This document shows positions 1-64,000 of a stretch of DNA of 64,000 nt, in pieces. The notes beneath the pieces are model-generated. The model was not told where the DNA came from. It saw only the letters and a program-made list of their open reading frames with translations, and did not search any database. How positions within the stretch are numbered: position 1 is the stretch's first letter; each line of letters opens with the position of its first letter. The stretch comes from Labyrinthula sp. Ha (Eukaryota > Sar > Bigyra > Labyrinthulida > Labyrinthulaceae): positions 248,001 to 312,000 of the forward strand of contig JAALGZ010000042.1 of the NCBI GenBank assembly GCA_015227615.1, in the 5' to 3' direction. The translations under genes and the position numbers were made by a program.

Positions 1-3000
1 CCAAATTAAAAACTTTTATTACTAGTCAGATCCTAACAACTATCAAATAATAATTGAAAAAAGTTATCAAGCCCAATACCTAATTTGATTCCTAGTGGAC
101 ATTGTTTTAAAGCATTGAATTACTCGTGTTGTTCTATAGCATGGTTATTTTACTAGGAACCTGATATGAACTGAACGAATGATTGCCAAATATCCTTGCA
201 ATCATTTACAGCCAAAGCAAAAATGCATTTGGCAAGGAAAGCGACTATTTAACATCATTCGTGACAAATATTTTCTTGTCGAAAGATCTAGGTTACGCAT
301 TGAATTAAAATATTTTCGGTACTTAGAAGAAACAGCCTCAAAGATGATAAACTTTATTTTTTGAGAGAGTCCATGCTCACTGTTACTATAGTATGTATGC
401 ATTTCTATATGAGTTGGTACAAAAGGGGAAAGCTTACCTTAGACAAATTTTCAAGGACACAGTATGCAAGCATTTGCCCAAGATTAGTGTCCCAGACTAA
501 ATTTATCCGGAAGCAACTAATACTTGTTGGAGCTATATACAAGTCACATCCAAGAAATTTTCCTACCATCTATAATATTTCAGTTATATCTTCATTGTTT
601 ATAGTATACCCAAATTGCCTTAACGGTGGAATGCAGTAATGTAAAAAGTTTTAAATGCAGATCCTTTTTCTTAAACTTTTTTGTCATAACTATGGTCTAT
701 TAAAAAAATTCCTTCCAAGATCGAAATAAGGTCTTCGGTGGTTTCTCTTAGAACAAGAACCTGTTATTCACACTTAACATTTCTAGAATATATATTTAAA
801 TAATTAATATCTCATGAACTAAAACAATTAAAAACCATAACATATGCGGGCTATCAACAGATTAATCATTCGTTTTCTTAAGCCAGATAATTTCTAGGGG
901 CTACACACTTTGAACAAATTAGCACATATTTATCCATAACAAACAAGGCAAAGTCGAGGTTTTTTACTTACTGCATTGGGGATTGTGTTCAAAATATATA
1001 AATTTGTGAATTGGTTAACGACCTTGTATGCGTTCTTTTCTGGCTCTTCGCTTCTGGGTCCTAAGCAATATCAGAAGTATATATATGAAGTTTTTTTCGT
1101 TGAGAATAAATCCCCCAGGAAAGCCAATTGACCATGTATTTAGAAGTTTATTATTCGAGAATTAACTGCAAAAGTGCAATAATAATATAGCTTATAACCA
1201 AGAGTCCCAGTCCTAAATTTTAAAGTGGAAACAGCGTAATAGACAGATATAACTTAATTCAAGAAGAAAGTATTATGCGAAAATGCATCATTATCGTTGA
1301 GAGCACTGATAAGACTCAATTAGTATATTAACATTCTTTAAGGCCTATTTCAGAGGTAAAATCGCAACTATAATGAACTTAAGTGTAACAAAATTATAAA
1401 ATCCAAATTCGAAGGTCATCTTAAAACTTACTATAACATGCGGTTATTTTTCTTACAATGATAAAATAGCTGCTATCAAACCGCGAAGTGTGCATAAAAT
1501 CACCTGAAAATCCTATTAGTTAGCCAATGTCACTTCAACGTACTTGATGCTCTCGGCTTCAAATAATCATCACCATAAAATGTTGAAATATAGCTTATGA
1601 GAATATGGTTGATGAGCTTTATGCTCAAATTATGGAAACATTGTGATCGGTAGAGAATTCCTATAGATTGAAAAATACCCAATATATTATTGGGTGAGCC
1701 TACATCAAGCCATGAATTTCATTATTTTAGGAAAATAGCTAATATAGCGTTTTTTTTAGGTCTTTAGGACCTATATCTAATACTTTATTGGTATAGTATG
1801 ATCACCAAAGGCTTGAATTTTTCTATCCGGGGACTTTAACGGTAAGACTGTTCAATAAATTGAGAATGAAAACAAGTAACCACAAATGATGTAGCAGAGC
1901 CTCAGTCTATAAGAACTTGTTTATGGATATGAGCTTACAGGTATATGAAGACATATACATGAGATAACCAGCAACTGTGACTACCAAACAGTGCCCAGAG
2001 TAAAATTTCTTGAAATCTATCCACTTAACCAGGATCTTCTAGCTTAAGGCTTGGGAAGACTTCATGAAAACTATTTTTTTTTACTACTGCTCAACTTTTC
2101 TGAGCCATATGAATAGGAATAGACAAGTTAACTGTAACAAACCATTTTTAAGTATAACTACATGAAGTTTTATTCTATTTTAACTAATATTAAAACCATT
2201 TAACAAGGCAAGACCTTTGTATAAACTTATCGAACACCTGTTGCTTCTTAAGCTGAGCTAGGTAAAACAAGAGTAGATTGCAAAATAGATATATTCTCCA
2301 TGAGAGTATTTATTAGCTAAGAAAATTAGATCAAACAACTACAGGAGCTATGCTAGAGGTATAGTCTGTATCTATTCGTTCTATTTTTCTATGAAATCGC
2401 AGAGTAATAACTAAAGCTCATTTTGATAATGCATATACTTAAAGGAAGTATATACTATGAGATTCGTTTAGTAATGATGCAAATTTTGTGAGCAAAAACA
2501 AATGAATAAGTATATAGAACAAGCAAAAGGACGATTCATAGCTGAAAATATGCATATTGTGAAGATACTCGTGCTATTGGTCAAGAATGTTTGACACAAA
2601 GGTACAAGCCAATATCTGATACCTGAAATTCATGATGAACTGTCCCTAATGCCTCTTAACAACCTCTGCCCCACTTGGAATATCTAAAGAAACCGAGGCA
2701 GTACCTTGATACAACCTCACAATCCCATATTATACACACGGCCAAGAGTATCATAGATCATAAAGTTCGGTATTGTATCATTTCTTGAACAGATTCTAAA
2801 AAATGTTCTTGAATGTTAATGAAAAATAATACCTCTAATAAGTGTCAATATTTGTGAATTTACCTCATGCAGACTAATATTCATATGTTCCTTAATTGAT
2901 TTTTTGTTCAGTGAACCGATTAGCTTTCTATCGTAGCTATGTTGATGGGGCTAGATCATTAAACTAACTGTCTAGGAGCTGCTGTTTTGTTGTGCTAAAT

Positions 3001-3860
3001 AGGGTAGACATTGAATTTATTATATGGATATGAGGACTTCTTTGGGCTGTGTTTGACATGAACGTATGGAAAACATATTAATGATTTATCGCGTGTGAAA
3101 AAAATAGATTGATCTTCCTTAAACACCGTGTCTAGTTTCTGGGTAAAATGGTTCTTTGAAGTGAGTTTCATATAAAATACAGAGAAAATGTCACCTTGTA
3201 TGTTTCTCTAGAACAATTCCATAGAATGTGCAACATAGAACAGATCAGTTGAATTGTTTAGGATGAAGAGATATGATCCTGATAACAGTTTGTTCTTTCT
3301 TGGTTTCGAATCTGAGGTGACATTATACTTTGATCTCATTTAAACTGGTTGCCTGAATATATATATATGTTCGTTTGGTGTCTCTTATTTCTTAAATATA
3401 TTCTTTTCTCAACAGAATAACTTTGAAGAATATTCAAAGATATATATATTATTTACAATTCATTAATAAAGATTAAAGCTTTATCTGCTTTCAAAATTGT
3501 GTATTTATGATTTGCAACTAGGATATACGGCGCGACTATACAAAAACCAAATGGTTTCGCTTGCATGTTTTACCCCTTTGTAGAGTCATAAAGAGGGATT
3601 TTTAATTAAAAGATAATATTAGATATCAGGGACAATATTTTTGTGTAGAATCTCTTTTAAGCAGCAGGACACCACCCAAATATGTAAATTTAAAAGCAGT
3701 TGAGCACCCTTGCACGAGCCTCACATGAGTTTATGTGCTGGGCATCTATTAACAGATAAACGAAGCTGTGCTAAAAGAAACCCACAATTTTCTACTACTA
3801 TATTTTGCATTTTATCAATAATTCTATAAAAATAAATTTGGCATGACCTTGTTTAAAAAA

Positions 3861-3885
3861 TTAGAGTCCAAATTTTGGACTCTAA
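3861..3885. repeat. Perfect 25-nt palindrome
   Basis: Two 12-nt arms (TTAGAGTCCAAA and its exact reverse complement) are separated by a single T. No gene lies nearby, so a transcriptional terminator role is not supported. It could be the residue of a small inverted-repeat element or chance. Confidence 0.7.
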
Positions 3886-5347
3886 ACTATAGGTAGAAAG
3901 AAAAATACAAGTAGGGTCTTACGAGAATGGCTCACCCACCCAAAAAAATAGACAACTTTTTTGTAATATATATATATGCACTGAAGTACTTTATGTTGCT
4001 TGCTGCAGAATTTAAGCTCTCATAACTCTTCAGTATGCTGATACAATACAATTTTATGAACCTTTCCCTAGTATTAGAAAGTACTTCACTAGATATGAAA
4101 TCGATATGTTTATGATCTCATCTACTGCAAAGCTACGAGATATTTTAGAAAATAAACTCTATTAAGCTTTGATAAATATAAATTTCTCTTAGATACAATG
4201 TAATATCATAAATAGAGATGAAACTAAACTATAGGTTGCCACATATATTCGGCAGAATAGATGTAAGGACGTAAACCTTGGGTACACATATTACCCAAAC
4301 CCGTTCAGCTTTTGGGAAATGCCTCATCACTGGTATCAAATAGGGGCTACATATAGCAGCAAGACATTTCATTATCAAATTCTCTTATATAGTCTAATAT
4401 CTGATATTTGAAATATAAATATTGATTAAATATACAATGGTCAAATTATTTTACCTCCGGAATAAAAAGAAAATATTATTCAGGAGGGTACATATAAACT
4501 GATGTATAACCTTCTTACAAGGATATGTTTACGACTAGTTTGGTTGAAGCTCTTCATGTAATAGTACAACATATTACAATGGTTCTAAATGGTGTCCATA
4601 AGTGATTTCGCTAAACCCATGCAGCAATTCTTGTCATCGTTCAAAAATAGGGATACAAAAGTTTCCCCACTAACAGCGTTGTGTATATTATACCTATGGC
4701 GCGAATATTGGTCTTATAGCTCTTCAAAATTAGGAAATTTCCATCTAAATATCTTTTATTTATTTCTCGATATCAAGACAGTTTGACTTATCACAAATTA
4801 ACATTAGAAGCTAATATAGAGCAACCCTCTTTCAGCGAGTATGTGCAGCAAATCTCCTCTTAAGAGGTTTATCCGAGTATGGTTTGTGTAAGAATATATT
4901 TTGGCATCAGCTAAACCATAAAATTATTGTTCTTAACCTATTGCTCTTACATCGATGCAAATATATCCAACTATCTTCTGTTATTTATGCTATTACCTAA
5001 GGTAATAACTAGCGAAGTCGGTATTGCCTAAGATGTAGAAGCAATGAAGTGAAGTAATTTTCTCTAAGAATCACCTTCCTAAGACATTAGAGGTTTATTG
5101 GAAAAGTAACTAGCTAGCAAAATATTGGAGTTAGGTTCTAAAACTTAATTGGTTGGAATTTAATTTTCATTTGGACATGAATTAAAATTTTACTGCCTGT
5201 CTCTGGAGTTAGTTTGTCTAAGCTATTCTGTAAACTATAAAATCACCTTTCCCGTGACTTCGTCTCTACAGTTACAGATGTGCTTTTGTGTTTCGCTTAT
5301 ATATCTCAGTTAACGCTTAATTTTATTTACTCCTTTATTTCAGTTAC

Positions 5348-5370
5348 GTCGGGCAGGATACAGGCCCGAC
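5348..5370. repeat. GC-rich hairpin in AT-rich DNA
   Basis: A 7-bp all-matched stem (GTCGGGC / GCCCGAC) with a 9-nt loop sits in a short GC-rich patch, about 5346-5385, that contrasts with its surroundings. Its function is unknown. Confidence 0.5.
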
Positions 5371-7269
5371 ACCCGCCGTTTGCAGCATCAATTATGCATC
5401 ATGAACAGGTTTTTTTCTGCACAAAATAATTTATACAGTGAAAGCTGCATTCAGGCTTTAATAAATTAAACAAATGTGTTCGGCAGTTTACCGTAAATTT
5501 GATTCTTACGTGAAACTGTGTTATGAATCTATGGTAACGTCTGAATTATTCGGACCAACTTGAAACAGTTTGGAGAATTTCAAGAGCTAATGCTAACGGC
5601 TTAATGAAATTATTTAATCTGAAAATAGCTATTATTAGTACCAAGATGATGGTTAATTTCTCAGTTGGTATAAAAATCTTGCAAAGAATTGAATATTTAT
5701 TCTGTACCAATACTGAAAAAATAAGTAGTTGATTAACCCAGTTAATTGGAGGCTTAAACAAGAAACAAGCGCTTAACTTTTCGAGGAAGCCAATTTTGTT
5801 GCATTCAGTGAAACATAAAATGAAATGGCATCGAATGATAAAAGATCAAGTTTTTAACGTCGCCTATCTCATTAGATTCATATGTCTCCAAGAGTTTATT
5901 AACTAAGCAGGTAAAGCTGAAGATCTATAAAGAATATATTTCATTGTCAAATATAATTATCTCACAAATTTCATTTTCTTGTATGTTTTATAATTACTTG
6001 TGAAAGAATTTGGTACAAATATTTTGAGAAATTTAAGCGTGCCCACATCCTTCTAAGCTGTGTTTCTACCGTCAATAGCTAATTAGACAAGTCTTAACTA
6101 AATGTTTATTCCAGATTTATTAATACTTGATATATTGTGTCTCTCAAGATTCATTGTTTACCATAATTGCCCAAAATTATACTTATGCAATTTAATTTTT
6201 TTTACCCTCTACTTAATTGAGTTTGCATAGTGGGACTTTACCATAATCGAATAAAATTTGTAAACATACTTGAGAATAAAGTGAAACTTGTGTAACCAAC
6301 TAGTCAAATATCCTGCTCATGGAGAAAGATATATGATAACCTGTCGAATGTACATCCTAATTCATGATGATATAAGAATACAGCATAAGTGATAAAAAAC
6401 CATGTAATAAGTGATACATAGTGAAAAAGTATTTTGAGAACCCCAGCTGTACTTTACTGATAGTATGTACCGTTATCTGCTGTTATGCCGCTAACGAAGA
6501 TGCAAGAAAGATACAATTTATCCGTTATTGTCTAATTATTAACTTGGAATAAAAGGAAACTTCTCTTCTTATCATCATATAACGCTTTATTGAAGTCCAA
6601 GGGCTATTTTCCAACTCTCTTCTTTGCCTAACTACTTATTTTTTATATCTTCACTGTTACAAAGCGCGCCGTCCTGCTTAGGAGAACACCCAACGTTGAA
6701 AAAGATCAGTAATCCCCATAAACTTGATTATTGTTGACTTAGTCTATCGGCTAAATTATTGATAGATAGATTGGTATATATTTTAGCTTTACTCATAGGG
6801 TGAAATGGTGCTTGATCAGATGTGCCCTAGATAAAACCTTGAAGTATGACTGCTCTTGTTCAGTTCATTGTGTTAAGATGGCAGCCGAAGTTGTATATGC
6901 TGGAGAACATCAAACTCAAACATTAAAAAACGAAGATTTTTCAGGAAACTAAAAGTATAAAACTGGATAAATCATAGTTGAGAGTTTTTTTTCGAGCTGT
7001 TGCTCCTGCAGAGTCCCTAATCCTGAAGTCACTCATGTAAATTCTGAAGAAAAAACAGAAATGCGTGTGAAAATATGATTTTTTTTAATATCTTAGTTAA
7101 AATTGATATTTCAAGGTATTTTCGCAGTTCAGAACTAAGAAGATGGCCGTGCATACCAGTAACTTTCCTACAGAAAGCAGTGATCCAAATGATTTTCAGT
7201 AAGAAACATCAGGGACCATCTTCCTCCTATTAACCTTTTACGTACCAAAAACTATCACTCAGAACTAAT

Positions 7270-7539
7270 ATTTTATTCAATGGTATTATAGCTGATGGTG
7301 TTATAACTGAGATGTAAATGGAAATGGCTCAAGATTTAGTTAGTAGGGGATATAAAATGAAACACTTTGATCTCACCAGATTCCCACCTATAGAACCTGC
7401 TGCTATTGATGACGTGCCATGTTTCTTAGCTAGTGATATTTCATGAGCTGTTAAAGGACATAAGTTAGTTGCAGATGGAGGGATGAGTGCATGTATGACA
7501 TTTCAAGTATACCCAAAGAAGAAAAAAAGTAAATTATAA
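7270..7539 (+). pseudogene. Short-chain dehydrogenase/reductase, decayed C-terminal fragment
   Basis: One frame reads as the C-terminal third of an SDR of the 3-oxoacyl-ACP reductase type. It has a segment like the 'VNAI.PG.V.TEM' loop after the catalytic lysine helix (residues FNGIIADGVITEM), then 'PAAIDDVPCFLASD' and the cofactor-fold end 'GHKLVADGGMS'. These match the family pattern 'P.eia..v.FLaSd....tGq.l.vDGG.s'. The frame is interrupted by an in-frame TAA after TEM and an in-frame TGA after ASDIS, and ends at a TAA. The Rossmann N-terminus and the YxxxK catalytic region were not found upstream in any clean frame. It converges with the broken MDR gene at 7726-8932. I judge it a host gene relic; the family is fairly certain, the substrate is not. 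Confidence 0.62.
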
Positions 7540-7725
7540 CTCGCCAACAAGATTTATCTAGTTGTGGTTGTAGAGCAATTTTTTCTTGGGAAAGGAATAG
7601 TTGTTCTGATGTTGTAGTTTAAGAGTTTTCGAAGTACAGAAGCTCTTTTGTAGTTGAAAGAAGAAGTGTTTTAAGACATTCCTATTTCTCTTATACAAAA
7701 CCCACATTTACACTCTTTGGATTTC

Positions 7726-8932
7726 TTACTTCTTATTCAAATCACAAAGAGCCCTACCAGTAATCTTATGTTCAACAAGTTTCTCAAATGTAGGGTTTAA
7801 TTCTTCTTTATTAAATCCGACAACTTCTCCAATACTTGATCTAATATTACGCTCACTTACTTCTTTTAATGCTCCTCTAATATATTCCTCTGTTTTGGTA
7901 GCTGCAAAACTATACTTCATTTTTGTTCAAGGTAATAAATTCACAGTATATTTTCATCCAACATATCCCAAAAACTTTGTTGCTTCATATCTACTAAGAA
8001 CCTTTTGTCCTAACCATTGTACAGAACCTGTTGCTGTTACCAATCTACATCTTTTTCCAGACATTTTAAAAACTTGTTCATAATAAGAATAACCGCCAAC
8101 ACAATCTAAGATCACGTCAAACTTTTTATCTGCCTGTTTTGAAATTTCACCTTTTGTGTAATCCAAAACAGCAGATACTCCAAGATTCTTTACAAAATCT
8201 ATGTTCCTTGAACTAAATACACCTGTAATTTGTACATCCTTATCAAAACCTTTCATTCTTTTTATACACAAGCTTTCTACTCCACCACTTGCTCCAATTA
8301 CAAGTACTTTTAACTTATCTATTGTTTCACTTCGTTTAAATACATATACATCTTCAAGCATGGAAGATGACACGTAGAGAAGTAGTACAGGAGCAGATGC
8401 TTCTAAGAAACTTAGATTATCTGGTATCACAGTTAGTCTTTCCACATCAACAACTGTGTATTCTACCCAAATTCCTGGTTTTCTTTTGAATATTCTGTTG
8501 ATCCCACAAACTCTGGAGCCAACTTTGATGCCATACTTCTCCAAGTCTTCAGATTTTACTTTAGGTGCATCTTAAACAACTCCTGAATAATCAAAGCCTA
8601 ATACAAGAGGGTTTTTATCTGGAGGAACTCTTTTTTGGATCGCTGAGATTCCTCCAATAAAGCTTCCAATTGTCAAATGTACATCATCAACGCTAATACT
8701 TAAGGACTCAATTTTGAGAAGAACAGATCCTTCGTATACTTCAGGTCTTGGTTGTAAACCATAATGAATATTGGACGTAAAGTTTTCGTATGAAGATGTT
8801 GTTTTGTTAGATAGATACTTTGTATATTTGTTTTGGTGCTCATCATTTTCGGGTACTCTTAACGGTATTTTTTTTCTTCTTCGGAAGTAAAATGTCCGAA
8901 AAGGCAGTGTCTTGAATGTCCAAACTTGTCAG
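7726..8932 (-). pseudogene. Zinc-free medium-chain dehydrogenase (quinone oxidoreductase/RTN4IP1-like), decayed
   Basis: On the minus strand one frame runs from about 8932 to a TAA at 7726. It covers a basic N-terminal stretch, the GroES-like domain (motif 'NPLVLGFDYSGVV'), the Rossmann domain with glycine-rich NAD(P)-binding turn 'VLVIGASGGVESL', the strand 'DVILDCVGG', and the C-terminal 'FEKLVEHKITGRAL', which matches the MDR end 'a...l..g...GKiVl.i'. The zinc ligands of classical alcohol dehydrogenase are not seen, so the quinone-reductase branch fits best. The frame contains an in-frame TAA (8572-8574) after SGVV and two TGA codons (7954-7956 and 7927-7929) near the C-terminus, but no frameshift, which is unusual for an old relic. 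No certain start Met exists. It could be a young pseudogene, or the stops could be assembly errors. A changed code is argued against by the intact genes in this window. Confidence 0.7.
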
Positions 8933-11900
8933 TAATATGTCCTTATGTTAACAATTAAGTCCGGTATAAATTATCATTGATTCTCCCAGTGAGTTAAACA
9001 TAAACTGAGCAATCTGTTGATAACTCTATCAGCAAAAGGGGTAGCAGGATTTATCGGGGGATATTTTGCCCATAGTATCATACGCGGAAAAAATACAATA
9101 TCAATATATTGTATTTTGTTAAAGCTTAAGACCAAACATATTTTCATCATTTTGTTTTGTTCCTCTGCGTTTGAAAGATTGGGTTGATATTTTACAGGAA
9201 GACAACAGTTTTGGTAAGAGAAGTTGAAGGCCTATAGACGTCTACAAGTGCCAAAAGAATCCTTATATACTATGGAAGAGTTTATCTGATATCAAATCTG
9301 AATAAAAAAGTATTAAAGCATACAGAAATAATAACTTCTGGCTTACACAATGGCACTATACGTTTGAAAAAGCCACAATTGCAAGACGCTTTCGGCGTTG
9401 AAGAGTATATCCGGAGTTTTTCTGTGTGTGTGCAATCATACTAGACATGATTTTTGTGCTGTACAGCAGACTTCTTTCAAGAATAAATAGCTAAATTTAG
9501 GGAAAAGTAAGTACGTTTGAACAAGTAAATGATCAATGAGAAAACAGGGTAAAACAAGTGAATATTTGGAATTAGAAGTGTGTCAGAAAGTTTTTGGTTT
9601 TATCTAGTGTTTCCTGTCTGCACCTCATATCTGTAGTTTAATGTTCAACAAATGCCTTGTTTCACATGATAAAATATCACTTCGACTCCTGTTGAGGTTT
9701 CTCAGTATTTTTTTTAACAGCTCCAGCTAGATTGTTACAGTGGTAGACCCAAAAAAATGTCAGAATTGCAAAGACAACCTTACCCTTATTTTACTTTGTC
9801 ACCTTTGAACTCAGTGCAAAAATGGATAACTTTCATAGGCCTGTACTATTCTGTTAAAGCATGAAATCTCTGTAGAAATCGACTAAGAATTCTTATTTTC
9901 ATTGCAAAAATGTAGAACCAACACTGAGATATGTTTTTAAAAGATTTGGTGTTATCTGTGCACCAGTTACAAGGTATCGACAGGATTTTGATGCAAGGTT
10001 CCTAGCGTTTTAAAAGCGAGCAAAAGAGTTAATGTAAAATTAAAGGGATACCCAGATCTGAACAATTTACGCCTCAAATTTTATGAACGTGTAAGGATGA
10101 GCCATATCAAGCATAATTACACTGAGCTGTCAACGAAGAACTTATACTAGAAGCATTCCTTGTGTAAGAGGTGTCTACAACTAACTTATTTCTTCAGAAG
10201 TATGCAATGATGCTATGAATAACTGCTTGTAGCTGCCATTCATTAAAAACTATACATTGTTGGACTTGGCAAGTTCTTGGTAGCAGAAAGTAGAGCTCAA
10301 CCAGTTCACAGATCATGATCAGTAACTAGGTTGTTTTTTGTGTTCTGATTATATACAGGAAAGTTGGTGTTTTTATTTTTATCACTTGATTCAGATTATA
10401 TTCTGCTTATATCCACCAAAGTTAGCATTTTTATTTTTTATCCAATGATTTAGATTATATTTTGCTTATTACTGTTTTTTCTTTATTTATATAACACCTA
10501 GTGCTGCATGAATTGTCCAAGAATTTTTTTTCTGCTTTACTGAAAATTCCCCTAGATGAAGGACCATATTAACCGGTATTGGTTCAAAATCACCCCTAGA
10601 GTAAAACACGATACCCAATTATTGAAGGATGGCTAATTTCATCCATAAACAACAAATATACTAGGAATAACATCAAAATGAATAATTATAAATAACCTAA
10701 GACATAATGTCATTAGTGTACAGCTACATGGTTGTACCTGACTCTTAGCTATACGAACCTATCCAAGTAGTTTATACATTGAAGAGTGCAAGTGGAAAAT
10801 TGAATGAGCAAATATGTACATAGTATAACTTAGCTTATAAAAATTTCTTACTCCTTCACTTGAATTCTACTGAGGTGATATTTAGTCAAAGAGAAATTCA
10901 TTTGACTTATTTAGTTTTGGGAGCATGACTATACTTCTCATTGCTTGTTACACTCTATAAACTTTAGTTCGAATAGGTGGCACTGTTCGACTATGAATAC
11001 ATCTATGTTTTGGAACAGATGGAATATGTAATTGCAAATGATGGGATTTGAACTACATTGCCTCGAGTAGATGCGTATACACGCTGATATTTGAGACGAG
11101 TTCACTAATCTAAACTAAACTCTACTTTGCTCTGCCTACTAGCTATGATATTTATCTAGTTGAGATCTTGTGCATTACCATGAAACCTTAATTTCTACTA
11201 TATTTTCTGGGGATTTTGGTATCTGGATCCTTACGTTTTCAAAGTGTAGAAGAATTAATTTAATCACTTACGCTAATATGAGGTCATTTAATCTTCTTAG
11301 CGTTCACTAGAGAAGTTTATTTTCCACATAACAATGATCTGGCCAGGATTTTTTCATCATTTGCCCTACTCTTAGCATATTTACTCTAAGCTCGATATTC
11401 CGTGTTTTTTCAAATAATAATGGAAAAAATGTTAAGATGATGCATGTAGCTTTGGATACAATGTTTTCATTACGACAATCAAGTGGGTTTGAATAGAAGT
11501 AATAATTCTTGAAAACATGTTATAATTTACTCAGTTGATCTCGACATGGTCTTTTAAGTCATGAGTTTTGACATGGTCGTTAATAAATCTCTGGAAATCT
11601 TGTTCAGTTTTATTACATATTCTATTGCTCTAACCTCTTATCTCTTCCATGTTGTTCTCAGTCAATTTTTATGCTAAGAAGGAAATATTGGCATTTTTTC
11701 TAAAAAATAGTCCGGTTGATTGCTACATTGGAATTAAATTGTGCTAATATTAACTCTGCATATCCTGGTAGGCAGAAATACTTTAAAATTGCCGAGGAAA
11801 AATTCATAAAATTATTTAACATCGAATCTTCTTATAACAGGCTCTATATTTTGTTTTAAAATAATAGATCGCACATGTTTACATCTAACACTTTAAGGGT

Positions 11901-14269
11901 TCGATATCTTTATCAGTTTTATCACAGATAACTAAATTTACACAGATGTATATTATATATTAGAAACATATAATAACCAGGTTAAAAATTATGGATCATT
12001 CTATGCTGTAACCTCCCCCCCCCCCCACTGAAGTTCAAGTTATTATTAACTCTTGATTCGCTTAGCGCATAAAATTATTGATCCTAAAAAGTTAGATTAA
12101 TATTTCTATTAGTTGAAACTTTGTCCTATGCAATAATGTCAGGCTTTAACAGGTAAATTTCAAGTTAGAAAAGCGCAGAAAACCAAGAAAAATGTAATCA
12201 TAAGTCAGATTCGAAAAACTCTCTTTGAGTTGATAGTTTGATAAAATCATTCATATCAGAATGTTTCAACAAGTTGTATTGGGTGACAATTTTTAGTTTG
12301 TGAAGAATGGGGTAATTTTGTCAGAAATAAAGATTAATCCTATCTTCCCCTTTCATTTTCGAGTGCAGATACGTTAACCAGACATCTTAAATACATAGAG
12401 GAAAGATAACTAATCTCCAGATACTTTGTTGGCAGCCCAGATAATAAATATCTTAAAGTTTTGTCTGAGGCGACTAAGAAAATTTCTATTATTAGAAATA
12501 GACCATATAATTTCCACATTATTAGAATCCTCTTTTTTGTGGAAACGGAAGAAAGGTGTAAACATTATTAGTTATACAGCTTCTATGGTGGGTTAGATCT
12601 CGCTAATCCACTCTCTTGGGGCTAGTGGTAAAACTATTAAGAGATTGTGTATATCAAGGGGGAAATGCTTCTTATTGATTGAAGAACTCAGGCATGAAAT
12701 ACCATTAAAAAATAGCAAAACAGCTATACCTGTGACTCCTTTTGCTTCATTTAGTCTTTCTTACTGAGAACTCCAGGGTTTTCCAGAGACAAGAATTTTG
12801 TTGATATCATACTTGAAATAATCATGGCATCCAGCGAAGTGATGTTGAATTGGAAACAAATTTATCATCATTACAATGCATTATTTTTCTATGTAATATC
12901 TATTAGCCCACTTATTGTCATTATTGGTATACTTACTCCTATAATTTCATAGTAATTTTTCATTTAATTTTTTACGTGCCACTGCAATTCGTGGAATCAA
13001 ACCTGGTTTGACCTGGAAATTTGGGGCGAGCTTGAGGAGGAAAGAACGGGATAAACTAAAGTAAAACATGGATGATAGGATATGCTTCTGTATCATAGCC
13101 CTGATGAAAAGTCAAAACTCTATTATTGTAACACAGAATTTTTTAAGTAAGAAAAAAAATATAGCAACTAATCCCCATCTGTATTTTTTTGTTTTCCTTG
13201 TAAACTCCCAACGATTCTAAGTCAGTTCTTATTCAGTATTATACTTCAGGTTAATGGCGACTATATAGTTATCTAAATTAGCTAGGATGTATTTTTAAGA
13301 AATGAGGGGGGGGGGTTATTGATCATTTTTATATGGTAAATAGTAAACAAGGTAAGGAACCCTCAAAGAAACCCAAGAACTTAATACCATACATAAAACT
13401 GCAATTTTGGTCAGCTAGGAAGCAATAATGGCAGCAGTGATGTTATATTAATAAACCGTACCTCCAATTGACGCGAGTGGCATTACAAAAAAAAGGTTAT
13501 GACCACAAATCGTGAAGCGAGAGTTCAAACGATACTATGTCTATCGACAGCATTGGCAGTTTGTATGCCTATGCGTTTAATTCCATTGGGCATTTTACAG
13601 AATTCGCTGTATCAATATCTCTGAGGTTTTAGCTCATATATAAAGTATTAATTATAGTCACCTGGCAACGACTCCTCTATGGTTGAAATTTTTTTTTGGT
13701 ATTATATATCTTCTAATATAATGTATTCACCTTGTTTATTGGTTTCTATCAGTGTTTCAGGTTGAGCTCTACTTTATCTGAATATTTAAATTACGGTTGT
13801 TTTACAAATTATATTATTAAATCATCTATTGAATCCAATAAATTTATCTGAAATTTGACAGTTCAAACACATTTTGCATCTAAGGTGAGGATTTATTAGC
13901 CATGTTATTGTAAAGGTTGATGAGGCTCTTATTTTACTATGCTTCCTTTTCTTGTCTTCATGAAATCACTGTGTTGACATCATAACTATAGTCCGTCATA
14001 ATCTTATCAGTTAAGCTAGTACCAAGATGTGGCATCTGCTTTGGGGATTTTTCCAGCTGAAGAACTAACAGATCGCTTTAAATTATACTCTTCCTTTAAA
14101 CAGGAAGGTGGTCTAATATAAGGTAAAATAAAAAGCCCTTACATGTGAGAAAAATCATAAATAATGAAGGGTTTATAGTTCTTATTTTGATTATGATTAA
14201 AGAATTAGGAAACCCATTCTTATCAAATCATTCATATTCAAACTTAGTTATTAACTCGTTTTAAATTAA
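8933..14269. other. Long stretch without a recognised gene
   Basis: No coding similarity was recognised on either strand. It contains an imperfect 59-bp tandem repeat (10341-10469), a run of 12 C (12015-12026) and a run of 10 G (13306-13315). Confidence 0.5.
10341..10469. repeat. Imperfect tandem repeat, unit about 59 bp, just over two copies
   Basis: Units beginning at 10341 and 10401 share the order 'TTATAT-C--AAAGTT-G--TTTTTATTTTT' then 'GATT-AGATTATA', followed by a partial third unit from 10460. The divergence between units is considerable, so the array is old. Confidence 0.65.
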
Positions 14270-14370
14270 TGTTTTAACCAGAGTAAGTTAGAGAACTGGC
14301 AAGTAGTACTCTTTGTAACTAACCTTTAAGCAGAACAAAATACACAGTACTATTTCCAAGGTAGAACAAC
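14270..14370 (+). repeat. 5' LTR remnant of the old copia element
   Basis: Begins TGTTTTAACCAGAGTAAG and matches the start of the 3' LTR (TGTTGTATCCAGAGTAAG at 19081) over about 100 bp, at roughly 75-80% by eye, including the shared block 'CTATTTCCAAG'. Beyond about 14370 I cannot follow the similarity, so the rest of this LTR is lost or too diverged. Confidence 0.7.
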
Positions 14371-17300
14371 AGTTTCAGAGCCTAAGCATCTCCCCCCTTA
14401 TTTCCGCGGTGTCTTTTGATTATTAATGCTAAAAGGATCTTTGGAGCAAAAATATAACATCTTGAAAGATAGAATTATCAAATACAACTTATGATTTAAG
14501 TGAAAACACCTCAGAAGAAGTAGATTATTCTCTAGCTACTCATATGTTTCATTTACCTTCTCAAGTAGTTACTTCTGATAGAAAAGACCAAATTAAGGTC
14601 TTTCTCTCAAACATTTATTTCCTGAGAACTTTTCTCATTCAGGAAGCTAGAAATTATGTATTAATAGTACTTGTATACCATTGTTGTCGTTTAGCTTCGC
14701 TTTATGCTTTGTTTGGTTACTGAATTATCTTGAAAAAGCACACATCTTTACAAAACCAAAACAATACAAAAATAGCTAAATTTAAATATATTAATGACAT
14801 TCCGACGCTTGAAAATCAGAAAATCATATTTAAAAAATGAAAGGAAAGAATTTTAGCTTATTTAGGAAAGAACCATCACTCAATGTTTCTATTGTATGAC
14901 ATTCAACCTTCTTTTCTTCTATCTGACAAGTTGACTTCTGCGTCCGCTATCATTACTTTGCTAGCTTCAAGGTCTATAAAGATGTTATCTGCAGAGGATA
15001 TGAAGACATATGACAAGATTTCAAGCGTCACACACATATCACTAATCAAAATATCTTCGGCCTACAAAACTGTTTTTTTTAACAATATTGTGATTCCATG
15101 CTATGGTTAGGTTCATAAATTTGTTGAAGCTAAAGTGCAGTTTACCATCTCAAAACTATGGATAAAACATGTTTTGAGAAGAACTTTATCGCCCGAACTG
15201 GTACGTTATACAGATTCTAGTAATAATGTATATGAAGGATTCAATAAGATATGTAAACATTACGAAAAAGACACTAAGTTTGCAACAATACCATCAAGAA
15301 GAAAACTCAAGAACATTAAGCTTCACGACCTGAATACTCACATAAAAATATTCAAAAAGTGTTTAGCTCAATACAAAATATACGTTGGTCAAGAAGATGA
15401 AGGAGTTCTTGAAGATTTTATCCGAGATATTACCGATGCTATATTTCATGCTCAAAAATCTATGTTCACTGGAAATAAACTGGATGAAATGTTCTCCTAT
15501 TTTGAAGCAATAGAAGCAAATTTAAGCTTACGAAGCAACAATGTACTCAAATAATGTAATAATAACCCAATAGTACGTACCAAGAACACGAAGTTGCGAC
15601 AATATAAACGAAAAAAAAGTAACTCTAAAAAAATTCCAGTAAGGAAGTGTCACCAGATAAAACACCTGTGCTGGATGGGGTGATAAACCTAGTGACTACC
15701 AAATAGAGGATAGAAGGTGTCACACGTATGATTCAAATCGACATGTTGTCTGTGACTGCGATATTGAAGTGATCAAAGTTAAGAAGGCACACCTAATAAA
15801 GGAGAATTCCCTCAATCAGACACCAAAGATGAAGATTCAGGTGAATAGAATCTTATTGATGATTCAAATGTGTCGTTATTTCCTCTAACAATAAACATCA
15901 AACAGGTTAAACCTATAAATGAAAAATGCAATTGTATATTTAAATCCCCATGCTTATATATATATTACTTGATTCTGAAGCTACCAGACACGTAACCGAA
16001 AAAAAAAATACAAAGCCCTGTCCCCGAATATGACGTCTCAGTAACTAGAGCTTTGTATCATAAAACATTCAACACTATATCTGGGAGCATTGAAGTCGTG
16101 TTACTAAATAACATGTCGTTTACTTTGTCAAATGATGTTTATATCCCATAACTTCAAGAAAATGAAATAATTATCTCTGAATCTAAACTACTTAACGAAA
16201 ACTATGAAATTGTCAAACACTCAAAGAGATGTAGAGTATTGAAGAACCAGTTCACTTTCACAAATATTTCTCACAAGCAGTATCACTTCTTTATTCATGC
16301 AAAACTGAATACAAATAGTAGTCTGTCAATATACAGTTTATCTATTTCTACTTTTGACTTAATACATTATTATATCGAACACACGAATAACGATTATTTA
16401 GGAGCAGAAGGGTTCAAAACTTTAATTCAACAATCATGTGTTAGATGTAATTTAGGAAAAACAGTTTAAAGGAGCAAAGGCAAAGTTATTGAATATGAAA
16501 AATACAAATTATTTCAAGGAACGAAAAATTTTGAGAAGTTTCATATAAATATTATGGGCAGGTTGAATCCAAGTGTGTTAGTATTTAAGTATCTCTTCCT
16601 CGTGGTCCGGAACTATTCACACTTCATCATACATATTCTAGCCAAATCCGAAACTGAAATAGCTTCAAAAACTATCAAGAAGATGGAAAAGATAAAAAAA
16701 AACCTTCAATTTAAACATAAGATGTACATTTAGCTATCAAGACACAGGGTAACAGAAGCTAAACGAACATTGTGAAAAACATGGAATACAGCGAGAGTTC
16801 TCATCAACACACTTCACCTCAGAAAAGGGCAAAGTAGAACGTCAAAACCGCTCCGTGATGACTATGAACAGGACTCTTCCCATCCAAGCAAACGTCAGCA
16901 TGAAATATTAGAACTTCGCTTCGAAACACTCCTGCAAAATTCTGAACTTCAGGAAGAGAAAACATGAACTTTCGCCTAGTCAAATCGTCTATCAAAAGCC
17001 TCCAAATTTCGACAAGATATTATTATTTGGCACTCGTGGCTTTGGTATCCATCATAATAAAGACAAAATTAAAGCGGCCAAAGCCATTCTCTACTTAGGC
17101 AGGGGTGAAGACTCTGGTATACACATCGGTTTAAATCTTGAGAGTAAAAAGATACAACACTTCATAACTGTAAAGCTAGACGAGCTGGTAACCATAAAAA
17201 ACACCTACAAAAAGTTCATCAATATGTTTTGGAAGCAATTATCAGATCCAAGACGGGTAAAGTCCAGTGCGAGATTGATAAAATCCAAAACGAACATGGA

Positions 17301-19080
17301 ACTCTCTTCAGATAACCAGGGTCCATATGATATATATATTCTGATGATTCCAGTGAAGCATCTGATGAGCCAGGGAAGAAGCTTTCGTAAACTTGTTTGG
17401 TTACATCTCCAGTTTCTCACTTCAATTCTCTGGGCAATAGTGAGATTAGCACCGAAAACATTATTCATGGAAAACGTATACGGAAATTAAAAATAAAAGT
17501 TTTCAAGATGAGAACCAACAAGGATATCGATAAGAATGCATTTTCTCCAAGAAACTTCCGCAGCATTGCGATGACACCTGGTGCTGATTACTGGAACACT
17601 GCATATCAAAAATAAATAACCTAGCTGGAACAAACTAGAGACTTTGAAATCATAAAATGGCTAAAGAAACCGGAAGATTTTATTCATTTTGTGAAATATT
17701 TTAAAACGAAACAGCCATAGGAACAAAAATAGATCACCAAAGTTAGAATCTGTGCAAATAATAATACACAGCGGTCACTTTATTATACAAACGATTTAAG
17801 ATTATATTCACCATTGGCTCCATTATTATCAATCCGAGTGTTTATTCTTCATGCAGTGGGTTTTGCTATTCCCATTAGGCAGATGGATATTTCTTCAACT
17901 TTTATTTATAGAAAATTAAAGAAATCGATATATTTACAACTTCAGAAAGGACACAAAAAGGATGTCAACAAGAAAGTGTGGAAATGCCACATATCCATAT
18001 ATGGTTTGCCTCAGGCACCACAAATCTGGTATAAAACGTTAACAAAGAGTCTGATTGTTTTTGATTTAAAAACACCGGTCCATTTAACGCTGTATTTTCA
18101 TAAATGAGGGAAGAAATGAGGACACAGACGTCATACTTATTGTCTATGTCGATGATATTCTATATGCTGGTTGTAAAAATATAATTGAAAACTTTGAAAC
18201 ATTTATGAAGAAACAATACAATATGACATCTAATGTAGCTGTAGATACATATATTGACCTTAAATTGGAACAAAGAGAAGAAACTTGCTTCGTTAACAAT
18301 CGAGAACATATTTTAAATTACAGTTTTCAACACAATATAGATAAGATTCAGAAAAAGATTTATGTTCCTATATCTAATGACCTGTCTAGTGAAAAGAGTG
18401 TAAAGTTGTACAAATCAAAAGTTTACCAACGGATACTTGGTCTTATAAACTATATTTGCTATTATTCCAGCCCAAACCTTTCATTTGCAGTTTACTTACT
18501 AACCACGAAACTAAGTTGTCCTAACTCAAAAACACTTCAACAAGCCAAAGACACACTGACTTATTTATATCTTACAAGTCATTATACGATGAAATACGAG
18601 TTCTTAAAAGATGAAAATAGTTTGATGACCTTGGTTGACAGCTCTCTTAGAAACTCTGAAGACAGAAAGTTCATATTCGGAAATATCATTCTATAAAGCG
18701 AAAACTTATTATTCTATAGGTCCAAAAGGAGCCAACTATTACTCTGGTTTCAACTGAAGCTGAGTATTTAGCATTGAGATTATCTGTGAAAGATTTGAAG
18801 GTTGTTTTCAATTTATTAAGTTGTTTGAGCATTGCGTTTAGTACTCATATTTATTGTGACAATTAAGCAGCTATTATGATGTTGAAGTATGACGCGGTGG
18901 TTGGAAGAAATAGACATCTAAATATAAAATATCATTTTGCGAAGAATGAAGTGAAGGAGATGAACACTGAGGCTCATTATATTTCTACTGTTGAGAATTT
19001 GGCCGATCTATTCACCAACATTTCTAGAAAGAATAATATTAATAATTTCTGCAGTAAGGTGTTTCATGAGTAAGGGAAGA

Positions 19081-19345
19081 TGTTGTATCCAGAGTAAGCT
19101 AGTGGACTGTCAAGTGTTACTCTTTACAACTAACCTTCAAGCAGAACAAATAAACAAAACTATTTCCAAGATGAGACAACAAAAGGTAACAGACATCACA
19201 AACGTCACCATCCTTTACCATCTTAACTTGAGCAACGCAACCATAAACGAAATACCTTCTCAGTTCTATAACCAAGATACCACTAACCACCAATAATATT
19301 CTCAACTTAAATACCAGCACAGCATCCTTCGACCATGTTATTCTA
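19081..19345 (+). repeat. 3' LTR of the old copia element
   Basis: Starts TGTTGTATCC directly after the end of the pol-like region. The first 100 bp pair with the 5' LTR remnant at 14270. The right end is uncertain; I saw no clear CA end with a target duplication. Confidence 0.6.
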
Positions 19346-19449
19346 TTATTTTGGGTGTTCAGTTTTCATGTCTTGCTTATTTCTACGTTTCTACTACATT
19401 ATCATTTTCCCACACCTTTCTCTTTACTTCTTCCGATGTTGATTTTTCT

Positions 19450-20480
19450 ATTTAGAGTTGTACTTTCAATACTATGGTGGAAACTCTTGGAACAACATTT
19501 TGCATAACAGTTTTTGGGAAGTATGTTTCGGCTTTGAAGATATCTTGTTGCCCTTTCATTGTTTTGAATTTATTCACTTTGGTGTGTTTAATTCTGTTTA
19601 TTAAGCTTGGATTCACTGTAACTAAGATAAATCGAATTTTTTGCATGGTTCCTTTTTTGTCAGCAATCCTGCTTTAGTGTAGAGCTTATTTTCCTGGTAA
19701 TTGAAGTTCGTGCTGCTGCCTCTGAAGTTGATGGGAGTATCAACATTAACTCTTAACCTGGGTGGGAGTAGGGGCTTCTTAGTGACAAAGAAGTCAGCAT
19801 TAGGCATCTTGCTTTTTCTTCTTTCCAAGAAGTTCGTGGCATTAATGCTCCCTCAAAATAACCGAGTTTCTTGTCCCGTTAATTACTTGGAAGTTAAATT
19901 TGCCGAAACGCTCCTGAAAAAGACAATTTCAGTTCTAATACCTCTCTTCGAATATTCTATCATGATATGTTCGTAGGTTCATTAACATGTAACTTGAGTG
20001 TTAAGAAAATCGACTCTTAATAATTCCACTCTTTTTCATTGCTTTGCTACATTCTAAACTTGATATTTACTTCTTGCTGCTTTTAATGGTGTTGCTGCCT
20101 TTGGGTGTAGCCATTAAATAATCAAACCCTTTACTTTCCGTTACCCATTCCAGAAATATTTCTTGAACCTGGTCACGGCTCCCCATGAAAGAGATTAATG
20201 CCCTTGTTATTTCACCCCTTACAAAAGTAGCAACACGTGCATGCTTCGCCAGTTTCACTGAAATAATCCATCTTCCACTGTCTACTAGCACCTGGTTTCT
20301 TATCTTATTACGATACTTCTTTTTGAGCAATTGAATTCAGATGTCATCGAAACCAACTGTAAAACAACAAGGCTGTTGTTTGTGGTAGGTGATAAGGGTC
20401 CGAGGAAAAGCACCAACATTAGAGAAAGAAGATTTTGTTCTTCTAATGAATGACGGGTCACAACTTTTGTACATATCTAA
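19450..20480 (-). other. Unidentified decayed coding-like region
   Basis: Several minus-strand frames in a row look protein-like rather than random. Examples are 20330-20067, with a basic N-terminus and then 'GFDYLMATPKGSNTIK', and 19828-19622, with 'KKPLLPPRLRVNVDTPINF'. They are not in one frame and are separated by stops, and I recognise no family. It may be a decayed host gene or part of a repeat next to the old copia element. Confidence 0.3.
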
Positions 20481-21237
20481 GGACAGGCGCCAAGTGGGTT
20501 AACTCTTGTAAGCTTGTCTATATGTTGTCGTGGTGTCTAGAATCTTCGTAATTTATAAAAAATAAAAATGTTTCTTTTATAATTTTTGTTGAAAAGTAAC
20601 TTTTATTTAGGTAAAACCACAGCAAATGGGACCCTTTTTAATGATAACCCTAGTCTTATCCTTATAATAAAACATTGTGGTTTTCTTTTTCTTTCGAGAG
20701 TTTGTTCTTTTTCAAACTATATCAAGACGCTAGATTCTTGTCTCGAAATAATTGCTCTTGAATTGATTGTAACTTGAACAATAATAGTTTACTTGATATA
20801 TAGAAAACATATAGGTTCAAACCCAATATTTCGAGACTAGATTGTATTGCATATATGAGACAATATAACGAGAATTGATGGAAAATTTCTCGATACCAAG
20901 AAAACATGACCCGCACATAAAAACACCCTCTCGGAAATCTATATATAAGCTATCGGTATAATGAATACTAATACCGGAACAACTGGAAAAATTGAATTAG
21001 TCTGTAAGCTTGTCACAATTATTGGTTACTGTCATAACAGTAATGTTCCAGTACGCTGATAGCGGTAAAAATATATGTTCTGTAATTCAGCTCTACAAGG
21101 GAATAATATGCACACAAAAAAAATCAAAGTGGAAAATATCATTCAAACTTTCCGACCAAAGGAAAGGCAACCTACTAATACTTCCTAAGACAATCACCAA
21201 TAACATTTTGTAAACGTAGATTTGCGTTTAGAAAGAA
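20481..21237. other. Gap upstream of the polycystin-like gene
   Basis: Nothing recognised. The 3' half would be expected to contain the promoter and 5' leader of the gene starting at 21238, but I see no distinctive element. Confidence 0.4.
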
Positions 21238-24200
21238 ATGGGTTCTTATTTGTACTTGTTCTTCTTTCTCTTGATAAAGTACGTTTCTAGTCAATTTTCT
21301 ACTCTACCTCCAGAGTACGAGTGTTTTTTGTGTTGCGATCCCTTTTTACAAAACGTTCAAGGTGAAATTGTAAATGGAACAAGCTATTTTCCCGCTTATG
21401 AGTATGGAGTTCGCTTTACTTTTGATATAGTTAGGGATGGTTGCAATGAGTTCATGGAACAGTCAAATATCAGCAAAGAGATAACCTTTATCAGTTGTGA
21501 TATTTCATTTGGCTTTTTTTCTTTCTATGATTTGACAGAGGATGATATAACTGAAAATTTTGCATCCTTTTCCAATCAAAATTGTCCAATCTATTTCACA
21601 GGAGATGAGTTTATTTTATTTTTCAATTCGGTTGAACTCGACGCTGCAAAGGTTCTAAATTCATCTGTAGCAGTTATAACTTCTCCTGATTATATATACT
21701 TACAAAATTTTCTCTCAGATATAATTCCTGATCTTTTCTTCTTTAGTTTTGGGTTCTTCGTTCCTCCTACATATATCGATCCCTTTCGCTCTCTCGTAGA
21801 AGAACATCGACTAACTCTACAACAAAGTCTTATTGTTAATTATACTACGAATGAACCTCTCCATCTTTTACTTACTTTTGATGCAACTCCAAGCATTTTC
21901 TTGGAAATATTTACTTGTTCTTCCGCACTTGATGTTAACTTTACTACCTTTGGTCTAACTGGATCCACCAGAAACTTACTTCCTACAGGAACAGAAACAT
22001 GTATATTATCATCTGGTACTGATATTGCCAATTTTGTTTCTTCCGAATTTTATTTTACTGAAAGAGATATTTTTAAAAACTCGTTTATCTTATCTTTTTT
22101 TCCTGCTGAATAATTTTTAAGCGCTACCTTTAGTGGAATTGAGTTGGATCACGAGACATCTCAAATGGTTCTATGTTTTTCTGGTGATTCCTTTTTTCCA
22201 AATACTAACTATGATCCAGCTGGGATTCTTGGCGGAAGAATCCCAGCTGGAGTTTAAATAGTCAACTATAGATTATTAAATCCTTCTATAGAAGTTGCGT
22301 TTATACAAAATTCTTATACTATTGGTTTCAGCCATCTCATATTCTAGAATTTGTTAATGACGGTGAAAGTATTTCTACAAACTCTACAATAAAGTGTTTT
22401 GATCTTATTCATCTTTTTAGTGACCAAATTGAATCTGAATTTGGTTCAGAAGACTGTAGTTTTACATTACGTGAAGACTTACTTTATTGGGATCTTCAAT
22501 TCCCAAACCCAAATTTTGGCGCAGGACCTGTTGAAACTGATTTGAATATATTCTTCTTGAATGAAGCTTTTATTCAAAAACTGATTAGAACTATTGATCC
22601 TTTTTGAATATATAAAACACAAGTAAGTATACTTGATCTAACCCCTCGTTCTCTTATAGCAGCTGTTGATGTTAATCCAGATTTCAGTCTAACTTTTTCT
22701 CTTACGGAAGAAGTCATTATTGGTTCGCTTCAAAACATTTTTTCTGTTCTTCATTATTCTCTCTTCACGACTCAATAACTCAGGAACCAATAAACATGTC
22801 TCAATCTATTTGCAGAGTTGAGTATGACAAAAACATTTCTATATCTTCTTTATTTAATCTCTCTCGAATTAAAATTGTTTTTCAAAGGGCTGCGATTTTT
22901 TTTCAGTTTACCGAAACGCTTTTTTTCCTTCGAAGTGGAGATTTACTTAGTCTAGCAAATCAAGCAGAATTACTCTCTGGTAGTTCTTTTGCACTGCAAC
23001 AACCTTCGGAATTATTTTCTTTACCTTTTTCATTTGACGCACTATTCCCTGCTTCAATCTCAAGTTGTGATTCTGAACTAGAAGTATTTTTTCAGCAAAT
23101 TACAGGATCACCAGTTCAAATTCTGGTAGATATAACTTTAAATTATTCCCAAAACTCAAATGCAGCTGAAATAAATATATTAAGTATCACTTGTTCTACG
23201 GAATTGTTCTACCAAATTGACTTGGTGAATGCGCTAATCTTTCTAGTAAATGACACAAATTCAGCAGATGATCCTATTCTTGTTTTGCACTGGACAATCT
23301 ATGATTCTACTTATGGATTTGAAATATCTTCTTCTCGCGAAGGTGAAATTATATCCTACATGCTCAATTATCCAAAAATTCATTTTGCCTTTGAAGGTTT
23401 AGTTCCTGAATCTACGTTCCAGATCCAATTACGCAACAACCAGCTATTCAAATCTCGTGTGAAACAAATAACAAAATCACAAGAAGCTGGATTATGTAAT
23501 TTTGAACTACTGTCAACAGAAAACGATGTATCTCTATTTATTTTTTCATGGAAAGTTTCTTCTGCTTCAAGTCTTCTAATAGAAAAAGAAAGTGATCTTT
23601 CAAGAAGCTTTTTACTTGGGGTCCCCTCTCTTGGAATTGGAAACTTCTCTATAGATCTAACTATATCACCTGCAAACAACGAATCTATATTTGAGCCAAG
23701 TACCCTTTCTTTCTATCTTGATATTGTTTCCTCAAATTTTGTTACCTTGGTCGTACTTTCTGGAATAGAAGGGTTAGATTTTTTTCTCTGCAGCTAGATC
23801 CTGCAATCCAGATGATCTTCCAACTACTCTGTGTGATCAATTTTAGGGCTACCTGGATCAAGAAACGGTGCTTCAGGAAGCCGACAAGGCCTTAATATCA
23901 CTTCTTCTCGGTTTTTTCCCGGAAGAGAGGTACACATTTGAATGGAGATGCGCAACTAATTCTTATTTATCTATTTTTTCTTCACCTGATGTGCTTTTCG
24001 CTACAGTAACACCTGGCGCAAATCCGAAATTGGTATGCTCATTGTCACAGATAACCTTGACCCGTCTAGATCAAGCACCACATTCTTTCGAATTCCCCTC
24101 CCCGCTGCACAAGGCACATTCGTTTCTGATGTAATATATCCAGTACCTCCCATCTCTATTAATTGTTTTTTTGTTGAAGACGCTCGAGTTAATCCAGATC

Positions 24201-27200
24201 TACCTTTAACAATCTCAACTTTCTTTTTTGACTCTACGGAGACTATTTCCAGTCCTAATACAGAACTCTCTGATGTGTTTTATAGACGGTAACAAACAGT
24301 AGGGTCTCAGCCTACGTTTGATGTTTTTGAAAATGTACGGTTTGATCGTCCAAGTTTATTCTTACCCTCTGGTTATTTGCAATCTGGATTATATGAGTTT
24401 CAAGTAAGTTTACAGATTCGATGCGCGGAAGAATTTTCAGATGTTTATACTGCTGAAATTAGTTTCAATGTAAATTCAAGACCAGCAGGTGGAAAAATAA
24501 CTGTTGGCAAACCACTGGACTCCAATCTGGGTGATTATACATTGTCGACATCTGGACGGATAGACACAGATGGAAATTCTCCTCTCTCTTTTCGTTTCGA
24601 GTACGCTTTTATCTCAATTCCCGAAGGTTCTGTTGAGTTTGAAGTTCCAGGTACAGAGACTTTTCCATTAGAAGATTTTTCGCTTGGAAACACATTAAGT
24701 GTTTTTTTTTGCCTTCACCAATGAAATCTGATCAAAACAAATCACTTGTATTTTTTGCAGTAGCAAGAGATTCTCTAGGCGCTACTTCGCTAAGAACTCA
24801 AGAAAATAGATTCATAGTTCCGCCGACATTTCAATCAAATTTATCCAATCGCTTTAACCAGGCGATTAATGAGAAAATAAATTTTGGTGAAGCGGATGAA
24901 TTGTCTCTTATAGTTTTTGGCACTGGAAATGTTGAAACAGATGATGTTATTTTCCTCCTAAACAGAGCACTTGATTTAACTCTTTTAGCAGAAGAAATTT
25001 TTCGCCAAGAGGGAAGTTTTAATTTGACTGCTTTTTCGCTTGGTGTACAGGGATTGCAACAGATTAGCTACATTCTTGTACTATTCAGTGCAGAGGACTT
25101 AATCGCAGAGGATGCGTTTCAGCTAAATGAGAAGTTAAAAGAGCGCTTTAATGTGTTGGTGAGAGAATATAGTGTGCAGTTAAATCAAAGAAGGATTGAA
25201 AGAGAAAGAGATTCGGATGTAGATCCTTTAGCAGGTGCTGATCTTTTCAGTAGTATTTTTCTGTCACTTGAAAATGCGATAACAAATTTTGTTCAAATTG
25301 ATTTAGTTCTTGTCGAAACATCAGAAAGAGAGATTAGCAGTGCGGTTGAGCGCAGAGTACTAAACCGAATTTTGCAAACTGAATTTGATCCATGTTTATT
25401 TTTATCGAGTGCGAAAGAAAGATTGATTGAACTTGATGTGGAACAAACTGGGGATTTAATACAAGATAGTGGTGAGATTAGAAGGAAGTCTGATTCGATA
25501 TCAGTAACAAGTATAAAAGATAGATGTGATACTTTGGTATCCAGTGTAAAAAAAAATTCACAGTTTAAATTCCCAGAATTATTTTATGCGGCTGCTTCAG
25601 ATAGTGTTTCTTCAATCAACCAATCTGAAACGTATAGTATCATTTCTATTGAATGGGATGACTTAGATTATATTTCAAGTTGCAAAAGAAAAAAAGAATT
25701 TACATTGAGTACTACGCAAATTTTTGACAATATCAGTAGCACGACATCTTCTAAAGATTATCTTAGTGAATATAAATATCCAGGACCACCAAATAGTTTA
25801 TTGAGAAATATTCTTTCATTAGAGTTTATTCAACTGGATACTAAAAATCATATCCCGTTGAATAATATTTCTTCTGCTCAGAGTATTGAAATTCAATATT
25901 CATTTGTGGATATTTTTTCAGAAGAGGAGTTTTATAGTTTTGATATTTGTAGAACAGAAGACGATGTTTGTGGAATAAAACTGAATTATTCAAGTACAAG
26001 AGTATGCGGAGCGTTTTCAGAGGTGAATAAAGATTGGATTCAGGAAGGTTGTTTTGTTCGTACTCAGGATGAAGATTCTGTATCTTGTGTTTGCAATCAT
26101 ACAACTGATTATGCCACGCGGGTATCTTTTAGAAACGATGTAACTGTCTTTTGTGAAGTACGGGATATAAACAACCTTTCAGATACATCAATGTACTTTT
26201 TGGTTGTATTCTTACCTATATTGTGTCTTTTCTTTATGTTTCTTTTTCTATGGGGGAAATCCGGAGATAGAAGTGATGTAGAAAGAGTAAAGCCTTTTGC
26301 AGTTGGTTGTTTAGTTTTACACAAGTTTATTCACCAGAAAAAGAAAAAAGTATATTTTACAATAATTGCCCAAAAGAATAACATATGGAAATTTAGGACA
26401 GAGAAAAGATTGAAGAGAAAGATAAAAAGAAATTATTCTAAACATGTATATTTCTATGCCTTTTTGAGTGCACTGAAAAATGGGCACTCTTTGATAGGAT
26501 TGAATCGGTTTGATCCGTACTTCTCAAGGGCACAGAGAATTGCTGTATTTGCAGGTGTCGTATTTGCAACAATGTTTGCATCTGTTTTGTTGTTTACTCT
26601 GGCGTGTGTTGAGAGCTATACAAGCATCCTATTTGTACCCTCCGTTGCGTTTCTTTCTGATTTTGTTGGATCTCTTCTCAAAAATATTCCTTCGAGTAGT
26701 ATTTGTATCATCTGCAAACATAATTGGTTCTTCTTTCGACACTGTTGCTAACTCGATAAAGATTTTACATCGAGTTGAAAATGTGGATGGAGTTCAAACT
26801 GATTCTGATGTATGATTAGTTTTAGCTTATAGAGCACTTCTGAACACACAGAGAGTCTTGGAAACATCTTCTAAATCAAGTAAATTAGCATGAAAAAAAT
26901 CTATTCCAGAGATTGAACCACATTATGGTGGGTATTTTGAAAAATATGAAGGTGAAGAAATAGAAAGAAAACCTGTTAGTATTACTGCATCTAAGAGTTT
27001 GAGACCTGTCCAGGCGAATATGAATTATAGGGAGACATTTGCATATGCGAAAGTTTGTGCAGCTGAATCTCCGGGAGTGTGGAAAAGTAATGTAGAAATT
27101 GTAGAAGCATATCCAGCAATATTTTCAGGACAAAATAGAATAAGTGGTGAATGTTTGTACACGCCGTCATGGGAAAAACTCTTGCTGTTCGGTGACAGAA

Positions 27201-27664
27201 GAATATTTTTTTCAACTCTTGCTATATTCAAGTGAAAATCGAACTCTCGGGCGAAGCCCAGGAAAGCTTCATTCCCCTCATTTTTTTTCTTATTTTGGAT
27301 GGTATTTGCTTTAGGTACTAGTAGGTTTTCGCTTTTATTTGTTTTTTCATGGATTTCTACCAGATATTTTAAATTATACAGTAATAATGTACTTAACGCT
27401 AGAGAGGTTGAAGTAGAGTACTTTACAGAGTGGATTTATTCAGTTGCCGGTGGATTACCTATTTCCTTTTTTGTTGCAGAACCGCTCGTTATATTGTTGA
27501 AATTCTCCCTTATACCAATGGTTCTGGACAAATTTGAAAGAGATATATATGATGACAATCTTTGGTTTCAGTTAACTATATCGTCTGGTAAAGTGAAGAA
27601 AGTACAGAATAGCAAAACAGTATCTTTTCTAGAATATATTGCGGATATACTCGAGTCAATTTAG
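21238..27664 (+). pseudogene. Polycystin-1/REJ-like receptor gene with GPS motif, broken
   Basis: A long host-type gene in pieces. The ATG at 21238 opens a signal peptide (MGSYLYLFFFLLIKYVSSQF) followed by a large, N-glycosylation-rich ectodomain with REJ-like beta segments. Near 26085 lies a GPS-type cleavage block ('CVCNHTTDYATRVSF', compare C.CNH.T.FA). It is followed by a transmembrane helix at about 26200-26255 ('FLVVFLPILCLFFMF'). Next comes a cytoplasmic basic loop, then 'DPYFSRAQRIAVFAG', which resembles the polycystin-1 segment 'p.s.FsRaqRl', and more membrane helices to 27664 ('GLPISFFVAEPLVILLKF'). Family members act as membrane receptors or channel partners. The frame is broken about ten times: TAA at 22111 and 22255, TGA at 22605, TAG at 23844, TAA at 24290, and frame changes near 22330, 22750, 23780, 24030, 24710 and 26700, several at T-runs. 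The C-terminal channel-like helices appear short. I found no intron of local type that removes the stops. A PLAT domain was not recognised. Confidence 0.65.
22216..22250. repeat. Perfect 15-bp inverted repeat with 5-nt loop
   Basis: Arms CCAGCTGGGATTCTT and its exact reverse complement flank GGCGG, inside the coding frame of the polycystin-like gene, where it reads as PAGILGGRIPAG. It could form a stable hairpin. Confidence 0.85.
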
Positions 27665-30600
27665 TTTATTTGAGTCGGTTGAAAACCGTTGAAAAAATAG
27701 GTTACTTTTGATTCTTTTCTTTGCTTAATCTTTTCCCCTGAGTTTAAGTCTTGGCTATTATAAGAATCTAAGAAGCGGCTGGTATCGTTCTAGTGCTACT
27801 TTATAGCACTACTTCTCGAGTGTTTTATTATGGACATTGCTACAGTATTGTCAAAGAATGAAACATATAACTTTAGATTTTATGGGGAAAACTTGCGAAG
27901 ACTGCGAGATGGTCATAAAATTGATGTTGTCCTTTTTCAGTATAAATCTGGAGTTTTAGCGAGATTAAAAGCAGTATTGGACACATTCTTTCTGTTTAGC
28001 TTCTTATTGAGTAGCTAGGTAGAATGTTCTTTATAAAGTAATAGTAGTCATGCATAGAACTATCTCCAAACATTCTGAGGCAAAAACTCCCTTGGATGAG
28101 GTAAGCTTATCGTTGTTGTCGTGTCAGTGTTTCTATTTTCACAATGAACTGTCTTTACGTGATAAGTCGAGCTAAATGAATTATTAAAAAACTGTTTGCT
28201 AAATACAGGTTGTATTACGAGATAACAATGAAGTTTGCATTTCTTATAGTATGCCAGGGGCATTATGTTACACTCTCTTTGTAATGATGTGCCCATTAAA
28301 ACTGGAACACTTTGTGCAGAGTTTTTCGGTAGATGGAGGAAGAAAGCGATTTGTTCTCTCTAGTGATAATGAAGGGTTTAAGTGATTAATTGCACCTTTA
28401 AGGCCCACCTTATTCCGAGTGTTCAACTAATACCCGCTTCTAATTCCTATTTCGTAATCCTTGAATCGTGCTCCCGGGTATGTATATGGTTGGTAAGAGC
28501 TAGTTGAATGGAACAGTTGCCTGCTAGAAGATAAGATGCCGCTGATATCCCATATTTCAGTGTGGCCAATTATCATACAAAACAAAACCGCAAGAAAAGT
28601 ACAAATTATAATAGATAAAGGTCAAGTCTCCGTTTAATCCAGAGAGGGTTCAAGAGAAGTTCTTCAGCTGCTTCTTATAAACTATCAATTCTCTTTCCAC
28701 TTGTGAACCGTGTTTTGAAGGTATTCGAGAGGTCTTGATGCTTTCTAATTTAACTGCCTTCATACTCAATTTGCGTGTTAATGGTGCTTACTGGAAGTGG
28801 TTCAGAGCCTGTGGAGATCTTTTCTGACATTAAAAAGACTGGGGATTATTGTTTTCGGGCTTAATTTTCCAGTCTTGGATATATATTGTTTGAATTTTAT
28901 AAGAATTTACAGGTCGTCTTCTCTGTGTGTTTGTCTAGCCATGTTTTCCCATCTGGTATCATTGGAGAATTCTTACTTTAGAGGTTTCATTCGGGCTGAT
29001 TCAGTTTGAGTGTATCATGGGGGTTCGCAATGGTTTTGTGTGCATGTGTGTGTGCCCTTGGAATATTTTCGGTTAACATTTTTTAGTTGAAGGTTTGGAG
29101 TTACCATCTTATGTTCTAGTTATGCGATGGTACTGTATCACTTTGTTTCTGACGTTTCGTTGTTACTTATTTATTTGTTATTCCATTTTGTACTACTCTC
29201 GTTCATTCTTTCGATAAGTTTAATATACCTCAGTGGATTCATGTTCGTATTATACCAGTTAGCTGCACAGGTCTTTGGATACTTTTTGGATTGTATCTAA
29301 TTCTCAGACTTTGAACATTAAGCTTTAGAGATAAAACTCAGTTTTCAGGTATGATGAGGAATAGAAGCTTTGTTGAAAGTTTTTGAGCAGGTTCCACTCT
29401 ATATTTGCTAAGGTTGCTTCGTAAGTTTTTTATTTTTTAAGAAGTTGGGTGATCACTGGAGTATCTCCTACGGACAGGACTGATTTTGAACTTTGTCATT
29501 TCAAAGGATAATTTTACTTTAAGGCTCAAGACGACTAGTTTCCAACCCAAGTTTTTTGCTTGAGATCCAGCTATTTCTGTTGTTGGAGGTAGTCTTTATT
29601 ACTTACTTAGTTCTAATTAATAGCTATTAATACACACATTCAGAAAGTTGATCTCAAATTTGTATTACAGTTCTAACGTCAACCTAAGTCTTCAGCGTTT
29701 CTACTCAATTTTGCAAAAAAATCCCATTTTCAACCTAACTTGCTAAGTTCACAGTTTTGGCCCAAAGAAGCGATATATGTGTATTACTGCAATGCACGAT
29801 ACACTCTACACCACGCATTTTACTATGAAATTGTTTTATGACTTCTTTCAAAGTTCCATAAATCCTTCTGCATCTCTAACTCACCTTGCATATTTTCTAC
29901 TATTTGTTTGGGTATTAATAGAGAAGTAAAAGTAATCTCTGTACCTTACCAGAATCTCTTGAACGACAATGCTTTTGGTTATCTTCTTGTTCTATTTTTT
30001 TCAATCTTGTCCGCCTATTTTATCTGTCTTATAGAAAGTGGTTGCTTTTCGGGTACCTGGCTTCTGGTTCATTATATTCTTAATAATTTCAGGTCTTCGT
30101 CCACTAGCTCTTTCTTCATAGCTCTGAGCTGTACCTGTTCTTCTCTGCTGCCTCTGGCACATCTATATCATCTTTTTTAAGCTTGAAGTAGAGTTCATTT
30201 AAACTGATTACGGTTTTCTTTACAGCGTTTGAAATCTTGTTGCAGGTAGCAGAAATATCCTCGTACTCAGGTTAATTTTCTATATTGCATAGCGCCAAGT
30301 CCAGGATAAATTCAAATACAAGGTTCTTCTTCGGTTTTAGCCTAATTATTTTGAATCTAGATGGTTTTGGAGCTTATTTATAATATCATTAGCATAATAC
30401 GTTTTATATATTAGGCTGGGTTTTTCTTGGTCGTCTACTGTTGGTCCACTATGTTTGAAACGGGTTAAAGAGAGAAAATCACCCCTATTGTCTCAATTAA
30501 AGATACTTTTCACTGCAGCCCCGCTTTTATTTTCATTTTGGGTGAATTCTGGTGTGTGAACCTTTATGACTTTAATTTCTGTTCCATCGCAGCAGCATCC

Positions 30601-33600
30601 TTGGAAAAGTTTAATGATATATCTACTCCCAGGTGCCGGTCGCAGCTTTCCAGTAGTATTCATATATAGTAGTATTAACATGTACATTAAAGACAATATC
30701 CAACATACTATCTCCTTGGTACGTGAGCAATCTTTCCATTTTTTAGTGTTTATTTTTAAACTTTTTACATCTTATAGTTTGTCCAGTTCCTGTTTCAAAT
30801 AATGCCTTCTATTGTCCATATAGCATAATGCCACAACATCATCCGAAAATGCCAAGTACCTAAAATGGGGAATTACAAGCTTGGGAGCTTCTACTTCGGT
30901 AATTCCTGTCGTTTTAGATATATAGTTCATATTTAAAAGGAATAAAAAAAAACTCAAAAAGTGCCCCTGGACGCCAGTTCCCTTAAAAGAAATCTCTCTA
31001 CTACAGGAATCTTAGTCTGCTGCTTGAACCATGACTTTGAAATTAATAATCTAGTTAATTGTTACCAGTTTCTGTGGGACTATCTATTCCAACAGCACTA
31101 CACGGGAAATCGAAAGTAAAATAATCTTAAAGACCTTATTCTAATCTAAAAGAGGTGATTTGAAGTGTATATCTCTCGTTAGACCCTCCCTGATTATTAT
31201 ATTTAGCTAAGCATTTTTAGTTGCATTTATTTGTTAGTTAAACTCAGGTTCAAAGCCAGGCAATAATTCTGTTATAAGCTTCATTGTTTCACTTATTATT
31301 TTAGTTAGAAATAAAAAAAAATGTGCAGAAATAAAAAAAAGACAATATGAGTTAATTCAATTTTACTTTGCCTTATTTAATATAAATTCATGATATTTCC
31401 TTTGCATAAGTTTTTGCTTCTTTGGCTTAAAGTTCTCTTTCGGAATGATTTTATCAATATTTTTAAACTAGTATTCCTATAAGTTTTTGAGCAAATAATC
31501 AATAAAAAGTTAATTTGCTGAGGTAACCTGTTTAGCTCATTAACCTTAAAATCCCATTAAGGTCTACACATTTTCAACCATAACCGTATTTATGAAGTTA
31601 CTATTAAGAATTCTTGTTCTTGTTCTAGGATTTCTGCAAACAACTAAATATTAGACTTAACTTCTTATTAGAAAGAGCTATAATGTCACCTTTGGAGGAA
31701 TCAAAGTGATGTTTATTTCCAAATATAGCCATAAAAATAACTTTTTTCAAAACAAAATCAGTTATAAGATAATTCTACTTTTAAAATTACTGATTTTCCT
31801 GCATATATATACATCATAATCAATTTTACTTTAATTGTATTCAGCCGCACTGCTTTGTTCATCGCAAAGTCTCCATATAATCTTGGAACCGGTTTAGTAA
31901 ATGTTTTTGAAAATGATGGCGGTAGATAAAAATAACGGCTCAAATATTGTAGTTTCAAATATCCTAAGCCATTAAGGCTCTGCCATAGCAAACACTTCTG
32001 TCAAATGATCTAGAAAGGAATCCTTAGGCTCAAAAGTTTGCTATTTTAATGAAGATCTCACTGTATGAGAATATATTTCTATAACTTTTAGGTCTTGTTT
32101 CATCATTCTTAATAGTTTTTATATCTATTCAAAAGATATCAGATCTTATTTAGGCTCTAAAAACTTTGTTACTGTAGGAATACTTCTTACATTGGTTTAT
32201 TTCTTAGTGGTTTATGCAATGGAAGGTGCGTCTCATATGATGAATATATCTTCTAATATGATACTATCTTCAGCTTTATTTCCCGTGATACATCGCAGTA
32301 AAGTGCGGGTCCAGTTTCTTTTTGTTTCGCCTCATCAATCTATGATCTTTAGCCTTTTATTTACTTTTGATTTCTACGCAAAACTGTAGAACACTTTTGT
32401 GCTGTTTCGAATGTAAATTCTGATAATCTGTGAACCGGGAAACTGTTGTCTTGATATCATGTTTTAGATAAATGGAGTAAATTGATAATGTTTTTTTTTC
32501 ATAATAATTTTCGTTTGATAATGTAATCACTGTTTATTTTTATTGAATATATTCAAAGTACATGTGGAATGATTCCTTTCCCTAGATTTACTTCATAGAT
32601 TTTAAGCTTAATTGAACCCCCCTATATATATTTACTGAGGTAAAAGTTTCCTCTATTTGGGAAAACCCTAATTTTAATTCCATACAACTTTTGAAATCTC
32701 TGGTGATACTTAATGTGAAGTGTTTTAAAATAAAAATTGATAGGTTCTTGATGTATCCTTACTAAGGGATCAAAACCAGAACTTAAGAAAGAGATAATTG
32801 TTGATACATATGCTCTCTTGTAAACCTACTATAACACCTATTCTTTATGATTCATTTATACCGAATCCGGTGCCAAATTTTCTTATAAAAGGGTCCGTAA
32901 CGAGCAAAAAACCTTTCATGTACTCGGTAAAGTTAAGTTGCTGAAGTTCACAATTAATCGTTTCTTTTCAGCATAGAATATTGGTAGTTCATTGGAAATC
33001 AACCATCAAAGGAGAGGGTTGAAATAGGTAGCTTTTTTTTCATAGTCCCAGTTGTTTCAACATAACAGTTTTGCTAGATAATATTTAGCTCTTTTGCTTT
33101 ATATTATCATCTCTACGAAATTTGTTCGGTTTACAGAAGAAGTTGCGGTGATCACGAAGGCATTGTAAGAAAACATTCTGGGAAACAATATTTTCATCTA
33201 AATAGGATAGATATTTTGTTAGAGTTTTCTTCATCGTAACTGACATTACGATCCTGGGGGTGGGTATCAAACGATTTTCACTTGTAGTTCGAAAACGTAA
33301 CAGGAATTTAGGGGGAAAAAAAGGTATGAATAGGAAGTTCATATGTGTTCATATAATACTAAGGGAGAAGTATTGTTCATATGCTTACTGCAACTTAGGA
33401 TTATGAAGATCATACGAGCTTAGCACTTCAACTTAGCTAGCACTTGTCTTCGCTCAAACACTCACTACTTGCTCAATACCTGGTGTTCTCTTGGAAAAGT
33501 TATGGATATTCCTGTATTCTAAACAGATTGCTCCTTAATGAATGAAATAATGATATTTATTTTAGTTTTAGGTGAAGTTTACGTGTATGGTATTATAAAA

Positions 33601-33804
33601 CCAAGGTTCAAGCAGTTTATCTGAAGTATTTAATTCGATCTACCCTCTAGTATGGGGTAGTACTTCGAAGACGCGAATATGGTGCTTAATACAAGATTTA
33701 TATACTAGAATGAAAGTTTTCGCAACTATGCATAGCTATATAAAAAACATTCTTCAAACTTCTATCTGCTTCAACCTTTAAAAGCCAAAACAAAATGCAT
33801 CACT
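27665..33804. other. Gene-poor stretch
   Basis: Apart from the RT trace at 30490-31000, I recognise no gene. Around 30130-30280 the minus strand has a lysine/glutamate-rich coiled-coil-like segment ('NKISNAVKKTVISLNELYFK') that may be part of the same decayed element. Confidence 0.4.
30490..31000 (-). mobile_element. Reverse-transcriptase remnant, probably non-LTR (LINE-like)
   Basis: The minus strand reads 'GVQGHFLSFFLFLLNMNYI', resembling the LINE RT block 'GvrQGdplSp.LFnl.m..l'. About 30 residues later comes 'FRYLAFSDDVVALCYMDN', resembling the 'YADD.vl' active-site block with the first aspartate pair present. The frame stops at 30772. A second minus frame at 30696-30493 may be the following region. 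No endonuclease, poly-A tail or target duplication was found, so the identity rests on these two blocks. Confidence 0.45.
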
Positions 33805-33876
33805 TCCCGAAGAGGGGCTCGAACCCTCGACCATTAGGTTAAGAGCCTAACGCTCTACCAACTGAGCTATCCGGGA
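33805..33876 (-). tRNA. tRNA-Lys (anticodon CTT)
   Basis: The minus strand folds as a full cloverleaf. The acceptor TCCCGGA pairs with TTCGGGA (one G-T pair). The D arm is GCTC...GAGC, the anticodon stem TTAGG/CCTAA encloses loop CTCTTAA with anticodon CTT, and the T arm is GAGGG/CCCTC with loop TTCGAGC. There is no intron and no encoded CCA. Internal pol III promoters are present: A box TAGCTCAGTTGG and B box GGTTCGAGCCC. T-rich sequence follows the 3' end (about 33787-33797) as a likely terminator. Ends are certain to about 1 nt. The 5' end lies 67 bp from the divergent start codon of the sulfotransferase gene. Its anticodon arm matches the primer-binding site of the copia element at 52.5-57.2 kb. 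Confidence 0.95.
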
Positions 33877-33943
33877 TGGAACAAAGGAATAAATGATGTA
33901 TAATTGAGTGTTAACGCAGAACCTGCTAAACTAATACAATAAA

Positions 33944-36093
33944 ATGAAGAAAACACGTTGTGAAATATCTAAGAGTACTAGTACACATTTCCTTTAGAAT
34001 TATTTCCTCAGCTCTGTTGTTGTTGTTGCTTCTTTTCTTTACAACCGCCTTCTTAAACTCAAACCTCACCACTTTCCTTTTTCCTGTGAAGCAAATCGAA
34101 GAAACTGCGTCCCTTCCTGCCACTTCGCAGTTTCCCCAGTTAAAACCTAGGTCAAGAACTCATTCCAAAACCTGCAAAGACGCTTTAAATGTTGATCTAT
34201 TATTTCCACATGTAATTTCCTGTATTACTTTAAATTTTAGGTTAATAAAGCAGGTGGTAGAACACTGGAAGCAACCTTTGGTGAAAATCTTCCTCGTTTA
34301 ACTCAATATAAATTTATTTCCTCTATTCAACGGTCAAGAAGGCATAAATACACAGTTTCTTCTGGACATAGATATTTGGGAGAAATATTAAGAAGAAGAA
34401 ATTGTTTGAGTTTTAGAAATAAAAGTCCAACAAGAAAACAAGTTCTTAGTGCTGTTGAGAACTGTAAAGGTAAAAAAAATAGTATTTGCCAGCAGTGGAT
34501 TTATAGCCTGAGAGACCCGATAATGAGAACATTGTCATCATTTTATACAATAACTGGAAGAACAAAGAATTTTGTGCACTTTAAGTGCGATCCAGAAGGT
34601 CTTATTTCCAAGAGAATGAGGAATATTTCATTTACTTTTGAAGAATTTTCCAATTTTGAAACAGCTGAAAGAAAAAAATGCTATTTGCATAATCAAAATT
34701 TACATCTGAAATATTTAACTTATGGTTTAATCGATGACAAGAGCTCAGATGAGGAAAAGCTGCAGTTTGCAAAAGAAATTTTACAGAGATTAGACTGGTT
34801 TTCTATTCTTGAATATGCTGAAGAATCACTTGATCTATTTGAACCAGAACTTGGTCTTGAAATTTTAAGCTATCATTCTGCATTTAACTATAACAAATAT
34901 GAAAAAGAGCTGTCAAAGTATTCACAAAAAGCTAGAGATGTACTTTTTGAACTTAATTATCTTGATATTGAATTATATAATTTTGCGAAGCAATTACTTT
35001 TTGCAAGATTAGATAGAATAAAACCTGAAAAAGAAATATATGAATGTTCAAGAAGAGTTATTTGTTGGGATAAAATGTCACCTATACCTGGAGAAATAGT
35101 TACAGTAACAGATTTAACTGGATCAAAGAAACAAAACACTTTGTGCAGCAAAGTTGGAGGTTGTTTAAACCAAAATAAAAAAAAGAAACAAGTAGATCTA
35201 AGCATTTTTGAGCGGAGAAAAGAATGTATAGCAAATTTTCTTATCATTGGAACAAGAAAAGGAGGATCTACAAGTTTGTATATGTATTTAAGCAAGCACG
35301 AGCAAATCATACCTGTCAAGGTTAATATAGAAAGAGAGGAGCAGATTGGGGAATTATTTTATTTTCGAGATGCGAAAAAAAAATCAAGAAAAGGTTATAA
35401 TGAAGCTTTTTTCAATGAATTTAAACGAGATCAAAATATTTTTGATCCAAGTTTTTATTTAACAGGAGAAAGCTCTGTAGATCTTTCCGCAAACTTAGAA
35501 GCACCAAAATTGTTAAAAACTATGTGCAAGAATAGAATCAGAGTTATATATTTAGTAAGAGATCCAGTTGAAAGAATAATTTCTCAGATGAAAATGCGAC
35601 AAAGAAATAAAAAGTTTCCTTTTAATAAAGGCAAAGTTAGTTTGGAAAAAGCCATAGAAAATGATTTATTTCAGTTTAAGAAAAAGATAAAGATTTCCAA
35701 GAATGAGGAAAGTTTATTTAGGCAGGGTTATGAAAATAGTATCTGGGAATCACTTTATGTTGTCCACTTAGAGAGATGGTTAAAATATTTCCCCAAACAG
35801 GATATTCTAGTTCTCAAAAGCGAAGATTTTTTTCAAGACACAAAAAATGTACTTTATTTTTTATGCTTAGTATTTAGGTTTTACAGACAACTTTTGATCA
35901 TCTCACTCTAGATTCTTCATCAATTAATTTCACAACTTTAGTTAATGAAAAATACAATCAAGCTCCAGATTCAGATACGGCAATATCTTCATCTCTTAGA
36001 AGGGAACTCAATGAACTATTCTTGCCATATAATCAAGCACTTGAGAGAAAAACCAAGCTAAATCTTTCTTCGTGGAACATATTCGAAGTTTGA
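33944..36093 (+). CDS. Type II membrane protein with two tandem sulfotransferase domains (copy 1)
   Basis: Gene model of four exons: 33944-33974, 34012-34211, 34241-35848 and 35878-36093, with introns of 37, 29 and 29 nt, all GT..AG. It codes for 684 aa ending in TGA. Residues about 11-25 form a leucine-rich signal anchor (Golgi type II topology). Domain 1 resembles the uronyl/HS 2-O and 6-O type (Sulfotransfer_2). It has the PAPS 5'-phosphosulfate loop 'HVNKAGGRTLE' split by intron 2 at residue 77/78, 'SSGHRYL' after it, the 3'-phosphate block 'WIYSLRDPIMRTLSSFY' (about 163-179), and the C-terminal 'YLDIELYNFAKQLLFARL'. Domain 2 resembles Sulfotransfer_1 (HS3ST/NDST type). It has 'FLIIGTRKGGSTSLY' (GTRKGGS about 414-420), 'TGESSVDL', 'RVIYLVRDPVERIIS' (about 511-525), and the end block 'LFLPYNQALERK' in exon 4. 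Both domains keep their cofactor motifs. The likely role is sulfation of glycans in the Golgi; the acceptor is unknown. The start ATG is shared in context with copy 2. Confidence 0.85.
34723..34887 (+). repeat. 165-bp block identical to 45143-45307 (inverted)
   Basis: Within exon 3 of the sulfotransferase genes the two copies match base for base over 165 bp by eye. The neighbouring coding sequence differs frequently, including at third positions. This is the pattern expected of gene conversion. Confidence 0.85.
35810..35978 (+). repeat. 169-bp block identical to 44058-44226 (inverted), includes intron 3
   Basis: The end of exon 3, the whole 29-nt intron 3 and the first about 100 bp of exon 4 are identical between the two sulfotransferase copies. 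In contrast, introns 1 and 2 differ at many positions between copies. This is a second likely gene-conversion tract. Confidence 0.87.
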
Positions 36094-36205
36094 ATCTCTT
36101 TGAGACCTTTCTAAATCCTCATATAATAGATTTCGACAACTCATTTATAAAAAAAACTTCTATTGTTTCCTGTGTACTAAATTTTCTATTTAAGTATGTT
36201 TCTTA
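36082..36205 (-). pseudogene. Decayed 3' end of TAM41 carried with the sulfotransferase duplication
   Basis: Just behind the stop of sulfotransferase copy 1 the DNA matches the reverse complement of the TAM41 C-terminal coding region (about 43840-43953). Shared stretches include 'TTGAGACCTTTCTAA', 'AGATTTCGA', and the later 'GTGTACTAAATTTTCTATT' against GTGCACTAAATTTCCTATT. It has small indels and many substitutions and has lost the TAM41 stop. About the last 35-40 codons of TAM41 are represented. This shows that the duplicated segment included the overlapping TAM41 tail. Confidence 0.85.
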
Positions 36206-39200
36206 AAAATAATACAAAGGTGAACATTCTATTACTTTAAGACTAGGTAATTCCTTGTCTATTTGTACTAGTTATGGGGTAGGCAGCAGTCTAGGCCTAA
36301 CTAAGTGAGAAATAAATACTTAATACTAGGGAGAGGATGGAGAAAATAATTTACCAAAATTGACCCTATTCTTATCACTACGTATTTAAATTATTACATG
36401 CATTAGTTTTTTCTGTTCCTGTGTACATTTATCAAAGTTTGCCCGTGTTCAGAGCTAATGCCTGAATACCAACACCAACTATACAAATCCATAAATACCT
36501 CCCAAATCTAACTACCACATGCAACACCTTCCCTAGCCAAAGGCGATATTCTTTGTTGTTAAACAAGTTTATCTTGTTTCTCTGAAGCATCTTTGCCAGA
36601 GCATGTGCCAAATTCTCTTCTAGCTTGATATACACAAGATCGGCGTTTATATCCTCAAACTATTGTTTTACAGGTTGGAATCAATAATTCGAATACCTAT
36701 TTCTGCTAGCAGCTGTCTCATTCAATATCATGCACACAGCTGATTGATTGTCCATGCTTACAGCTCATTCATTGTCCATGCACACACACGTCTTGAACAA
36801 TAATCCAACTGAAGCTAGTATAATAAAAATCTTTTTTAAACCAAGAAGATCTAAGCTAGTGTTTACATATTCAGTTTCAGTAGAATTTTTGCCCACTACA
36901 GGTTCATTTTTCTATCTTGAGGGAAGTAACTTGTCATTTAGATGCAGAATAAACCCATACACAGATAATCTTTCTGTTCCTTAAGGAACTGAGCTTTCCA
37001 GAAACATGAGCAGGTCATTTTTGATCTTAGCACCAGTGTATTCTAAATCCAAGTTTTATATGCTACATAAATATATCAATGTTTTTCAAGATTTCATAAC
37101 GTATTAGAAGTCGGGGCAGCCATATGACTGGATAATGCGTGTACTGCATAAGACACATCTAGTCCTCCATGAAGTGCAATGTAGTCAACAATATCAATGA
37201 TTTGTTGATATAGCTATACATAATAAAGCTTTGTAGATGAACCTTCAGTTAAGTCATTATGTTGTAGTAAGTCTTTGGTTTTCTAGAGAAATTCTTAGTT
37301 AGTTAGTTGCTATGTCCTAAACAGCCAATAGTACTGAAGACTACAAGTTAGTCACTAGCAACAACAACACATTAAACAATTGTGTAGTAAATCTCTTCTT
37401 TAAAGTCTCAATTTTATGATAAAAATATCCTTTTGAATATGATGAGCCACTGATAATGAATAAATTTGGCCAGAAAGAATGAATCTAAGCCCACGCAGGT
37501 GTCAGCAAAGTTACTGTATTGGAGTTGAAACTTTCTTTCCATAAACTTCTGAAAAATAGTTCCCATAGCAGCTCTACTAGTGTTTAATGAGGCGACATTA
37601 TAGATGACTACTATTGTCTTCATCCTCCACTCATTGCTAGAGAAACAGCGATCATTCATTAAAGGCTTCATTTTAAGTTGCACTCAATATCTTCTGTCAA
37701 GTTTTAGGAACTTGTAGCAGTCTATAGATGCTCCTTGCGATACTCCAAATGGTATAAGTACCTTTTCTTTATGGATGTCCTCTTGGGAATTCGGTATATT
37801 TAGAATATCCTAGGTAGCCATAAATGAATGCCCGGGTGATGTCCACTTCTCACATACACATTTTAAAGATAAGAAATATCATTTGAAAGATTTATATTCT
37901 TTGTTTTTTTGTAGTTCGAGCGTAAAGGCGAGTATGAGTTGCATTGAAGCCACTTGTTTATTTATTGTCGTTTGCACATGCTCGCCCTGTTGCGATCCAA
38001 TCCGCATTATTGCTTTTCTTGCTTTTAAATATTGCCATCAATTGAATTATTTTGATACTAGTACAAGCTCTGGAGAAATTTTTGAAGGAACTGATATTTT
38101 CCAGACTGTGTTTTTTTTTCAATACATATCATTCCATAATAAAGCATTCAACCGTCCATAAATATTTCTATATTTTCTCGGTAGAATTACAGACTAAATT
38201 ATTTTCGTTTGGGCTTCTTTATTAAAAACCCGTAGCTTGCCAGAGCGCTTCTCGTCAATAATATTTTCAAGGGTAATGCTAAATTTTTTATTTTTATTCT
38301 TAGAATCCAAAATTAAAGAAAATGGAACAGAAGTCAAAGGCAAAGTCTATACTGGAGTTGTCCTCTTTCACTTGTCTGGCTGATTATTATCGCGGTTTAC
38401 TTCGCTAGAGTCAAAAATGTCGAATTAAAGAGTTTGTTTTTCAAATAAAAAGTCCTTTACTTTTCTTTGGATGTTTGAAGTAGCATCCCTTAGCTTATCG
38501 GGAAAATATATTTTCTTTGCTGTGATGTTAATATAGTGCTGATATGTTAATTGGTTAGTTCCCATTTCATAGAGAGTGATAGTTCCATACTTTTGTATTC
38601 TATTCGTGTTTGGATTGAATCATCAGTGTGATGGTGATACTTCATCTCATCCGAGATTTATAATTAGAAGTGCACTGCAGAATTTTTCTTTCTTGATGAG
38701 AAGTAAACAGTATCCAACAGAACCAAACATACGGATAATCTAGGTTGCGGTTTTTTTTTTAAGAACTGTTTTATAAGGTGAACAATTCTTTTTTTTTGTT
38801 CTAATGGATAGTACTGGATAGGAGCAAGCAGACAGTAGCACCAAGACATGACCGAAGTATTGAATTGTGCTAAAAAGGTTCGAACCATAGAGATAACGGT
38901 TCTATTATAGAGTTATACTTTGTCATTTTCAAATGAAAATTAAGGTTGTTGAAACCTTTTTATTCCCTTTTTATCGGAAAACCATCCTGGTTGTAGAACT
39001 TTGTTCCAGGGTTGGTAGAATACATCTTAATCCCACATTGTGGTTTTTATTTATCACTTTTTGGAACCTTAGTGTCACTATTTGATTTAGTTAATTTGAT
39101 TCTGCAGAGGATGGGGGTCATAAAGTTGAAGTAATTACAATTATTAGCAAAGCCTACTCATATTCTTAAAAGGAAGTAGGCATTGGGTCGAATGTGTCGA

Positions 39201-42200
39201 TATGAAAGTTTAGAAACTGAGCTGTTGTTTCGTAGAGCTCAGAATTGGTGTAGTTGAGATTTTCCTTTCTTGGATTCAGATAATATTCCAGCCGTGAATC
39301 CTAAGCAATAGGAGTGCTTTATGGGTTTCAATACCATGTGCTCTACTTAGATGTCATTGATATGTCCAACTCGATAGTGTGATAGGTCATATTGAGTAAG
39401 GTTCAAGGAGTTAATGCAAAGTTGATTGCTGAGATTTATACTATCATGAGTGAAGAAATTTTCATTTTATTATAAAGAAGTTAATATGTTCAGAGCCTTT
39501 TTATTTATAGTTGTATTCCTGGGTCCTTTTCTGTTGGCCACATCAGCATCATTAAATTTTTGTTCAGATATAATGGGGGAGTTCTTCAAGGAGAGAGAAT
39601 ATGTCACATTATTTACGACCAATGGAGTATTGCTGGTACAAGGGAGTTAAAGGTCCCTAGAGGTGGTGTTAAACTGTGTCTTTATCAAAGTCCCAGTAAT
39701 TGAGGCATTTTTCAATGGTCTTCAATTTTCAGAATATCTTTGCTGCTTTTATATCTCCAGTTGCTCCTAGATCTACAAGAGACTCTAAATATTCAGTTTT
39801 AAATCTGCATGAACATTCTTTTTGAGATTTTATTTCATTTACACCTATGTTTATTTTTACTGGTGTAAACCTAGTAGTGACTTCTTCAAAGGGTGTTTGT
39901 TCTTCGTTTTCTTGCGTTACAGAATCATAAGAGTCAGATTTATCTTAGTCAGTGTGCATTTTGTGGACTTCGGTAACCATTAAGTAACGGTTTCTGAGTT
40001 TATGTCCCCCAGAACTATACCACATCATCTGCTTTCCTTTATAGGACAGTTCATCCTGCTACGTCCCTATCCATCACAGATGAACCAGATGTCATTCTTC
40101 TTTTAATCCTGCTTTTAATCAGTGTTGACATCCGTTTTTTTTAATTCTAATACAAATTTATTTGAAGTTGAAGATTTTACAACGTAAATTTAGACTACGT
40201 TCGATAGTTTCACAAAAGGATCTTACTACTTGAATAGATTCCGATGGACACAATACTTTCTTAACTTTAAATACTTTATCTCGGATATTAAATTGGGATC
40301 CTTTAATAGTTTCTCTGCCTTCTGTACCACCGTGAACTTGTAGTCTGCAAAACTTCTGTTAAATTTTGAGGTGTACCTATTTAATTCCCTAAACTGAGCA
40401 TTAGCAAGTATTGTATGGCTTGAAATTGGAGCCATCTCGTTGCATTTTTCATAGTGTTGACCAGTTTTATTGAAACCGTCATAAAGGTTTAGTTTTTTTC
40501 AATATCATAAACTAGAGTAACAGATATAGTTCTTATGAGTGTGTGAAGTATTGGTCGTTTTCAAGTTCTATGAGGAATATTTGCTTCTATAACTTCTTCT
40601 TATCAGCGAGAATCTGAATGAGGCATTGTTTATAATGACTCAACGTTCTTTGAAAAGATTATTTCATGAGAAAGATAGGATATTCATCTTTATTTTTAAT
40701 ATAAGTAACAATAATATTTTTTATGTTATATCTTTGGATTGGTTCATAAATACCTAACTCCCACTGCATATGTTTCTTTCTGCTTAATTAATGACGGAAA
40801 ATTTGGACTATACTTCAAACATTGATCAAGCTCATTTTGTCCAAGATAAGACAAGAAAGGGGGGGCTTCCAAGCCTATAAAAATGACTCGAAAAGAACAT
40901 AGCTTCGATGGCTCCTTAGATAAATTGTCTTCGTTTTTCTGATTTTGGTTTGTTTATTTAGTAACTCAATAAGTTCGCTATATCATTTGCTATGAATATA
41001 TGGTTTTGGAGCGTTTGATAACAGACCTTTTTCAATTTATCTTAGTTTTATCGAACAAGGAGAAAGAGATACAAGGTGAGGAGCTATGTTCACAAGGATG
41101 CAAAATAAAAAAAAAGCAATACACATATAAGTATCCTAAGTGCGCCCAGTGTCGATAATCATAGGGGTCTATTTGGTGATACCTTGAAAAACAATATTCT
41201 AAAAGGTTTTAAAAGTAAGTGGCTAGTATATGTGGCTACAAATAATATCTTATTTTGATTCACCATGAACTTACTTTGCATTTACATTTAGCAATCTAAG
41301 ACTTTTTATTACAGTTTATATCTGAAACAAAAATGTATGAAGTGTCACCATGGTTAATAATGGTATGTTGACATATTCATCTTTAGGTTGTACCTAGTAT
41401 CTATATCATCTCCATAAATGAAGTATCCTTCATTTAGAGCTTCTTTGGTTAAAGGCTCTAGAATAGATACAACTTGATCACTTTGATACCTTATCTAAAA
41501 CTTCAAATAAAGTAATAACCTCTATAGTACTAAATTAATTTCTTTGCATCATCATCTATTTCCCTGAACCAGTTCTTCCCTGTGATGTGATAGAAATTTG
41601 TTTAAGTGTAACTGGCGATAATACAGAGAAAACATCGGTGGCCGATTGGTTTCTAAGCTTTTGCCATTACATTAGCTTCATCGCAGAATAATCAAATACA
41701 TAGTTTTAAAATAACACTCTTTCGGGTTTCTTCTATTTCCCACTGATCTCTTAGGGCCTTCTTCTTCAGGTTATTCTGTGGGAGAGCTTTGAATCTATTA
41801 ATCAAAAGACGGTCCTTGAAATAAATGCATACTTTGGTACTCTCTCTACCATTTTTTGGTAATACTATGCTCCCACACGTCTTCACCATTCTTGTTTTAA
41901 ATTAATTTTTCAACCATGTGAATGTTGAGCTTCTTTCAATCACTTTCAAGCGTATTTTCTCTATATAATGAATAGTTTCTAATGCTAGTTATCCTTTCTT
42001 CATATCAAATGATGAGAACATGTACCTATCCTCCTTAAAACTAAGAAAATTACTTTAATGAGAGTTTCTTCTTGAACTCCTTTGCAGTCTCCTCATAACT
42101 GTAACTTCCAGACAATGCCACATTATTCAGGTGTGGCTTCACTACAAGAACTATCTTCAATTCGCTTTGTATCATATACATAGGACCATGTTCCACAAAT

Positions 42201-43053
42201 CAGCTGCATGGTTGACTGAAGCTTACAAGAAGTTTTACTTAGGTCCAGCTCCGTAGAAAAAATCCTTTACTATGTTGAAACCATCATGTTTGTCCTCGCT
42301 TTTCCAATATCTAAGAGGAAGTAGGTTGGCATATATCAGAAATTAGTACCAGTCTCTGCTACAAATTATCTTACTACTGTAAAATCTGTCCCGTTGTCTG
42401 TTAGTAAAATTCTACTATTGAACCAAAAATTTCTTCGTAATGCACCAAAATTGTTGCAAAACAACCGAAATTGTCTTTTTCTTAAGCAGGAAAGGCATTG
42501 ATGATATTTCCAGTTAAATGATAGTAATAATGTGCGAGGATTTCTCATCAAAACTTTCAGCCTCCCTGTAATGTGTATACGAATATTTCAGTATTATTAA
42601 GTTGATACTGTTTTCTTCTTCTTACCAATTATGTTTCGTCTTAGTCCCATCATTAACAAACAACTACACAGTGATAGTTTAGTCGTTATTAGTTCTTAGG
42701 CTTATTACATTAATTTCGTAACACACACTTCCTAAAAAAAGTCACATTTCACTTTGTAAATCTATTTATTCAGATTATATATGGGATCTCATCAACAACT
42801 GAAATAAAACGCAAATATAAAGATACGTTCCGCAAAATCTGGGCCATATGCAACCAGAAGGCATTATGTAGAATACAAAAACTTGAATATAAATGCAAAA
42901 TTCTTTGTCAGTATAAATTGCACCTTTCCAAACTGTTTGTCTATCATGTTTGTTTTCTTGGAGTTATTGCATGCAGTAATAACTAAGCGCAAGAATACCC
43001 AAAATTCGAATCATATGATACTTGTCTTCAAGGCTTCGGGGCCAAATTAAGAA
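36206..43053. other. Gene-poor stretch between sulfotransferase copy 1 and TAM41
   Basis: No intact gene recognised. Minus-strand traces of a retroelement lie at about 41690-42560 (listed). Around 39700-39930 (minus) a protein-like frame exists without a family match. The 36700-36790 region has short direct repeats of 'ATTGTCCATGC'. Confidence 0.4.
41690..42551 (-). mobile_element. Retroelement remnant with integrase-like motif
   Basis: The minus-strand frame 42551-42366 contains 'NSRILLTDNGTDFTVV', resembling the second catalytic block of retroelement integrases (TDNGteF). A second minus frame, 41889-41692, reads 'IVLPKNGRESTKVCIYF' and may be polymerase-related, but that is weak. No terminal repeats were found. 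It is a fossil with many breaks; the family (copia or Ty3) is undecided. Confidence 0.35.
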
Positions 43054-43953
43054 ATGAATAAGATATTGCTGGAAGATCTAATACAAAACACTCTTCCTTT
43101 AAAAAACACCACTTGGATTGGGTTTGGATATGGTTCATCAATATTTAAACAATCAAACACAGAAACGGATCAGAAAATGATTGACTTCATAGTAGCAGTT
43201 CCAAACACGTTGGATTTTCACAAAGAAAATCTGCAACAAAATAAAAACCATTATTCTGGATTAAAATATTTAGGTCCTAGCTTAATAGCAAAAATTCAAT
43301 CTTCCTCTGCGAAGATTTATTTCAATCCTTTAATTAAGCCTTCATATAAACCTCAAACCTTTATTAAATATGGCATAACGGATGTAGATTCTCTGCTTGA
43401 CGATTTAATTGACTGGAGATCATTTTACTTGGCAGGAAGATTACAAAAACCTGTTAAAATCTTAGGATCAAGAAAAAATAATTTAGTTCATGAAGCTTTA
43501 GATAAGAATCTTTTGTCCGCTCTTTCTCTAAGTTTTCTTCTTGAACAGAATAATGTTACGGAAGAACAGTTGTATAGAAGAATCTGTGGATTAAGTTACG
43601 TAGGAGATATAAGAATGAAATTTGCAGAAGATCAAAATAAAGTAAAAAATATAGTTGAAAATAATTTTGAGCATTTTCATAAGTTATACATTCCTCGTAT
43701 TAGATACTTAGAACTATGTGGAATAATCAAACGGGAAAACAATTTTTTTTCTAAAGAGCTCCCACAGAAACTCTGGGATAATTTACCTCAAAGCTTTCAG
43801 CAGGATCAACACACTGCTCAACTTGAAACGCGGCTCCGAAGCTTGAATAGGAAATTTAGTGCACAGCAAACACTAAAGGGTTTTTTTACAAGTGGGTTAT
43901 CGAAATCTTTCACATATGGGGTTAGAAAGGTCTCAAGGAGATTCAAGCTTTGA
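43054..43953 (+). CDS. TAM41: Mitochondrial CDP-diacylglycerol synthase / translocator assembly protein Tam41
   Basis: Intact single-exon frame of 299 aa, ATG to TGA. Tam41/Mmp37 is a matrix-side inner-membrane enzyme that makes CDP-diacylglycerol from phosphatidic acid and CTP for cardiolipin synthesis. Diagnostic blocks in order: the nucleotidyltransferase signature 'GFGYGSSIFKQ' (residues 23-33) with 'MIDFIVAVPN' (42-51), 'HYSGLKYLGPSLIAKIQ' (66-82), 'AKIYFNPLI' (86-94), 'IKYGITDVDSLLDDLIDW' (104-121), 'LAGRLQKPVKIL' (126-137), 'GLSYVGDIRM' (about 179-188), and the C-terminal 'TLKGFFTSGLSKSFTYGVRK', all typical of the family. An N-terminal targeting presequence is not obvious, so the product is near the short end of the family range. 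Gln is coded only by CAA/CAG. The last 11 bp overlap the end of the convergent sulfotransferase copy 2. Confidence 0.96.
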   Translation: MNKILLEDLIQNTLPLKNTTWIGFGYGSSIFKQSNTETDQKMIDFIVAVPNTLDFHKENLQQNKNHYSGLKYLGPSLIAKIQSSSAKIYFNPLIKPSYKPQTFIKYGITDVDSLLDDLIDWRSFYLAGRLQKPVKILGSRKNNLVHEALDKNLLSALSLSFLLEQNNVTEEQLYRRICGLSYVGDIRMKFAEDQNKVKNIVENNFEHFHKLYIPRIRYLELCGIIKRENNFFSKELPQKLWDNLPQSFQQDQHTAQLETRLRSLNRKFSAQQTLKGFFTSGLSKSFTYGVRKVSRRFKL

Positions 43954-46083
43954 AAATATTCCAGGAAGAAAGATTTAGCTTGGTTTTTCTCTCAAGTGCT
44001 TGATTATATGGCAAGAATAATTCGTTGAGTTGTCTTCTAAGCGATGAAGATATTGAAGTATCTGAATCTGGAGCTTGATTGTATTTTTCATTAACTAAAG
44101 TTGTGAAATTAATTGATGAAGAATCTAGAGTGAGATGATCAAAAGTTGTCTGTAAAACCTAAATACTAAGCATAAAAAATAAAGTACATTTTTTGTGTCT
44201 TGAAAAAAATCTTCGCTTTTGAGAACAAGAATATCCTGTTGGGGAAAAAATCTCAACCACCTCTCCAAGTGAATAACATATAGTAATTCCCAGATACTAT
44301 TTTTATAACTGTGCTTCAACGAAATTCTTCCATTCTCAAATAATCTAAGCTTTTGAAATTGTATTAAATCATTTTCTATGGCTTCTTCCAAACTAATTTC
44401 ATTTTTAGTGAACGGAAACTCTTTTTTCTTTTTTCGTATCTTCATGTTAGATATGAGACTTTCAACTGGGTCCCGGACTAAATAAATTACTTTTATTCTA
44501 TTCTTGCACATGGTTTTTAATAATAATGGTGCTTCTACGTTTGTGGCTAGATTTACAGAACTTTCTCCTGTTAGATGAAAACTAGGATCAAAAATATTCT
44601 CATCTCGTATAAATTCCTTTATAAAAGCTTCATTATAGCCTTTTCTTGATATAGATTCAGCATTTTGAAAATAAAATAATTCCCCAATCTGCTCTCTTTC
44701 TATATTAAGCTTGATGGGTACGATTTGCTTGTGGTTACTTAAGTACTTATACATAGTAGTAGACCCTCCCATTCTCGCTCCAATGATAAGAAAACTTGCA
44801 ATACATTCCTTTCTATGCTCCATAATGTTTAAATCCACTTGTTTCATCTCGTATGATTGTTTCAAACAACCTCCAATCCTGCTGCACAAAGTGTTTTTCT
44901 TTCTAGAGCCAGTCAAGTCAGTTATGGTAACTGTTTCTCCAGGTTTAGGTGAGGTTTTATCCCAGCAGATAACTCTTTTTGAACACTCAAAAACTTGTTT
45001 ATCAGGTTTTATTTTATCTAATCTTGCAAAAAATAATTCCTTCGCAAAATTATATAGTTCAACATCAAGATAATTAAGTTCAAAAAGTACTTCTTTTGCT
45101 TTTTGTGAATACTTTGTTAGATCCTTCTCATATTTGTTATAATTAAATGCAGAATGATAGCTTAAAATTTCAAGACCAAGTTCTGGTTCAAATAGATCAA
45201 GTGATTCTTCAGCATATTCAAGAATAGAAAACCAGTCTAATCTCTGTAAAATTTCTTTTGCAAACTGCAGCTTTTCCTCATCTGAGCTCTTGTCATCGAT
45301 TAAACCAGAAGTTAAGAACTTCAGGTGTAAATTTTGGTTATGTAAAAAGCATTTTTTTCTTTCTTTTATATCGAAACTAGCAAACTCCTCAAAGGAGAAT
45401 GAAATATTTCTCATTTTGTTGGCAATCGGACTCTTTGCATCACATTTAAAGTGATCATCATTATTCGTTCTTCCTGTAACTGTATAAAATGAAGATAAAC
45501 TTCTCATTATAGGGTCTCTTAAACTAAAAATCCACTGTCTGCATACTGCATCTTTATAACCTTTACACTTCTCTATTGCATTAAAAACTTCCTTCTTTGT
45601 TGGGATCTTCCTTTTTAAATCCAGACAATTCTTAACGGCCAATATTTTCCACAAGTTTCTATGTCCATTAAATACAGTGTATCTATGCTTTCTTGACCTT
45701 TGAAGTGACGAAATATATTTATATTTAGCATGAAGAGGATGATTTTCATCAAAAGTTGATCCAAGCGTTCTACCACCTGCTTTGCGTACCTAGAAGTTAA
45801 TGTAAGTAAGAAATGTACGTGAGGAAATAGGAGTTGAACATTCAACGCGTCTTTACAGGTTTTGGGATGAGTTCTTGGCGTTGGGTGTAAGCTATTTAAA
45901 GATGAATTTCCAGTGTGCGATGCCGTTCCTTTGATTTCATGATTTGAAAAAAGGAAAGAACGAAAATTCGAGTTCAAGGAGATTGTCATGAGAAGAAGAA
46001 CCAACAAGAAGATAGCTGAATAAATAACTTTAAATGAAAAATGTACAAGTACTTTTAGTAACTGAGGAACTTTCTTTTTTCAT
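43943..46083 (-). CDS. Type II membrane protein with two tandem sulfotransferase domains (copy 2)
   Basis: Paralogue of the gene at 33944, on the opposite strand. Exons are 46083-46053, 46015-45819, 45789-44188 and 44158-43943. Introns are 37, 29 and 29 nt at the same three positions. It codes for 681 aa ending in TGA. The signal anchor begins after MKKESSSVTK ('TIFLLVLLLMTISL'). Domain 1 has 'HVRKAGGRTLGSTF', 'FNGHRNLWKIL' and 'WIFSLRDPIMRSLSSFY', ending 'YLDVELYNFAKELFFARL'. Domain 2 has 'FLIIGARMGGSTTMY' (the basic residue of the 5'-PAPS loop, K in copy 1, is M here), 'LTGESSVNL' and 'KVIYLVRDPVESLISNM'. The proteins are roughly 75-80% alike. The K-to-M change in the second PAPS loop could weaken domain 2. 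The stop codon lies inside the 3' end of TAM41, so the two transcripts must overlap. Confidence 0.85.
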
Positions 46084-49000
46084 TATTTTCTTTCCCCAAG
46101 CTATTTTGGGAATAGTATTATAATATAATAGGTTTTGCGTTTGTCTATCTTCTTTTGGTTCCCGCCATACAGTCGATTAATTGATTCAGTAACAACACAA
46201 GTCTATTGTATTTTACCGGTAAGTAATATATTCTTGCTAGATATATTTAAGCTTATTCAAAAATCTATTATTGGGATTGTTATGGTATTACAATAGTATT
46301 TTTTGATTGGCGTGTTCTGTCCCTGGATTATTACGCTATATATATAAATATATATACTTGTATGAACAGTAAGATAAAGTTCGTTTAAATGTGTAAAGAT
46401 TCTGAAAAATAGAAAAAAATACAAAAGATAGCTTTTTATCTTATTAAACAAATAACGAGTTAGGACAAGCGATAAAAAAAAGTTATGAACCTATATTACT
46501 CAAGTACTTATCCCACTAAGGTGAACATAGTCCCCATAGTATGTCGAAGTATGAAACGAGAATACTCTTTTCGTGGAGAAACTATAAATGGAGTAACAGG
46601 AGAAGGTTAGCCATTCAGAACACCTTTTTCAGTTTTTTCTCCATGGAAGCGCCTATACATATTTGGTGCAGATGCTTTAGCTTCTCTTCTGTCTATGTCG
46701 AGACCATAAGTACTAGAACCAAACTTATTTATTGTGGAAGAAGCTTTTATGTAATCAACTTTTCTTGAGGTACCCAAAAATTAAAACTTTACCACCTCCT
46801 TCATGACTAGTATAATTCAAAGAAACATGGAGAGTCAGAGCATCTACAGTAACTTTGGAACTCATCATCACGCGTAGAGGTAACTTTCATTTACCATTCT
46901 TCTTATTGCTGTTCAATTTACACTGAACTACTGCAGGACATCAGCCCAATTCATGTTGCTTAAGGCAAGCTGCGTTAGATACTAAGACTTTAGAAATCAA
47001 TGACATTTTTCCTCTAAAAAGTTTTGCAAAGATGGGCTCACCCAAAAAAATGATGGTGTAATATTATGACTGTTGCGTTGTCCTATATTATACTATTCTA
47101 TGAACTCATTGTTGCCAAGCATTAATATTGTAACACAAATAACTAGAACCCGTTACTCATCAAAGTGTTCATTATTTCTGTTGGGAACCGACTTTCCAAT
47201 TGCAAGAACATAACATACCCTGAGCAGTGAATTTTGCAGATATGCAAATTTCATTGTTCTTGAATATGCTGCTACAGGATACAAGAACTCTCTTTTTTCT
47301 TTGCTAATTGATCTTGGCATACAAGGGTTTAGATATTTCTTTTCAGTTTAATATTTTAAATTTGCACGATGTTGCGGATCAATCATTTCTTTGGCTTCTT
47401 TAGTTGCTGCATTATAACTTATTCTGTCTTTGTTTTATTCTTGTAGAGAATAGTTTTAGTAGTTTTAATTTGTATATTTTTAGCTATATATTTGGTTTTA
47501 CTTTTCATCTAGAATACAAAGTTCAGAAGCATTGCAAAAGTGTTCAAGCTAAAGTATTCGGCGCTTTTTGGCTCCAACTTTGATCATGTTTTTTCCAGAA
47601 AATGATTTGTCCAAAAATTAAATGTTTCCGGATTGCTGCGTGTTTATCTAATAAAAATATATATTGCAGTCATAAAGAGGAGAATTGAAAATAATGTTTG
47701 CAAGTTGGATAGCTCGTTTATAGTGCAGAGAAAATATTTTGAAGCGATGTTGTCCTAGAAAGTAAGTGCATGCGTAGTTTGAAGAGTGGTGCTATTTCGT
47801 CCTTTCTGCTATTATGTTAACTGAGTGAATTTATTCCAGAAAAAGAACCAATTACATCATTTCTTCACAAAACCTTTCTACTTTGATATTAATTAATTAA
47901 CTTTGTTTATCCAGTTATATTGCTTTGTTGCAGTATTTTTTATTGTTTTATTCATTCCATTCACTATTCCTACTATTACCCTGAACACTTCTTTCTTGGA
48001 CTTAGAAACCCTTTCCATTTGTTTATACAAAATGAACAAATAATCAAGAGTAGTTCTCTCTGGACAATATATCCTAGCTTAACAGGTGATTGATTATTAT
48101 TTTATATCCGCCCTAGAGTTTTTCTACTTTGCTATCTTTTTTTTCTGAACTTTTGGTATGTTTCTCTTTCAAACATATGTCAGAACTTTATTGTATGTCT
48201 TCTTTGCCATAGGAAAAACTGTAATCCCTTGTTCTTTCTTCATAAGTATCAGTAATTTAAAAATCAAAATGTTCATAATAGACAAGTATTTTTCGATCAA
48301 TAGATATTGAGTTATATTTTTGTTTTATTCACTTTCTTCAAACAAGTTACTCTTAATTAATAGAGCTTTGTTACATTATCTTTCTCTTTAATAAAGTTAG
48401 CTTAATTTTTTCTGTGAAAGTTTATTGGTATCTTAAGAAAGTTCCAAGCAAGAATAAGAAAACAACCTTCTGTAACTTAATTATCTAAAGTTTTTTTATT
48501 CTTAAAACTTTTTTCGAATTCTATGTACAATTTTCATTCCCATTCTACGTAAATTTCTGTGTTCCTATCTAGTAGTTCTATGAACTATCTCTTCATTTCC
48601 TAAGCATTCCTTTGTTATTTGAAGCTATTAACTAATGTATTATAATTACTTGCTCCAGAACCAAAATGTATGTTATTTTCTCTGTTACTCATTTTAGTTG
48701 ACCTAACAGTTATGACCATTTATAACAGTATGGCAGGCCTGCATCTTGACTGATCTCATTCGCCTCCAAGGTTTTCTCAAACGTTATCTGAGAATACTTC
48801 ATCCTTATAAGAAGTGTTGATGTACTTTCCTAGTCTTTCTTGTTGCTGTAGCGCTCATTCTTTTTTTCCATTCCAACACCCTTAGTCTTGTGGCCTTCTA
48901 TAGTGCACTCGCTGCATTGAGTATTGGTATGTTTTCTATAAATATGTCCCGTTTCTCCATAAGCTGTCAACACGTTTTCTTTATTTGTCTGCTTCTGTAC

Positions 49001-52000
49001 ATATAGTTTGGTTTCATCATAATTGCATGTTGCGCAATCATCATCCAATACTTCAATAATCTGAAAAGAAATGGATAGTTTGCTTCGAATGCTAAGTCAT
49101 TTGAATCTAGTTTCATATTAGTTACTACTTTTTTTCTTGCTTTTGAATCCCCTCCTTTTCTGACCAATTTACCTATTTTTTTCCTTCGTTGGGTTTCCCC
49201 TTTAGTGTTTCTTATCGAGCTATTGCTTGCTCAGACTTATTTTGCCTATGTACTAGGTTTTTGGTTCAACTGTATTGCCTATGACTCGGTTAAGGTGTCT
49301 TATTTGTAACGTGTATCGATCGCGAAAAGCTATTGTAGCTGATCTAAAACAGTTTTGGAGGTATCAATAAATATTAGTTTTCGAAGAATTTTGTTCAACA
49401 TCTCATTGCTTATACTATTTAATACTTTAGTTTTTAGCTCTAGTAATATACTTTCTGTCCCTTCTTTACTTTCTGTGGTGCTGGTTCTTAGATCTGGTGA
49501 TTTTTTTTGAGGTCCAACGGATTCTACTCCCTTAATATAGCGTTGACATTAATTTTCCATATGTGGTAATCTCTCTTGTTTTCAGTGTAAGCTTGTTTTC
49601 CTTTCCTTTAGCCATATTTCCTCATCGACAGGATTCTAATGTGTTAAGAGTATGTGCTCTATGTATTGTTACTCGGTATGGAGGTTGTAATCTATGTACC
49701 GATTTTTAATCCCCATATATATTTGCATCCGTGGTTGCAACAATTACTTTCAGATAGCTAACTTGGTTGCAGCTTTGTAAGAACTATATCAGTCTTTAGA
49801 TATATAATCAAAGAAAGCTAATAATTATTTTTCTCTTCATAAACAACCGTACCCATGCTCTCGTAGATAGAGATCATCCAAATGTTAAGAACAAGCTTTC
49901 TGACTATCTCGCAATCTATGTAGGTTCATAGTGCTGATTTTAATTTTATATTAGGGAAAATGCGAAAATGCAGGTTTTGTTCATCGAATATTTACCTTAA
50001 ACAGAGCTTTATCTTGAAATGTATTTGTACTGTTTCCAGAGGATGGTGTGTAAAGAGTAGTTTTTATAAATCCAGTGTCCCAGGGAGCTAGAACTACTCT
50101 GACGCCCTAGTTTGTCTATATTTTTTCAAACCCAAATGTTTTTTCAGAAACTAAAAGCACGTTTGCTGAACGTGATATGTTTGTAAATTGCAAAGCAAGG
50201 AACTTCTTATGAGTACATGCAAACATTACTAAAGGCATTTAAGAAGTCAAATATTCTGCAGAAATCATATTAAAAATAATTTCCTTGACCCGCGCGATTG
50301 GGTCTCAGGTTGATTAAGCTAGTTATTTCTTATAAAGTCACGATTTGACAGTTTACGGTACCAGATACTACTTCTGATTACTCCACTACTAGTCAAGCTA
50401 ATAATGAGAATAATTATTAAAGGTGCAGTGTTATACGAAGTGAGATTACTGGTTTTGAGATTACCGACATCCTAAAAGATAATGGTCTGGCAACGTACAA
50501 AGCCCAGAGACAAACTTCAATGAAACCAAAAAACATGAGTCTAGAAGGGTGATGAAGTGTAAGCCTAAAGGTTAAAAATCATTCTATAGCTGGAGAAAGT
50601 AATATTTAGGGCCATTTCATTCTCAATGCGAAGAGGAAATTATTATGCATTTTAATGTGGATAATCTCTCCTTATTTAGTCCAGGGGGATTTAATGGAGC
50701 TCAGTGCAAATACTTCTTTGCCTTTGCCCGATGTGGTACCCCAACACGAATATTTAGGGCGTTTGGAAGCACATTCAGAGAAATGTTTTCTAGCAGTAAA
50801 GGCCTAGCATTAAAATTTAGGTGTTATGCTTCTTCTAATAACGTTTTTGCCGAAATTCCAACGATAAAAGCTTCCATGATAGTCCCGTTGAAATCTGAAG
50901 GGCGGTATTAAGGCCAAAGTAGCAACCCAGTATAAATCAAGGAGAGGAGAATCGAGCAGAATTGTTAGCTCTGGGCTGAAGTTTTATGGAGTGATACAAT
51001 GCTCGGGCCACTTGAAAAAAAAATTAAACAGAAGAAAAAGCAAAGACTCGGAACTTTGAAGATGATTTAAGAGTATTAACTAATTCATCAGTTTAAAATG
51101 AATTGTCAACTCACTTGAACTTTAATTGACAACCAATTCACGTCAGAAACAAAAGTGAGAATTCTGAATTTTCCTGTTATATTTGGAGAAAACCAGGTAA
51201 CGCAAAGAATAACATCAATAGAGTTACGGTTTAATAAAAATTTTAAACTAATTTAACCCGTGAAAAAATATTTTTAACTTCCTAACAAAAGACCCCTCCT
51301 TTATTTATAAGATCTACTTTCTCAAAGAAACTGTTTTATTGTAAAAAAGATGAGAAAAAGATAAAAATCAAATTATTTAATGAACAAAGCATCGATTCTG
51401 AAACTCAATTCGAGATCAAATTATTCTTGAATGGTGTTTCTCAGTGCGTCAAGTAAAAGTAATTTTAATATTCTCAACCTGTTCTTCTCGTATACATATC
51501 TCAAACATATATAAAAGTACACTATTGTTAAATCTTTATTGCTAACCGTAAGTACTAGGAGCTAATCTACAAATTCGGGCACTAGAGAAGTAGTTCCATG
51601 TGCTATTACTTTGAAGAAAATTCAAGATGAACTTTTAATTATATAGTGTATGGAACTCCTACAGTGCATTGGAACATCTGAATTCTGGCAGTTTTATAAT
51701 TTCTAAATATGTACATTAAGAGAAACGTGTCTGGATATCTCTATGCTAATTACCAAATGAATCATCAGAAATTCTGAAATCAAGAAAGTGTTCATTAAAT
51801 TTTGTCTAGTAAATGCCTAGACCGTCTAGAAACCCATAACTCGTAGGGCTTAGGTTTACTATATGAAACATTTTCGCATTGTAAGTACTATACACCCCTA
51901 GACTCGTCATCTACTTCTGTTGTTTAAATATCGATGTTAGCATTTGAAACAAACAGCTTAAACACGTTCGCCATGAAGAATTAAACCACATTTTTTTTTC

Positions 52001-52499
52001 ATGTAACTGTACCATTTTGTGTGCAATAGGCGCACATGTTCAAGAAAACCTACCATGGTACGCCACATTGGCAACCAAATCTGCAAAGTGGCAAAACTAG
52101 GACATTCAGAACTACAATTTGCCATTTCAGCTCAAAATGCAAAGTTTTTCATGTATTGAAATCTGAAATGTGTGAGAATCTCATGACAAATTTCTGATAC
52201 TTTGGGGAGAAGTTGGAGGTTACGCCGTATAGAAACATGAGGACTGAGCTATGGAATGCATGTCACATGTGTATAACCTAAATTTCTTCTATCTTTCTAC
52301 TTTTAACATTTTTAAGACTTAAGGACGATTATTTTAATTTCAACCTATGGCGTCTTAGTATTGAGTACGCACATTTTTTTTAATCTTCTGGTCTGATTTA
52401 CTATCCTCCCCAGTGTGAATAAGACCCACAAGTGGAAGAACTCATGGAAAGTGTTGTTTCATTTTTCTTGAAAAATACTTACAGGGTTTTGGAGTGAAA
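46084..52499. other. Gene-poor stretch left of the copia cluster
   Basis: The first 100 bp upstream of 46083 is the probable promoter of sulfotransferase copy 2 and shows only weak similarity to the 5' flank of copy 1. A gag-like trace lies near 48.8-49.5 kb (listed). An open frame at 50645-50911 (+, 88 codons) has no recognised similarity and is not called as a gene. Confidence 0.4.
48830..49540 (-). mobile_element. Possible gag remnant with zinc-knuckle-like region
   Basis: The minus-strand frames read as a helical gag-like segment near 49.5-49.35 kb ('LLELKTKVLNSISNEML'). It is followed at 49048-48830 by a Cys/His-rich stretch, 'GETGHIYRKHTNTQCSECT', that resembles a pair of worn zinc knuckles. 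No terminal repeats or pol were recognised nearby. It is a fossil with several breaks; the call is tentative. Confidence 0.33.
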
Positions 52500-52504
52500 T
52501 AATC
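52500..52504. repeat. Target-site duplication, left copy
   Basis: TAATC directly outside the left LTR. It is identical to TAATC at 57237-57241 outside the right LTR, so this is a 5-bp duplication as expected for copia integration. Confidence 0.9.
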
Positions 52505-52680
52505 TGTTCCATGAACAGGCGAGTTGAGAGTTATTTTTTTATCCTTTAAAATTATGTCTAATTCCGTCCGAGAAGTTTTACCGAGCAGATTCCCCGAACA
52601 GTTTCTGTCCACGCGTGTCATTTGCTTCGAAGATATTTCTTTCGTTTCTTGTCTCCTCTTTTCCTCTCTTGGTTTCAACA
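52505..52680 (-). repeat. 3' LTR of copia A (176 bp)
   Basis: TG...CA ends. It contains two units of a 13-bp repeat (like TTTCTCCGAACAG), against about six in the 5' LTR. The 52-bp length difference between the LTRs equals four units. Confidence 0.93.
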
Positions 52681-52692
52681 CCCCCCCGTCTC
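52681..52692 (-). other. Polypurine tract of copia A
   Basis: The minus strand reads GAGACGGGGGGG directly before the TGTTG start of the 3' LTR, the position and composition of a plus-strand priming site. Confidence 0.75.
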
Positions 52693-54883
52693 TCCAGAAC
52701 ATTTCTTTGGAACGCTGCAAAAGCTGGAGAGATCTTCGTCATGCCATCAGCCCAGTTTTCTGGCCCTGGAACGTAATCCACTCTGAGAATTCCCTGCTGC
52801 ACCCATTGTTGTAAGGCAAAGAATTTACTCCCTTGGTGTCTTGTCAGTTTTGTTGGTGCCGTACCATTGACAATGTTTACCACGGCCTTGTTGTCCGACA
52901 ACATCACCACAGGCCAAAGAGATTTGCAAAACAAGTCTTCAAGAATGTGGCCTACGCTTTTGAGCTCTCGAGCACAATCGTAAGCTGCAAAGAACTCAGC
53001 TTCGCTGGATGACGTTGCCACCCACGCGAGTTTTTTTGATCGCCAATGGACCAAATTGCCATTAAAAAAAAGTAAGAAACCCCCTGTACTTTTGAACTTT
53101 TTAGGATCATCAGCAAAAGCAAAGTCCATGTAGGCAACCACTTCCCACTCATGTTGTTCCCATTTCCTGTACTTCAAACACAAATGCTTCGTCTTCATCA
53201 GGTAAGCTACAATCCGTTTCCTAGTTCTCAGGACTTCCTTCGTCCCGTCATGAAGTTTTCGAGCAATCTTGTTGACTGCAAAAGCGACATCTGGTCTAGA
53301 CAATCCTGCGATGTAGTTGAGTTCACCGAAGATCTGTTGTAGTTTTCTCACCTAGGACAGTCTGATGGAATCTTCTCTCCACTTCAAGTTTGAAATCATC
53401 GGCATGTCAAACAATCTGCTAACTTGGTATTTGATTCCCAACTCAGTCAACATCCCGTCCTGGTGCAGTTCCAACTCTTGGTCATTGTGTGTTAACTCCA
53501 ATCCCACAAACTTGTTGACCGAATTCGTACGCTTCACCTTGAACGTGGCCAGTACAAATTTCTCACACTTCTCCAAAGCACTCCAGCTTTTACTGCCAAA
53601 CAGGAAACCATCAACGTAGAGAAGTAGGTAAACATCTTCTAATCGACTTCTTCCCTTTCGAACGAACAACGTCGGCGATCTCATCAATGGTTCCAGCCCG
53701 ATCTTTTTGATGCTGTTCTTAAAATGAATGTACCACACTCTTCCTGCTACTGCTAGACCGTACAAGCTCGCAAGGCATTTGTACACAAGATCCTTGTTGT
53801 CCTCTTCCCTTGCAGGATGTCCAGAGGGTAGCTCAAGAAAAACAGGATTCTCTAGGCGCCCGTTCAAGTAAGCGCTAGGGCAATCCCCTTGACGAACAAA
53901 GTAACCCTTTGACTTCATGATGCTCAAGAACAATCTCATCTCCATGGTTCCAGCTGCAGGGCTAAAGACCTCCTCTGGCATGTCTTGTTAAAGATCTCCC
54001 CTCGCTGCTAACCGGACCTTTAATTTTCTTTCTCCGGAAATGTTGTCCACTTTTTCAGTCAAAACTTCCACAAAGGGGAGACTTGAACATCGCTTGGTCG
54101 AGACACCACCTGTAGTTCTCCAATGTTCTCTAGCTTCTTGATCTCACGCAAGTAGGCCTCTTTCCAGTCTCCATTGCTTTTCACCGCTTCCTGGTAATTT
54201 CGAAACCCTCGCTGTTCACGAGCCCCCAGTGCCACCTTGTAATTGAACAGACATTTTGCCAGTGCTTTGAACACCAAAGCTCCCGACCGAAGTTTTGTCG
54301 GAAGAATGTTGTCTGTCGAAATGTCACTCCGGCTTCTCTCTTCTTCCGTCGTGTTCAGCCCAACACCCTCGGTTCCACTTTGTTCTTCCGCTCCTCTTTG
54401 CAAGTCTACCTCTGACCCAGTGTTTTCCGTGACCTCCCACGCAACTTCTTTCTCGCCCCCTTCAACTTTGACTGGTGTTACCACCCCCGTGTTTGTGACA
54501 TCAACTGGATCAAACTCAAAACCGTCTGTCACTTCGTCACTCAACTGGTCAAACAAACACTGATCAATCTTTGGCTGCTTTGCTAGAAATGACGTTTCAT
54601 CACAAAAGAAGGTTGCTGTGTTGAAGATTCTGCCATTGTCTTCTCGTTGCACAATGTACCCAACTGAGTCTTCTGCGTACCCTAGGAAGCGAACGGGTAC
54701 TCCTGTCTTGTCTAACTTCCGTCTGGCTTCTCGTGCAACATGGGCGTAGGCTCGCACACCAAAAACACGAAGACGCTTCAGATCTGGCTTTTGCTGGAAC
54801 AGCACTTCACAAGGACTGGTCAATTTGGTACCATGCGTCAAGTTGTGCGCAGACACTGCCGCCTTTCCGGCAAAAGTCCAGAA

Positions 54884-55203
54884 TACCTGTTAGGAACTTG
54901 TACTCAACGGTTAAATACTTAAAAATAAGTATTATTCTACTTCCAAACGAAAAATAAATATCCTCTTTTTCTTTTGCTTTTCCTTTTTGTTTCCTTTTTG
55001 TTTTGCTTTTATTCACCTCTTAGAGATACAAACTGTTCTTCATCTTCCTGAGAATTTCCAAACGCTCTACTTCTTGAGAGTTACCAAACGTTGTTTTTCT
55101 TGAGAATTACCAAGCGTTCCACTTCTTGTTTGCACCTTTTCAGAGCTTTCTTATGACTTGACTTTTAAACACCACTCGACTTTTCATACTTCTTAACAAT
55201 CCC
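54884..55203 (-). mobile_element. Solo LTR (54889-55198) inserted in copia A, with target duplication
   Basis: A 310-bp block with TGTTA...TAACA ends interrupts the integrase/RT region. It is flanked by ATACC and ATCCC, a 5-bp target duplication with one difference. It contains three tandem 26-bp units at 55050-55127 (like GAGAATTACCAAACG). No matching LTR occurs elsewhere in this window, so the donor family is another LTR element. It inserted after copia A did. Strand is inferred from the surrounding element and is not certain. Confidence 0.82.
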
Positions 55204-56994
55204 AAACCCATCTCCGCTTGAAACAAAAGACTGCGCAAGTTTTCCAATACAATCCGGTTGTTGCTTTCCTCGCGACCATTTAACTCGTGCACGTAAGGTA
55301 CAGACGTTTCATGGGTAAGTCCATTCTTGTCGCGAAAATCGTCAAACCTCTTGTTACAAAACTCGGTACCATTATCCGTACGAATCAGTCGTAGCTGTCC
55401 TGGGAACATCCTGCCCAATTTCAGCAAAAGACCAGAAAGTAGATCTGGGACTTCAGACTTTTGAGTGAAAGGTAAAAACCAAAGGAACCCACTCCTGGCG
55501 TCTCCAACAACCAATGCACCTCTTTCCCGATCCACTGACAATTTGTAAGGTCCCACACAGTCAGCTACTAAAAGTTCTAGAAGTTGACGCTTTGCTGGTG
55601 ACTTCTTCTTACTCACCGGGGTTCGGTGCATCTTTCCTACCATGCATCCGGTACAAACAGATTTTTCCACCGAACCAGTCAACTCTTCCACACCTTTCAG
55701 CGTATTTTCTAGGCGACTCTGTCCACAGTGATTGAGGCGACAGTGCCACACATGAGCCGACAACATGGAAACCTTTGGAACACGAGTTGTTTTCACTTTC
55801 ACAGGAAACAAGTCCCCATCCAACGTTGCCTTGTACAAGATCGAGGTTCCTTGTCGAATTTCTGCAGACGTTTCAGAGAACATGACACTGAGCCCTTTCC
55901 TCACCAAAGCAGAAACAGACAGCAAATTCTGAGCAGCTGGCCAGAAAGCAACATCGTTCAGTCTAACTTGTAGTTCATTTTCTAGTTCCAATTCCACAGT
56001 TCCCACTTGATCTTAAGACACAAAACCATTCGTAGTCAACACTTGTTCCGGTTCTACCTTCTCAATCTTCGTGAACCATGCTAGACTTCCACACACATGG
56101 TTAGTCGATCCAGAATCTAGGAAGAAACTCCCAGAAACATCACTCACTTTAGCACACATCCATGATTGTTGTTTTCGCTTCTCCCCTGATGCTTCTTTGT
56201 CTGGTGTGTTGTTCAAAGAACACTCACGTCTGAAATGACCCAGTTTCTTACACTTGTGGCACCTGAGCTTTGACTTGTCCACTGGCTTCTTTTTTGTTTT
56301 CCTTGACAACAACACCTTTTGTTCCTGCCTTTCTTTCTTGAGCTGCTTTCGACTTGCGTCAAGCAACCCTGTGTCGATCAAGTAGTTGAGAACACCATCG
56401 TAGGAATAAATCCAGACATCCTGTTCATCATTTTCAGCATTTTCCACATGCTCTTTCAACCCATGCGTGATGGGAGCTAGTGATCGTGGTAGTTTTTCCA
56501 AAAATTGCATTGACAAAGCTTTGTCACTGAAAACCCCATCCAAGCTACGCAGTTGTGCCACCAATGCTTGGTACGTCGTCATGAAGGTGAAGTAATCATG
56601 TTGAAATGTCAATTTTGTCAAGTCCGCACGAATTCTCGTCTTTTGACTCAAAATCGAACCAACAAACATTTTTCTCACAAGCTGAAACATTTGATCTGCC
56701 GATTCCAGATGTCTTACGGCTACAGACAACTCCGATTCCAAGCTTAAAATCATGTCACGTTTGCAGATTGCTCTTTTCTTTGCTCGAGTTTCTTCCGTGT
56801 CACCTTCCGAGAGGACAATTTCCGCCCCACTACTTAAATGGTCCCACAAACTCAGGGCTTCAAAATGAAACTGTAGCTGCGACATCCATTCGTAGATGTC
56901 GCCTCCTGCTGCCAATTTCTTAAACTTCGGTAATCTACTCTCATTTCCACTCGCCATGCTCAGTTTTTTCCTCTTTTTTTTTTTTTTTTTTTGC

Positions 56995-57008
56995 TTAGGC
57001 TCTTAACC
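56995..57008 (-). other. Primer-binding site of copia A (complement of tRNA-Lys anticodon arm)
   Basis: Directly inside the 5' LTR the plus strand reads TTAGGCTCTTAACC, identical over 14/14 nt to the anticodon stem-loop of the tRNA-Lys(CTT) gene at 33805-33876 (tRNA positions 27-40). It therefore pairs with the middle of the tRNA, not its 3' end, as in Drosophila copia with its cleaved initiator tRNA. Confidence 0.88.
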
Positions 57009-57236
57009 TGTTCCACGAACAGGCGAGTTGAGAGTTATTTCTTGTCCTTTTTAATTAATTCTAATTCCGTCCGAGAAGTTTTACCGAGCAGTTTCTCCGA
57101 GCAGTTTCTCCGAACAGTTTCCCCGAACAGTTTCTCCAAACGGTTTCTCCGGTCCTGTTTCTGTCCACGTGTGTTATTTGCATCAAAGATACTTCTTTCG
57201 TTTCTTGTCTCCTCTTTTCCTCTCTTGGTTTCAACA
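57009..57236 (-). repeat. 5' LTR of copia A (228 bp)
   Basis: TG...CA ends. It is the same as the 3' LTR apart from scattered substitutions and about four extra 13-bp units at about 57080-57160. The end nearest the primer-binding site carries a small inverted repeat, CTGTTC-CAC-GAACAG. Confidence 0.93.
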
Positions 57237-57241
57237 TAATC
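57237..57241. repeat. Target-site duplication, right copy
   Basis: TAATC, matching 52500-52504. Confidence 0.9.
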
Positions 57242-57969
57242 AAAATTTTGTCTTGTCCACGGTTCTACTAACTTTCATCGATGCTACACAAGACTGATAA
57301 CTCCATCTCCAGCTGTCACGATGTGGAAGTTCTAAGAAACTTTCCGTTTAGTTTCAGGCTTGATTAATGTCCAGCTCATTTCAATCTGCTTCAACCGAGC
57401 TGCGCAATGGTTTAATCTTACAAACTGGGTACCGGCATGACTCTCTTGAGTTAACCGTTTCTCAATCCTGATGTGACAAGGGCGTTGTTCAAAGTAATGA
57501 CACTGTCAAATAATGCAATTGTTTTCTTAATGGTCGAAACAAGAAGAGATCTTAACCATGCATTTTGATCATCTTTTTTAACACTTCCAATCATGAATAA
57601 GCTTGACAGGTTTGGAAAAGCCCAGAGAAAACTTTCAATCGAACAGAAGTTGCAACGGAGCGCAATAAAAGAAATTTGAGTGCTTAGAAGTTGAGTATTC
57701 ACTTCCTAAGGAAAGGTGTAGTAACACGTTGCACTTCAGGTTACACTAATGCTCCCCAAATTCCTTTAGTTCACCTACGTGCTGAATGGTCAATCGGGAT
57801 TGTTTCATATGTCTATCTTCATTTTGATGCTGTTGGGAGCAGTAAGCTGGACGTACAGTTAACTTTTTCCCAATTAGTGGATACAAATTTGTTACTTTTC
57901 CAAGATTTACAGTTACCGCTCATTAAGTGAAAAGAACCAAGCACTTGATATTTCCAAATGCTCCAACAA
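57242..57969. other. Spacer between the two copia elements
   Basis: About 730 bp with no recognised gene or repeat. Open frames on both strands at 57451-57930 are short and without similarity. Confidence 0.5.
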
Positions 57970-58405
57970 TCAATTTTTCACAAACCTCCTTTTTTCACAA
58001 TTAAGAATTAAAACACGAAAAACAAGTCGAACTATTAACAGCTGAAGTGATGCCTCTGTCAGATGTATTCACAGCTGGGAAGCTATCAGACAGAGTAACT
58101 AGTTTCACAAACCTTAACTGTAATCACGGGTAACTGCAGAGGTTATTCTACTACCTGTATCAACTCTTAGTTTCTAGAGCAACATAAATTGCACACTAAA
58201 GCAAGAAAGAAGTTCTACCGAAACTGCATGCTGAGGTGGCGACCGGGCAGGACGAAACACAAATAATACAACAACAACTTCTAGCCGAAGTTCTCCACAA
58301 GAATTAACCAAAGTGCCAAGCTGAACCAGCTGAGACTGTGCCCAAAATATGCACAAAACGAAATACCGTGAATCCGCAAATTAACACATGTATTAATTTC
58401 CAACA
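57970..58405 (-). repeat. 3' LTR of copia B (about 436 bp)
   Basis: The LTR begins TGTTGGAAATTAATAC on the minus strand right after the polypurine tract. The stretch 57985-58070 matches the 5' LTR piece at 62610-62700. The outer (left) end is placed by alignment only and could be off by several bases. Confidence 0.75.
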
Positions 58406-58417
58406 GTCCCCCGTGGA
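58406..58417 (-). other. Polypurine tract of copia B
   Basis: The minus strand reads TCCACGGGGGAC next to the start of the 3' LTR. Its G-rich core matches that of copia A. Confidence 0.65.
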
Positions 58418-61400
58418 TAAAGAAGTTGATTTCTCATAGGAACGAAGTCCCCAATTACCTTGGTCACAATATCCGATAAGTTCAACTTCGAAGCCACATA
58501 ATCAAGCTCCAATAATACTTCATTAACCCATTCTTGAAGCGCGTAATACTTCGTTGCCATGTGCTTATTCATATCACTTGGAGCTGCTCGTTCAACAACA
58601 TTAAGAACAGCTTGATTGTCAACGTAAACTTTAATCGGCCAAACATTCATTCCAAAGAAATCATCAAGCAATCTTGCAACAAACAAGACTTCCCTTGCAC
58701 CAGTGTACAACGACAGATACTCACTTTGTGCCGTTCAAGTACAAACCATCTTGATTTTCTTAGATTTCCAATGAATCAGTCCGCCATTCAGAAAGATTAA
58801 ATAACCTCCAGTACTTCTAAATTTCTCAAGTTTATCATCAGCAAAACTAGCATCACAATAAAGCTCCAACTTCGAAGCTCCTGAGAAACGCTTCATGATC
58901 AAACCCAAATCACTTGTACCACAAAGGTAGGCAAGAATTGACTTTGCTCTTCTGTACACCTCTTTAGTGCCATCATGAAGCCTTCTAGCAATTCTGTTAA
59001 CTGAGTAACTAATGTCAGGTCTTGACATTGTACTAAGGTAATTTAGCTCACCAAACAACTTCTGAAGCGGTTTGATGTTATCTAAAGCTACAGAATTTTT
59101 ATCCCATTTAAGATTTTCAATCATTGGCTTGCTTGGAAATTTTGTGATCCTGTACCTCGTACCCATGTCATGAATTCCTTCATGCTGATGTATCGCAACG
59201 CTTAAACTTCCACGATCTAGTTGAAGTCCAACAAATTTTTTAACCTCACTGGTACCTTTCACTTTAAATTTTTGTAACAAGAAATCCTCATAAAATGTCA
59301 TCAAGCGTAAATCCTTCGATCCTATCAAGAAATCATCAACGTAGAGTACTAACCACAATTTTGTACCAGCCTTCTCACATGAAAATATTGAAGGACATCT
59401 GGATGATGGTTTGAAATCAAACTCTTTAATAACTTCATCAAATTTCCAATACCAAACCTTGCCAGCAACAGCTAAGCCATACAAACTAGGTCAACATTCA
59501 CAAACAAGGTCATTAGACTTAGTTTTTTTCGGATGACCATTTGGAAGCAATAAATAAAATGGTTCGTCCATTCTACCGTTCAAGTATGCACTAGGACAAT
59601 CACCTTGCTTCACGTACCAACTGAAACCTTTTGCCAAACAAACAAAAAGAAGAAGTTCTAAAGCACCAGCCGCTGGGCTGTAACAATTTTCTGGCCGATC
59701 GAATTGAAGATCCCCTCTTGCTGCTAATCTAACCTTACGTTTCACAGCACCAGAAATGTTGTCTATCTTTTCAGTAAGAACCTCTCTGAAGGGAATACAT
59801 TTCATTTCCCTTCTTCTAGGTACAATTTTTAGCTCTCCTTGCTCTTCTAGTTTAGTCATTTCAGCTAAGTAAGATTTTTCCCATTCAGTGTTAGATGCCA
59901 AGGCGTCTTTGTAGGACTTGTAGCCTTTTTTCATGTTACCTTAGAGCTTAGCTTGAGCAATTACTACAGGAATTGTCAACAATGCCCGAGAAGTTTCTGA
60001 CTGAGTTCCTGGTCTAAGCGAACTCAAACTGTCTTTGAATCGTTCTGGAACTTTAACACTTGATCGAAGTCTACTCGAGATTGGTTCTTCATTAATTTCA
60101 ACTACTTCATCATCCTCTGAAAGAGGCTCTGACACAACATCATCATATTCATTTTCAGCTGATGTGTCATGAAGTACCGTCGTATTTTGTTCAGAACTAG
60201 TAACAGCGGGAGCCTGTGGCCTTTGTGAATACGGATCTGCGCTAACCTCACTTAATTCATCATCAAAGGTTTCTTTTCCATCAAAAGTAGTTTTTGGAGC
60301 AAAAAGATCATTGACATCTTCTTCATTCTCCCCCGTTGCACCAAGCAACGTACTTTTGGAATTCAAAAATTTTTCTTCATCACAGAAAAAACTTCTTGTA
60401 GCAAAAATTCTACCGCTGTTAACATCTCTAACGATATAGTCATCAAAGTTCTCACCATAACCAAGGAACATTACCCTTGTTGCAGTGTCATCTAACTTGC
60501 GTCTGTTTTCTCGATGGATATGAGCAAACCCAACGACTTCAAAAATTCTAAGTTTTTCAACGGGTGGTTGAACACCGAACAAAAGTTCGCACGGAGAAAT
60601 GTCTTCCTTCGACAACTTCGTAAAGTTGTACGCATGAGTCGAACATTTCATTGCGATTGACCAAAAACCTTTGCTAACACCAGCTTGTTTAATGACACTT
60701 CTCATGTTTTCCACCAAAATTCGATTAGAGTTTTCTGCACGATCAGTTTGCTCGTGTTCATAGGGAATTGTAACTTGGTGTTTGATGCCTTTCTTCTTTA
60801 AGAATCCATTAAGATTTTTATTGCAAAACTCTGTTCTATTATCTGTCCTCAGATTTTGAACCTGACCTGGGAAACTTTTTCGAGATAACTAACATGTGAA
60901 ACCATCAAGTCTGGTACTTCACTTTTCCTTGCAAACAGAAAACTTCATTGAAATTGTCATCTAGCATCAGTAACTACTAATGCCCCAGTCTTACGGTCAA
61001 TTGATGTATCATAAGGACCCACTGTATCTGCAACTAAGAGTTCCAGCAATTTCCTCTCTGTAGGAATCTTGCTACTTTTGGGAATTCTCACACGATGTAA
61101 CTTCCCCTTCATGTATCCAACACAGGTTGTTCTCGAGCTGAGTGGCTCGTTCTTCTTGATAAACTTCAAAACAGTTCGCACAAGACGATCTTTGCTACAA
61201 TGATTCAAACGGTTATGCCAAACTTCAAGAGAAACCATTACTTTTTCTTTTGGCAAAAAATGCACTCTGAACAATCCATCTGCGCGTCTTCTTGCTACAT
61301 AAACAACTGCACCTTTCAAAATAATCTTTGCAAGATCTTTCGAAAACACAACGTCCACACCTTTTTCTGTCAGAGCAGCAACAGAAAGTAACAAAGGTGC

Positions 61401-62578
61401 TTCAGACCAATGAAGTACTCCTGAAAGAGATATTCGTTTTCCATTTTCTAACGTAAGTTTAACGTCACCAGCCTTATCGGTACTATTTCACCGCTTGCTG
61501 TAGATATCTGCTTCTCGGGAATCTTGATCTTATTAGAGAAAAGGTCACGCTAACCACACACGTGTTGTGTAGCACCAGAATCCAGAATGAAACTAATGCG
61601 ATTCCAATTCAGCTTTGCTGCACACATCCAAGCTTCTTCTCTCTGTTTCTTTTTGTCTTTCTGATGAGGTCCTTTTCCCTTCTTTGCGCTTCTTTCCGGA
61701 CATTCAGAACGAAAATGTCCTTTTTTCCCACAACCAAAACACTTGACCGAAGACTTCTTCTTTTTCTTCTTCTTGGTAGTATTTTCGCGGGTGTTCATTG
61801 CGGTTTCCTTCTCAACAGAGTAATTTTTTCCACCAGGGTGATAAAGACCACAATCCATAAGGTAATCCAAAACTGCATCAAAAGTATTTTCCCAAATTAA
61901 CCTTACTTCTGGTGAAGACTCCGCAGTCCTCTTAAGAGGATGTGTGATCGCCGATAAACTCCTAGGCAATCTTACTAAGAAATTAAGAGAAAGATCCTGC
62001 CAGTTTATCATACCGTTCATAGAATCCAACTGCGCAACCAGCGCTTGATAACGCGTCATAGAGCGGAAATAGTCCTTCTCAAAAGTCACATGGGCAATTT
62101 GTTGTCTCAACTTACGCTTTTGATTCGCAACTGATCCGACGAACATTTTCTTAATGCCACGAAAAACTTCATACGCGCTACCAAAATGTCTTACCGCTAC
62201 CACGAGGTCCACCTCTAGAGTAGAAAGTAAGTATCTTCTGCATCTAGGTTTAACTAAATCCGCAGCGTTTTTCGCACCTCCTTCAGGAACCTCAATTTGA
62301 CTCCCTTCACTAACGTGACTCCGGTATCCTAAAGTTTCAAAGTGTGCTTCAAGCTGTGCTATCAAGTCGTGAATATCACCATTTAGCCCAAGCTTCCGAA
62401 GTTTAGGTACACGAGCCATCAAGCTCAAATTCAAAACTTGATCCGGCCGTCTGAACCTTTCAAAGGGGTACAAAGAAGATCCCAGGAGACTTGCACTCCT
62501 AAAGTATGTTTTTTACTAGGGATGTGAGTTCCTTGATCCTACGGGGCAGGACTTACTCACGAGTATCTCTTGTTGCTT

Positions 62579-62592
62579 TTAGGCTGTTACCC
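62579..62592 (-). other. Worn primer-binding site of copia B
   Basis: The plus strand reads TTAGGCTGTTACCC next to the 5' LTR, matching 12 of 14 nt of the tRNA-Lys(CTT) anticodon arm. Same primer choice as copia A. Confidence 0.7.
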
Positions 62593-62702
62593 TGTTTTTT
62601 TCGGAAAGCTTCTTTTTTTCACAACTAAGAATTAAAACACGAAAAACAAGTCGAACTGTTCATGACTAAAGTGATGCCTCTGTCAGAACTATTCACAGCT
62701 GC
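62593..62702 (-). repeat. 5' LTR fragment of copia B
   Basis: About 110 bp of the inner end of the LTR, matching 57970-58080 with around 10% difference. Similarity stops near 62702. Confidence 0.75.
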
Positions 62703-64000
62703 TAACTGGAAAAATTTGTGACTCTTCACTTCAGGCTCTTTAGCCAGGTCATTTTTCTTAAAATAGATTGTTATTGTTTAATTCTTACATTTATTGATTA
62801 ATTTATTGTTCTCTACAGTGCCTCAATCCGCCATTGCCGTAATAGCTTTCATCGACCAATCGATTTCCTCTTGTTACTGATCAGCCTTAAATTGTCATTA
62901 CAAATTGCTCTACAGTAGGCCACCTACAACTACTCAGCTTCAGGTCCTACCGTTACAGATGTCGTTGAAGACAAATACAATTAACACACTTTTTTTGAAG
63001 AAGAATGTAAAACTTTAGCGGAAACTTGTTCCTTTTAGGCAGTAATTAGAAGCCATTTGATTTCATATTTTTGAGAAAACTTTGTCGTTTGGATTTTGCC
63101 CCAAAGTTTGAGAGTGATGCCTTAACATTGAATTTCTGCGTAAAAGTTCGAAAGGCAGTTGGAAGTATGTATTTTTTCTTTACTTAGAGTTTTTATTTAT
63201 CCTTTGCATGACCTCTGTTGTAATTTACTTAAGTTTGAGCTTTATTTTATAAAAGGCTTTAATTACTTTTATCGCCAACTGAACAACCCAGTTGTGAGCT
63301 TAGCTACGCCTTATTTCTGGCGAAGTATAGAATTTTACTTCAAATCACCGTGTGGCATTACTGTCGTCAAACATGATTTGCTCCGTTCTACGCTTAAGGG
63401 ATGGGAATTGTGAACCAAGATCACTTTTCGAGATGTTTCGAGAAACTAGAAATAGCCGAGAACATTTTCAGTGCTCTGAAGAGAAGGAAGATGGGACTCA
63501 AGAGAGAATTTAAAGACCGAGAATTCACGTATTTCTAGTTTTGAGTATCCCAAGAGAAATTAAATTTTGGGAACCAAACCTCTAGTCTTTAAAAACAAAG
63601 ACGTCTAGAAGCGCCAAAAAGGAGGGGAAACTTGCAGAAATGGAAAAGGAAGGCATTTTGTCTTGCTTCCCTTGCATTTTAGTTAGTTAATGCCTGGCAT
63701 GTGCAGGAGAGTTTGAAATGAAGTGCTTACAGAAGTGTTGAGCTTAGATTAAGCAACCATTTGAAAACTTTTTATAGGGAAGTTTTAATTAAAAATACAT
63801 GTTTTTAACCTTTAACTAAATATAGAATCTTCAAGAGAAACTTAATCAGTATCAAGAACCCCACAATTTGCAAAGCAATAGTTAAGTTTTTCAACTTCTT
63901 TTCTCTCGTCTGGTTTAATTAGCCACACCTCTTCTAGATTTATCCAAACAAAGGTAATCATACATAAATTGACCATGCATTTTACCAATAATATAACCTA
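62703..64000. other. Right end of window, nothing recognised
   Basis: The missing outer part of the copia B 5' LTR is not found here. An open frame at 63159-63413 (+, 84 codons) has no recognised similarity. No RNA gene was seen. Confidence 0.45.

What the first reader, a model, noticed from the sequence alone, without database searches (positions are those of the whole stretch)
33944..36093. Two different sulfotransferase modules in tandem in one Golgi-type protein
The spliced product has a type II anchor, then a domain with the 'HVNKAGGRTLE' PAPS loop and 'SLRDPIMRTLSSFY' (2-O/6-O sulfotransferase style), then a second with 'IIGTRKGGSTSLY' and 'IYLVRDPVERIIS' (HS3ST/NDST style). Both modules keep their cofactor motifs. 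Known Golgi glycan sulfotransferases normally carry one sulfotransferase domain, and NDST fuses one to a deacetylase, not to a second sulfotransferase. I do not know of this architecture. Such an enzyme could add two sulfates in sequence to one glycan.
Basis: partly seen in the sequence, partly recalled or inferred. Interest (0 to 1): 0.78.

Follow-up and report, generated by a model that had tools for sequence, protein, structure and literature searches.

The report
Protist enzyme with two sulfotransferase modules
A gene in a marine-protist-type genome encodes one membrane-anchored protein with two different sulfate-transferring enzyme modules in a row, a layout shared by relatives including a known thraustochytrid, so one protein may add sulfate to cell-surface sugars at two kinds of position.

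Summary
Gene A (33944-36093, +, 4 exons, 684 aa) encodes an N-terminal hydrophobic anchor, a Sulfotransfer_2 (HS6ST/HS2ST-type) module M1, a linker with four invariant cysteines, and a Sulfotransfer_1 (HS3ST/NDST-type) module M2. Cut apart, each module still passes Pfam's cut-off, and the predicted structure matches HS6ST3 over 55-343 and HS3ST3/NDST1 over about 388-686. One uninterrupted exon holds most of both, so the fusion does not depend on the short introns. Three protein searches returned 21 proteins; 8 carry both modules complete: genes A and B of this window and six from elsewhere, including Hondaea fermentalgiana (Labyrinthulomycetes) and a complete MMETSP transcript ORF. Module trees of seven have the same topology. 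The PAPS-loop Lys, 3'-phosphate Arg and Ser, and presumed His or Glu base are kept in both modules of 7 of 8; the exception is gene B (681 aa), whose M2 loop Lys is Met. A third copy is a pseudogene. Likely role: a Golgi enzyme sulfating wall, scale or matrix polysaccharide at two kinds of position. No activity was tested. My searches found no paper describing this architecture. New variant of a known kind.

The parts
33944..36093 (+). Gene A, whole coding span, 4 exons, 684 aa: exon 1 33944-33974, exon 2 34012-34211, exon 3 34241-35848, exon 4 35878-36093
   Evidence: splicing; EukProt model P0001
33959..34070 (+). N-terminal hydrophobic anchor (residues 6-30), probable type II signal anchor; span includes intron 1 (33975-34011, 37 nt)
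   Evidence: hydropathy; helix 10-27 in the model
34173..35023 (+). Module 1 (M1), PF03567, HS6ST/HS2ST-type sulfotransferase; span includes intron 2 (34212-34240, 29 nt)
35024..35218 (+). Linker with four invariant Cys (P0001 C348, C354, C381, C387)
   Evidence: 8 of 8 full-length proteins
35219..36090 (+). Module 2 (M2), PF00685, HS3ST/NDST-type sulfotransferase; span includes intron 3 (35849-35877, 29 nt)
43943..46083 (-). Gene B, inverted paralogue, 681 aa, same four-exon layout; M2 PAPS-loop Lys replaced by Met

Best explanation
Gene A encodes a type II, Golgi-type membrane enzyme with two catalytic PAPS-dependent sulfotransferase modules in tandem: M1 of the HS6ST/HS2ST kind, with a histidine base, and M2 of the HS3ST/NDST kind, with a glutamate base. 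The fused pair was inherited as a unit by the related sources found here, of which the named one is a labyrinthulomycete. It most likely sulfates the sulfated wall, scale or matrix polysaccharide of these protists at two different positions. Shown: the sequence, the two folds (predicted), conservation of the cofactor residues and presumed bases, the N-terminal hydrophobic stretch, and the shared layout with matching module trees for seven proteins. Inferred: that both modules are active, Golgi location, the acceptor polysaccharide, and that the two sulfations fall on one chain.
Against: No enzyme activity, localisation or RNA from this species was available; both EukProt models carry AED 1.00, which as I recall means no supporting evidence. 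Gene B's M2 lost its loop Lys and the Arg of PxxR, and the third copy is a pseudogene, so M2 or the whole enzyme may be dispensable here. Hondaea also has three models with M1 and no M2 (P0015, P0016, P0021). The PF03567 best stretch of P0005 and P0020 falls in M2, not M1; their M1 rests on the profiles. dN/dS is 0.62 in codons 300-345, so constraint is uneven, and no significance test was made. The module arrangement in the model is uncertain (pTM 0.53). P0011 has no stretch over the hydropathy threshold.
Confidence: 0.66

Rival explanations
1. One catalytic module plus one carbohydrate-binding or scaffolding module: M1 or M2 keeps the fold but acts mainly in substrate binding.
For: Gene B's M2 has lost the PAPS-loop Lys (K to M) and the R of PxxR, yet the gene stays open, with dN/dS 0.31 for codons 406-612 against gene A.
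Against: In the 7 other full-length proteins the nine listed cofactor and base residues are all kept, although the seven proteins compared are only 32-54% identical per module outside the A/B pair.
Confidence: 0.2
2. Two modules acting on different acceptors (for example a glycoprotein glycan and a wall polysaccharide), fused only for co-expression or co-localisation, with no sequential action on one chain. This is a version of the main reading that differs in the last step.
For: Stand-alone relatives of each module exist (M1 only: P0015, P0016, P0021; M2-type only: P0008, P0009, P0017, P0018, P0019). The modelled arrangement of the modules is not confident.
Against: The invariant-Cys linker (8 of 8) and conserved order suggest a fixed arrangement, but M1-only Hondaea models keep similar Cys after M1 (sequences, by reading), so the linker may belong to M1 alone. 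Undecided.
Confidence: 0.25
3. Gene-prediction or assembly chimera of two neighbouring sulfotransferase genes.
For: The EukProt models are ab initio (SNAP) with AED 1.00.
Against: One open exon spans both modules; a second copy in the same window and six full-length proteins from other sources have the same order; one is labelled a complete transcript ORF.
Confidence: 0.02

Closest known systems
Heparan sulfate 6-O-sulfotransferase (HS6ST3, PDB 5t03) and 2-O-sulfotransferase (3f5f)
   Same: Fold of M1; PF03567; loop Lys, PxxRxxS and a His ahead of the 3'-phosphate strand (equivalence of the His by position and recall)
   Different: Single-module enzymes (recalled); M1 is followed by a four-Cys linker and a second sulfotransferase; 16-20% identity in the structural alignments
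Heparan sulfate 3-O-sulfotransferase (1t8t, 3bd9) and the sulfotransferase domain of NDST1 (1nst, 8ccy)
   Same: Fold of M2; PF00685; loop Lys and a Glu in the presumed base position
   Different: In NDST1 the partner domain is a deacetylase (recalled); here it is another sulfotransferase; 18-26% identity
Hondaea fermentalgiana protein deposited as 'Heparan sulfate glucosamine 3-O-sulfotransferase 3A1' (P0011, 851 aa)
   Same: Same two modules in the same order with all nine listed residues
   Different: Its deposited name fits only the second module; 36% identity to gene A
Hondaea 'Heparan-sulfate 6-O-sulfotransferase 2' and '3' (P0015, P0016) and hypothetical P0021
   Same: M1 plus Cys-containing tail (by reading; P0016 keeps only the first part)
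   Different: No M2

Membership tests
PF03567 Sulfotransfer_2 (M1) | Score above Pfam gathering cut-off | tested here: met
   Cut-off 22: M1 piece alone 24.6 bits in gene A, 27.6 in gene B; whole proteins 32.2 and 27.7. Partial or single-module relatives P0003, P0004, P0007 score below it and P0006 not at all
PF03567 Sulfotransfer_2 (M1) | PAPS-loop Lys and PxxRxxS | tested here: met
   K82 in 8 of 8 and S178 in 8 of 8; P172, R175, S178 in 7 of 7
PF03567 Sulfotransfer_2 (M1) | Histidine base of HS2ST/HS6ST | tested here: inconclusive
   H122 in 8 of 8, but its equivalence to the known base is by position and recall; no residue-level structural alignment was seen
Heparan sulfate 6-O-sulfotransferase | 6-O-sulfation of glucosamine in heparan sulfate | not testable with these tools
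   Only fold and sequence similarity
PF00685 Sulfotransfer_1 (M2) | Score above Pfam gathering cut-off | tested here: met
   Cut-off 22: M2 piece alone 55.3 bits in gene A, 45.1 in gene B
PF00685 Sulfotransfer_1 (M2) | PAPS-loop Lys | tested here: met
   K419 in gene A and 7 of 8 full-length proteins; not met in gene B (Met)
Heparan sulfate 3-O-sulfotransferase | 3-O-sulfation of heparan sulfate | not testable with these tools
   Fold and sequence match only
Heparan sulfate biosynthesis in this genome | C5-epimerase (PF06662) present | tested here: inconclusive
   No match in G000 at E 0.001; the control rang in 2 of 14 genomes, both prokaryotes, and the search ignores introns
Heparan sulfate biosynthesis in this genome | NDST deacetylase region (PF12062) present | tested here: inconclusive
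   No match, but none of the 14 control genomes rang either
Heparan sulfate biosynthesis in this genome | EXT-type GT47 and GT64 domains present | tested here: inconclusive
   GT64 7 matches, GT47 3 matches; orthology to EXT not tested
NDST | N-terminal deacetylase fused to the sulfotransferase | tested here: not met
   The N-terminal partner scores as PF03567 and folds like HS6ST

The most novel reading that the evidence does not exclude
A dual-active sulfotransferase of labyrinthulomycete-type protists in which the two modules, held by a linker with four invariant cysteines, act in sequence on one growing polysaccharide chain to write a fixed two-position sulfation pattern on scale or wall polysaccharide.
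Probability: 0.35. Interest if true: 0.72.

Novelty: new variant of a known kind. Interest (0 to 1): 0.56.

Why it matters
Characterised glycan sulfotransferases that I know of carry one sulfotransferase domain (recalled). A natural fusion of the two main Golgi types would be a ready test of whether sulfation order can be fixed by linking enzymes, and a candidate for enzymes behind the sulfated walls of thraustochytrids and their relatives. It also warns that a name such as 'HS 3-O-sulfotransferase 3A1' on such a protein describes only half of it. Gene B suggests that one module can lose its cofactor residues while the other keeps them.

Tried and rejected
Gene-model chimera: rejected (shared exon, second copy, other sources). 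Viral occurrence: the viral-contig scan with A1 gave 12 pattern matches, none a relative. Prokaryotic occurrence: the genome-contig scan with A4 gave 39 pattern matches, none a relative; each scan used two short patterns, so absence is weak evidence. NCBIfam: nothing over its cut-off in 4 proteins. Print searches: four phrases on tandem, two, dual or bifunctional sulfotransferase domains: 0 papers; sulfotransferase + thraustochytrid: 4 papers, none about this by title and start of abstract; broad, 939 papers held 3 of 4 terms, 15 listed, none about this by title; Labyrinthulomycetes + sulfotransferase: 0 papers; the library is open-licence PMC only. The review PMC11625862 was seen by abstract and passages only: 'bifunctional', 'two domains', 'multidomain', 'dual' and 'fused' occur 0 times there. 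The protein search needs short exact words and scored only the best 7,996 and 7,989 candidates in two of three runs, so tandem proteins in other lineages are not excluded. Species identity was not settled: the rRNA family search did not complete. In the VIA-align list M1 matches hold ranks 16, 17, 20 and 21 of 50; the rest match M2.

Full report
What is there. Gene A runs from 33944 to 36093 on the + strand with three introns: 33975-34011 (37 nt), 34212-34240 (29 nt) and 35849-35877 (29 nt), giving 684 aa. The first intron is chosen over the alternatives because gene B has a 37-nt intron at the same place; EukProt's model P0001 uses a 31-nt one and is 686 aa. Residue numbers below follow P0001 unless said otherwise. 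Gene B lies inverted at 46083-43943 (minus), with the same four exons and 681 aa, identical to EukProt P0002. The two share 83.5% DNA identity over 2,061 aligned columns and 72% protein identity.

Two modules. In P0001 Pfam gives PF03567 (32.2 bits, best stretch 166-328) and PF00685 (57.9 bits, 412-631), both above the cut-off of 22; gene B likewise with 27.7 and 47.0. The single exon 34241-35848, open from end to end, scores for both families on its own. Since the two families cross-match, I cut that exon: the M1 piece alone gives PF03567 24.6 bits (gene A) and 27.6 (gene B), the M2 piece alone PF00685 55.3 and 45.1. The fusion therefore does not rest on splice prediction. The PDB sequence search with the family profile finds HS6ST3 for the first half (1.4e-12; the match covers the later part of M1, not the loop) and HS3ST5 for the second (1.4e-10).

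Relatives. Three protein searches returned 21 different proteins at E 0.001 or better. By profiles built here (leave-out for the full-length ones, genes A and B left out together), 8 of 21 carry both modules complete: genes A and B themselves (P0001, P0002) and six from elsewhere (P0005, P0011, P0012, P0013, P0014, P0020). P0004 has M1 and the start of M2. Six have M1 only (P0003, P0006, P0007, P0015, P0016, P0021; P0003 is the model of the broken third copy, and P0006 and P0007 may be cut by their short contigs). P0010 is a weaker M1-type single. Five are M2-type singles (P0008, P0009, P0017, P0018, P0019). P0011 is from Hondaea fermentalgiana, a thraustochytrid in Labyrinthulomycetes; P0012 is labelled a complete ORF on an MMETSP transcript. 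The host of the window is therefore probably a labyrinthulomycete or near relative, but this was not tested independently.

Conservation. Across the 8 full-length proteins 47 columns are invariant in M1, 43 in M2, 8 in the linker and 1 before M1. M1 keeps K82, H122, R170 and S178 in 8 of 8. M2 keeps E489, R519, S527 and H588 in 8 of 8 and K419 in 7 of 8; gene B has Met there, and Ser at R524 of its PxxRxxS pattern. The review PMC11625862 (abstract and passages) names the loop Lys, the PB Ser and a His or Glu base as the functional residues and gives PxxRxxS for PF03567. Four linker Cys are invariant in 8 of 8; similar Cys follow M1 in the M1-only Hondaea models (by reading), so the linker may have come with M1. 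The M1 and M2 trees of seven proteins have the same topology. With P0020 added they differ in where P0020 joins: beside P0012 in M1 (support 56), beside P0005 and P0011 in M2 (support 96). This fits one old fusion passed on as a unit.

Against a full reading of the Pfam table: in P0005 and P0020 the best PF03567 stretch lies in M2, and P0003, P0004 and P0007 fall below the PF03567 cut-off while P0006 has no Pfam family. Their M1 is recognised by the family's own profile.

Selection and copies. Between genes A and B, dN/dS (Nei-Gojobori, my script, no significance test; numbering of the 684-aa product) is 0.31 overall; 0.55 for 1-66, 0.24 for 67-242, 0.08 for 243-300, 0.62 for 300-345, 0.22 for the linker, 0.31 for 406-612 and 0.14 for 613-684. 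Codons 241-280 and 601-640 show no difference, and intron 3 is identical in both, which looks like gene conversion. A third copy on the same contig, about 225 kb from gene A, has a frame break between the modules and in-frame stops: a pseudogene by its DNA.

Anchor. A hydrophobic stretch near the N-terminus reaches the Kyte-Doolittle threshold of 1.6 in 7 of 8 full-length proteins (gene A, P0002, P0005, P0012, P0013, P0014, P0020); P0011 peaks at 1.29.

Role. Labyrinthulomycete walls are described as sulfated polysaccharides with galactose and xylose, or fucose, and wall elements are seen in the Golgi (PMC11642839, passages); scales are called Golgi-derived polysaccharide in PMC12221091 (passage). 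No C5-epimerase of heparan sulfate was found in the genome, though the control was prokaryotic; the NDST test was inconclusive; GT64 and GT47 domains are present. I therefore do not call this a heparan sulfate enzyme; a wall, scale or matrix polysaccharide is the likelier acceptor. That both modules act, and on one chain, is inference.

Novelty. My searches found no paper describing two sulfotransferase modules in one Golgi protein (listings only; PMC11625862 by abstract and passages). The proteins themselves are public; one bears a name that fits only its second half. This is a new variant of a known kind.

Noticed in passing
L054:2081-4954 minus (G000 contig C66): A 958-aa open frame joins a GT61 glycosyltransferase (PF04577) to a Sulfotransfer_2 module (PF03567): another sulfotransferase fusion in the same genome.
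   Followed up: partly
L051:1439-3298 minus (G000 contig C24): A 620-aa open frame joins an aspartyl/asparaginyl beta-hydroxylase domain (PF05118) to Sulfotransfer_1.
   Followed up: partly
G000 contigs C111, C2, C62, C66, C103 and others: PF00685 has 44 matches in the genome; 26 of 44 score at E 2.7e-26 or better, in open frames of 232 to 353 aa, several clustered on C111: an expanded single-domain family, three of the 26 with stops inside.
   Followed up: no
L049 (G000 C91:54500-58000): Third copy of the tandem gene with a frame break between the modules and in-frame stops, a pseudogene.
   Followed up: yes
window 43051-43953 (+) and 43943 (-): A TAM41-type open frame (PF09139, 3.5e-84) runs convergent with gene B and their coding ends overlap by 11 nt.
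   Followed up: no
window 52500-57236 and 57974-62701: Two retrotransposon-like units with matching end repeats and gag/pol-like open frames (by reading, no profile search).
   Followed up: no
window 14269-19181: A further pair of about 100-bp direct repeats around pol-like open frames (by reading).
   Followed up: no
window 24643-26748: Large membrane-protein-like frame with a GPS motif (PF01825).
   Followed up: no
window 33804-33876 (-): tRNA-Lys(CTT) ending 67 bases before gene A's start codon, on the other strand.
   Followed up: no
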